Source: Favolaschia claudopus (Eukaryota; Basidiomycota; Agaricomycetes; Agaricales; Mycenaceae). Taken from it: a stretch of DNA of 64,000 nt. This document shows, in pieces, positions 1 to 64,000 of this stretch. The stretch's first letter is position 1; every line of letters starts with the position of its first letter. The notes under the pieces are model-generated. The model was given only the letters and a program-made list of their open reading frames with translations. It ran no database searches and was not told the origin of the DNA. The stretch spans positions 310,001-374,000 of the forward strand of contig JAWWNJ010000044.1 of NCBI GenBank assembly GCA_037176885.1, read 5' to 3'. The translations under genes were made by a program, and so were the position numbers.

Positions 1-248
1 CAGACGTGACCATGACACACAAAGCCAGGATCCGTTGAATTTACGCCCAAAGAAACATTGAATCCTTAACGTGGTAGAAATTCGTTGGTTGAGTAACTTG
101 AATGAAAGAAAACAGCGAGCTAACCTGTCGTCGTATACGAGTCACCAAAAACCATCAAAAACTTTGTCTTTTCCCATGTAAGCTTCGCACGAGTCAGGCC
201 AGTCAGCCATATAATGCAAAGAAATGCCAATGATGATTGGAAGTGCAT
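1..248 (-). CDS. GDSL-type acetylesterase (CE16-like), 5' part only
   Basis: Probably a secreted carbohydrate esterase that removes acetyl groups from plant polysaccharide fragments. The ATG at 248 opens a classic signal peptide (MHFQSSLAFLCIIWLTGLTRA region, about 20 residues), followed by the GDSL block I motif FGDSYTTTGF, which contains the nucleophile Ser and matches fungal CE16 enzymes. Exon 1 is 125-248. A GT-AG intron (65-124) splits the Gly codon of TTG|F, and exon 2 continues with NVSLGVNSTDPGF to the window edge. The SGNH blocks with the catalytic Asp and His lie outside the window. Family assignment rests on the N-terminus only, so another GDSL lipase/esterase subfamily is possible. 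Confidence 0.72.
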
Positions 249-1368
249 GGAAAGATTGGGAGCGGAAATATTTCCTCTCGTCGACGGACAGGAAGATTAA
301 GAGGGATTCTTTGACCGAGAAATCACCGGTTATGGGGCAACATCCCGAAAAATCTTGAAGTCATCTGTGGAAGAAGGCGGTTCGATAATTTTAGACAGTC
401 ATGGGTTCAGGGCAAGTTGGAGTTCTATTTGATTTCTGCGTGCTTCTGGATTCTGCAGGCAAGGACGGGACGATTCATAGAACTCGGAGCGAGGAGGCTC
501 TGAAGACTGAGGTGAGCAATCTATCGAGATTTCGAGAATAAGTAAGTGATATCGAGGAAATCTCGCACTTTGCAGAATACTAGAAGCAGCACCGACCCAG
601 AGTCACAAGGACAAGAAGAAAACCCATGCTCAACGCTCAGCACTAGTCACTCAGCACTGGCAGTGGTGGGTTGGCCAGGTGGTGGGTGGCAGGTGCAAAG
701 TCGAACCGTCACGTAAATGTTTGATCGTATCGGATGCGTGGGAAATAATATTGTTCTCATCACGATTCCCAACTCAGCTGCGTACCTCACTAGTAGTAGT
801 GCTCACACAAGTCGTCGAGCCTACACATGTTTCGCTTTGGTTAATCGACCGATCAGGGAACCAAGAAATGTCATCAACATGAAGCCGCGAATCGGAGAAG
901 AAAATCAGCGGTGCGGAGGTGCTGAACCAATTATCCCGCACAAGTCAGGACAAAGTGCACATGCATGGACGCGTTGACGCGCCGCGCCAATGGCCAGACC
1001 GCCGTCATCCTCTCGACCCTGCCTACAGCTGTCATGTCAAACGCCATATGGCTTTCGGAGGTTTCTTTCGGCCTTGGCGAGATGGTTTTCTATGGCCTCT
1101 GCAAAGCGCGTTTTCCACGAAAATTCTTCTCGTCTTTGAAATTCCGGGCTAAGCCTAATATCTTCGGACAAGGGCCAGAACCTGGCTGAATTTCAACCGA
1201 TTTCGCCCAAGCACAAGGCACGATCAGGGCATATCAGATAACGTTGCGATAAAACGTCTACCTTTGATGATCTGATTAGATCATCGGCTAGAGTCGACTA
1301 CTTAACCCATAGACTCGGATAGGTAGCCCCGTTTTTTCTCCCGCTCTTCTTCTTTCATTGAGCTCATA
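249..1368. other. Intergenic region between two divergent genes
   Basis: About 1.1 kb between the start of the GDSL esterase (leftward) and the start of the siderophore transporter (rightward). It should hold both promoters. The short open frames here show no recognisable family and no convincing splice structure. A CT-rich stretch just before position 1369 (cccgctcttcttctttc) is typical of fungal transcription starts. No GATA-factor cluster stood out to me. Confidence 0.5.
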
Positions 1369-4319
1369 ATGTCGGCTATGGACGAGAAAACGAGCCCGTC
1401 GGCTTCGTCCAGTCACGAAGATGTCATTGAGGTTCTCGGTACACAGACTGGCGTTCGCCGTATCGAAGCAATTCAATCGGTGAGTTAGCATACGGTAACG
1501 GCCGTGTTTGTTCATAACTAATGGGTCTTAGGTCTGGGGAACCAAGTCCAAAATCGTGCTGTGGATATCAGTCGCACTCGCATCGTACGACTTTTTTTAA
1601 ATTTATGTGCATGCACGACTTTGACTTACCGCTATGCACCAGGTACATGTACATTCTCGATAATGGGACGAACTGGGCTTGGGGAAGGTAATCTGGCGTT
1701 TGATCTATGCACTTCACACATCCTGATCGCCCCGAAAGTTACGCTTCGATTCAATTCGGTACGCGTGTTGCACCCTTGTTCTCTGAAAGCGCTTCTAACT
1801 CGATCTCGTGGCAAGGTCATTATCAACAGTTCGCCGCCATTCAATGCGCAACTTCGATTCTCCTTGCAATCGGAAAGCCGATGTTTGCCAAATTTACAGA
1901 TGCCGTGGGTCGGGCTGAGGTGTGATCATTTCCAATTAATTCGAGTTATTCTGTGCTGAAGTAATGACAGTCCATTGCAGTAAGTAAAGGATCCCGAAGC
2001 TACATTTACATTGCGTTCCAAACACTCGACTCTAGATTGCTTTATTTTGTTACGTGCTTGGATACATCGTCAATGCGACAACGCCCAACATGGCCGGTCT
2101 CGGTGGAGGCAGTTGTTCGTATATTCTCTCTTGTATCAGAATGTCCATATTGAAAATAATGTTCATCATCAGGCATTTGGGTCCTTGGATTCTCGGGTTT
2201 GCAGATCGCCCTTCAAATCGTTATTGCAGATGTCACGACCCTACGGTGGCGACCTATTATCTCAACCTTGTCTACCGGCGGGTGGTACTTGTAAGACTTT
2301 CCTCAATTTCCTTGTAGAATCTAGCTGAATTCCTTCCAGCATCAACTTCTACGCTGTATTTATTTCATTTTATTAAATCCCGGCTTTTGACTAACTTTGT
2401 ACATAGAACGGCCAAATTACCGCTCAGTTAACGAAGGTCGGCGGGCTAGGTATGCGGGTCTATCTGGGTTCTGTTTCCCCCTTTTTCACCCCTTCACCCC
2501 GAGGTTGGAGATGGGGATATGGAATCTATGCCATAACATATATTCCTGCCTTGTCGCCCATCGTGAGATATAATGTTCATGCACTGGGTCCAGCATTAAC
2601 TAACCTTTGGATTTGAGATAATCGTCCTCCTGTGGGCTCAGCGTCGTGCCAAGGCGCAAGGCATCCTCAAAGATGCAGAGCCCTCAACAGGTACGAGACC
2701 GTCGCTGGGTCAGCGTTTCAAAGCATTCGCCGTGGATGTTGATGCTGTCGGACTTTTCTTGCTTGCTGGGTACGCCATACTCCCCTCTCTGCGCCACAGT
2801 TTCGTTCTAATGACACTACTTCCAGAACCCTCGCTTTGATTTTCCGTGCGTATAGTCGACAGCGCTCTCATTCGTCGAATTAAATTATTTTTGCCAGTGC
2901 CTATCGTTCTGGCTGGCGGTCCTTATTCCACGACCACCTGGCATAACCCCGCTATCCCTGCAATGATCGTTATCGGCGGAGCCCTCGTTTTCCCCCTCTT
3001 CGTTTACTGGGAGACAAAGAGGGCCACCTATCCCGTCATTCCTTGGCGGCTTCTGCGTAATCGCACTGTCCTTGCCGGTGTGTTCATTTCCGTTTTTGCA
3101 ACATGACGGCGAGTCTCATATAGGTTTAGGTTGCGCGATTAATTTCTTCGACTTCGTACGTTCTTGGCCGCCATTCTATGAATGAGTTCCGCTCTCAACC
3201 GCATCTCATCAGGTTTCGTTCTATCTCACGTACAGCGAACTGTACGGATTCGTGTCGGCTACCACCGACTGGAGAATCGACAACCTCGTATACTACAGCA
3301 ATGCTCAATCACTCTCTCTGACCGTAAATCTTGATTTAGCTTATGTCGCTAAACAGCTCTGATCGTGCATTGACATAGTTCTTCGGAGTGAGCTGGGCAG
3401 TTGTTGCGGGGATCTTGACGTCCGGCTACAAGAAAGCTCTCATCGCTGCCCTTGCCATCCGGTACGTCCACGATTTCACGTCCACTATGACACCGACGGA
3501 TTAATCCAACCCCCTCAGCATCTTGGGTGTCGGGCTTATGTTCTACGCTCGTTCGCATGCGAACACAGCCGCCCTCGGTCCGTACTCTTTCTATCCTCGT
3601 CATACTCCCGGTCGTTTCCTGACGACGAGACTCTTGCACAGTGATGACCCAAATCATACAGGGTATGGGAGGAGGCATTGCCGCCGTAGCCTCGCAAATC
3701 GGCGCTCAAGGTGCCGTGCCGCACCAGGACGTAGCGCTTGCGACTGCCGCTCTCCTCCTCTCCGCCGAAGTCGGCGGCGTCGTCGGTACCGCCGCAGCCG
3801 GTGCCCTCTGGGCCAACCGCCTCCCCGAGCAAATCGCGAAGCACCTCCCCTCGCTGAACAGGTGCGATTCTCTGGTTTCTCCTGCTGAAATCTTCAACTG
3901 AGCGACGTGCAGTACGGAAATCGGGAGCTACGTCGGCTCACCGACGCTTGTGCGTCTGCTCACTGGGGACGAGCACACCGCCATGGGTTAGTCCGGCACC
4001 TTGTAATCCATTGGGATACTAACCCGGTCATGTACATCCACAGTCTCCGCCTACTCCTCCACGATGCACATTCTCCTAATCCCAGGCATCATATTCTCCG
4101 TCATCCCCTTCCTCGCGGCATTCTTCGTCAAAGGTTCGTCTCGTCAGAATTGCTCGACGTGTCTGTCATCTGATCTCGGCGATGTATTTCTTTCTTCATG
4201 CAGACTTCCAACTCGCTGAAATCCAGAATGCTGTCGAGGTAAAGACCCTGGACGGAAAGCGCGCACACAATGCTGGCGAATCCATCGAGCCCAAGATGCT
4301 TGAAGCCGCAAAAGTCTGA
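1369..4319 (+). CDS. MFS siderophore-iron transporter (SIT family)
   Basis: A plasma-membrane 14-helix major facilitator that imports ferric siderophores by proton symport, as known for the SIT1/ARN family. ATG at 1369 gives MSAMDEKTSP, and the cytosolic N-terminus carries the family signature GVRRIEAIQS-VWGTKSK. After many short introns, YILDNGTNWAWG, SWQGHYQQFAAIQCATSIL, YVLGYIVNATTPN, TTDWRIDNLVYY and the late helix segment MTQIIQGMGGGIAAVASQIG can be followed to a TGA at 4317. The C-terminus (LAEIQNAVEVKTLDGK) is cytosolic. Several exons are short and I did not fix every splice site. It lies alone, next to no recognisable siderophore synthetase. Substrate is not predictable from sequence. 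Confidence 0.85.
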
Positions 4320-4537
4320 TCACCTTACGACTGACATATACGAAAAAGAAGTACATTCCTTACCATAGACTTCATTTATTTACGCAAATATAATCCCTCC
4401 ACCGTTGGCGTACTTTGGCTTTGGCCATCATAATGCATCTTTCCAATAATCACCGCTCTTCAGCTCCCTACAGTAACTTAGATGTGCAAAAACAACACAA
4501 CAACAAAGCAAGAACACAATGCAAGTAAGTATGTAGT

Positions 4538-6976
4538 CTAGTCTGATACAACAACATTTTCCCCAATCCCCTTCGACAGCCAATAATCCCGCTTCTCACT
4601 CGAACTCAGCGAGCTGTTACTCGAAGACCGGCTCACCAACCCTACCCCAGCGCCTTTTATCCTCAACATCCCAGCCTTGCCCGAGCCTTCCTCCTCGCCC
4701 AACTTATTAGCCAACTTACTACTCCCTTTCCCTTTCCCCTTGCCCTTCCCCTGCCTGCCCTTCGCTCTCGGACTCCCCTCGTCACTCGAACCCCCCGAAT
4801 CCGAATCCACAGTAAACGTAACAACATGCTCATCCCCCGCCTTCCCCATCCGCCGCCGCTTCTTCGGCGACAGCCCGATAGCGTACCGCCCCTCGTCTCG
4901 TCCGACGCCGTCAGTCGTTGCTCGCCGCTGCTCATCATCAGAGGACAGGACCATATCCGCCTCCGCCCACGCATCCTGCACGCTCTCCTGCCTCCGACGC
5001 GCGTCTGAATTCGGCGGCCGCCCATTTCCGTTTCCGTTTGCCATCTTGCTGCTGCTGCTGGTGGCAGATCCATCATACACGAGAGGCGTCCGCGCGCGGG
5101 ATCCACCCGCATCTGTGTCTTTGGCTTTGTCCTTCTCTTTCCCATTGTTCTTGGACTTTGGTTTCGACTTGCCCTGTTGCCCATTCACACTCGCACTCCC
5201 GCTCGCTTCACCATTGACATGCACAGCAGGAGGAATGCTGGGCTGCACACCAACAAAACGGTGTAGCGTCCCCTTCTCGTACACCTCCCTCACTATCGCC
5301 CTGTTACTCAGTGTCTGTAGCCCAAGTTGACATGAATGAATAAATAGAAAAGGAGAAGAGGACCCGATACTCACCTCCTGCGTCACCCCCATAACACTCG
5401 ACAAGATACTCAGCTCCCCAGGGTCATGCCTTCCCCCACGAAGCGAAAACGCAGTGCCATCGCGCCGTGCTTGAAGGATGCCCGAACGCATATAGATGGT
5501 CGCCGTCAGAATCTCGTGCGCACCCGCGAGGTTCTTTTTCACTGTCTGGAAGTTGTACGAGCCCGACGATATGTCGTTTGCTGTCGCTGCATCAGGCGAA
5601 TGACCCAGGCGGCAATTGGATTGTTTCACTCACTGGGATCCCCAGGATCCTCAATGGACAGCATCCCGCCCTTCCTCCCTCCTCCCCCCCAACTCTCGTT
5701 CCACCCCCACCCTCGTTGCCGCTTCACGAAATAGCTCCCGCCATCTCTCAGCGAGATCCCCACCTCCTCGTAGTTGAACCGTCGCCCATAGAGCTCGAAG
5801 AAATCGACCACCAGGACGCCGAGGTTGCGGTCCGGGTCAATGTGGCCCATGCGGATCTTGGGGTGCATCTGCAGAAACGAGATGACGAGACAGACGATGG
5901 CGTACGAGCCGAGACCGCCGGTGTAGACCTCGTTCATGTGGCGCTGGGAGAGGAAGAGTTTGGTGAGCAGGACAAGCGCACGGAGCGCGAGACAGTTCTT
6001 GCCGCCGCCGCCGAAGTCGCGTAGGAACCCATTGATGATGCCGCTAGCGACGATGCCATTATCTTGGTTGATGCTGAGGTCGACGTTGAACCGGCCGTAC
6101 TCGTGGTTGGTCACGAACTTGACGATGGGGACCTTGGCTTTGCCGATGATAGTCACTTTGTTTGTGATTCCCAGCCGTTTTATTGTGCTGGCGAGGGCTT
6201 GGAGGACTACTTGGGTGTTGTTGAAGGCCATGGAGCGGGAGCGGATAACTAGGTCAATGTCACTTCGATTAAGATGAGTGTGGGCTGCTACGACGGGGTG
6301 TGTACTCACCCTAGAGGGAGATACAGTTTGGTGGCATAGCTGCCGAATGGGCAGACCTGCGCGTCTGGAAACGCGGCGGTGACTGCGCGAGAGATGATTT
6401 GCACGACGAGCCCCCGAATCTCGTCTTCCTGCGGTGTGGGTGATATCCAATTTACGAAACCCTCGACCTCGCGATGGAACCTACACAGTTGAATATATGT
6501 AAGACTGAAGCAATGAGCGTAACAGGCACGCACAATTCCGCCGTGCTTTCGCACCCGTCCCAATCTACCTCGTCAACCCAAGGCGTCAGTCGCGAATGGG
6601 CGTCCGTCCGTTGCTTTTTGTTTTGGTACCCGTCGTTGGGGTCGAAAGCCGTATCATACTTGCGTTTGCCGCGATCCCATTCCCGCTCAGAGTCTCTCCG
6701 TCTATCGCGGTAATCCGAGTCCCGACGAGAGGGCAGCGGCGGAGGCGTCGTCGATGGAGGTCTCGGACTATTCGGGGCGGGTCCCCGTTCTTTCCCCTTC
6801 CCTTTTCTCCGCCTGTCAGTTTCGCGCTCGCGGTCGTCCACCTCGTCTTCCACGTCTGAAATGGGGTCTAGGGCGATGAAATCGGTTCCGTCCTCGAAAT
6901 TTGGGTTTTCCATTGATTTTCCGCTGCTATGGGGGCGTCTCGATCTCCGACGCCTGGAGGGGATGGTGTCAGCCAT
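4538..6976 (-). CDS. Non-canonical poly(A) polymerase, Trf4/Cid14 type
   Basis: Nuclear nucleotidyltransferase of the TRAMP complex class, which adds short poly(A) tails to aberrant RNAs to mark them for exosome decay. ATG at 6976 opens a charged, low-complexity N-terminus. The DNA-polymerase-beta-like core then shows the helical-turn motif FGSYATKLYLPLG, catalytic GDIDLV (two Asp; an intron separates G from DIDLV) and the third Asp in FNVDLSINQ. The central domain continues with LVLLTKLFLSQR and the nucleotide-recognition stretch PDRNLGVLVVDFFELYG, then SGSYNFQTVKKNLAGAHEIL. The C-terminal 230 residues are Ser/Lys/Gly-rich and probably disordered. All key residues are present and at least four short introns are evident. 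No RRM is seen, as usual for Trf4. Confidence 0.88.
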
Positions 6977-9259
6977 GCGAAACGACCTCTGCCGGAATTT
7001 ACACTATGAAAGAGAGGAGGTCGAGGGCGATGAGGTCGACGCGCAGGTACAGGTCAAAATTTGAGCGAAATACGGTGAGGCCGAAACTTTCCCGTAAGAC
7101 GGGGAGAAACTGGGAGAGCGGGCGAAGCGCAGACCAACCCAACCACGCAGTAGCGACTAAGCAAGAGAGTAAGCGGATGGGTGGGCGAAAGAAACGGCGG
7201 GAGAGTCGGGGATGTGGCGGTCCTCACTGGCAGAAGCGCGAAAGTGACAAGTCACGCTTGCGTCACGTCTTCCCGACTCTCCCTCTACTGTATCCTCCTC
7301 TATCTTAGGCTTTAGCTATCCAAAACGAGTCTCACCCCGCCGCTGCTCAAGCCATTACGTCTCCACTGTAATCATGATGCTCCTGGGCACCATTCGTAAT
7401 TTGTTGCCTCCGGCAAGTTGTGGCCTCTGGCGGTTTTTCTTGCAGGTTGAATGAAATGCAGAAACGCCAGCGAACGTAAGAAAACTAACAGGGCAGCCCC
7501 AAAGTTGGAACCGCTCGCAGTATAAGTGCCCCTCGATGCGAAGAATGTCCTTTCGGAAATATTCTCAGCCTGTATACCGGCCGACAAATCTCACCAAATC
7601 TGGCTTGATTTGCATCCCCTCTCGGTCTGCTTGAACGGGTCTCCGCTGGTGATCCTGTGCCGCATGTGAATGCAATGGGTGCACTCATTCGTCTGAATCC
7701 TTGCGGTTCCCCTATCGACGGCACGAAGTCTCCAAAATCGCACTCAATGGACACCTTACTTCTCTTTGACTCGTGCTGAGGCTTGGGGATCTCCGTATCC
7801 CGACGAATGGCTGATTTTGTTTGATGTTCACGCAGCTGTTCTCTACGGCTGAAACCCATAGAGACGTTCTTCATTGGAGACCTTCGATTTGGCAATGTCA
7901 TCTCGGCTTCGGCACTTCTCCACTTTTCTGACGATAGGGTGCCGTCTATGGTGAATACACGCTTTGGGATGCAGGGGGGTCAGGACATTGGGACATAGGT
8001 CCCAAACGACCGAGTTTGCGGGGGGAAATAACCTCCCTTCTCTGACATTGCGATCAGCGCATGATACCTCGGACGATCAGAGTACCGTCGTGAGCGGGGA
8101 CGATGAGCAATATGACTGGTCTTCGTCGTACAAAACGGTCTTGGTCAGTTTCATGCTTGCGTGCTTTCCCGTCGTTGATGAAGGTGCTACAGTACATACC
8201 TACCTCTCTGTGTGTTTCCCAATCATCTAAGCATCAACTTATCTCGGTCGGATTGGTGTGGATAAGAGAACTCGCTCTCCCGAAAAGGTAAGCAAATTCC
8301 TATACATGGTAAATTGTACACCTGAGCTTATGCTTATGCTACAACAAGCTAGATCTACGCTTGAGGTCCGGCAAAAGCCTCTAACACAAGTGAAAGCCCT
8401 ATCAAGTATCAGATATGAAGGAAGATGATTTGCAGCACGCGGTGTTCCCTCGTCCCGACTCCCCATCTTTTCGCTCTGAATCGTGAATATTATCACCAGA
8501 TTCGATACTCTCTGGAGATAAAGAAATAGATGCCAAATCGCTCATCTACGTTGTACCTGATCACCGCTTTGATTGTAAAGCTCCTTCTTCTCAACGGCGG
8601 TGTCGAAATGCCGCCTGCCGCCTTAGCAGCGACTGACGGATAACACATGCACCGCGGATGAGTACATACTATACTTTCTAAAATCTTGCTCGTGTGCACG
8701 AATCAACAAACAAACTCTGCGAGTGTGAAAGGTTGGAACGCGTGGGTGCGCTGCATACAAAGTTTCTCAACTTTAAACTCACCTTGTTCCCCCTCGACAA
8801 TGTATCCGAGTGGACTGATTTGTAGGGAGCTCCGTGGACCTGGTTATTTATAATGCTACCCAGGTAGCCGAGATACTAACAACGTCGGGAAAAACTACTT
8901 CCAGTTGACTTGCAGTACCCGAGATATCGTACACTGCCCGAACCCGGAGTAGTTGGACCGATGAGATTAGTATCTCTGCATGCACATGGGGCCAGCCCTT
9001 TATCTCGACTCCAAACTGCGGTCGATACTCTGCCTGGGGCTCTGGACAGTGAATTTATCGGCCTTTTCGCCATATTAGTATACTTACATCGGATGCCGTA
9101 ATTGATTGATGTTCATTTCCTTCTACCATCCGCCATTTTGAGTGACTCCCAGCAATGGATGGCTTCCATCAATCCCCACTTATCCCGCCTTGCTTCCGCG
9201 AATAAAAGCGCGGCCTTGTCTTCCTGGACGTCACAAGCCCTCCTTTCCTCTTGTCCACC
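6977..9259. other. Long intergenic region, no supported gene
   Basis: About 2.3 kb between the poly(A) polymerase promoter and the OPT transporter. Open frames up to 138 codons exist on both strands (for example 7485-7901 minus), but they show no family motif, no credible introns and no codon bias I trust. The part near 9120-9259 is the likely OPT promoter: a TATA-like aataaaagcg element sits about 60 bases before the ATG, followed by a CT-rich run. Some of the rest may be relics of a lost gene, but I could not recognise one. Confidence 0.4.
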
Positions 9260-12200
9260 ATGTCGAAGTTCGAAGTGAAAGACAAGGCCAGTGACAGTTC
9301 TCTCGATCTCGAGAAGTCGTCAACCGACCCCGCTGCCGCCGTCCTCGATGTTCCCGAGTTTGACGACCCCAACGTCTACCCCGACGAAGCTCTAACCGGT
9401 TCGTAAATTCATTTTCAGTTTGAACGAGTTGCATTGATTTTTTTCTCTTTTTCGCTTCGCTTTAGAGGACGATTCTCCGTATCCCGAGGTTCGCTCCGCC
9501 GTCGCTAACACAGACGACCCGACTATCCCGGTCGCCACTATTCGGTCTTGGGTCTTAGGCTTGATTTGGGCCATTATCATCCCTGTAAGTTTGGCGGCTT
9601 GTCCGTCGGTGTGCTCACGAATGAACGATGCACGCAGGGTCTGAATCAATTCTTTTTCTTTCGTTACCCTTCGGTCACTGTTACCGGCGTGAGTTGACCT
9701 CCCTTCAATCCAAATGAATTAAAATCTGTATTGAGATTTCTTTAGATCATTGCTCAGCTGCTTTCTCTCCCTCTCGGCCGTGCATGGGCCAAATTTATGC
9801 CCAATATCAGAATTTGTGGTCTCGAACTGAACCCGGGGCCATTCACGATTAAAGAGCATGTCCTCGTTACGATTATGGCCTCTGTCGGCGCTGGGAGCGC
9901 GTACGCTACTGACATCGTCGCTGTGCAGCGCGTGTATTATGAGTATTACTGCCATACTTTCTTGGTTCTGGTTTCTAACGATATCCGTACAGTCAAATCT
10001 ACAACTTCAGTTTCCAATGGCTTTTGGTCCTCTCGACACAGCTGATCGGGTTCTCCATCGGCGGTATTGCTCGTCGCTTCCTCGTCCAGCCTCCGTCTAT
10101 GATATGGCCTGCAAACTTGGTCACTTGTGCGCTCTTCAATACCCTGCATAGTGCGGAATACGCTGGTGTCGGTACTCGAGGCGGTTACAGCCGCGAACGA
10201 TTTTTCTACATCGCCTTTGCCTGTTCCGCGGTCTGGTACATTCTTCCTGGTTACCTCTTCACCGCCCTCAGCTACTTCTCATGGGGTATGTTGAAATGTC
10301 CCACCCGCGATAATGTTCGTTGTTGCTCATCGTTATTATCAGTTTGCTGGATTGCTCCCGACAACCTCGTTGTTAATCAGCTGTTCGGTGTCAACTATGG
10401 GCTCGGGATGGGGGTGAGTCACCTTTCCGACTTTGTTGTTCGTTCGAAGTATCTAAGCTAAATACGATTAATATAGATTTTGACATTCGACTGGGCACAA
10501 ATCGCATACATTGGCTCTCCGCTCGCCACACCCTGGTGGGCGGAGGCCAACGTTTTCGGCGGTTTCGTCCTATTCTTCTGGATCATCACGCCCGCTCTGT
10601 ACTTCTCGAACACATGGTATTCAAAGTACATGCCCATCTCCAGCGGCGGCTCCTTCGACAACACAGGACACTCGTACAATGTCAAGAAGATTCTCACCGC
10701 CGATAACACCTTCGACGAAGAAGCGTACAAGGCATACAGTCCCCTGTTCCTATCTACGACTTTTGCGATATCTTACGGCCTTTCCTTTGCGAGTATCACG
10801 GCTACAATCACTCACGCCTTGTACGTCTGTTTCTTCTTCTATTCTATAGGCATTCTCGTTCTCACGTTCTCGACGTTGTCAGCTTGTTCTTCCGCAAACA
10901 AATCTGGACTCAGGCCCGCCGCGCTATGCACGAGCAGCCGGACATTCACGCCCGCCTCATGTCCGTCTACCCTCAAGTGCCCGAGTGGTGGTATGCTACG
11001 ATCTTCGTCTCGATGTTCGTCTGTGGTATCAGTAAGGGTATCCGTATTTGACCTTGCTTCAAAGTCATTGAGGCTCGCCTATAGTCGTCATTGAAGTATG
11101 GAAGACCAACTTCCCTGTTCAGTACTTCGTTCTTGCTTTGGTCATTGGTCAGTGGATCTCTTACTCGCTTAGCTCAGTCCACTCATAACATATATGTCTT
11201 TCCTGTAGCTTTCGTGTATATCATCCCAATTGGCATGATTCAGGCCATCACCAACCAGCAGGTCGGCCTCAATGTCATTACCGAGCTCATAATCGGATAC
11301 GCTCTCCCCGGCCATCCCATCGCGATGATGATGTTCAAGACTTGGGGGTATATGACGATGGCTCAGGCTTTGACGTTCACGTCCGACTTCAAGCTTGGAC
11401 ATTATATGAAGATCCCGCCCCGGGCTATGTTTACGTCTCAGGTCGTTGCAACTGTTCTTGCTGGCAGTACGTCGAGTCTCATTCGCGATGTTTTTAACTC
11501 GATCAATACGTGTCTAACTCTGCTTGCAGCGGTCCAATTGGGAGTTCAGGCGTGGATGTTCACCAATATCGAGGGCATGTGCGATCGGTCCCAGAAGGAT
11601 GGATTCTGGTGCCCCAATACTGGCGTGTTCGGGACAGCCTCTATCATTTGGGGAGTCATTGGACCCAAGCGACAGTTCTCGGGCGGTCAAATTTACAACT
11701 GTATGCTGCTCCCCTCCGCTGCATTCCTCTTCTTCTTCTGCTGACATGGCGCCTGTAGCCCTCGTCTGGTTCTTCCTCGTCGGATTCCTCGCCCCGCTCG
11801 GCGCCTGGCTCGTCCATTTGAAGTGGCCGAATAGCGTGGTGCGCTATGTCAAGTGCGTTTATCTCTTCTTTCTCTCTACCTTACTCTGTGTCTGAATGAT
11901 CAACGGCCCCTAGTTTCCCCGTAATCTTTTCGGGCACGGGCTTGATCCCTCCCGCCAGCGCGATCAACTTCGTTCCCTGGGCTGTCGTCGGGTTCATCTT
12001 TCAATATGTTATTCGTCGCCGTCACTTTGCGTGGTGGACGAAGTATAACTATGTTCTGTCGGCGGCGTTGGACGCGGGCGTTGCGGTATGGTTTTGTTCC
12101 ATGATCCAAGTCGTGACTGAAGAATTTGGTTTGATAGGTATCTGCGGTGCTCATCTTCTTCATACTCCAATATCCCCGCAATGGTACTATCGGCGCGAAC

Positions 12201-12391
12201 TCTGTTGCGAAATGGTGGGGGAATGTGGTGTATACGCAGGCAAGTCGTCATTACCGACCTTTGCTTCTTCAAGCGCACTTCTGCTGCTAACGAAACATCT
12301 CTGCACCCACTTACAGACTGCGGACGGAAACAAGACGCCGTTGATTTCTCTTGCGAAGGGGGAAACGTTCGGGCCTGCCACTTGGTCGTAA
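9260..12391 (+). CDS. Oligopeptide transporter, OPT family
   Basis: Proton-coupled importer of tetra- and pentapeptides or related small molecules in the plasma membrane (fungal ISP4/OPT branch). ATG at 9260 gives MSKFEVKDKASDSSLDLEKS, an acidic cytosolic N-terminus. The hallmark NPGPF motif lies in LELNPGPFTIKEHVLVTIMA, followed by many hydrophobic segments, the KIPPR motif (MKIPPRAMFTSQVVATVLAG), FSGTGLIPPASAINFVPW, and the conserved RRRHFAWWTKYNYVLSAALD near the C-terminus. It ends in AKGETFGPATWS at 12391. At least ten short introns interrupt the frame. Overall length, about 800 residues, fits the family. No neighbouring gene suggests a specific substrate. Confidence 0.9.
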
Positions 12392-12755
12392 TTTTTTCTC
12401 ATGATTCGGACACTACTTACGCTGTGATGACTGCTATTGATGTGCTATGTATACGTATGACTGCGAGTGTTGTAGACGCCAGTGCGTTGTGTGTGTACTG
12501 TACTGTAATGAATTGTAGCAAGGTTTCGCAATACATGAGTGCTTTCTTGGAATTGGGTTTGTAGAAACCATTACTTAAGCCGGGCTTAAGATGCGCAAAG
12601 TACTTTGAGACTGGGATGTACGCTGACAGTTTTCCCGGAGTCCTCCTGGGGGACGTGGGGCGGGGCGTCCTGATATGGCAATCCTTTTCCCTAAAATGGC
12701 CACATTGGATGTGACAGCGACGGTCACACACTCTCTTCCCTCTTGTTCTCGACCA
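12392..12755. other. OPT 3' region and promoter of XPA-like gene A
   Basis: A 364-base gap. Its right end (about 12665-12755, gatatggcaatccttttccc onward) is duplicated at 14325-14420 ahead of a truncated copy of the next gene. Nothing else is recognised. Confidence 0.5.
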
Positions 12756-13941
12756 ATGACGAAGGCTCCGGCTGCAAAGATCTCTGAGTCTCCCCCAAAG
12801 AAAGCCAAATCTTCGCTTTCTGGACCGGGGATGCGCCAGAAAGAATGGAGAGATGCGTTACCTCCACGATGGGTGCGACAGGCGAATTTTAGGCATCCCC
12901 GGTATACTCAGGTACGTAACCAAACGATATTTCAGTATCTATGACAAGATCTATAAAGACATTGCTCTTTCAGACTATAACCAAAAAGCATGCCATCTCG
13001 AAATACTCTGTGAATGCTCGGGAAATCGAGACATTACCCTACGAACTGCGTCCCAGCAGTCAGCCCAAACCCATGCACTTATACAACGAGCAACAGGTCA
13101 ACGACCTGGCTATGAAAAAATGCAAAACGCTCGAAAAGAAGTTTGAAACCAAGGATGTAGTCTACCACTCATACAGCGGCTCGAGCGAGACGGGCATTGT
13201 GGCGGTCATGTCATTGAAAAATCCGTACAAACCCATGCCTCAACCATGGGATGTCAATCCTCCGCTCATAATCGAAGAATATACCTGCCCCCCTGGGGCA
13301 GAGAAGCCAGATCCCAGTTCTATCGTTTGGTCTCTGAACAGGCTCTCGGGGCCGGTTCTAGTCAGGGATGCCTGCCGGTTGTACTGTGTATGTGTCGATT
13401 CTGTCAAACCGCCTTGTATTCCTCTAACTTTCTCCGGTAGTTGGAGCCGAACCAGATCCAGGACTTGTGGGAGCATTCACGCTGGATCGACTTGAAAACT
13501 GCGGCGAAACGCGCACTTACACTGCATGGCGGATTTCACGCTCATGAGGAATTGTATGTCGTCTTTTTGTATCAAAGGAATACAGGCCACTAACTCGCAC
13601 CGGTTGCGGTTGCTAGTGTGCATCGTCGTCGGGACGCAGAAGAAAAATTGTTAGAGAAGGAGTGGTGGGCCCCGCGCACGACACCCAGAAGCGACTACAT
13701 CAGGAGTGAATTTCGGATCTCTGAGGAGGTCGAGTATGACGACTCGGAAGAAGTCTACGAGGAGTCCTGTGTTAATGCTCGCCGTCGCGGTCGTACTGTG
13801 GCAGTTTTCTATCCAATCAAGTATGTCACCAACCATTTCGGAGCCGCCCCGGAATGGAAACCATGTATGTGCATTCCAAATCTTTCAGTGGAACGATGGC
13901 TAACAGTGGACCCTTCGTCAAAAGATTGGGGAAGTTTTTGA
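12756..13941 (+). CDS. XPA-C-terminal-like basidiomycete protein, paralogue A
   Basis: Function unknown. One of three paralogues in the window (others at 59609 and 61364). ATG at 12756 opens a basic, Lys/Ser/Pro-rich N-terminus (MTKAPAAKISESPPKKAK). After an intron comes TITKKHAISKYSVNAREIET, then LPYELRPSS, MHLYNEQQVNDLAMKKCKTL. The order 'TKxxAxxxYxLxxxxLxxLPY ... MxLYxxxxVxxLAxxK' resembles the C-terminal DNA-binding half of the nucleotide-excision repair protein XPA/Rad14 (family knowledge; homology not computed). Downstream is a conserved block shared by all three paralogues: GPVLVRDACRLYC, then HSRWIDLKTAAKRALTLHGGFHAH, and VAVFYPIK. Four introns by comparison with the paralogues. The XPA zinc finger is absent. 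The C-terminus differs from the WEDF ending of B and C. Confidence 0.68.
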
Positions 13942-14319
13942 TCATAACCGCTGCTGATTGTACTGTACGAGTTTCGGGTTCTTCTTTGACCGTGTATTGT
14001 GGGACTGATATTGTACATATATGTGTGTAAACTTTGCTGTACCTATGAGTTACTGGAATGAATTGTTGCATAACCAACCGTGTTATTAACCGAAGTTGTT
14101 CGTTGACCTAGTGTCGACACAGGAGCCATTTGCGTCTTCTCTTCGGAGTCAGGACTTGGCTGATTTTCTACACGCTTCGCATCCATTGATTTTTCGTCGT
14201 TCTGCACCTGCAATCAGTTGTAACTTATCATACTGGATATACAAACGAGGACCAGAGGTTAGTAGATTGTGCGCTTGGAATACAAAAGGCCAGGTTTCTC
14301 TCCTGCATTGAGGTGGGTG
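13942..14319. other. Intergenic, 3' region of paralogue A
   Basis: About 380 bases with no recognised gene. Poly(A)-signal-like AT-rich sequence follows the stop. I see nothing else here. Confidence 0.4.
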
Positions 14320-14540
14320 TCCCGATATGGCAATCCTTTTCCCTAAAGCGGCGGCGGCATTTCCCGGACTGACGGATGTGGCCGTCTTCCGAGTCTTCCC
14401 TCTTGTTCGTCAATCAACCAATGAAGAAGGGTAGGGCTGCAAAGAGCTCACAGTCTCCCTCGAAGCAAGGCAAATCTTCGTTTCCTGGGATCACGACGCC
14501 ACCAAAAAAATGGATAAACGTCTCCAGCATAGACAGCCTT
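14320..14540 (+). pseudogene. Truncated duplicate of XPA-like paralogue A, 5' end
   Basis: This stretch repeats the promoter and first exon of the gene at 12756. The upstream words gatatggcaatccttttccc and cttccctcttgttc recur. The ATG near 14421 gives MKKGRAAKSSQSPSKQGKSS, clearly related to MTKAPAAKISESPPKKAKSS of paralogue A, ending with a degraded PPKKW that corresponds to RQKEW. Similarity stops after about 40 codons, where unrelated sequence begins. None of the conserved downstream blocks follow, so it is a broken partial duplication. Confidence 0.65.
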
Positions 14541-14830
14541 GGCGATTGGCACCAGTGTCCACCAACTTGCGTCTTTGCGGCTCGGCTGCATTACTTATCA
14601 GCCATCGAGTTGTGAATGCATTGCAACGCCTGTTCCCCCCATCTTCGGATGACTCTTCTTTGTGCAATCTTTCTGTTACGGTGCTGCTACCACTGGCATA
14701 GCTTGGAATTGAATTGTCTGGAATCAAGACTTCGCTCCGAGTCAATATCACTGCATACTATCTCAAGCGACTCTGGGCTACTCCTCCTGGAAAACGTGCC
14801 TCTAAAATTGATTCCTGAGTCGTTGGCGCC

Positions 14831-15480
14831 GACGACCTTGCGCGAGAGCTCGGCGACGCCGTCCTCAACTTCCTCCACGACACCCGCGCATCCCTCTTCG
14901 TCATTGCCCTCGTCTCCCGCAGATGGGTCCCCGGTCCCCGCCATTCGATATCACACCTTTGACCGCGTCCTCACGCACTTCTTGATGTGCCGCGATAATC
15001 ACGTCTTTAAAGAGAGCGCTCGTAGTTCTCCAGTGTCTCCCTTTGCACCATCACACCCAGTATACGAGATGTATTCTGGATGTAGACACCGAAAAGACGC
15101 CCACTCTTCTCAAGGATCTTGTCGCTGTGCTCGATGCTCGCTGGAAATGGCGGACCTTTTCTTCAGTCTCTCAGATTCTCTGCAGCTAGTTCATGGTCCT
15201 TAAATACCGTCAACATCTTCCTGTCGCGGACCAGTTTCTAGTGTTGAATTCGATCCCTGTGATAGCGATACCCTTGGCCTCTAACTTGCACGATACGGGG
15301 TGGCGCTGATCGCCTGGAGCTCATCCCACACCTCTCGTCTCCAACCGTTGTCTATAGCTGCTGAGCTTGGTCTTGGAAACGAGTCAACCTCATTTTTTTA
15401 CGCCCTCCATCTGCTTCCCGACCCTGCGTGCTGCTCGAGCCTGTAGACATGGCTTGCTCAAGTCTACCGCGGATAGATAG
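14831..15480 (+). pseudogene. Decayed F-box-type gene fragment
   Basis: At 14831-14950 the forward frame reads DDLARELGDAVLNFLHDTRA, then SLFVIALVSRRWVPGPRHSI, which matches the F-box found at the N-terminus of the very large agaricomycete F-box family (LPxELxDxIxxxLxxDxxxLxxCSLVCRxWLPxxRxxLF, from family knowledge). There is no start codon in frame nearby and the frame is lost after about 40 residues. Further on, short stretches such as VDTEKTPTLLKDLVAVLDA in another frame may be remains of the downstream part. I see no way to splice these into one open frame, so I call a pseudogene. The right boundary is approximate. Confidence 0.5.
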
Positions 15481-16038
15481 GTGCGAATGTCCTGAAACTG
15501 CATTGCTGATTGTATTCTCAATCCGTATTCCAGCATCGTCGTGGCCGTAAGCTCCCGTGCTCTCCCATGCCTGACTGATTATGCGAGATATGCTTCGGTC
15601 GGTCAGCGCTGGGAAGATTCCAGGACCGAGGAAGTTTGTGCACCGACTCCGCCTTGCTCTGCCTTGCTGCAGAGGAAGGCTGCTACATCCCCCATCTTCG
15701 AATAATCATAAAACACTTTGAATAATCATAAGACACTTTGTCTGTTTGATCGTCCAGAATTCAAGTACTATTTCTTAGCTGTGAATGAAATCTTTCCAGG
15801 TAGAAGACCGTCGATAAGCTTTTATATTTTCGTTCTCGTCGTAGAGAGCAACGGTCCTCCTCCTTTGAACCGTGAATCGGCGTTTTCATCCAGATAATCG
15901 CAGATCAGGTTGCTGGTGCGGATCGTTTTGGACAGCCTGAGATGACCAAAATAGGCAGCAACGGCGCGTTGATACGTATTTGGATTGCGAGTACTTTCGC
16001 TTTCTTCCTTTACCCATCTCGCAGAAACCCTTTATCGC
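15481..16038. other. Intergenic region upstream of SAPS gene
   Basis: No gene recognised. It contains a short tandem duplication (aataatcataa-acactttg twice near 15703-15740) and CT-rich sequence before the SAPS start. Confidence 0.4.
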
Positions 16039-19000
16039 ATGTTCTGGAGGCACGCAAGGGTCCTGCCGCGTTTCTCTGCGGCAACACTGACCGTTTTGCG
16101 GTAGATTTGGGTTCCACAATGCATCCGCCATTGACAGCCTGCTGGACAAGGAAGACGTCTCGGTGGAGGCCATTCTAGACGAAGACGACTTGCTACAGGA
16201 GTGCAAGGCACAAAATACACGACTTATCGACTATTTCCAACGGGTCGATGTGCTACAGCGGCTGCTCATGTATGTGACTGGACAAATTGAGAGCGAAGAG
16301 CGCGGACAATTCAAGTTAGTCTTTGTGGGTTTCGTCGTGAGACGGTGTATTGACCCTACAGGTATCCATATGTCGCTACGGAAGTGCTCTGTAGCGAAAT
16401 CTGGTCCGTTGTCGAGACCTGCGTCAACTCGCAAAATGAATTGCTCGTACCCTTTTGGGAGGCTGTCCTTGAGCGCTCACCGGAGGACATGAAAATGCAG
16501 ATGGTCATGGCGTCGCATTTTGCCAAGATCAACGCCGTCTTTCTCAGTAAAAAGCCTGCAGAGGTGCGTGTGGTCGTGCGCTCCTATACGCGTAAATGCT
16601 GACTGCAGTAGATGCTGGCATTCATTCGCGCACAGCCAAATGTCGTGGAACGGCTTCTGTGCCATATCGAGACCCCTTCCTTTGTCGATCTACTGGTCCG
16701 CATAATCCAGCTCGACGAGCAGCCAGGCGGCGCCGGCGTGCTCGAGGTGCGTAGCGTTATTCGTGCTTGCTTGCGGCGGCAGCAGTATTCGCGCGTTTGA
16801 CCACGGATTGACAGTGGCTCTCATCGGAGAACCTTATGACGCGCCTTCTTGCGCTGCTGTCTCCGACGCACTCTCCCGATGTGCACACCGTCGTCGCGGA
16901 GTTGATAAAGGGCATCATCTCAATGGCGACCCCCGCTCCCGGCGCGGGGTTCACTGAACTGCACACCGGCCCCGCGTCAAATCGTTTCGCGCGTGAGCTT
17001 GCCCGCGTTGACAGCGTCTCGACACTAGCGGGCTACATCCTCTGCGAGTTCCCCCCACCTTCACCCTCTGCAGGTGAAGACTCCGAAGGGGAAAGCGACA
17101 CGCTGCCCAATCGCGGGTCCTGCACATCAGCGGTCGTGCATTCCATAGCGATCATCATCGAACTGATTCGGAAGAATAACAGCGATTATTTCGAGCCGTA
17201 TCTCTTTCACACGTTGCGCAATCGCCTCATTCAGGTGCAGCAGCAACTGCACTCTAGCACACTCGACGAGGATGGGGGTCGTGCAACGTTAGACCGCGCT
17301 CTGCGTGAGATGGTGGATCGTATGGGAGTGGTGCATCTCGGCGCAGTACTCCAAATTATGTGCGCAAAACTCGATGTCTTCCAGCGCTACCTCCGTACAC
17401 CAAGATCCTTCGTATGTCGTTCTCTTCCCTCTTATGTTATTATTCCCAGTGTGCTGACCGCTGAGGCAGAACGGACCGGTGCGAACAACCGTTGGAGACA
17501 TAACACCTCTTACCTTCGAGCGGTATCGCATCTGCGAGCTCTTCGCCGAGCTGCTGCATTGCTCGAATATGGCCTTGCTCAACCGCTCGCCCGAGTTCTC
17601 ACATCTGTACGATGCAGAGGGCCGCCTCCAAGGCGGTCTCTCCGCCCTCGAAGAGCTCGCGCGTGTAATCGCGCTCAACTCCGGCGAGGAGCCCATACGG
17701 GACCGCGATCGCGACCTCCCCATGCGCAGCATCGCACAAGATGACTCTCAAGAAGACATCGCCCCTGCGCGCGAGCTCCCCGTGCGCGGCAACTCCGTGC
17801 ACAGCGATGTCTCGGGCGCGTCGTTGTCGTTGGACTCGGACGAGGATATGAGCAGCGACGACGAGCCGGGGAGCTCGGACGACGATGAGATGACGATGGA
17901 GGAGCTGGCGATGGATGAGGATCATCATCATCCCGCTTCGTCGCCGACGTCGACGTCGACAACAACGCCGTTTCCCATTTCGTCACAACAGCGGCCGCCA
18001 TCACAGCAGCGGGCGACGTCGGAGCCTCCGCCATCACCGCCGTTGCAGGAACCTCCGCATCTCGTGCCGTCTTCACCGAATGCCAATGCTTTGCCGTCTC
18101 CGACGGAGATTGCGATGGCGATGAAGACCTCGGTCACATCGCCTCCTGCTGCTGCTGAACCCCCAGAAATTCTCTCTACAGCGTCTTCGTCGTCGACGAG
18201 CTTGCGGAGCTCTAAACGCAACTCGCGCATTGCCAACCGCAACAGCGTTTCCATGTCTTCTTCCTCTACCGTAATAGTTCCCCTCCCGGTAGGCGAGCTT
18301 CTCAAGCAGAGGTTTGTGGAGCTTGGGATTGCTTCGACTTTACTGGTGCGTTTCACATACCTGCAAACATACAATATTATCGTAAACCTCATTCGTTCGT
18401 TGCTGTAGGATCTCTTCTTCGAGTTTCCGTGGAACAATTTCTTACATAGCGCGGTGTACGACTTCATACATCAGATTCTAACCGGAAACGTCGAACCCGC
18501 TGCTGGTGGAAACGGCGGTATGGGGCGCGAGCTTGCGGTGAGCCTATTCCGCGACGCGAAGCTGATGCATCGCATCGTGGAGGGGCAGCGGATGAATGAC
18601 GAGGCATGGTACGTCTTCTGCTTTCCCTCCGTTTCTGACGCCTAGCTTTACATATACAATGATAGCGCGAAACCGAAATCAGTGCGCCTCGGTTTCATGG
18701 GGCACCTCACGCTCATAGCCGAAGACGTTCTCACCGCTCTGGAGCGTTTCCCGCCTGAGCTGCGCGACACCCTCGGGGCATATGCGCCCCAGCCTGATTG
18801 GGACGACTATGTCAAGGGGCGCTACCGCGAGACGAAGCGACGGGATGCGGAGTTGCTTGGCGGGGGGAAGCCTGTTGTGAGGAGTGCGATGGCTGGGAGC
18901 GGCGGGGCGACGAGGTGGAAGGTTGATGAGGAGGATACGACTGGGACGACGCTTACGGTTGGTGGTGGTAGTGAGGCCGGCGCCGGTGCTGGTGCTGGTG

Positions 19001-19805
19001 CGGCTACGACGAGTACGACTACGAACGGGAGGGGCGAGTTCAAGAGGGCTACGAGTGCGAAACCGAGACGTGAGAGTAGCGCCGACTTTGGGCCCGCGCC
19101 GATGATGGATGATGATGATGATGGGGGAGGGTCTCGAGTATGTATTCCGCCTTCATTTATGGATTTTGGTTATTGTATGCTGACGGCCGGCAGTTTGACT
19201 ACATGGCTAACGACGCGTCGGAGCACCACTTTGATTCGGACGACGAGGACGACGATGGCGGGGGGTGGTTGTCGCAATCTACATTTTCATTGGGGCAACC
19301 GCCAGTGTCGAGTCGGCATATGCAAGGATCGGAGAGACGGCCGCTTGGTGCTGCTGGATTTGATGTAAGTATATGTACGACTGGCGGGCCAAAGAGTTTC
19401 CTCAACATTCGTTCACAGGACGTATTTACGCCGGGTGCGGAAGCCTCGCGGTCTATAGCGGCTGATCCCTTTGACGATGTAAGTCTCGCCTCTGTTGCTC
19501 ATACTCTCACTGACAAGTATACCGTTGTATCGTAGGACGGGTTTGGTCCCTTCTCCGATGCCGCCGCCGCAAACGGCTCCGATCCCTTCACCTTCTCCTC
19601 ATCATTCTCAGACGAGATGGAGGACACGGCTTTTGACAGTTTCGCGGATTTCGGAGAGTTCAATAGCCCGCCAGCTGACGGAGAGTTGACGCCTACCGCC
19701 GGTAGCTGGACATTTACGAGTGGTTCGAGCCCGTCACCTTCTGACGATGCTGCTTCAGAACATTCTGATCCACAGAGCCCCGAGACAGAAAAACGTATGC
19801 CTTGA
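16039..19805 (+). CDS. SAPS-domain regulatory subunit of Sit4/PP6-type phosphatase
   Basis: Scaffold subunit that binds the Sit4/PP6 catalytic phosphatase and steers it to substrates in cell-cycle entry and nutrient signalling (family role). The start is MFWR, joined through a 55-nt GC-AG intron (16050-16104) to FGFHNASAIDSLLDKEDVSV, the classic SAPS N-terminus. Then come ILDEDDLLQECKAQNTRLID, MVMASHFAKINAVFL, VVERLLCHIETPSFVDLLVR and the C-terminal SAPS part (FEFPWNNFLHSAVYDFIH, PKSVRLGFMGHLTLIAEDV). An acidic Ser/Pro-rich loop of some 200 residues (about 17720-18270) interrupts the domain. The tail is acidic and Gly-rich with FGPFSDAAA and FDSFADFGEF repeats, as in other fungi. At least eight short introns. 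Stop at 19803-19805. Confidence 0.9.
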
Positions 19806-20173
19806 TAGGATAGGCTCAATTCATTGTATTTACCGAGACTTTCGCACGTATATTAGTTAAATTCAGATTGTTGTATCTTTGGGAACCTTTCGCGCGAGAT
19901 GTCTCGATTGAGCACTTGAGGAATGTTCAGGGAGGACAGGGCGGCTTTGAGTACACCGATCGATGACCGGTGAGGGGTTTTCACCGTCAGTATTTCAGCG
20001 GCATATGAGCGTATGCCCAGCCGCGCATCGATCTCCAGGCTTGAGCATCTTGAGTGAAATGGAGAACGAGCTAGATCGGGTTCTGGTTAAGTACAGACAC
20101 AGCAGGGTTTGATGAATAAGAGATTGATTCGCCACGACGCAGGTCGCCCAGTCATACATAGATGAGACCCAGA
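19806..20173. other. Convergent intergenic region
   Basis: About 370 bases between the 3' ends of the SAPS gene and the leftward FAHD1-type gene. It holds both terminators. No gene or repeat is seen. Confidence 0.5.
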
Positions 20174-21158
20174 CTACTTCGGGACGAACTGGTACCCGCC
20201 CTCGCGAGCGACGGCGACGAAGTCGAGCACAGATAATTGTTTTCCGGCGCTGTCAGTGAGTGTGCATTCGACTTTGTCGCCGGGAGATAATTGCCCAACG
20301 CCAGACGGCGTGCCGGTCAGGATGAGATCGCCTTCCTGCGCATACATACAAGGTAAGATATCGGCAAATGCAGAGATTGAAGAGACGTGCCTCAAGGGTC
20401 ATTATGGAAGAGATGTGCTCAATGAGACGCGGAATTTTGAAGATCATGTCGGCAGTGGTACCATTTTGTTTGAAAGCCCCATTAATCTGCAAGAAAAGCG
20501 TGAGTGAAGAGAGGCGGAATCTACCTTTAATGTACCTTTAGAGCAATTCCGAGGTTATGCGGGTCAGAAATCTGGTTTTTGGGAATTAATGACCTGGAGA
20601 CAGACTGAATATCAACCGGCACCTGCACAATTATGGGAGGCCTACCCTATCGGTGTAAAGGTGTCGAAACCCTTTGCAGCAGACCAAGGAAGACCGCGTT
20701 TCTTGGCTTCATCTTGCATGTTTCGAGCGGTCATATCGACTGCAAGGGCTACAGGACCGTTAGAAGTCTTGACTCAGACGACGAATGCAGTCATACCATA
20801 GCCAGCAACATGAGAGTCAGCATCTGCTTGCTTGATATCCCGTCCACCATTGCCAATGACCACTCCGAGCTCAACTAAATTCGGATCAGACACTGAGATG
20901 AACGGCAGCTAGTTTATCGCACCCTCATGGTGAGCGACGATACCGCTGGGTATCTCTACTGTTCCTCCGGAAGAAACATAACTCGTCGTAGGTTTGAGGA
21001 AGAAAAATGGCTCCTTGGGCGCGGTATTGTTTAGTTCCTTAACATGTTCCATGTAATTACGGCCAATGGCGACAATCTGCCAAGTTCGTGAAGCCTCGAG
21101 TAGATTATCAACCAGTACTGGGACTTGCTTTTCTGCTTTGCCGCATGAAGGCTGCCAT
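20174..21158 (-). CDS. FAHD1-type fumarylacetoacetate hydrolase family protein
   Basis: Probably a mitochondrial or cytosolic acylpyruvase/oxaloacetate decarboxylase (roles known for FAHD1). ATG at 21158 gives MAAFMRQSRK, then a GC-AG intron (donor gcaagt) leads to IVAIGRNYMEHVKELNN. Following exons give PKEPFFFLKPTTSYV, the metal-binding HHEVELGVVIG (with the splice acceptor at the gaatttag just before TTGAGCTC), AGYALAVDMTARNMQDEAKK, LPWSAAKGFDTFTPIG, IPKNQISDPHNLGIALK, NGAFKQNGTTADMIFKIP and the C-terminal GDLILTGTPSGVGQLSPGD. All metal ligands expected for the family (Glu, Glu, Asp) are present. Six introns are needed. Stop is TAG at 20174-20176. The 195-base gap to the next gene start is a shared divergent promoter. 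Confidence 0.87.
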
Positions 21159-21353
21159 TGCGCCAGAGACCACCAGGGACAGGACCAGGGAAGGAGCGGA
21201 AGGGCAATATTCAGCCGGGCCGGGCACCCGAACTTCCTAATTTGGACTTGCTTTCCGCCGTCACCAGCTACCAGCTACCCCACGAAGTAGGGGACTCTAC
21301 GCGTCCTGGCTACCTGCGATATAGTCTGTCGGTGAAGCCTTTGGCCCAGCGTC

Positions 21354-23150
21354 ATGATCTCTGTGGGTTTAGATCCCTTCGGCAATCGCGAAAGTCCAAT
21401 TGTTTGCAGGCATTCTTCATCTTCAATCAAAAGGGCGAGGTCAGTTCACGGAAATGAAGGAACGAACCGCAACTCAAGCTGGGCCCTGCATTAGGTCCTA
21501 ATCTCGCGACTTTACCGGACGGATTTCAAGTCTGTGCTCCTGTGCAGCCTTTGGATTGCACGCTAATGTTCTAGTCAGACGATCAATAGCGGACGTCTTT
21601 CGAATTCAAGTCGTGTCAAACAGCGATGTACGGTCGCCAATTATAACGCTTGGGTCAACAAGCTTTTTTCACGTTCGGATAAACAGTCTCTATGTTGTAG
21701 CCGTGACGAAGTGAGTCCCCTCATTGTCAAGTATATCATCTCACATGCGAATCAGGAATAATGCCAACGCGGCTCTGGTCTTCGAGTTCTGCTACCGATT
21801 CATCAATATCTGCAAGTCATATTTTGGCAAGATAGATGAGGAGTCGATTAAGAATAACTTCGTGCTGATTTACGAGCTCATTGACGGTGACATCTACCAG
21901 TCCATCTCGTTGTAGCATCTGCTTACCGAATCCTAGAAATCAATGATTTTGGATACCCCCAGAACAGCGAAATCGATACCCTGAAAACGTATATCACGAC
22001 GGAGAGTGTCATGTCTTCAGCCATCGCTGCCGTATGTCGTCTAGCCTTCTAGTTTAGACGCGTATTGACCTACATTTCAGGAAGAGTCGTCGAAGATCAC
22101 AGCTCAAGCTACCGGAGCGACGAGCTGGAGGAGAACCGACGTCAAGTACAAGAAGAATGAGGCGTTCGTAGATGTCGTAGAAACGGTCAATCTCAGTATG
22201 AGTGCGAAAGGTATGTACCGTTGGGTTCATGTCCTTCAACACTCATCTCTCTAAGGCACGGTGCTAAGAGCGGACGTCGATGGGCACATCCAAATGCGTG
22301 CATATCTGTCGGGCACGCCGGAATGCAAGTTCGGGCTGAACGACAAGCTGGTCATCGACAAGAGCCAACAGGGAATCAGCGACGCGGTGGAGCTGGACGA
22401 CTGCCGATTCCACCAGTGCGTACGACTGAACGACTTCGACGCGACTCGGACCATCAGCTTCATCCCACCGGATGGCGAATTCGAGCTCATGAGGTCTGTG
22501 CAGGCTCAATTCATAGTCCTTCATCTTACAGACCCTTCAACCCATGGCTAACAGATATCGCTCGACCTCCAACGTGAAGCTACCTTTGCGTGTCATCCCC
22601 ACCGTCACGGAGATCGGCACCACACAAGTCTCGTATGCTGTCACAGTGAAAGCCAACTTCAACAACAAGCTCTCAGCAACTAACGTCGTCCTTCGGATAC
22701 CAACACCACTGAACACGACGGCTGTAGACTGCCAGGTCGCCAATGGCAAGGCTAAATATGTTCCTGGCGAAAATGTCGTTGTATGGAAGTACGTTCTCCT
22801 CTCTCTCTATCTCTCATACCCGCCTCGACAATGCTAATGTGTTGTTCCCTTGCTAGACTCCCCCGTCTCCAAGGCGGACAGGAATGCACGCTCAGCGCCA
22901 CCGCCGACCTGACCAGCACAACTCACCGCCAAGTATGGGCGCGGCCGCCGATCGACGTGGACTTCCAGGTGCTGATGTTCACGGCGTCGGGGCTCATCGT
23001 GCGCTTCCTCAAGGTGTTTGAGAAGAGCAACTACAACAGCATCAAGTGGGTGCGGTATCTCACAAAGGCTAGCGGGTCGTATCAGATTAGGGTGCGTCTA
23101 CATTTGAATCTTTCTTGGTCTCCTTGGACTGACTGGCCACACAGTTCTGA
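21354..23150 (+). CDS. AP-2 complex mu subunit (medium chain adaptin)
   Basis: Cargo-binding subunit of the clathrin adaptor for endocytosis at the plasma membrane. The start is a tiny first exon encoding MIS (21354-21362), joined to [10 protein letters not shown], then [39 protein letters not shown] and [20 protein letters not shown], the longin-like N-terminal domain. The mu homology domain follows: [50 protein letters not shown], and finally SYQIRF, with the last exon supplying only F and the stop at 23148-23150. [11 protein letters not shown] and GDI-type surface residues point to mu2 rather than mu1 or mu3 (apm4 in yeasts), though subtype is inference. About nine short introns. Confidence 0.86.
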
Positions 23151-24250
23151 ACAGCTACCGATTGTCTGTGGGTGGCACCGGATGTTGTAGGGTATTTATT
23201 ACAGGACAGTATATGACATCTGCCATAGTGGACTATCCGTCTCTTTTACGGTTTCAAGAGACCAGCGGAGCGGAATAAGTACGCCCTAAATCATGTAGGA
23301 CAGCCTGGTCTCCTCGACACCTCTGGATTATCCAAGCAGAGCGCAGTCGGAGCTGCTGGAGCTTGAGAGGTGCCTCGAGCTGTACGTTGCTGCACGACCA
23401 AATGAACCAAATGATCAGTTGAGAGCCGATTCCTCTGCGCCGGCATCCTTAATGGCCAGGATTCTTGTTAGACAGTGACCACAGAGCAGCAGGGTCTTGG
23501 TGTACTGTACTCGGACCGTGAACGTCGCTCTTCTGGGTGCCCGCTGCCTCAGAATGAAATAAAATTTTCATTGCAAAGGTGACAGCCTGGGAAAGTCGCT
23601 GTCTCAAACAACGCCATCACCTGCCATCACAACCTGTGACCTCTGTGACGCGTCACGGTTGAACTTATCTGCGACGCGTTCACAATGCACATCGCCGACC
23701 CAACTGCGTACACGCACCTTTCATCCCCAGATCCTTCAGAATATGGTGTCAATGAAACCAGCTCAGGCCCGACAGGCCTGGAATAGCTAGCATGAATCGA
23801 ACTTCCCCTTGCTCGAAAGTCGAAACAAGTCAATGCAATCTTCAGGCTCAAGCCAAGCTCAAACTGCTCAACGGTATAGAGTACTAGTACTTCTATCCTC
23901 TGTCTGCGCCTTTATTTTTGACTTGAGACACTATATTTGGCCTTCTCGGGCCGGATTTCTGCACCAGCTCGTCGAAACGCGATAGAAACCCCTTGGACCC
24001 ACAAAGAAGCCACAAGACGTGATGAAGCCTGATAAAGAAGACCATGGAGTCTCCTGAGAGACAGTTCAACAACAAGACCTTCCCCTTCTAATTGACAGCG
24101 CTTCACGCCCGGCGGAGTCTGCTCACATCAAGCCATCGTTGTCCCAGCCTGATGAAGAATGGATCTCTTGTCTTCCTCGGCGCACCTTATTCTCTTCGCC
24201 CTTGTCTCTGAAAGACAATGACCATTCCCTGCTAATTGTATCTCGTTGCC
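23151..24250. other. Intergenic region with a 12-bp palindrome
   Basis: About 1.1 kb without a supported gene. At 23645-23656 the sequence GTGACGCGTCAC is a perfect palindrome around an ACGCGT core, the shape of a dimeric transcription-factor site (ACGCGT is the MluI-box recognised by MBF-type factors in other fungi). Nothing else is recognised. Confidence 0.4.
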
Positions 24251-24927
24251 ATGAATGCATTGCCACCTCTTCGACATACAAGAAAGCCACACAAGGATCG
24301 CATTCTTTCTTCATTCACCCCTTTGACCATGCCATGCGCCAGGCTGCCGCATATGCAATCACAGAAGGCATCGCTACTCAAACACGTCCTGCTTAAACGT
24401 GCACGATTGCACCACGGGCATCCACCCAGACTCGTAGATTTAGAGGATGCGAGTCAATGTTCCATCGAACTCAAGAATCCGGACCGTGAGGATTCGTTTG
24501 CATGTGACAGGCAGTAAGTCCAACATATGTGGTGTTAGGGAGAGTCCTCACTAATCTGTTAAAAAGACCATATGCTGCTCCCCGCCGTCGTAGAACCCAG
24601 CTACCGGCTGCCCAACGCGTTATTCGAATCCGTATCGAAGAAATCAAACAACATATGCAGAGCCTGTATTTGAATGCGAGATTCCTCCGGAATGCTGCGG
24701 TTCTTCGTCGCTGTCCTGTGCCCTACGACAGCAATCCAAAAGCATATTTCTCTCGCCAGCTTCGATCTCTTGTTCTTTATCACGATCGCCACATATTGGA
24801 CTGGGAAACAGAGTTGCAAACGCTTCTCACTGCCATAGGCGCCCCTTCGTGGAACAAGGCATATTGGCGTAATAGCTTGAATCTCGTTTTCGATTCGTCA
24901 GTCGACTACTATTTCATGATTGTTTAG
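24251..24927 (+). CDS. Hypothetical protein, two exons, unknown function
   Basis: I do not recognise this protein. A consistent two-exon model exists: ATG at 24251, exon 1 to 24513, a 53-nt intron 24514-24566 (donor gtaagt, acceptor aaaaag), exon 2 to a TAG at 24927, total 207 residues in one frame. The N-terminal half is basic and His-rich (HTRKPHKDR, KRARLHHGHPPRLVDLED). The second exon begins PYAAPRRRRTQLP and continues with IRIRIEEIKQHMQSLYLNA, probably helical, and SRQLRSLVLYHDRHILDWE. No signal peptide or membrane segment. The perfect donor site and frame-keeping intron are the main support. Confidence 0.45.
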
Positions 24928-25070
24928 CTGGTTCTGACGGTTTCATAGAATATTAGTGGTGACTGAAGCCATGTGAAACGTCATTGAAGAGCAGATAATT
25001 CACGCAAAAATTCTCAATTGCATCAGGCAGTTGTATATTACCACTCTAACTTACACATGTACGAATACAA

Positions 25071-27674
<2,604 letters not shown>

Positions 27675-28211
27675 GGTGGTCGAAGAGGAAGAGAAGGGAT
27701 CGTGTCAATGTGCCAATTTTATAATGCGCGATGGGTGAAAGTTCAAGGCTTCCTGCCGAAGCTCGCCCGGTTTGGGGCCGGCGGCACTTCTTCCCTGCTC
27801 AATCATATTCCGCAGAATAATGCAGCACTGCGATGCATGGCCGGATGCGGCGCAGATGGTGGATATAATCACAGAAGCGCGTAGTTACATATTAGGGCTG
27901 GGAGAGTCTGGGCTACCCCGTGGGACGTGAGAAAAATGCGTCTAGACTGGTCTCGAGGAGTCGAGAACCCTATTCAATGCCGATTCATCCTTGGCTGCCT
28001 CAAACTCAACAAAAAAACATTTGATGTTTCGTTCAACAGCGTTCAACCTTGATTGGTTGCTTGGATGGCTCGGCTGCGAATCGAAATCGGCATACTGCAT
28101 GAACCAATGGGAGTTGAACATGCCCCTGGCCCCGACAGGGAGTTGGAATTCGAATATAATCGTCGGGCTACTACGGAGAGCCTTCCAAACATGGGGAAAG
28201 TGGCGGGGATT
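27675..28211. other. Intergenic flank left of the transposon array
   Basis: About 540 bases forming the promoter side of the acetyl-CoA hydrolase gene and the left flank of the transposon array. No gene recognised. Confidence 0.45.
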
Positions 28212-28218
28212 TTGAAAA
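28212..28218. repeat. Left target-site duplication TTGAAAA
   Basis: Seven bases immediately before the left end (GGCAAAATAG) of copy 1. Identical to the seven bases after the right end of copy 3 at 48601-48607, as expected for a transposon target-site duplication. Confidence 0.75.
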
Positions 28219-28243
28219 GGCAAAATAGCGATGTTGTGGGCCA
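28219..28243 (+). repeat. Left terminal inverted repeat, copy 1
   Basis: 25 bases pairing with 34981-35005 at 18 of 25 positions. Equivalents are at 35012-35036 and 41812-41836. The outer GGC and inner GTGGGCCA are perfect matches. Confidence 0.8.
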
Positions 28244-28879
28244 CAGGGGCTTGAAAAAATAAAAATCGAAAAAGGAAGGAGGGAGGAAAGAGAAAGAGAG
28301 AATTTGAGGCTCACCTTAGTTTGAGCTCCAGTTTTCGGCAGAGAACATTCCTGATGATAGACCCATCCGCCACGCCTGTAAATCCTCGGGAAAACGCGTC
28401 AACGTGTCGGTTTGACAAGAACAGGATAATGGGGAGCACTTGCCGTTTTCGAATAAATTTTGCGGATTTTGCCGTGCATCTCGTGCTGGGAAAGAATAGC
28501 GACCGTCCAGAAAAGGTTTATTCGGCGGCCCGGCCCATTGCGTATGCACGCATCAGCCAAAGGATGTGACGATGTAACATTTGTCACATCCACTGTTTTC
28601 GACCACTCAAGATCGTATCCGGCGTATCGACCTATACTAGCGGAAGAATGAGTGTGGGTGCTGGCAACGCCCCTTCTCTTACCTTCTCCTCACTCTTCTC
28701 ACTCTTCTCCCTCTCTGATTCTTGTCAACGACTCGGCAATTTACTACGCTCAAAGCACTTCAAGATTGTATTCTCAAATCACCTAAAGGCCTAGAAATCT
28801 GCCAATTCATCTATCTTCAGAACCTCCGGAGGCCTTGAATCAGCTACTCTCACCCCCATTCAAACATGTTTAGGAAAGA
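28244..28879. other. Transposon left non-coding region, CT-rich promoter-like
   Basis: This part of copy 1 (repeated in copies 2 and 3) has no well supported gene. It contains the 9-bp inverted repeat at 28562-28591. A strongly CT-rich run at about 28671-28725 (cttctcactcttctccctct) is followed by caacgactcgg, the layout of a fungal core promoter reading rightward. A short leftward open frame (28399-28549) exists, but it is altered by a one-base difference among copies (gcgtcaacg in copy 1, gcgtccaacg in copies 2 and 3). Confidence 0.4.
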
Positions 28880-29806
28880 ATGAGATTGATAATCCATCGT
28901 GAGTTTTCGTCATTCAATTTCTTCGTCTTTCCTTTCGATTCATCTTCATGAATCTTCAAGCTGTTTCTTCATTAATACACTCTTGTAGCTGCATTATTAC
29001 GCTATACCATACCCATCCCACTCCATCCGCAACACGCAAGACGACCAGGCCGGTGCTGGCGCGGTCCCTCACGCAGCCTCGGGCTCACCGCTGTACACTC
29101 GCACGTCGTTCTCGACGCTACCACTTCCTCTTTGCACCGGCATCCGTCTCCGACTTCCCGCTGCTGCCACCGCCCCCACTTCGCTCATCAACCCCAACCA
29201 AATCTCGACGCCGCGTTTGTCGCAACGCACGCTCCTCGCTCGACCTCTGTCTCTCCACCCCCACGCCGCGTCGACGCCGCTATACCGCCATTGGCACGCC
29301 CTCAAACAAATGACACCACAGATGCGATGCCGCCGCTGGTCTCCACCTGCTGCTGTTGTACGTGCCGCATTCGCAAGCTGTCGATACCGCGGCCCTACCC
29401 CGTTCATGCGCGGCCTTGCCCCCAATCCCATCACCCTCTGCACCGACTTGCGCCGTCGCTCCGCACGATCCCGACGCACTCGCATCCATCGACACCGTTG
29501 GTTGCCGACGTCCCGCCGCTCCCCACTACTCCCCTTGTCGCCATCGACGCATCCGGATGGTGTCGACACTGCGCTCGATGCTGCTGTCGTTTCCCGCCCA
29601 CTCCAGCTGTCGTCCCCGCCGTACCTTCCTGCTTCCTCCTTCATCTCTTACTGTTGTATCTGGCTTACACCCGCCCCCGTCTCGTTTTGCATATACATCC
29701 TCTCTATATCTACCTGAGCGTCAAAAACTACATGAATATGATTGATATCTACTATAAGTTTGTACGAAAACGTGTATGTACTATACGAAATATATGCTTT
29801 CATTAA
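28880..29806 (+). CDS. Possible second transposon gene, Pro/Cys/His-rich protein (copy 1)
   Basis: A tentative two-exon model reading rightward: ATG at 28880, 19-base exon (MRLIIH), GT-AG intron 28899-28988, then an open frame to TAA at 29804-29806, 278 residues. The stop overlaps the stop of the transposase gene on the other strand by two bases. The product is rich in Pro, Arg, His and Cys (for example STCCCCTCRIRK) with a hydrophobic segment near the end, and matches nothing I know. The CT-rich promoter-like run upstream supports it. Against it: the sequence is C-rich and low in complexity, and other frames are also open. The equivalent in copy 2 is 35674-36600; in copy 3 (from 42474) three one-base indels break it. 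Confidence 0.25.
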
Positions 29807-32800
29807 ACAAATGTTAAAAGAGTCTGCCCTTGAGCTTTCTCAAGCCCAAGGTGAACCCGAGCCGTTCGATCGAGCTCAACATCGCGCGCAGGGATACAAC
29901 GACGTTGATCCTTTGCAGTTGCCTTGCGCCCCACGCAAACCAAGAGGGACTTTTCGTTACAATCTTGGCATGCATTCTGGCACCAATACCAGCGCCCTTT
30001 ACCCCTGCAGTTTGCATCAGCGCAGCGGGGGCATTGACGAACAGCACGTTTCTTTGATTCGGCCGGTGCAGGCATGGTCTCGTTGACTCGTTGGATGCTC
30101 AGACTTGTAGTTGCAACTGCTGCGGCTTCCGAGATATTGTTCTGTACAGCAAATTGTTGCGTGCGTGAAGCGGAAGGGAACGAGTTCGAAGGAATACTAT
30201 GGGGAGGTATTGTAATCAACGCAACGAGGTCAATTGTGCATCTGAACTCACTGTGCAATGCTATTAAAGCCACTAGTGACTTGATGTTTGACGGGGGGAC
30301 CTGACCGAGCATTCACGATCTTCTCAGCTCGTTTGGAATCTTGCAGTTTTTGTTCTAGAGGTTTGATCTTTCCGCGTGCGTCGGAGCAGCTCTGTCGGAT
30401 GTTGGCTGAATCCTTGTAGCCGCCGTTGAAATAAGCGGTGAGATGCTCTTCGAGCTTGATACTCAATTTAGAGAAAAGAAAGTCCGGAACAGATAAAATT
30501 CACTTACCTTATAATAACAATCCTCGCGCGGCTCCACCTCGCGATTATAGATCAACGTAGCTTCGGTTGACATTGCGGTCTTGCACTTCTGAAAAGCGGC
30601 CGATGTTTGCATGAGATGTTCAAACAATAAAACCTCTGAGACCCCAGAGACGGGTAGAAGGGCCTTCCGCGTCCCCTGCATTCGAGCGAGGTACCGCTGC
30701 TTCTGTTTCGAGTCGGCTTCTTCGTTATAGGGCTGGATTCCAACCGGCTCGCAAACTGCTCTTGGAATCTTGATTATTCCGACCGATTGTTCAGTTGGTT
30801 GATACAGGTTGCCGTTGATCCACGTCAAAGGAAGCGGGGAAATTCCATACCTCTCCGCGAGAGTAATTTCCAGTTCTTGAATGCTGTTTGACAGCCAGAT
30901 AGAGTCGTGGCCTGCATATTTCTTGCCCGTGGAATTGAAATGACCAACCTGTGTACCGATTAGATTAAATAAAACCTGGTAAGGCTCGGATTAACTTACA
31001 TGGAGGTTGTGGCGTAATACGAAATCAAGCAGACAGGCGACCATATGTCGAACGGAAGCGGCATGGGAAGGGAGTTTGGCCAGCAGATGGGTGTGGACAC
31101 CACCTTCAACCATGTTCGTACCTCGAACACAACGATAAATTGGCAGCCCAGCTGCCTTCATGTCGAACCCGATGCAATAGTAAAGCTGCACGCCAGGAGG
31201 ATCAGAAACAAAGCCGTTTTTGATCAACTCCAGAATGTTTTTAGCGACCTTCCATGCAGCAGAGTTGAATAGCGGGAGTTTGGTCTTACTATCGACAAGC
31301 GGGCCCCAAGTCATGAAGACTGCGTGAACCATTGGATAAAGATCTTCGGGTGGGGGAATAGTCCGACGACAATGCCGCCACAGCCATTTGGGGTGAAAGC
31401 GAAGCATATCTTGCCAAGTGACATTCTTGGTTTTAAGATAGGCTTCAATTTGAGCCTTGTCGGCGGGATGGGGTATCAGCAACGCATCGCGCAAAGCGCG
31501 AGAAAATGGCACCCGCAATCCGTGCGTGCGAGAGATGTAAATCATGTTAAAAACATGAAACACATCTTTGAGTACTCTACTTCGCACAAGCAGCGCGTAA
31601 GTAGCAAGCACGGCAAATGGAATTTCACCAAGGACGGAGGCACCCTCGGCTGCGCTGTTCGGGTCCTTGTCGGGGGAATGGAAACTGTCATCCGAGCCGT
31701 TGATGGTTTCCGAGTCATCTTCGAGTCCATCTAGGGCCTGCAATTCGTCGCCGAGACCAACAAGATCAGAGCGTGAGTCCTCGCTCTCACCCTCGGGTTC
31801 CAAGATCGCGGAAGAAGGAGTTGGTGCATGAAGAACAGGGATAGTGGAAGGCTGGGATGGGTGAGAGGTCGAAAGAGAGTTGTGATTGACCCCAGGTAAG
31901 ACACGGACATGACTTCGATGAGCGAGAATATCGAACGGAGGGTTGCCATAGGTTTTGAGAGAACGATTTTTGTCACTTTGTCCAATAGCGGCGCCAGGAA
32001 TTAAAACTTCGCGCACAGTAACAACAGTCCGTGTTGAGGTCAAGTTGACCCCGTTAAAAACACCCAAGCCAGCAGCTGCGGATATGACCCCGCGAGCTGC
32101 AACTTTCTTATTGTCGTCGGTGAGGAGAAGCACCGAAGTCCCAGGGCCTGTATTTGACTGCATCGCAACTGGAAGTGGTGTCTGTTGTATCTTTCGATAA
32201 AGAACCAGTGCCACATGCGCATCCCGCGCAGCATACTGCTGCTGGATTGTAGTCAGGTCGGAATCCGACCAGTTGCTGCTGATGCGTTCGCTGTAATGCT
32301 GAGGGTAGCACTGATTGAGGAGAGCTGCGACAAGGTCAACAAGAGACATATTTGCGTTCGGGATGAGAAACCGATCTTTTGCGAAGTTTCCGAGATCAAG
32401 AGCGCCCGAAAATGAGGCAGGAGGCTGAGCGCATGCCGTAGCAAGCCGGCGTAGGTCTGCATTCACGCTCCGACCTGCTTTAATTACTCGAGGTTCGCGA
32501 AGCAGGTTTAGAAGCTCGAATGGCAAGACCTGCTGCTTCAACATTTCTCCTATCTAAATGATTGTGAGTTGAAGAAAAAACCGCGACATAAAAATGAAGC
32601 GCGGAATTATACACACCTGAAGAACATAAACTCTATCTTTGTACGCAATCTGCAGGACTGCGGGTGGCCCACGCTGAGCCAATCGACCGTGTGGAGTCAT
32701 ATCAATGTTCCACTCGGAGCCAAAACCAATTACAATATAGCTGCCAGCGGTGCGAGGCATGTCATCCAAAATGCTACGCATAACATTGTTGATGGTAGTT

Positions 32801-34809
32801 GTGTCGTTGAGAAGGGATGGCTGGATGACGGACTCTGGGTCTACAAAGAGCGGAAATTCAGAGTGCTTCTGAACCGGCGTAACTTTGTCGAGAAGAGACG
32901 TAAATATTTTTTCGAGCATTGGTTTGTCAGACATGTTGTCTGTGTAAAAGACTTCCGGCTGGTCATGCCCGTAGACAGTGAGATCATCAGCAAGGCGTCG
33001 TAGCGCATCCTCGTATTGCGAATGGGATTTTGTTGCAACAAATACGCAAACTTTGATTTCGCCTTTCTCGTTTGTGACGGTAAGGAGGGCGGTGAAGATC
33101 GGTACGCCGTCAATTTTGAAGACATGTTTAGCGAGCTACATGAGAGCGATGAGGGTGAGGTTATTGATTATTAGAAGCTGCCGTACCTTGTGGCTATGAT
33201 CAATGGCACAAATCCGAGCAGACAGCATCGCCGTGTGTTGGTTGAGAACATCCCGGTAGGATTCGATGAAGTTGTCGTAAATGTCACGAAGCCATTGACC
33301 GCTAGGTGTAAAGCCGTGGAATCCAGAGGCTGAACGGTCTTCGAATGGCAAAAAAGGTTCGTAAGTTGCTCCCGGAAGATTGACTTGGGCAACTTTTGTC
33401 CGCAAATATTGAAGTCGAATTTCATCATAACGACGGAGGTGCTGCATTCGGAAGATATCTGCGACCTCTTCGGCACCCATCCCATGTTGAAAGCATGAGC
33501 GAATAACCCCGAATGCTCGAGTCGATAATCCGCTTCTCCACGTGAGATGAGCAGGAAATTCTGCTGCAAGTTCAAGAGGCAAGCGCTCCAAGACTCGTTG
33601 ATCCCAAGAGCGGAATCGAGAGCCACATCCGCCCGAGCGCTTTTTGCATGCGTACACCCAACCAATAATCCAGAAGCAGGCGTCAAGATCAACAATCCTG
33701 CGCGGCCGCTTCAGAACACCATTGCGTGTGAGATGATGTGAATTGCAGTCGGGGCAACGGACTTGTTTAGCGCCGACAAGATCAAGTGGATCCCATATAA
33801 AGAAATCGGGAAGAAAGAGGCTGGTCGGCGTTACATTGAGGCTATGAAGAGGGAACCAAACCGACTTGCGTGGAAGCCAGAAGGTGCCGGCAATGTAATG
33901 TCGGGATTTCTTCTTCATTGCTTTCTCCGTATCATACTTGAGTTCTTCAAGAATCTCGTTCAGACGGTTTGTGAACCATGCCGGAAACGGCCTGCGCTTT
34001 GATTTACGCTGTGTCCCCTGGTCTTGCGGCTCCCCATCGTTAAGATCGTCATCATCGTCACCCTCATCTTCCTCGCCAATGCCCTCCACGTGAAACGGCT
34101 GCGACCCAGGTGATTCGTCGACATCTGTTATGAAATCTACCGTATTGGGTGCTCCTGATGAAGGGAGTGATGTTGAGAATGGATTGTTCGTTGTAGGTTC
34201 CGCATTCACACGGGAAATAACACTGCGAGGATTATCGTGGGGCGGAGCTGAATGTATTGTTGTCGGATTTTGCGAAGGCGCATAGAGTGTGGGAATGGGA
34301 ATGGGAGGTATAGCATTGGGTGGGGGAGAATTGTACATTGACGCGGTAGATAATGTGCTCATGCTCTCCGAAGCAGAGGTAGAGCTGCAAGACACCGGTG
34401 CACGAGAACGGTTTCCCGATCCTCGCGTAAGCTTCAAAAAAATCAGTTATGAATAGGCAGTGAGAGCAGAAATGTCACGCACCAAGTTTGAAAGCGGTTG
34501 AATGAATGAAGCTCTCCCTCCTTCCACGGAGGAAGTGTTGATGTCCGGCAAGCCGACGATGGGTACATCAGCGTCTGCGGCAGTCTGAGAAGCAACGCGT
34601 GCTTTTTTCTGTGGTGGTTGGGAAGAAGGAGCCGCGGCAGGCACAGGTGCTGGGGCAGGCACCTCGGAGTGGGCAGCCTCAGATGCCTTGCGCTTGTTCT
34701 TCGAGCCCTTTGGGCGACCACGACCGCGTTTCGGCGCTGTTTCCGGAGGCTCGGAAGGCGGCGGGGGCTCCTCGGGATGTTGGTAATGATGAAATACTGT
34801 TCCGAGCAT
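29803..34809 (-). CDS. DDE transposase with inserted 3'-5' exonuclease domain (copy 1)
   Basis: Seven exons joined in frame: 34483-34809, 33187-34431, 32617-33135, 31000-32553, 30508-30948, 30252-30454, 29803-30196, giving 1560 residues. The first five exons are all in phase 0. Domains in order: AT-hook KRGRGRPKGSKNKRK (about 27-41); Ser/Pro-rich and acidic linker; zinc-ribbon region with CPDC (335-338) and Cys 371/378, resembling the basidiomycete DUF6729 family (recalled, not searched); first catalytic-type Asp in ICAIDHSHK (520); second in VFYTDN (590); a WRN/RNase D-like exonuclease domain (about 655-820) with EW (665), NADLRR (Asp 730) and YAARDAH (Tyr 804, Asp 808); RGTNMVEGGVHTHL with the likely catalytic Glu 1180; and a C-terminal knuckle CPRCADANCRGKGRWYWC (from 1485). 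Exonuclease motif I has Gly 663 where Asp is normal. The transposase reading is from domain logic, not experiment. Confidence 0.85.
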
Positions 34810-34980
34810 GTTCGGGAGATGAGGAAGCAAAGCTATAGGTGAGAATAGAAGGAGGTGCCCGGCTACTCAGCGAAGAGACAGACAAGAGCGAGACGACAGG
34901 CAAAAGCCGGAGGCAGAGCTGATTGATTGATTATCATGATTGATTGACCATATATAGAATATTCGCTATTACCGAGCTAT

Positions 34981-35005
34981 TGGCCCACATCACAAGTAAT
35001 TAGCC
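34981..35005 (-). repeat. Right terminal inverted repeat, copy 1
   Basis: Starts TGGCCCAC and ends AATTAGCC. Inverted match to 28219-28243. Equivalents are at 41781-41805 and 48576-48600. Confidence 0.8.
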
Positions 35006-35011
35006 TTGAAA
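35006..35011. repeat. Copy 1/copy 2 junction TTGAAA
   Basis: Six bases separate the right end of copy 1 from the left end of copy 2. They equal the outer 7-bp duplication minus one A, so neighbouring copies share a single target-derived spacer. Confidence 0.8.
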
Positions 35012-38000
35012 GGCAAAATAGCGATGTTGTGGGCCACAGGGGCTTGAAAAAATAAAAATCGAAAAAGGAAGGAGGGAGGAAAGAGAAAGAGAGAATTTGA
35101 GGCTCACCTTAGTTTGAGCTCCAGTTTTCGGCAGAGAACATTCCTGATGATAGACCCATCCGCCACGCCTGTAAATCCTCGGGAAAACGCGTCCAACGTG
35201 TCGGTTTGACAAGAACAGGATAATGGGGAGCACTTGCCGTTTTCGAATAAATTTTGCGGATTTTGCCGTGCATCTCGTGCTGGGAAAGAATAGCGACCGT
35301 CCAGAAAAGGTTTATTCGGCGGCCCGGCCCATTGCGTATGCACGCATCAGCCAAAGGATGTGACGATGTAACATTTGTCACATCCACTGTTTTCGACCAC
35401 TCAAGATCGTATCCGGCGTATCGACCTATACTAGCGGAAGAATGAGTGTGGGTGCTGGCAACGCCCCTTCTCTTACCTTCTCCTCACTCTTCTCACTCTT
35501 CTCCCTCTCTGATTCTTGTCAACGACTCGGCAATTTACTACGCTCAAAGCACTTCAAGATTGTATTCTCAAATCACCTAAAGGCCTAGAAATCTGCCAAT
35601 TCATCTATCTTCAGAACCTCCGGAGGCCTTGAATCAGCTACTCTCACCCCCATTCAAACATGTTTAGGAAAGAATGAGATTGATAATCCATCGTGAGTTT
35701 TCGTCATTCAATTTCTTCGTCTTTCCTTTCGATTCATCTTCATGAATCTTCAAGCTGTTTCTTCATTAATACACTCTTGTAGCTGCATTATTACGCTATA
35801 CCATACCCATCCCACTCCATCCGCAACACGCAAGACGACCAGGCCGGTGCTGGCGCGGTCCCTCACGCAGCCTCGGGCTCACCGCTGTACACTCGCACGT
35901 CGTTCTCGACGCTACCACTTCCTCTTTGCACCGGCATCCGTCTCCGACTTCCCGCTGCTGCCACCGCCCCCACTTCGCTCATCAACCCCAACCAAATCTC
36001 GACGCCGCGTTTGTCGCAACGCACGCTCCTCGCTCGACCTCTGTCTCTCCACCCCCACGCCGCGTCGACGCCGCTATACCGCCATTGGCACGCCCTCAAA
36101 CAAATGACACCACAGATGCGATGCCGCCGCTGGTCTCCACCTGCTGCTGTTGTACGTGCCGCATTCGCAAGCTGTCGATACCGCGGCCCTACCCCGTTCA
36201 TGCGCGGCCTTGCCCCCAATCCCATCACCCTCTGCACCGACTTGCGCCGTCGCTCCGCACGATCCCGACGCACTCGCATCCATCGACACCGTTGGTTGCC
36301 GACGTCCCGCCGCTCCCCACTACTCCCCTTGTCGCCATCGACGCATCCGGATGGTGTCGACACTGCGCTCGATGCTGCTGTCGTTTCCCGCCCACTCCAG
36401 CTGTCGTCCCCGCCGTACCTTCCTGCTTCCTCCTTCATCTCTTACTGTTGTATCTGGCTTACACCCGCCCCCGTCTCGTTTTGCATATACATCCTCTCTA
36501 TATCTACCTGAGCGTCAAAAACTACATGAATATGATTGATATCTACTATAAGTTTGTACGAAAACGTGTATGTACTATACGAAATATATGCTTTCATTAA
36601 ACAAATGTTAAAAGAGTCTGCCCTTGAGCTTTCTCAAGCCCAAGGTGAACCCGAGCCGTTCGATCGAGCTCAACATCGCGCGCAGGGATACAACGACGTT
36701 GATCCTTTGCAGTTGCCTTGCGCCCCACGCAAACCAAGAGGGACTTTTCGTTACAATCTTGGCATGCATTCTGGCACCAATACCAGCGCCCTTTACCCCT
36801 GCAGTTTGCATCAGCGCAGCGGGGGCATTGACGAACAGCACGTTTCTTTGATTCGGCCGGTGCAGGCATGGTCTCGTTGACTCGTTGGATGCTCAGACTT
36901 GTAGTTGCAACTGCTGCGGCTTCCGAGATATTGTTCTGTACAGCAAATTGTTGCGTGCGTGAAGCGGAAGGGAACGAGTTCGAAGGAATACTATGGGGAG
37001 GTATTGTAATCAACGCAACGAGGTCAATTGTGCATCTGAACTCACTGTGCAATGCTATTAAAGCCACTAGTGACTTGATGTTTGACGGGGGGACCTGACC
37101 GAGCATTCACGATCTTCTCAGCTCGTTTGGAATCTTGCAGTTTTTGTTCTAGAGGTTTGATCTTTCCGCGTGCGTCGGAGCAGCTCTGTCGGATGTTGGC
37201 TGAATCCTTGTAGCCGCCGTTGAAATAAGCGGTGAGATGCTCTTCGAGCTTGATACTCAATTTAGAGAAAAGAAAGTCCGGAACAGATAAAATTCACTTA
37301 CCTTATAATAACAATCCTCGCGCGGCTCCACCTCGCGATTATAGATCAACGTAGCTTCGGTTGACATTGCGGTCTTGCACTTCTGAAAAGCGGCCGATGT
37401 TTGCATGAGATGTTCAAACAATAAAACCTCTGAGACCCCAGAGACGGGTAGAAGGGCCTTCCGCGTCCCCTGCATTCGAGCGAGGTACCGCTGCTTCTGT
37501 TTCGAGTCGGCTTCTTCGTTATAGGGCTGGATTCCAACCGGCTCGCAAACTGCTCTTGGAATCTTGATTATTCCGACCGATTGTTCAGTTGGTTGATACA
37601 GGTTGCCGTTGATCCACGTCAAAGGAAGCGGGGAAATTCCATACCTCTCCGCGAGAGTAATTTCCAGTTCTTGAATGCTGTTTGACAGCCAGATAGAGTC
37701 GTGGCCTGCATATTTCTTGCCCGTGGAATTGAAATGACCAACCTGTGTACCGATTAGATTAAATAAAACCTGGTAAGGCTCGGATTAACTTACATGGAGG
37801 TTGTGGCGTAATACGAAATCAAGCAGACAGGCGACCATATGTCGAACGGAAGCGGCATGGGAAGGGAGTTTGGCCAGCAGATGGGTGTGGACACCACCTT
37901 CAACCATGTTCGTACCTCGAACACAACGATAAATTGGCAGCCCAGCTGCCTTCATGTCGAACCCGATGCAATAGTAAAGCTGCACGCCAGGAGGATCAGA

Positions 38001-41000
38001 AACAAAGCCGTTTTTGATCAACTCCAGAATGTTTTTAGCGACCTTCCATGCAGCAGAGTTGAATAGCGGGAGTTTGGTCTTACTATCGACAAGCGGGCCC
38101 CAAGTCATGAAGACTGCGTGAACCATTGGATAAAGATCTTCGGGTGGGGGAATAGTCCGACGACAATGCCGCCACAGCCATTTGGGGTGAAAGCGAAGCA
38201 TATCTTGCCAAGTGACATTCTTGGTTTTAAGATAGGCTTCAATTTGAGCCTTGTCGGCGGGATGGGGTATCAGCAACGCATCGCGCAAAGCGCGAGAAAA
38301 TGGCACCCGCAATCCGTGCGTGCGAGAGATGTAAATCATGTTAAAAACATGAAACACATCTTTGAGTACTCTACTTCGCACAAGCAGCGCGTAAGTAGCA
38401 AGCACGGCAAATGGAATTTCACCAAGGACGGAGGCACCCTCGGCTGCGCTGTTCGGGTCCTTGTCGGGGGAATGGAAACTGTCATCCGAGCCGTTGATGG
38501 TTTCCGAGTCATCTTCGAGTCCATCTAGGGCCTGCAATTCGTCGCCGAGACCAACAAGATCAGAGCGTGAGTCCTCGCTCTCACCCTCGGGTTCCAAGAT
38601 CGCGGAAGAAGGAGTTGGTGCATGAAGAACAGGGATAGTGGAAGGCTGGGATGGGTGAGAGGTCGAAAGAGAGTTGTGATTGACCCCAGGTAAGACACGG
38701 ACATGACTTCGATGAGCGAGAATATCGAACGGAGGGTTGCCATAGGTTTTGAGAGAAACGATTTTTGTCACTTTGTCCAATAGCGGCGCCAGGAATTAAA
38801 ACTTCGCGCACAGTAACAACAGTCCGTGTGAGGTCAAGTTGACCCCGTTAAAAACACCCAAGCCAGCAGCTGCGGATATGACCCCGCGAGCTGCAACTTT
38901 CTTATTGTCGTCGGTGAGGAGAAGCACCGAAGTCCCAGGGCCTGTATTTGACTGCATCGCAACTGGAAGTGGTGTCTGTTGTATCTTTCGATAAAGAACC
39001 AGTGCCACATGCGCATCCCGCGCAGCATACTGCTGCTGGATTGTAGTCAGGTCGGAATCCGACCAGTTGCTGCTGATGCGTTCGCTGTAATGCTGAGGGT
39101 AGCACTGATTGAGGAGAGCTGCGACAAGGTCAACAAGAGACATATTTGCGTTCGGGATGAGAAACCGATCTTTTGCGAAGTTTCCGAGATCAAGAGCGCC
39201 CGAAAATGAGGCAGGAGGCTGAGCGCATGCCGTAGCAAGCCGGCGTAGGTCTGCATTCACGCTCCGACCTGCTTTAATTACTCGAGGTTCGCGAAGCAGG
39301 TTTAGAAGCTCGAATGGCAAGACCTGCTGCTTCAACATTTCTCCTATCTAAATGATTGTGAGTTGAAGAAAAAACCGCGACATAAAAAATGAAGCGCGGA
39401 ATTATACACACCTGAAGAACATAAACTCTATCTTTGTACGCAATCTGCAGGACTGCGGGTGGCCCACGCTGAGCCAATCGACCGTGTGGAGTCATATCAA
39501 TGTTCCACTCGGAGCCAAAACCAATTACAATATAGCTGCCAGCGGTGCGAGGCATGTCATCCAAAATGCTACGCATAACATTGTTGATGGTAGTTGTGTC
39601 GTTGAGAAGGGATGGCTGGATGACGGACTCTGGGTCTACAAAGAGCGGAAATTCAGAGTGCTTCTGAACCGGCGTAACTTTGTCGAGAAGAGACGTAAAT
39701 ATTTTTTCGAGCATTGGTTTGTCAGACATGTTGTCTGTGTAAAAGACTTCCGGCTGGTCATGCCCGTAGACAGTGAGATCATCAGCAAGGCGTCGTAGCG
39801 CATCCTCGTATTGCGAATGGGATTTTGTTGCAACAAATACGCAAACTTTGATTTCGCCTTTCTCGTTTGTGACGGTAAGGAGGGCGGTGAAGATCGGTAC
39901 GCCGTCAATTTGAAGACATGTTTAGCGAGCTACATGAGAGCGATGAGGGTGAGGTTATTGATTATTAGAAGCTGCCGTACCTTGTGGCTATGATCAATGG
40001 CACAAATCCGAGCAGACAGCATCGCCGTGTGTTGGTTGAGAACATCCCGGTAGGATTCGATGAAGTTGTCGTAAATGTCACGAAGCCATTGACCGCTAGG
40101 TGTAAAGCCGTGGAATCCAGAGGCTGAACGGTCTTCGAATGGCAAAAAAGGTTCGTAAGTTGCTCCCGGAAGATTGACTTGGGCAACTTTTGTCCGCAAA
40201 TATTGAAGTCGAATTTCATCATAACGACGGAGGTGCTGCATTCGGAAGATATCTGCGACCTCTTCGGCACCCATCCCATGTTGAAAGCATGAGCGAATAA
40301 CCCCGAATGCTCGAGTCGATAATCCGCTTCTCCACGTGAGATGAGCAGGAAATTCTGCTGCAAGTTCAAGAGGCAAGCGCTCCAAGACTCGTTGATCCCA
40401 AGAGCGGAATCGAGAGCCACATCCGCCCGAGCGCTTTTTGCATGCGTACACCCAACCAATAATCCAGAAGCAGGCGTCAAGATCAACAATCCTGCGCGGC
40501 CGCTTCAGAACACCATTGCGTGTGAGATGATGTGAATTGCAGTCGGGGCAAACGGACTTGTTTAGCGCCGACAAGATCAAGTGGATCCCATATAAAGAAA
40601 TCGGGAAGAAAGGAGGCTGGTCGGGGCGTTACATTGAGGCTATGAAGAGGGAACAAACCGACTTGCGTGGAAGCCAGAAGGTGCCGGCAATGTAATGTCG
40701 GGATTTCTTCTTCATTGCTTTCTCCCGTATCATACTTGAGTTCTTCAAGAATCTCGTTCAGACGGTTTGTGAACCATGCCGGAAACGGCCTGCGCTTTGA
40801 TTTAACGCTGTGTCCCCTGGTCTTGCCGGCTCCCCATCGTTAAGATCGTCATCATCGTCACCCTCATCTTCCTCGCCAATGCCCTCCACGTGAAACGGCT
40901 GCGACCCAGGTGATTCGTCGACATCTGTTATGAAATCTACCGTATTGGGTGCTCCTGATGAAGGGAGTGATGTTGAGAATGGATTGTTCGTTGTAGGTTC

Positions 41001-41805
41001 CGCATTCACACGGGAAATAACACTGCGAGGATTATCGTGGGGCGGAGCTGAATGTATTGTTGTCGGATTTTGCGAAGGCGCATAGAGTGTGGGAATGGGA
41101 ATGGGAGGTATAGCATTGGGTGGGGGAGAATTGTACATTGACGCGGTAGATAATGTGCTCATGCTCTCCGAAGCAGAGGTAGAGCTGCAAGACACCGGTG
41201 CACGAGAACGGTTTCCCGATCCTCGCGTAAGCTTCAAAAAAATCAGTTATGAATAGGCAGTGAGAGCAGAAATGTCACGCACCAAGTTTGAAAGCGGTTG
41301 AATGAATGAAGCTCTCCCTCCTTCCACGGAGGAAGTGTTGATGTCCGGCAAGCCGACGATGGGTACATCAGCGTCTGCGGCAGTCTGAGAAGCAACGCGT
41401 GCTTTTTTCTGTGGTGGTTGGGAAGAAGGAGCCGCGGCAGGCACAGGTGCTGGGGCAGGCACCTCGGAGTGGGCAGCCTCAGATGCCTTGCGCTTGTTCT
41501 TCGAGCCCTTTGGGCGACCACGACCGCGTTTCGGCGCTGTTTCCGGAGGCTCGGAAGGCGGCGGGGGCTCCTCGGGATGTTGGTAATGATGAAATACTGT
41601 TCCGAGCATGTTCGGGAGATGAGGAAGCAAAGCTATAGGTGAGAATAGAAGGAGGTGCCCGGCTACTCAGCGAAGAGACAGACAAGAGCGAGACGACAGG
41701 CAAAAGCCGGAGGCAGAGCTGATTGATTGATTATCATGATTGATTGACCATATATAGAATATTCGCTATTACCGAGCTATTGGCCCACATCACAAGTAAT
41801 TAGCC
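35012..41805 (-). mobile_element. DDE/exonuclease DNA transposon, copy 2 (frameshifted)
   Basis: 6794 bases, same ends as copy 1. I find no substitution against copy 1, only one- or two-base insertions and deletions, mostly in homopolymers. Six of them lie in 40550-40830. This pattern suggests uncorrected long-read errors rather than natural decay. Confidence 0.88.
36597..41609 (-). pseudogene. Transposase/exonuclease gene, copy 2, disrupted as written
   Basis: Same gene as in copy 1, but as written the frame is broken. The zinc-ribbon exon suffers a cluster of indels at 40552-40830 (gcaaacgg, gaaaggagg, tcggggcg, gggaacaaac, ctcccgta, tttaacgc, ttgccggc). The exonuclease/second-Asp exon has indels near 39387 and 39909. 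The large exon 4 has two offsetting changes near 38757 and 38829. Each is one base (one is two bases) and sits mostly in a short homopolymer. If these are sequencing errors the true copy is intact; if real, this copy depends on its neighbours for transposase. Confidence 0.8.
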
Positions 41806-41811
41806 TTGAAA
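41806..41811. repeat. Copy 2/copy 3 junction TTGAAA
   Basis: Identical to the first junction at 35006-35011, one A shorter than the outer duplication. Confidence 0.8.
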
Positions 41812-44800
41812 GGCAAAATAGCGATGTTGTGGGCCACAGGGGCTTGAAAAAATAAAAATCGAAAAAGGAAGGAGGGAGGAAAGAGAAAGAGAGAATTTGA
41901 GGCTCACCTTAGTTTGAGCTCCAGTTTTCGGCAGAGAACATTCCTGATGATAGACCCATCCGCCACGCCTGTAAATCCTCGGGAAAACGCGTCCAACGTG
42001 TCGGTTTGACAAGAACAGGATAATGGGGAGCACTTGCCGTTTTCGAATAAATTTTGCGGATTTTGCCGTGCATCTCGTGCTGGGAAAGAATAGCGACCGT
42101 CCAGAAAAGGTTTATTCGGCGGCCCGGCCCATTGCGTATGCACGCATCAGCCAAAGGATGTGACGATGTAACATTTGTCACATCCACTGTTTTCGACCAC
42201 TCAAGATCGTATCCGGCGTATCGACCTATACTAGCGGAAGAATGAGTGTGGGTGCTGGCAACGCCCCTTCTCTTACCTTCTCCTCACTCTTCTCACTCTT
42301 CTCCCTCTCTGATTCTTGTCAACGACTCGGCAATTTACTACGCTCAAAGCACTTCAAGATTGTATTCTCAAATCACCTAAAGGCCTAGAAATCTGCCAAT
42401 TCATCTATCTTCAGAACCTCCGGAGGCCTTGAATCAGCTACTCTCACCCCCATTCAAACATGTTTAGGAAAGAATGAGATTGATAATCCATCGTGAGTTT
42501 TCGTCATTCAATTTCTTCGTCTTTCCTTTCGATTCATCTTCATGAATCTTCAAGCTGTTTCTTCATTAATACACTCTTGTAGCTGCATTATTACGCTATA
42601 CCATACCCATCCCACTCCATCCGCAACACGCAAGACGACCAGGCCGGTGCTGGCGCGGTCCCTCACGCAGCCTCGGGCTCACCGCTGTACACTCGCACGT
42701 CGTTCTCGACGCTACCACTTCCTCTTTGCACCGGCATCCGTCTCCGACTTCCCGCTGCTGCCACCCGCCCCCACTTCGCTCATCAACCCCAACCAAATCT
42801 CGACGCCGCGTTTGTCGCAACGCACGCTCCTCGCTCGACCTCTGTCTCTCCACCCCCACGCCGCGTCGACGCCGCTATACCGCCATTGGCACGCCCTCAA
42901 ACAAATGACACCACAGATGCGATGCCGCCGCTGGTCTCCACCTGCTGCTGTTGTACGTGCCGCATTCGCAAGCTGTCGATACCCGCGGCCCTACCCCGTT
43001 CATGCGCGGCCTTGCCCCCAATCCCATCACCCTCTGCACCGACTTGCGCCGTCGCTCCGCACGATCCCGACGCACTCGCATCCATCGACACCGTGGTTGC
43101 CGACGTCCCGCCGCTCCCCACTACTCCCCTTGTCGCCATCGACGCATCCGGATGGTGTCGACACTGCGCTCGATGCTGCTGTCGTTTCCCGCCCACTCCA
43201 GCTGTCGTCCCCGCCGTACCTTCCTGCTTCCTCCTTCATCTCTTACTGTTGTATCTGGCTTACACCCGCCCCCGTCTCGTTTTGCATATACATCCTCTCT
43301 ATATCTACCTGAGCGTCAAAAACTACATGAATATGATTGATATCTACTATAAGTTTGTACGAAAACGTGTATGTACTATACGAAATATATGCTTTCATTA
43401 AACAAATGTTAAAAGAGTCTGCCCTTGAGCTTTCTCAAGCCCAAGGTGAACCCGAGCCGTTCGATCGAGCTCAACATCGCGCGCAGGGATACAACGACGT
43501 TGATCCTTTGCAGTTGCCTTGCGCCCCACGCAAACCAAGAGGGACTTTTCGTTACAATCTTGGCATGCATTCTGGCACCAATACCAGCGCCCTTTACCCC
43601 TGCAGTTTGCATCAGCGCAGCGGGGGCATTGACGAACAGCACGTTTCTTTGATTCGGCCGGTGCAGGCATGGTCTCGTTGACTCGTTGGATGCTCAGACT
43701 TGTAGTTGCAACTGCTGCGGCTTCCGAGATATTGTTCTGTACAGCAAATTGTTGCGTGCGTGAAGCGGAAGGGAACGAGTTCGAAGGAATACTATGGGGA
43801 GGTATTGTAATCAACGCAACGAGGTCAATTGTGCATCTGAACTCACTGTGCAATGCTATTAAAGCCACTAGTGACTTGATGTTTGACGGGGGGACCTGAC
43901 CGAGCATTCACGATCTTCTCAGCTCGTTTGGAATCTTGCAGTTTTTGTTCTAGAGGTTTGATCTTTCCGCGTGCGTCGGAGCAGCTCTGTCGGATGTTGG
44001 CTGAATCCTTGTAGCCGCCGTTGAAATAAGCGGTGAGATGCTCTTCGAGCTTGATACTCAATTTAGAGAAAAGAAAGTCCGGAACAGATAAAATTCACTT
44101 ACCTTATAATAACAATCCTCGCGCGGCTCCACCTCGCGATTATAGATCAACGTAGCTTCGGTTGACATTGCGGTCTTGCACTTCTGAAAAGCGGCCGATG
44201 TTTGCATGAGATGTTCAAACAATAAAACCTCTGAGACCCCAGAGACGGGTAGAAGGGCCTTCCGCGTCCCCTGCATTCGAGCGAGGTACCGCTGCTTCTG
44301 TTTCGAGTCGGCTTCTTCGTTATAGGGCTGGATTCCAACCGGCTCGCAAACTGCTCTTGGAATCTTGATTATTCCGACCGATTGTTCAGTTGGTTGATAC
44401 AGGTTGCCGTTGATCCACGTCAAAGGAAGCGGGGAAATTCCATACCTCTCCGCGAGAGTAATTTCCAGTTCTTGAATGCTGTTTGACAGCCAGATAGAGT
44501 CGTGGCCTGCATATTTCTTGCCCGTGGAATTGAAATGACCAACCTGTGTACCGATTAGATTAAATAAAACCTGGTAAGGCTCGGATTAACTTACATGGAG
44601 GTTGTGGCGTAATACGAAATCAAGCAGACAGGCGACCATATGTCGAACGGAAGCGGCATGGGAAGGGAGTTTGGCCAGCAGATGGGTGTGGACACCACCT
44701 TCAACCATGTTCGTACCTCGAACACAACGATAAATTGGCAGCCCAGCTGCCTTCATGTCGAACCCGATGCAATAGTAAAGCTGCACGCCAGGAGGATCAG

Positions 44801-47800
44801 AAACAAAGCCGTTTTTGATCAACTCCAGAATGTTTTTAGCGACCTTCCATGCAGCAGAGTTGAATAGCGGGAGTTTGGTCTTACTATCGACAAGCGGGCC
44901 CCAAGTCATGAAGACTGCGTGAACCATTGGATAAAGATCTTCGGGTGGGGGAATAGTCCGACGACAATGCCGCCACAGCCATTTGGGGTGAAAGCGAAGC
45001 ATATCTTGCCAAGTGACATTCTTGGTTTTAAGATAGGCTTCAATTTGAGCCTTGTCGGCGGGATGGGGTATCAGCAACGCATCGCGCAAAGCGCGAGAAA
45101 ATGGCACCCGCAATCCGTGCGTGCGAGAGATGTAAATCATGTTAAAAACATGAAACACATCTTTGAGTACTCTACTTCGCACAAGCAGCGCGTAAGTAGC
45201 AAGCACGGCAAATGGAATTTCACCAAGGACGGAGGCACCCTCGGCTGCGCTGTTCGGGTCCTTGTCGGGGGAATGGAAACTGTCATCCGAGCCGTTGATG
45301 GTTTCCGAGTCATCTTCGAGTCCATCTAGGGCCTGCAATTCGTCGCCGAGACCAACAAGATCAGAGCGTGAGTCCTCGCTCTCACCCTCGGGTTCCAAGA
45401 TCGCGGAAGAAGGAGTCGGTGCATGAAGAACAGGGATAGTGGAAGGCTGGGATGGGTGAGAGGTCGAAAGAGAGTTGTGATTGACCCCAGGTAAGACACG
45501 GACATGACTTCGATGAGCGAGAATATCGAACGGAGGGTTGCCATAGGTTTTGAGAGAACGATTTTTGTCACTTTGTCCAATAGCGGCGCCAGGAATTAAA
45601 ACTTCGCGCACAGTAACAACAGTCCGTGTTGAGGTCAAGTTGACCCCGTTAAAAACACCCAAGCCAGCAGCTGCGGATATGACCCCGCGAGCTGCAACTT
45701 TCTTATTGTCGTCGGTGAGGAGAAGCACCGAAGTCCCAGGGCCTGTATTTGACTGCATCGCAACTGGAAGTGGTGTCTGTTGTATCTTTCGATAAAGAAC
45801 CAGTGCCACATGCGCATCCCGCGCAGCATACTGCTGCTGGATTGTAGTCAGGTCGGAATCCGACCAGTTGCTGCTGATGCGTTCGCTGTAATGCTGAGGG
45901 TAGCACTGATTGAGGAGAGCTGCGACAAGGTCAACAAGAGACATATTTGCGTTCGGGATGAGAAACCGATCTTTTGCGAAGTTTCCGAGATCAAGAGCGC
46001 CCGAAAATGAGGCAGGAGGCTGAGCGCATGCCGTAGCAAGCCGGCGTAGGTCTGCATTCACGCTCCGACCTGCTTTAATTACTCGAGGTTCGCGAAGCAG
46101 GTTTAGAAGCTCGAATGGCAAGACCTGCTGCTTCAACATTTCTCCTATCTAAATGATTGTGAGTTGAAGAAAAAACCGCGACATAAAAATGAAGCGCGGA
46201 ATTATACACACCTGAAGAACATAAACTCTATCTTTGTACGCAATCTGCAGGACTGCGGGTGGCCCACGCTGAGCCAATCGACCGTGTGGAGTCATATCAA
46301 TGTTCCACTCGGAGCCAAAACCAATTACAATATAGCTGCCAGCGGTGCGAGGCATGTCATCCAAAATGCTACGCATAACATTGTTGATGGTAGTTGTGTC
46401 GTTGAGAAGGGATGGCTGGATGACGGACTCTGGGTCTACAAAGAGCGGAAATTCAGAGTGCTTCTGAACCGGCGTAACTTTGTCGAGAAGAGACGTAAAT
46501 ATTTTTTCGAGCATTGGTTTGTCAGACATGTTGTCTGTGTAAAAGACTTCCGGCTGGTCATGCCCGTAGACAGTGAGATCATCAGCAAGGCGTCGTAGCG
46601 CATCCTCGTATTGCGAATGGGATTTTGTTGCAACAAATACGCAAACTTTGATTTCGCCTTTCTCGTTTGTGACGGTAAGGAGGGCGGTGAAGATCGGTAC
46701 GCCGTCAATTTTGAAGACATGTTTAGCGAGCTACATGAGAGCGATGAGGGTGAGGTTATTGATTATTAGAAGCTGCCGTACCTTGTGGCTATGATCAATG
46801 GCACAAATCCGAGCAGACAGCATCGCCGTGTGTTGGTTGAGAACATCCCGGTAGGATTCGATGAAGTTGTCGTAAATGTCACGAAGCCATTGACCGCTAG
46901 GTGTAAAGCCGTGGAATCCAGAGGCTGAACGGTCTTCGAATGGCAAAAAAGGTTCGTAAGTTGCTCCCGGAAGATTGACTTGGGCAACTTTTGTCCGCAA
47001 ATATTGAAGTCGAATTTCATCATAACGACGGAGGTGCTGCATTCGGAAGATATCTGCGACCTCTTCGGCACCCATCCCATGTTGAAAGCATGAGCGAATA
47101 ACCCCGAATGCTCGAGTCGATAATCCGCTTCTCCACGTGAGATGAGCAGGAAATTCTGCTGCAAGTTCAAGAGGCAAGCGCTCCAAGACTCGTTGATCCC
47201 AAGAGCGGAATCGAGAGCCACATCCGCCCGAGCGCTTTTTGCATGCGTACACCCAACCAATAATCCAGAAGCAGGCGTCAAGATCAACAATCCTGCGCGG
47301 CCGCTTCAGAACACCATTGCGTGTGAGATGATGTGAATTGCAGTCGGGGCAACGGACTTGTTTAGCGCCGACAAGATCAAGTGGATCCCATATAAAGAAA
47401 TCGGGAAGAAAGAGGCTGGTCGGCGTTACATTGAGGCTATGAAGAGGGAACCAAACCGACTTGCGTGGAAGCCAGAAGGTGCCGGCAATGTAATGTCGGG
47501 ATTTCTTCTTCATTGCTTTCTCCGTATCATACTTGAGTTCTTCAAGAATCTCGTTCAGACGGTTTGTGAACCATGCCGGAAACGGCCTGCGCTTTGATTT
47601 ACGCTGTGTCCCCTGGTCTTGCGGCTCCCCATCGTTAAGATCGTCATCATCGTCACCCTCATCTTCCTCGCCAATGCCCTCCACGTGAAACGGCTGCGAC
47701 CCAGGTGATTCGTCGACATCTGTTATGAAATCTACCGTATTGGGTGCTCCTGATGAAGGGAGTGATGTTGAGAATGGATTGTTCGTTGTAGGTTCCGCAT

Positions 47801-48600
47801 TCACACGGGAAATAACACTGCGAGGATTATCGTGGGGCGGAGCTGAATGTATTGTTGTCGGATTTTGCGAAGGCGCATAGAGTGTGGGAATGGGAATGGG
47901 AGGTATAGCATTGGGTGGGGGAGAATTGTACATTGACGCGGTAGATAATGTGCTCATGCTCTCCGAAGCAGAGGTAGAGCTGCAAGACACCGGTGCACGA
48001 GAACGGTTTCCCGATCCTCGCGTAAGCTTCAAAAAAATCAGTTATGAATAGGCAGTGAGAGCAGAAATGTCACGCACCAAGTTTGAAAGCGGTTGAATGA
48101 ATGAAGCTCTCCCTCCTTCCACGGAGGAAGTGTTGATGTCCGGCAAGCCGACGATGGGTACATCAGCGTCTGCGGCAGTCTGAGAAGCAACGCGTGCTTT
48201 TTTCTGTGGTGGTTGGGAAGAAGGAGCCGCGGCAGGCACAGGTGCTGGGGCAGGCACCTCGGAGTGGGCAGCCTCAGATGCCTTGCGCTTGTTCTTCGAG
48301 CCCTTTGGGCGACCACGACCGCGTTTCGGCGCTGTTTCCGGAGGCTCGGAAGGCGGCGGGGGCTCCTCGGGATGTTGGTAATGATGAAATACTGTTCCGA
48401 GCATGTTCGGGAGATGAGGAAGCAAAGCTATAGGTGAGAATAGAAGGAGGTGCCCGGCTACTCAGCGAAGAGACAGACAAGAGCGAGACGACAGGCAAAA
48501 GCCGGAGGCAGAGCTGATTGATTGATTATCATGATTGATTGACCATATATAGAATATTCGCTATTACCGAGCTATTGGCCCACATCACAAGTAATTAGCC
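41812..48600 (-). mobile_element. DDE/exonuclease DNA transposon, copy 3 (main gene intact)
   Basis: 6789 bases, same ends as copy 1. It differs from copy 1 by one substitution (C at 45417 versus T at 31822, synonymous in the transposase) and four one-base indels, all in the left 1.3 kb (gcgtccaacg, ccacccgcc, cgatacccgcgg, caccgtggtt), outside the main gene. The tentative rightward gene at the left is broken by three of these. Confidence 0.9.
43398..48404 (-). CDS. DDE transposase with inserted 3'-5' exonuclease domain (copy 3)
   Basis: The seven exons correspond one to one with copy 1 (shifted by 13595 bases) and encode the same 1560-residue protein: the single substitution found, at 45417, leaves the Pro codon in HAPTPSS unchanged. 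ATG at 48404, stop at 43398-43400. All features described for copy 1 are present, including the Asp/Asp/Glu residues, the Gly in place of Asp in exonuclease motif I, and both Cys-rich regions. With copy 1 this means at least two potentially active source genes in the array. Confidence 0.85.
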
Positions 48601-48607
48601 TTGAAAA
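48601..48607. repeat. Right target-site duplication TTGAAAA
   Basis: Seven bases directly after the right end of copy 3, identical to 28212-28218. Confidence 0.75.
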
Positions 48608-48926
48608 TGTTCCGACGACGGGAGGATCAGAAGAGAATCTGAGAAGAATGGTTTTGATCGTTACGCGGAAGGGTTAAACCACAAGCAATCCATATCGCTG
48701 AGGGCCAGACGATAGTGTTTTCAGGCTAGCGATCCACGAAATCTCTTTCTAGTGGTCAATTATCTAACCCTCGTGACCGCCCGAGCCACAAAGTGAAAAA
48801 GTAAACCTCAGACCCGGACACGCCAAAGGCAGCAATAAGGATCAAAGTCCTAGGATGTGAACAGGATCGCTCCTGGAACGAGAGTGTTTGAATACGAATT
48901 GAAGAGGATTTAACGACAACACGCAC
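48608..48926. other. Right flank of the transposon array
   Basis: About 320 bases forming the 3' side of the La-related gene. No gene or repeat recognised. Confidence 0.45.
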
Positions 48927-50544
48927 TCAAAACTTCTGCTTCTTCCTGGCCCGACGCCGTCCTTCCCCGCTCCATGAATCACTCTGAACAGGAGGAGCAC
49001 CAGCAAGCCCGTGCGCTTTCTGCACCGCTTGGAGACATATCTTGTCCGGAACTTTCTCCCAATACAACTCTTCCCTCTTCCCCACAACCAGCTCCATGTC
49101 AACGGCTTTCGACGAGCCTACTTTTCCATTTGACAAACAGCCGGAGTCGTCCAGACCCGTCGCCTGCGCTGTCGAATTATTCGTAAAGTGTTCGACGAGA
49201 TTTTTTGCGTGAGCAGCTCTGGCGAGGCGTATATGGCACTATATTCACTTCAGTAAATTGATTTTCGTGGGTGAAGGGAATTACCGAATTCATGCCCTTG
49301 TTGAAATCGATATAATCTATGGCCTCTTTTGTGTCTACACCTTGAGCAAAGAAATTTCGCAGCGTGGTTTTGTTCGTCTCGGGATGTATATTCCGAACGA
49401 ACACCAGACAATTCGCGGGATATCGCAGATTCTGCGCGGGCTGCACCACAACATCTTCGGCTGGCGGTGCTTCCCGTTCGTGATTCGTCGGTTTTGAACG
49501 GACAGGGAGATTGATGCGCTCCGCATCCCCAATTTCTGCAAGGATACTTGTGCGGTAACTGAGGTACTCCGCATTCAACTGGTCCCAACGAACTTTGGAT
49601 AGGGCGCGGAACCCGAATTTCAACGCTTCGGACGCTGTGGGAGAGTCGTGGTCCTGCGCTTGCCGACTCCAAGGCCAGGCGGTAAGTAACAAGTTGGCAT
49701 CTTCTGCGTTCGCAAATATGACGAGTGCAAAAGACTTGAATTTTGGCTCGGTCCCCGGGGCATCAGTATGATGGGGAGGTACCGAGATTGCTTGTATTCG
49801 TTCGTAGTTTGTGAGCGTCGAATTGTCGACATGAAGCAATTCGAGGAGAAATTTGAGCAAGTGGGGAAATGTTTTGTACTTGATAGGTACATTTTCCTTT
49901 GATTTGGGAAATTACTGATGAGAATTTCAGACGCCAGAAAGATCTCACATACGATATAGAGAGTTCTGCTGTCCCAATCTTCTCGTGAAGCGGGACCTTC
50001 ATCGTGCCAGAACTTTGGTCGGATTTCAAAATTGCCTTGTTTCTTGTCTCTGGAATCCCCGGAAGGTATCGTCATCCGCACATCGACTGCGTCCACCGCG
50101 TGTGCGCGGAGCGCCTTCACGATAGCCATTTCAGAGGCCCCAGAGGCGGATAGTGGAGAAGAGGTGTTCAGGATATAACTAAGCGGGAAAACTGCTAAGC
50201 TCATCAAAATCTATCACGATATTCGCAAGTAAGCTCGACGTACATCCGTCATTTGAAGCATTCTTCCAGTCGATATTTCGCCGTAAATCTGGGTCAGACC
50301 AGAGTTTATACTTCGAGAGCGAGAGAAAGACGAGTATGATGAGGTCCTCGTCAGAGAGCTTCGAAGCTATCTCCGCTTCTGGAACTGGGGTAGGGAGCTC
50401 TGGCGCTTTGCTTTTCCCTTTGATGTCAGCGACGACGCGCTTGTTCTCCGTAGTGGCTGCTCGAGAGGTTGAGGGTGCATTTGTGGTCAGGAATTTCGAG
50501 GATTTGGCTACTTTGCGAGGAACGAAGGCAAAGGGCGCGCTCAT
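48927..50544 (-). CDS. La-related RNA-binding protein, LARP7/Pof8-like
   Basis: Likely binds the 3' end of a structured non-coding RNA such as telomerase RNA or a snRNA, by analogy with LARP7/Pof8. ATG at 50544 gives MSAPFAFVPRKVAKSSKFLT, a basic tail. A La-motif-like segment follows: LSLSKYKLWSDPDLRRNI, then over an intron NDGFFPLSYILNTSSPLSA and SEMAIVKALRAHAVDAVDVR. Next is an RRM starting SRTLYIENVPIKYKTFPHLL (RNP2-type LYIENVP). The C-terminus carries an xRRM-like domain: NCLVFVRNIHPETNKTTLRN, AIDYIDFNKGMN, and KREELYWEKVPDKICLQA, which resembles the terminal helix of LARP7 proteins, then a basic end RRRARKKQKF. About four introns. The subfamily is inference from order and motifs. Confidence 0.7.
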
Positions 50545-51082
50545 ACGACCAACGCGGTGATCGTTGGGGAAAGACTCAAAATGTAACGCGTGACCGTGTT
50601 ACCTGCTTTAACCCTAACCTGAAAATCTAGCCTACAACCATCCAAGTCCTCGTCCTTTCCAAGTCTTTTCCAATCGAGACATTGTGGCAGCTTGAAGCAA
50701 GATCATTCGTTAAACTGGTTTCTAGAGCATCGCAAGAGTCTATCCCGCCGCAAAATCCACGTCTTGAAACATTCTGGTCGTTTAGTGGTCGCTTGAAGTC
50801 TTCCTCCCAGTGCTGGAGTGCTCGTCTCGCATCAGGTCCTCCGCCGCCGGTGACGCGTCGTTTCTGTTGCAGTTGACTTTTGAATCAAAGTGGCGTGCCT
50901 CCTGAGCTCTACAAAATGACATACCCCGACTAAACGGGAGACTCGTTTCCGCTCTTCCGTGTTTCCTTCCTCTGGCCTTCGTCTTATACTCTGACAAGAC
51001 CTGCTATGCTTCTTGGTTTAAATGGCCTCTTCAACAGCGATGAATGAAACCTCAAAGAGACAAATATTACCTACCTTTTAAG
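50545..51082. other. Divergent promoter region
   Basis: About 540 bases between the La-related gene (leftward) and the NmrA-like gene (rightward). It should contain both promoters. No gene seen. Confidence 0.5.
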
Positions 51083-52362
51083 ATGACCGGTTCTGTTCGC
51101 ATTGTAACTGTTTTCGGCGCCACGGGTCTTCAAGGTATGGAAGCATCGACTCTTCTGTAGCTGCAAATCCAGTTTTGACTCGCTTTCCAGGTGGTGCAGT
51201 CGTGAACGCACTCTTGCAGGACGGAACATTCGTCCCTCGTGCCATTTCGCGCAACCCTGATTCCGAAGCCTCCCAAAAATTGAAAGCTCAGGGAGTTCAG
51301 GTTGTCAAGGGTGATATAGAAGACAAAGCTGGGCTCGTTGATGCGTTGAAAGGAAGCGAGGCCGTTTTCGCAGTAAGAAAAGCACCTCCCTGTTCGCCGC
51401 CCTCAACAAGCCTGAATTGCACTGTCTGATGTAGGTCACTCTTCCCCTTCTCTCCCGAGCAAATAAGGGTCCGAGCGAGCTGGAGTTGGGGAAAAATCTC
51501 GTGGACGCTGCCAAAGCAGCTGATGTCAAGTTCTTTATCTGGAGGTTAGGCGTCCCTTCGGCTTCGTTCTGCCTGCTTATTGATGCATCGCTACGCAGTT
51601 CCCTCCCCAGCATTTCCAAAATCAGCGGTGGGAAGTACAAGAACGTTGTTCATTACGACGGTAGCTCACCCCATCTTCCTCCGCAAAACCCTCCCTCACT
51701 CACTGAAACCCACAGAGAAAGAAGCTATCCGCGAATACCTCTCCGCCTCCGGACTCCCACACGCCTCTCTACTCCTCTGCGGCTTCCTCGAGGACTTGTA
51801 CCGCGCGCCATTCCTCAACAAATCCGACACCGGTTATGCCATATATTACCCCATCTTCAAGCCCACCGACATCGAGTCCTTCATCTGGGTTTCCCGAGAC
51901 GTGCCCGCCGCCGTGCTCGCGCTGCTCCGCAACTACACTGATCCCGCTAAGGAGGTCAATGGTAAGGCGTATCCTGTTGTGACTGGGACTGTGTCGTGTG
52001 GCGAGCTGTGTCAGATGGCTGGAAAAGGTACGTTGTATACTTATCCTTCTTGCGCTTTCCGTAGGTGGCTGACGACCCTCGTGACCGTCGTCTAGCCCTC
52101 GGACAAGAAGTGACCCTCCAAACCCTCCCACCCACAGAGCACATCGCGTACAATGAGATGGTGAGTTCATCTGCACTTCGAGAGACATCTCAAATCGATT
52201 GACTGACTGGCTCTATGCGATTCGCAGATAATGGCCCACGCTGAACACAAAGGACTCTTCACCGCGACGCCTGTGCCCAATCCGGACCTTACGGCGCTGG
52301 GCATGAAGTTTAGCACGATCGAGGAGTTTATGGAGACGGATCTGAAGAAGCGTTTCGTCTAG
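51083..52362 (+). CDS. NmrA-like NAD(P)-binding protein
   Basis: Atypical short-chain dehydrogenase fold, either a redox sensor or an enzyme acting on small aromatics; members cannot be told apart by sequence alone. ATG at 51083 gives MTGSVRIVTVFGATGLQG, with the dinucleotide-binding GATGLQG motif (an intron lies just after LQG). Then come GGAVVNALLQDGTFVPRAIS, VVKGDIEDKAGLVDALKGSE, KNLVDAAKAADVKFFIWS, EYLSASGLPHASLLLCGFLE and the C-terminal TIEEFMETDLKKRFV, stop at 52360-52362. Six or so short introns. Length, about 310 residues, is normal. No SDR catalytic YxxxK is evident, consistent with NmrA-type proteins. No pathway neighbours. Confidence 0.82.
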
Positions 52363-52919
52363 GAGTTGGCCGTCTTTTGAGCCTAACTGCGTGTTGGATG
52401 TATGAGTATATAGCATGATACAGATACCTGGCTGTTCTTTTCCGTGCCCATGAAAGGTGCTGATAGTGCCTGTTGTCACATATAGGAAGGTGTTTCTCGG
52501 CCTCCGGAAAAGTGCCGCCTGTCTGACCATGGGCGAAGAAGTTGAGACCTCTGGAACCTTGGCACTGGCAGCGGCGCAGCAGAAGCATGACGTCTTTTCT
52601 CTGAACCAGCAAACCAGGCGCAACAGAGACAAGACTCGGGAAAGGCCGCAGCATGGAGATAGCGGTTATCGCGTCGCGACCTTGCGCCGTGCGAGACTTG
52701 CAATGTCTCGAACTCGAGTTGGAGGGATCAGCTCTACTGGGGTAGACGCGAGCCGCCAAGCTGGGGACTAGTGGGAGCGAGGGGCCGGATCGAGGCTATC
52801 CATAACCACAAGAGTGGATTGACTGACAGGACGCGCAAGGCAACGCCAATGAAAGTTTCCTAACGCTTCCCTCAGCTTTGTGTATGACATAAGTTTCCCT
52901 TGGCGCAAAGAGGTCTTGA
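52363..52919. other. Convergent intergenic region
   Basis: About 560 bases. Open frames on both strands exist (up to 143 codons) but show no recognisable family or splice structure. Confidence 0.4.
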
Positions 52920-53684
52920 CTAGCTTGACTCAGGTCCTTGGCGCCCTGGCGTTTGTGGGCGTTTTTTTCTTGGATGCACGAGGTGGTGGCGGGGGCTTGA
53001 CGGTGGCGGTAGTGAGAGCGAGAATAGAATCGGAAAATTGCAGGTATTATTGAGTGCCAAGTATGCGTCAAGAAGTAGAGTGTACAAGTCGGAGGGCACG
53101 AACGCCGCCGTGCGCTGCCGCCGGTAATGCGACATAGTAAGTATACATGTGAGGAAGGAGGAGGCGAGCCATTGTCTAGGGGTAGCCAAAGAGGATGCAG
53201 ACAACCGAGCCTGTTGAGTGTCATTTGGCGGACAGTACCGGTGGAGGCTGATTGGCATGAAGGTCAGGACAACAGAGGAGAGCACAAAGAGCAACGGACG
53301 CACCTTCTGTATTGAGGCGTCGGGGAAAGAATACTCTGGCGGGGGCGGGGGCGTCACGGTCGTCTGTCGCATCTCCCCATTCGTCGCCAACGCCTCGGCG
53401 TCTCGTATCCGCGCCTGCCACCTTCGCCTTCGTGTTCTCCGTGAATGCCAGACGACTGTGCCGATAACGAGGGCGAATAGAGCGACTACAATGTGGGTGA
53501 AACTTCGGGTAAGGATAGGAAGTGTGGATCGCGCTCACGTAAAGTAACAATGAGAGCGATTTGCCAGGAGGAGGACAAGGATTGTGACTCTTGTGAGTCT
53601 GTGGTGCTTATAGGCTAGGCGTTAGTTCCCAGGAGGCGTAGCGAGTGAGTGCACGTACGTCTCGTATCTGCGAAAAAGGTCCAT
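52920..53684 (-). CDS. Small single-pass membrane protein, unknown function
   Basis: ATG at 53684 gives MDLFRRYET, joined through a 51-nt intron to TTDSQESQSLSSSWQIALI, then over a second intron to one clean hydrophobic helix (IALIVTLLALFALVIGTVVW), a very basic stop-transfer HSRRTRRRRWQARIR, and a cytosolic tail with PPPPPEYSFPDASIQ. This is a type of small fungal membrane protein I cannot assign. The first three exons fit well. The last one (after an intron starting gtgcgtccg, to a TGA near 52920) is low in complexity and may be wrong, so the true C-terminus may be shorter. Confidence 0.5.
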
Positions 53685-55013
53685 GGTGCAGCGAGGGAGA
53701 GGATGGGACGGCGGCAACGTTAACGGGACTTTATTAGACAGCCAAGATAGCCAAGCGTGTAAGATTGAAAATGCCGCCAAGAAGAATTCGGGCGCCAAGT
53801 TAAGCACGGCGGGTAAGAAGGCTGAGACTTGTGCTTGAAAACAGGAGAGTTTGCTCCACAGAATGAAAGGGAAATCGTTGACTTGGTTGCATTTTTCTAG
53901 ATAGTTTTATGTGTCGGATAACTTGGGTTGAGTGAGTTGAACAGAGACTCCGTCATTGCCAAGGGAAAATATTGTCAAGACCGACTGATCACGGAATTGT
54001 GCCGAAGAACAACACACCGTTTTGACAGGATGTCCCACGAGCGAGCGCTTTTGGCCAGGCGCCTGAGGCGCGTCCTGAAGTTGTCAACGCGGCTCGCGGT
54101 TTTTCTTTCCTTTCCTGCGAGAGATTTTTTGTCGCTGGATGTTCGTTGTCCGGTTTCGCTGTGGCACAAACTTCGCGGCCGTCGAAAATAATGTAGCGAA
54201 GAAAACACCGACGACCCCGCGTTACCGATTGCTGAGCTTGGCTTCTACTTCGTCCCAAGCGTGTTACAACTCGAGGCTCTCTGGATACTTTGCTACTACT
54301 GGCTGACCGCAGCTTGGCTTCGTCTGATCTACCTCGGGCTTGGGTATCGGATGTCTTGGATCATAAAATCGATGCTTCGGACCGGTGACAAGTAGTGACA
54401 AGCGCTGAATTGTTCTGGCTTGGGTTGTGAGGGCCCCTAGACTAGTATGGCACAAGATACTTGGCTGCTTGAGGTTCGACTCGTCAGCATAGTCATCGTC
54501 TACTTCAGCTTTCAGCCTTGAACCTTCTCGTTTGGAGAGTCTTCGACTTGGAGCCTCGAATCCTGGGCACAGACCTCGGAATTGCTGGTCAAGACCTTGA
54601 AACACATCACCAAAGATCTTCAAAGTAGGAACTTGAAGCAACGTTCTCGCCAGAGTCTGCAGACTGCAGTGCTCGTTTCAAAGTGAACATCAACGTTGTC
54701 AACTCGTCTCAGTCGCGCTCCTTCGGCTTTGATGCGGCTGATCCGTCTACACAGTAGAGGCTATCTTTGTCCTTTGACCAACTTATTCTTATCGGCTTCC
54801 CCACCATGAACACCAATCCCCGGCAGTCGCACATGCATATGGTTCTTCCAACCTCCACCAATCTGATTATGTTGTGCCTCGCTCGTGGGCAAGTGTCCGC
54901 GTGGTCACTTCGAATGCACCACTATGACTTCCAAAATTAAATCTTAAAAAGGGCGAACGGTCGGTGGTAACCAGTAACCAGGACCTCTACCTGTTCTCGA
55001 CAGTACTAGGACT
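53685..55013. other. Intergenic region, no supported gene
   Basis: About 1.3 kb. A leftward open frame at 54264-54641 (125 codons) lacks a recognisable motif and an ATG start. The right end is the promoter of the first RNase T2 gene. Nothing else is seen. Confidence 0.4.
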
Positions 55014-57107
55014 ATGCTCACCGTGCCTGCGTTCGTATCTGTTATTCTCGCTGCGTGTTCTGCGGCTTCAGTCCTGGGACCCAATTGGCTCGGGCGTTCC
55101 GAATCTCTGACACCCGAAATCTCGTCGGGATGTTCGTCTACTGGAACGCTTTCGTGCGGGAACACGTCGGCGGTGTCCAATTTATGCTGCTTTGAGGCGC
55201 CCGGGGTACGCACCTTCTGCTCTTGAATCCGCGTCTAGGATCTCATGACAGTCCGCTGCAGGGTCTCTTGCTGCAGACACAGGTGCGAAACTCGCTCTCT
55301 TGACTGTCTGGTCTTGATCCCCGATTAGTTCTGGGATACGAGCCCCTCCACAGGACCGACTAACAGCTGGACCATTCACGGTGAGTCTCCCACTCTCGTT
55401 TTCTCTTCAATGTTGTCTTACAGCCCAATTCTTCACCAGGGTTATGGCCGGACAAGTGAGTCCCTGGCACGAACCCAAGACTGGGATCTTCACATCTTGC
55501 CCATTCCCCAGCTGCGACACTACATTTACGGAGAACTGCGATCCTTCCAGAGCATATACGGGCATCGCTGACGTGCGTACTACTTCCTCGCAGGAGCAAC
55601 TTCGTCTGATATTTCCCACAGCTGCTTACCGCCCAAGGAGCGTCTTCGACGCTCAGCTTCATGCAGACAGTACGTCCGTGTACCTAACAATCGAAGTACG
55701 GCACACCGACACTTGGATAGTTCTGGAAAGATATAAACGGAAAAGACGAGACATTCTGGGAGGTGCGCATCTCTGTCTCAACTCATTCCCGAATTCGCAG
55801 CGCATTTGGCTAATTATATTCACAGCATGAGGTATGCTTTGAATACCTTCAATACCCTCCATTCGTATTAGTGCTGAACTCAAGCAACCCAGTGGTCCAC
55901 GCATGGCACTTGCATGAGGTGCGTGTATCCGTCGTGCATCATTCTGACAGATGCTGATTATCTCAATTATTCTCCTGATCATGAATTAAAATAGCACACT
56001 GCGACCCACCTGCCTTCCCTCGGGGAGTCCCAAGGGTGCTGAGGCTGTAGCGTTCTTCGAGACGGTTGTCAAGCTGTTCCAGGTTTGTCTTGTATATGGT
56101 TCGCACGAGCGACGACTGACCAAGTCCATGTTCGTTGTTCATCGCAGACACTGCCCACCTTCACATGGCTCTCGAACCAGGGGATCACGCCGTCTTCGTC
56201 TGCCACGCATACGCTTGCTAGTCTCAATGCTGCCATCAAGGCCGAGTCGGGGGTGAGTTCCCAGCCCACCTTATTCGCCTCTCTATAGGGCAAAAGTTGA
56301 CTGGTCCACCCACAGTTCACCCCCACCTTCGGCTGCTCCGGGAGCAACCTCAATTCCGTCCAATACTACTTCCACTTGCGGGGAAGTATCATTGACGGAG
56401 CGTTCCAGCAGATCAGTGCGTGTCTCTCGTCCTTTGCTTGTTTTACGTGTGCTAATGACCAGCCACCAATTTAGACCAACCATCCGGGGAAAGCAGCTCT
56501 TGCCCTAGCAGTGGGATCAAGTACCCGTTGAAGTCTGGATCGACGAGTACAACATCTGCACCTGGGGTAAGTTGCTGCTGTGTGTATCCACGGCTGTACT
56601 GACGACAGGTCATGTAGGGCGGAGGCACCGGGGTACGTCCTGCCAGCTGCGATAATGACCAGGAATTGAATGTTTCATTTAGACACCCGGCCTGCCCTCC
56701 AAAGCCACCATCCACGCCTCTTCCGCCGGTGGTCTCCTCTCCGCCGGCACCTTGTCGACGCAAACGCTCGCAACCTACACCATCACTGGCACCACCTCAA
56801 GCTTCACCATGACCTCCTCGAAAGGAAACTGTGGTGTCAGCTCTGGGACGTTCACTTGTGGGAGCGGGGTATCGAGCACGTCGTTTTCTGCGGTGGGTAT
56901 CCGCTTCCTCCGGCGTCCTACCTCTTGCGTCGTTCTTATGTTTATCATGACATTACCTAGGTCTCGAGCGGCAGCTCTCTACTCCTCGCCTCCGGTGGGT
57001 CGACGGCATGGTCTAGCGACGGCGTGCCCAGCGGACAGACCGTGTTTTCTGTGTTCAGTGGAAGCGGGCATTCGTCGCAGTATACCCTCTCTATCGTCTC
57101 CACCTAG
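55014..57107 (+). CDS. Secreted ribonuclease T2 with C-terminal extension domain
   Basis: Endoribonuclease that cuts single-stranded RNA through a 2',3'-cyclic phosphate, acting in the vacuole or outside the cell. ATG at 55014 opens a signal peptide (MLTVPAFVSVILAACSAASV). The catalytic site CAS I is WTIHGLWPD and CAS II is HEWSTHGTCM, with both His and the Glu present. Disulfide-type Cys are frequent (SLCCFEAPG-like NLCCFEAPG, CLPSGSPKGAEAVAFF). The exon order includes a 21-nt exon (55262-55282, GLLLQTQ) and a 6-nt exon (55826-55831, HE). After the catalytic domain comes a Thr/Ser/Gly-rich linker (SGSTSTTSAPGG) and a beta-rich C-terminal domain ending LSIVST, like the extension of yeast Rny1. 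Stop TAG 57105-57107. The gene is the left member of a tandem pair. Confidence 0.87.
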
Positions 57108-57606
57108 AGTTTAGTGGATGATGATGATTATCTGGATGGATAGACAACACGAAGGAAAGCATCGGATTCAATGTATAATTATCATTTAAATGATTCTTTT
57201 GAGCTTTGCGGAGGCGTCGATCGAGCGATTCAGCGCCAGCAACAGACACCATGCGTGCATCTGCGTCTCGGATTTGCGGCGTACCAAACCAATCTTATCC
57301 ATTAAATTTTCGAGTTAAGCATCTCAGAGCACCGAGTGTCACCGAAGAATCTACGCAGGCGCTTCCTTTCCTTCCCGCCGTCTGAAAAACTATTTGCAGT
57401 AAACATCTCCGTACAAACCTCGCTCGAGAACAACACCGGTTTCTCTTATGTCTCCGCACGGAGAACGTGCGCCTACGGCCTGGGATGCGCTGCCTCCTAT
57501 TTTTATGTAAATTCCGATCGCGCCGTTGAGGGTCGACCTATTTAAGAATTGGGATCGTCAACGCGTCTCTCTCTCTCTTTCGTCCTTTGTGCATTTCAAA
57601 CTCGCC
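57108..57606. other. Spacer between the two RNase T2 genes
   Basis: About 500 bases with the promoter of the second RNase T2 gene. No other gene recognised. Confidence 0.5.
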
Positions 57607-59217
57607 ATGTCCTCCCTCCGTCACGGTTTAACCGCCTTCGCGCTCCTCGCCTTGGTCGCAAACGCCCAGTCGGCGAGTCAATTCCCGATGAAACTCACGT
57701 CGAGCTGCCCCAGCGCGCAGATTACCTCGTGTGGCAACAGTACGGTGGTTCGCGATTTGTGCTGTTTCGAGGCCCCTGGGGTTAGTTGAGAGGATGACTG
57801 GAACTCGCTGTTGATGTCTGAATATTTTGAGCAGGGTCTTTTGTTGCAGACTCAGGTGCGTGTTTCTCATCGCTAGAATCATCTCGCTAAGCCTGAATCT
57901 TCTCGCTTTAGTTCTGGGACACGCATCCGGCGACAGGCCCCAAGGATTCCTGGACTATTCATGGTGCGTCCGTTTTTATCAATCATTTGGTCTTTCAACA
58001 CTCATCGAGTGAATATCTTCAGGTCTGTGGCCCGATTTGTAGGCGCTTTTTCTCATCTTCAAACCGAAACACGATCATGCTGAAAACCCTTCACAACTGA
58101 CAGCTGCAATCTGCAATTTGCGGAGAATTGTGACCCGTCGAGGGCATATACGAATATCGCTGGGGTGCGTTTAACGAACAGATATTCTGTGCTTTCTCCG
58201 ACGTGTTGGAATTCTGGTTTTATTAGCTGCTTTCTGACCAAGGCGCGGACGACACGCTTGATTACATGAATACAGTAAGTGTGTTGACTTGACTTTTATC
58301 CACTTGGGCTCGCTAACATTGAACATAGTACTGGGTCGACATCAACGGGAAGAATGAGCAGTTCTGGGAGGTGAGTCGTGATGTTGAATCTCATGAACAC
58401 TCTGATTTACTTGTGATGTTTTATTAGCACGAAGTGCGTATAGTTCTATAATTAAACCCGTATCGTCTTTGAACTTCTTTGCCAGTGGAAAACGCACGGA
58501 ACCTGTATGAGGTGCGGTAGCGTTGCTTTTGTATTGATATGTTATCGTTGTTCAGCGGTCAAATGTAGTACTTTGAAGCCAAGCTGTCTTCCGGAAGACA
58601 GTCCCCGAGGAGCAGAGGTAAGTTGATTGGTCAATTTATTCATCTTGCTATAAAGACTAATAATTGGATGCTGTTACAGGCTGTCGCGTTTTTCTCAACT
58701 GTCGTCAATCTATTCCAGGTGGACTTTTCAGCCAAAACGGTTTGTCTTTTGGCGTTTGATCACTTTTTTAGACGCTTCCGACGTACACCTGGCTGGCGAA
58801 TCAAGGGATCACACCTTCCTCGACCGCATCGTATACCCTCAACAGTCTGAACTCTGCGCTGAAGAGCGAATCTGGAGTACGTTTGTTCTCATTCAACGCT
58901 GACTGCGTTAATCCACATCGCTTGAACCCTCATAGTACTACCCCGTTCTCGACTGTCAGGGTCATAATCTCGACTCCATTTCCTGGTACTTCCATATCAG
59001 AGGATCTGTTCTCGATGGAGAGTTCGTGCAGATCGACGCTCCCGAGAAGGGCAATTGCCCATCGGCTGGTATCATATACCCTCTCAAGACGGACGGCGGT
59101 AGTGATGAGCCTAAGAAGGTGGGTCGCAGGGACACTTTTTTGTTGTGGAACATGTTCTGATTGGTACTGCAGCCCAAGAAGCGCCCGGTGAGTCCACTGA
59201 GCTTGTTTGGTGGATGA
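57607..59217 (+). CDS. Secreted ribonuclease T2, second tandem copy
   Basis: Paralogue of the preceding gene. ATG at 57607 opens a signal peptide (MSSLRHGLTAFALLALVANA). CAS I is WTIHGLWPD and CAS II is HEWKTHGTCM. Shared blocks include RDLCCFEAPG, AENCDPSRAYTNIAG, YWVDINGKNEQFWE, EAVAFFSTVVNLFQ, TLPTYTWLANQGITPSS and SWYFHIRGSVLDGEFVQI. It keeps the same 21-nt exon (57835-57855) and 6-nt exon (58428-58433). After GIIYPLKTDGGSDEPKKPKK the protein appears to stop within a few residues (TGA 59215-59217), so it lacks the C-terminal domain of its neighbour. The last intron (donor at gtgggtcgc) and exact end are uncertain. Confidence 0.85.
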
Positions 59218-59608
59218 TTCTACCACAATTTTTAAATGTTATTCTCGCTAGTCTCGTCGCGAACGGCGCAAGGAACAAAACTCCAATCGCGACAAGGGTG
59301 AATTGTAGGATGAATCGCGAAGTGGAGCAATTTTTCTCATCAAGAATTTGGGGGGGGGGGGTTTCTTTTGTACAATAAAGTCGCGTGGATACCAAACTGC
59401 TGTACATACCGATGAATTCTCTGCAGTCTCAGTAGACACCACCTAATCATCGCCGTGTTTTTTTGCTTACCAAAATTGGGGACGCGACGCGACGCGTCAT
59501 TACGACATCACATCAGTTGTCTCGATTTGGAAATTTCTAATTTGACTCGAAGCTTCTCGAAGCCAAAGCTTCCCAAACAAATCCCGCTTTCTCTCTCGTA
59601 CCATCACC
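59218..59608. other. Intergenic, promoter of XPA-like paralogue B
   Basis: About 390 bases. It includes a run of G (59350-59359) and, at 59481-59500, the motif described separately. Confidence 0.5.
59481..59500 (+). promoter_or_regulatory. Conserved ACGCGT-containing motif upstream of paralogue B
   Basis: GACGCGACGCGACGCGTCAT lies 109 bases before the ATG at 59609, and the same word recurs at 61242-61261 before paralogue C. It contains ACGCGT, the MluI cell-cycle box in other fungi (known for MBF). The following 60 bases are also similar (ttggaaattt and ttgactcgaagc). Confidence 0.5.
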
Positions 59609-60761
59609 ATGCCGCGAGCGAGCCCTTCTACTCCGAAGAAATCGAGAACCGAGAGTCCTGCCTCTCCTTCCAAGGTCAAAATTAAGTTCCCTCCAGGAAT
59701 CAACACGCGTCGAAAAGAATGGAGACAAAGTCTACCTACGCCGTGGACCCTGAACGCAAATTTTCGCCATCCAACAGGCACATGGGTATCTAGCATCTAT
59801 TAACTTTTCATCCATAAACTCAGTATCTGCTCAGACTATTCTCAAAGCTGCAGCCGCCAAAAAGTACCCAATCCTTAACGACGAAGATTTCAAAACGCTT
59901 CCGTATGAGCAACGCATGGCTGATACGGGCAATTGGGCGCACCTATATAGTGAAGGACGGGTTGAAGACCTTGCTCTTCGAAAGAATAACAAGCTAGAAG
60001 TGGATCTAATCATCGTGGAAGAGGGTGTGGAACACCGTCGCGAGAGACCCCGACCCCAACCTTGGGAAATTCAGCCTCCTTTGAAAATCATTGATTATAC
60101 ATGTCCCTCAGAGGCGACGGTACCAGATCCCGAGGGTATCATCTGGACACCAAGCAAGATAGACGGTCCGGTGACAGTGGCAGACGCGTGCAGACTTTAC
60201 TGCGTAAGTAGTCTGGCTCTCAATCTCAGCCCTTCATAATCATTCTCTGATTTTTGATATAGATTGAACCGAACGATATCCAGGACTTGTCAGCATGTTC
60301 GCCCTGGATCGACCTAGAAACTGTGGCGAAACGAGCCGTGACGCTTCATGGGGGCTTCCATGCACATAAGGACCTGTACGTGCGGTGTCGGTTAGAAAAC
60401 CGAATAAGTACTGATGACTAGCTATAGGTTGTTCCGGCATCGCAACGCGGAAGAGGCTGCTCTTCAGGCCATAGTGGACAGAACTCACATGGGGGATGAT
60501 GGGATTAGCGAATTCAAATTCTCCACGACTACCTTGAAGCAGATGGAGGAAATTCAGAAACTTGAGGAAGATGCCTGGATGTATGAAATTCCCGGTAGTA
60601 CCTCTTCGCGGACCAAAAATCAAGTCGCAGTTTTCTACCCTATCAAGAAGGTGGCGATGGATGGATGGATGTGGGAATGGTGCCCGTGTACGCCTGTCTG
60701 CTTTTTTCTATAGCCATTTGACACTCACGTCTCGCTCTCCAAAGTCTGGGAAGATTTTTGA
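59609..60761 (+). CDS. XPA-C-terminal-like basidiomycete protein, paralogue B
   Basis: Function unknown; same family as 12756-13941 and 61364-62568. ATG at 59609 (MPRASPSTPKKSRTESPASP) opens a basic N-terminus, then NTRRKEWRQSLPTPW. After an intron comes TILKAAAAKKYPILNDEDFK, TLPYEQRMADTGN, HLYSEGRVEDLALRK, the segment resembling XPA's C-terminal DNA-binding region. Conserved downstream blocks: PSKIDGPVTVADACRLYC, DLSACSPWIDLETVAKRAV, TLHGGFHAHKDL, and VAVFYPIKK. It ends PFWEDF with TGA at 60759-60761 after a final intron (donor gtacgcc). No zinc finger is seen. A shared upstream motif and similar intron layout show it is a recent tandem duplicate with C. Confidence 0.7.
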
Positions 60762-61363
60762 ATTCATTGCACTACTTGGAAAGTATCATACAACGTACAG
60801 GTCTTGGACTGTGTGACCAGGCAACGCAGCGTATATGTCTCTTATATCTTCGAGTGCCATGCGCATCATCTTCTGTAAATATTAGTACATTTCATGACCC
60901 GTCGAGGGCGGCGTTAATTGGATTTTCTAAACCTGAATTACACACAAGTGTGGCTCAATTGTTGGTCTTTGAACCCATTTATTTTTTGTTCCGCCAGACA
61001 GAAGTTCTTGTTGTATGCCTACTTAGTGCTCGGTGAAGATCGTGTATGACATCGTAAATCCCCAATTACTGTATTTATATGCGACGACGAGTAGCTCGCG
61101 AACGTGCTACAGCCTCGAGTACTGCAGGGCTGCCGCACCAATTGCTCTCTACGATTGTCCACATAGTTTGGTTTCAAATGTGATCCTGCACAGTCGTTTT
61201 CCTCGTCAGAACTCGGCTGCAGCCACCTTCGTAGCATTGGAGACGCGACGCGACGCGTCATTATGGCATTATGACATATGTCCTGATTTGGAAATTTCCA
61301 AATTGACTCGAAGCCACTGGCAAAGCTTTCAAAACAATTCGCTTTCTCTCTCGTACCACCACC
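60762..61363. other. Spacer between paralogues B and C
   Basis: About 600 bases. Contains the promoter motif at 61242-61261. No gene recognised. Confidence 0.5.
61242..61261 (+). promoter_or_regulatory. Conserved ACGCGT-containing motif upstream of paralogue C
   Basis: Same 20-base word as at 59481-59500 (GACGCGACGCGACGCGTCAT), 103 bases before the ATG at 61364. Flanks are similar too. The distance to the start is almost the same. Confidence 0.5.
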
Positions 61364-62568
61364 ATGCCCCGCGCACCGAAGAAAACGAAAACTGAAAAGT
61401 CTACTTCTTCGAAGCCTAAGGTCAAGTCGAAGGGCAAAGTCAAGTCTCCCGGTCTCAAAAAACGACGCGAAGAATGGAATGCCTCCCTGCCCCCAAAGTG
61501 GATACCACGGGCGGATTACAAGCACCCGAAAGGCACATGGGTATGTGGATGCCCTTATTTCATCAGTTATCCTCAATGGCCAGCGTCGCCCTCCCCTCAG
61601 ACCATCCTCAAAACCCATGCTGCCAAACGGTACCCCCTGAACGACCGCGAAATCGGGACGCTGCCTTATGCACAATTGCTGGCCAACACCGGCCGTATCA
61701 TGCATCTGTACAGCGAAACCCAGATCATGAACTTAGCTGTGGCGAAACATCGCAAGCTTGAGGTCGACCTCGTGATTGACGGTTTGATATACCACTGGTA
61801 CAGCGGCTCGTTCGAGGGGGGTGCTGTGATGCGCGTGTCTCCCAAGAATCCGCCTAATTGCAAACCCCAGCCTTGGGATGCTTCTCCGCCGTTGGTAATC
61901 AAGGACTATACCTTGCCGCATAAAGCAGAGTTTCCGGATCCCGATGGTATCGTCTGGACCCCCAGTAAGATATCCGGGCCTGTCACTGTCAAAGACGCCT
62001 GCAGATTATATTGCGTATGTGGCTTCGCAAATAACGCCTCTCACTCTCTTCTGACACGCCCCCCTGGCATTCAGATCAACGCAAGCGACATTCAGGATTT
62101 GTCCGACCATTCGCCTTGGATCGATTTGGAAACTGTAGCGAAACGAGCTGTGACGCTACACGGTGGCTTCTATGCACACAAGGACCTGTAAAGTATTTTT
62201 ATTCCTAGAAGCGCCCCTGCTGACGAAGAGTTGTAGTGTGCTGAAATTTAGCACGGCTGAGAAGGCGGAGCTTGAGGCCAAAGTCGCGAAGAGACACATA
62301 GGCAACGATGGGGTTAGCGATTTCAAATTCTCGCCGACCACTCAAAAGCAGTGGGAAGCCGGCGGAAAGTGTGCTTGGATGTGCGGACCCGCCGGAGGGT
62401 CCACTTCGAAGCCCAAGCATCGAGTCGCTGTTTTCTATCCCATGGAAAACGAGTGCTGGGACGATTATGGGTCCGATTGGCGGTATTACCCCGGTTTGTT
62501 GTTTCTCTCTATTCTTTTGAGGATGCGCAAATTCACCTGTTTTGACGGCAGAATGGGAAGATTTCTAG
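61364..62568 (+). CDS. XPA-C-terminal-like basidiomycete protein, paralogue C
   Basis: Function unknown; the clearest member of the family. ATG at 61364 (MPRAPKKTKTEKSTSSKPKV) opens a very Lys-rich N-terminus. Then GLKKRREEWNASLPPKW, an intron after HPKGTW, and TILKTHAAKRYPLNDREIGT, LPYAQLLANTG, HLYSETQIMNLAVAKHRKLE. The pattern fits the C-terminal half of XPA (TKxxAKxxYxLxDxxL). The family block follows: PSKISGPVTVKDACRLYC, DLSDHSPWIDLETVAKRAV, TLHGGFYAHKDL, FSTAEKAELEAKVAKRHIGN, VAVFYPMENECWDDYG. The last exon yields EWEDF and TAG at 62566-62568. Four introns by comparison with paralogue B. Confidence 0.72.
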
Positions 62569-62824
62569 GCGGCATTTGGTCGTCCGCCGCAAATGTACAT
62601 ATAATATCATTGATTCAATTCGAGGCAGGCGCACGCCCCTCGAGTTTAGTATACCATACGCGTTATCTCTACTATACTCGATGTCACTTTTATGTCTTGT
62701 TGTTTACCTCCCGTTAATTGACGTTCTGTGTGCGTATTTTGGCAGACTTGAGTCGCACTGAAATCTGTTAGCACAATTGGGCGTCGTGTCGTATCTGACT
62801 GTGAATGGCATTGTATTCGAGCAC

Positions 62825-63782
62825 TCAGTCAGGTGCAGTCCATGTTAAATCCCCGACTATATACATGCGACGGGGAGTAGGCTGCGCGCGAACTTGCGGA
62901 TCCAGTAATGGCCGCCGCTCCAGTTCCTCTCCATGACCGTCCACGTCTTTTGGCCTCCAGTGCGGTCGTGCACGGTCGTCCATCTCCTCGGGACTCGATT
63001 GCGACCGCATTTGAACCACCGACCGCGGTTGTTCATTCGCTGGCTCGTGGTCTACGACCAAATCGTAAAATGTTTCGCGCTCTTCTTCCACATGTTCGTC
63101 TGCTTCTTCCGAGCTTGTGCTTTGCGACAACGTTTCCGAAGTTTGAGGTATGCTCGGCTGCCCTATAGTCGTTATTGGCGGATCCGTGTTCGCAGACAGA
63201 CGCGAATTCAAAGAACGCGCTTTCATCGTCTCCAAATACTGCTGGGTCTGATGCTCGCCTGCAGCAGAGTACACAGGAGGCCCGTTCGCATCAGCGAACT
63301 CTTGTGAATACGCAGACAGTTCCGATTGCTCGCTTGCACCGGTAGCCGCAATTCTTTTCAACTTTCTGCGAAAACGCGAGATCAACAAAGAAGCTGGTTA
63401 TATGCAGGGAGACAGCCACACACGCCCTGTAGGTGCGCCGGTATAGGCGCGCTTTCACTCTATGCACCTGCTTAACGGCATCCGGTGCATTTCGCAGTTG
63501 TTCGCGTCTTCTGTAGGGTAGAATGGCCATTGCCATTCAAGTCAGACTACTTAGATTAATGGTGCCCCAGCGGACTCACGCGCGCATTCGAAGCTTCGCC
63601 TTTTCGTTTATAATTTCTTTATGTCTGGAAAAACACTCGTTAGCTGCGAGCTGAATGAAAGCTTGATACGCGTCAAAGTTCCTTGACGCGATGGCAGATA
63701 TCGACCTTTGTCTAAACTCGTGAGCTACTTGCGCTCGAAGATCGAGAACATCCTCGTCCTTGCTCCCGGACTGACAAGCCAT
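62825..63782 (-). CDS. Hypothetical protein, unknown function
   Basis: Not recognised. ATG at 63782 gives MACQSGSKDEDVLDLRAQVA, a helical region (NFDAYQAFIQLAANECFSRH). A spliced second exon gives RREQLRNAPDAVKQVHRVKA, and a third starts KLKRIAATGASEQSELSA and runs open to TGA at 62825. The C-terminal 150 residues are polar, acidic and probably disordered. In the last 170 bases an alternative frame reads GRWFKCGRNRVPRRWTTVHD and WSGGHYWIRKFARSLLP, which looks equally protein-like, so the true 3' structure may include a further intron. No membrane segment. Confidence 0.5.
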
Positions 63783-64000
63783 AAAAACGAGTTGAGATAT
63801 ATTTACTGAAGCTGACTTGAGGAAGGCGAAGAAAGAAAGAAAGAAAGAAGAATGATCCGGGACGTAGCAGTGCCACCCCCTGATTAGGACGATAGCGACG
63901 ATGACGAACTCCCTAGCAACGACTGCGAGCAGCCCTTTGTGTCGTGCCTGTGCCTCTGTTCAAGACCTAATCGTATCTCGACGTTGCCGCGACGCAAGCA
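63783..64000. other. 5' flank with a small microsatellite
   Basis: Upstream region of the last gene. It contains a short AAAG-type microsatellite (about 63828-63850, gaaagaaagaaagaaagaag). No gene recognised before the window ends. Confidence 0.5.

Follow-up and report, generated by a model that had tools for sequence, protein, structure and literature searches.

What a proofreading-type nuclease is doing inside a transposase is the question raised by a gene on contig JAWWNJ010000044.1 of the mushroom Favolaschia claudopus. The reason for placing a 3'-5' exonuclease in a transposase core is an open question more generally; the 2013 description of the Dada superfamily goes no further than to propose that the exonuclease processes cleaved 3' ends (Kojima and Jurka, PLoS One 2013, PMC3706591). 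We analysed a window of 64 kb, meaning the whole stretch of DNA from position 310,001 to 374,000 of the contig, and coordinates are counted from its first base. From the same sequence an initial annotation had proposed a single protein with a WRN-type exonuclease inserted in a DDE core, and had regarded this architecture as notable and the nuclease as able to trim ends. We conclude, with a probability of about 85%, that the locus holds three tandemly arrayed copies of an autonomous Dada-type DNA transposon carrying a WRN-type exonuclease in its split DDE core, and that the exonuclease is probably inactive or weak here.

The transposase gene and its relatives

The transposase gene of copy 1 occupies 29803..34809 on the minus strand. 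As predicted from sequence it has seven exons (34809-34483, 34431-33187, 33135-32617, 32553-31000, 30948-30508, 30454-30306 and 30241-29803), separated by six introns of 51-64 bp that are GT-AG throughout, and the joined exons encode 1557 residues with a single, terminal stop, or 1560 residues if an alternative acceptor is used for the last intron. The joined reading frame is thus open, in agreement with the proposal that the seven exons give one protein. The motifs CAIDHSHK (D520), VFYTDN (D590) and RGTNMVEGG (E1180) and the exonuclease segment all lie where the initial annotation had placed them, and the two Pfam families it had named for checking both match the copy 1 protein above the curated cut-offs: DUF6729 at residues 306-495 (E 3.8e-16) and DNA_pol_A_exo1 at residues 710-821 (E 4.4e-7).

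The DUF6729 region (33274..33843, minus strand), which by cysteine pattern also holds C335, C338, C371 and C378, belongs to PF20499, a label without a function; a literature search did not find the term DUF6729, nor anything for 'KDZ transposase' together with 'exonuclease'. Near the C-terminus a cluster of cysteines at residues 1482-1506 (29959..30033, minus strand) is likely to be a zinc knuckle.

Of 7995 candidates scored in a search with residues 290-1240, 121 proteins passed E 0.001, and the best 120 of the 121 all had E 3.8e-82 or better. These 120 come mainly from Mycena and other mushrooms, led by P0001 of Mycena sanguinolenta at 80% identity, which suggests a Mycena-like agaric as the source of the window. 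The transposase family is widespread in mushrooms. Both Pfam labels fall on one protein in 79 of the 120 relatives listed, and we therefore rejected the possibility that the exonuclease and the DDE parts are two separate proteins.

No credible fungal relative lacking the exonuclease was found among 232 proteins collected, which include the best 120 of 188 matches to a query construct from which the exonuclease had been removed. By pattern, 90 of the 232 carry both the second Asp and the Glu motifs, with a spacing below 400 residues in two, P0113 and P0182. We rejected both as exonuclease-less: in P0113 the pattern fell on a later LFSDA instead of the second Asp, and in P0182 the gene model skips part of the exonuclease and the DxxH region. 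With the divergent P0113 as query, a further search retrieved six proteins, all of them fungal by name and P0113 among them.

A DDE core on both sides of the exonuclease

Conservation of the catalytic residues was counted in an alignment of 120 rows (the window protein and 119 relatives, P0120 having been dropped beforehand), using at each site the rows that have a letter there. The first catalytic Asp, D520 (33199..33201), is conserved in 104 of 106 rows; the second, D590 (32938..32940), in 110 of 112; and the catalytic E1180 (31105..31107) is Glu in 101 of 102, all on the minus strand. A DxxH motif (KDVFH) is a feature beyond those in the initial annotation: its Asp 1027 (31564..31566, minus strand) is conserved in 112 of 115 rows and its His 1030 in 111 of 112. 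On these counts we rejected chance occurrence of the DDE motifs.

Structural models of relatives fit an exonuclease nested in the DDE core. The model of P0003 aligns to the ISCth4 transposase, which we take to be an IS256-family enzyme, from before to beyond the exonuclease, as an IS256/MULE-like fold spanning both sides of the insertion would; the proposal of a WRN-type exonuclease within the transposase core of a single conserved protein was in this respect borne out. The VIA alignment covers 270 residues, its span being read from the first and last aligned residue and not from how these are spread over the two halves, and the Foldseek superposition on ISCth4 is loose (rmsd 18.2 for P0003 and 5.7 for P0080). 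Residues 899-902 of the P0003 model, around the catalytic Glu 901, have pLDDT below 50. For the P0080 model, VIA's 50 rows contain no transposase and exonuclease-type chains instead, and it is from this model that the WRN-type DEDDy exonuclease fold was read. The ISCth4 transposase itself (6xg8, 6xgx, 6xgw) has 401 residues in 6xg8_A and is without an exonuclease insertion. The WRN exonuclease domain (2e6l, 2fbt) precedes a helicase in WRN, but is nested in a transposase here. Against viral structures, Foldseek matched chiefly exonucleases and polymerases, and NCBIfam profiles run on three relatives gave exonuclease matches only, below cut-off. A sequence search of the PDB at E 5 with P0080 stripped of its exonuclease found no match.

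Element ends and a three-copy array

The gene is part of an element of 6.79 kb whose ends are defined and which is present in the window as three head-to-tail tandem copies on the minus strand. Copy 1 (28219..35005, 6787 bp), delimited by its subterminal repeats and its TTGAAAA and TTGAAA flanks, carries the intact transposase gene. Copy 2 (35012..41805, 6794 bp) aligns to copy 1 over the unit with no mismatches and 12 gap openings, and its gene is broken by small indels, which are either assembly error or decay. In copy 3 (41812..48600, 6789 bp) the gene (48404-43398) is whole and, as in copy 1, can be aligned from end to end; six of the seven exons are identical and exon 4 has one substitution.

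Comparison of the flanks identified TTGAAAA on the left (28212..28218) and on the right (48601..48607) of the array, presumably a 7-bp target-site duplication, and TTGAAA only at the junctions between copies 1 and 2 (35006..35011) and copies 2 and 3 (41806..41811). Each copy has a 9-bp subterminal inverted repeat, TGTGGGCCA, on the plus strand at bases 17-25 from its left end (28235..28243, also at 35028 and 41828) and matched on the minus strand at bases 17-25 from its right end (34981..34989, also at 41781 and 48576). This sequence or its complement occurs six times in the 64-kb window, at element ends only, and GGC stands at both ends. The ends also score as a 27-nt inverted repeat with 74% complementarity. 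In a random control, 9 of 100,000 pairs of 30-base stretches reached a 9-base run and one reached the 19 identities observed, a comparison in which the tested ends had already been picked as matching.

These borders bear on whether the unit is a mobile element or a domesticated gene of the host that has undergone tandem amplification. The three known copies are adjacent within the 64-kb window, as amplification of a resident gene would leave them, but the borders of the unit fall on matched inverted repeats and a duplicated TTGAAA(A), and source names repeat among the 120 listed relatives, with seven divergent proteins for Mycena pura and ten for Arthromyces matolae. We therefore regard domestication as very improbable and treat the unit as a transposon that would be mobile.

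The array could also have been produced by misassembly of a repeated element. The copies are near-identical, and what separates them is mainly indels of one or two bases in short runs, a type of error that long-read assemblies make. Against this, the copies have private differences from one another and their junctions are clean, and tandem insertions are described for Dada-U1 of zebrafish, in one case parted by the duplicated target alone (PMC3706591). An artefact is on balance unlikely. Taken as genuine, the array may have arisen by successive insertions at the flanking TTGAAA or by later tandem amplification.

Within each element a C-rich stretch lies past the 3' end of the gene (29000-29700 in copy 1), where more than one frame of the plus strand, several in all, holds ORFs. 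An open stretch (49180-49911, minus strand) some 0.6 kb beyond the array on its right side has an xRRM domain (PF19977, E 7e-17), which we suppose may belong to a La/LARP7-like RNA-binding gene. Pfam identified three ordinary host genes elsewhere in the window, for a Cid1-type poly(A) polymerase (5629-6480, minus strand), an OPT oligopeptide transporter (10477-11741, plus strand) and a SAPS (SIT4-associated) protein (16812-19365, plus strand).

Comparison with Dada transposons

Dada is a superfamily with a DDE transposase distantly related to those of MuDR, hAT, P, Kolobok and IS256, and is characterized by a DxxH motif, CCCC and CCHC motifs and 6-7 bp target-site duplications (PMC3706591). 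In the Dada transposases of Laccaria bicolor and Ectocarpus siliculosus a DEDDy 3'-5' exonuclease follows the second Asp and precedes the DxxH motif (PMC3706591), the same position as in the window. The initial annotation had treated such an architecture as notable; because this layout was already in print for Dada transposons in 2013, we do not present it as new. Of two later sources, the main text of a paper on fish Dada elements (PMC8869645) contains neither 'exonuclease' nor 'tandem', and a 2025 Ectocarpus paper (PMC12477816) gives one Dada family and does not contain 'exonuclease'.

We judged the likeness to Dada by this published description. The DDE triad, introns and an N-terminal CCCC motif are common to Dada and the window element, whose length falls within the 4.7-11 kb of Dada elements (PMC3706591). 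The spacing between the two Asp residues is 70 in the window versus 68 in Dada, and the four cysteines C335, C338, C371 and C378 span 43 positions, as do those of Dada-U6_DR, although the inner spacings differ (PMC3706591); among relatives the CxxC..C..C pattern was found in 90 of 162 rows examined, and so is not universal by that pattern. The TTGAAAA outer flanks and TTGAAA junctions, at this one site, compare with the 6-7 bp duplications of Dada, and the 9-bp repeats, in an element that has no long terminal inverted repeats, with the short subterminal inverted repeats of the U6 and U1 families (PMC3706591). Tandem insertion is likewise shared, with Dada-U1.

Three features differ. The Dada exonuclease keeps all four DEDD residues, whereas Gly replaces the first Asp in the window (PMC3706591). 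Dada has a C-terminal CCHC motif, whereas the window cluster has Cys at the third place and no His (PMC3706591), and a CCHC-like C-terminal pattern was found in 4 of 70 rows. Lastly, Dada elements reside in multicopy small RNA genes, and all those with clearly definable termini lie within such genes, whereas no recognisable small RNA gene is present at the window target; the Laccaria entries have names without a target (PMC3706591). No Rfam family reached its gathering score in the 64-kb window, the flanks being scanned apart from each other; a sub-threshold match of the left flank to bxd_5 (E 0.35, 15.8 bits versus 50) was taken as chance, and the right flank had none at E 2. No tRNA was found in the window or in the joined empty site.

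The missing small-RNA target and the descriptive basis of the comparison would both suit a separate MULE/IS256-like fungal superfamily that had gained its exonuclease independently, as would the structural match to ISCth4. The MULE profile PF10551 also appeared, below cut-off, in one of two exonuclease-less constructs (P0080, E 0.0063; none in that of the window) and, again below the Pfam cut-off, in one of seven whole relatives (P0090, E 0.077). The Dada paper itself, however, ties the superfamily to MuDR and IS256 and puts an exonuclease at the same place in the agaric Laccaria (PMC3706591), and the Asp spacing, the cysteine span, the target-site duplication and the subterminal repeats all fit Dada. 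An independent superfamily is accordingly improbable. We assign the window element very probably to the Dada type, in its exonuclease-bearing fungal branch, and stop short of calling this proven because the C-terminal His is absent and no small RNA gene is recognisable at the target.

Replacement of the first catalytic aspartate of the exonuclease

The exonuclease is encoded in two parts on the minus strand. The first comprises exon 3 from residue 655 onward (32617..32745) and contains motif I, GFGSEW; the second extends to residue 825 (32170..32553) and contains motifs II, NADLRRL, and III, YAARDA. Both were delimited by alignment and by the fold of the P0080 model, and the second also by Pfam. 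E665, D730, Y804 and D808 are retained, and the only change is at the first catalytic Asp, where the window protein has Gly 663 (32719..32721); it therefore lacks the full DEDD and Tyr catalytic set of WRN-type exonucleases, having lost the motif I Asp that the WRN enzyme possesses. All three copies have a Gly codon at this position. Across the 120-row alignment, position 663 is Asp in 108 of the 116 rows with a letter, Gly in seven and Asn in one. The first Asp of DEDDy exonucleases binds a catalytic metal. The suggestion in the initial annotation that the nuclease could trim ends is thus weakened for this copy, since the metal-binding residue is Gly in every copy, while the presence of the domain itself stands.

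A quick tree of 114 of the 120 rows, for which SH-aLRT is the only support measure and to which the exonuclease columns contributed, unites six of the seven rows with Gly (those of the window, P0001, P0002, P0003, P0030 and P0031) in a single clade at SH-aLRT 100. The source names in this clade are M. sanguinolenta, M. metata, M. pura, M. vitilis and M. epipterygia. P0116 has the Gly too, but its alignment at position 663 is poor and it sits on a long branch. A label-shuffle control, in which the Gly label required two changes and 500 of 500 shuffles were as low, is uninformative because just nine rows carried a label. Outside the Gly clade, P0027 has Asn in place of the Asp, which hints at repeated loss of this residue.

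It is conceivable that the exonuclease is active in the window despite the absent Asp, for example because a metal ligand has shifted, and that it trims 3' ends of the transposon or of the target. The four retained catalytic residues would allow for this, and the domain averages 85% identity over the 15 pairs of the clade. The residue lost is nevertheless a metal binder conserved in nearly all relatives, and P0002, within the clade, has its motif III Tyr and Asp changed as well (QFAAREAY). The ratio of exonuclease to DDE divergence has a median of 2.08 in the clade (10 of 15 pairs, five P0030 pairs having failed the coverage filter) versus 1.57 in sisters (94 of 105 pairs from 15 hand-picked rows), with overlapping ranges, which would indicate at most a mild relaxation and no collapse. 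We find an active exonuclease doubtful; with the first Asp replaced by Gly, the domain is probably inactive or weak in the clade to which the window belongs.

Proposed mechanism and significance

In the mechanism we propose, the transposase would bind the element ends through its DUF6729/cysteine region and its C-terminal cysteine cluster, and the split DDE core (D520, D590 and E1180, with D1027xxH1030) would cut and join DNA. Insertion with a 6-7 bp stagger would leave the 6-7 bp target-site duplication. The exonuclease, which separates the second Asp from the DxxH motif, may process 3' ends, in line with the 2013 proposal, in most relatives, which have its catalytic residues, whereas in the clade of the window it might be kept for the fold, for DNA-end binding or by inertia.

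What appears to be new here, as far as alignment can indicate, is a natural branch of Dada-type elements with a damaged exonuclease beside intact sisters. We met no report of a lineage with an Asp-less exonuclease in titles and abstract openings, a coverage that was not a dedicated search and whose scope left Repbase and most subscription papers outside. A tentative reading, to which we give slightly less than even odds, is that this Dada-type lineage spread through several Mycena species after its exonuclease had lost the catalytic Asp; exonucleolytic end processing would then be dispensable for transposition, and the domain would be kept for a different function, for example to hold DNA ends or to stabilise the core. 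If that is true, the Gly-663 lineage would amount to a natural series of exonuclease-minus mutants, and the damaged branch together with its intact sisters would offer a direct comparison for testing the role of the domain.
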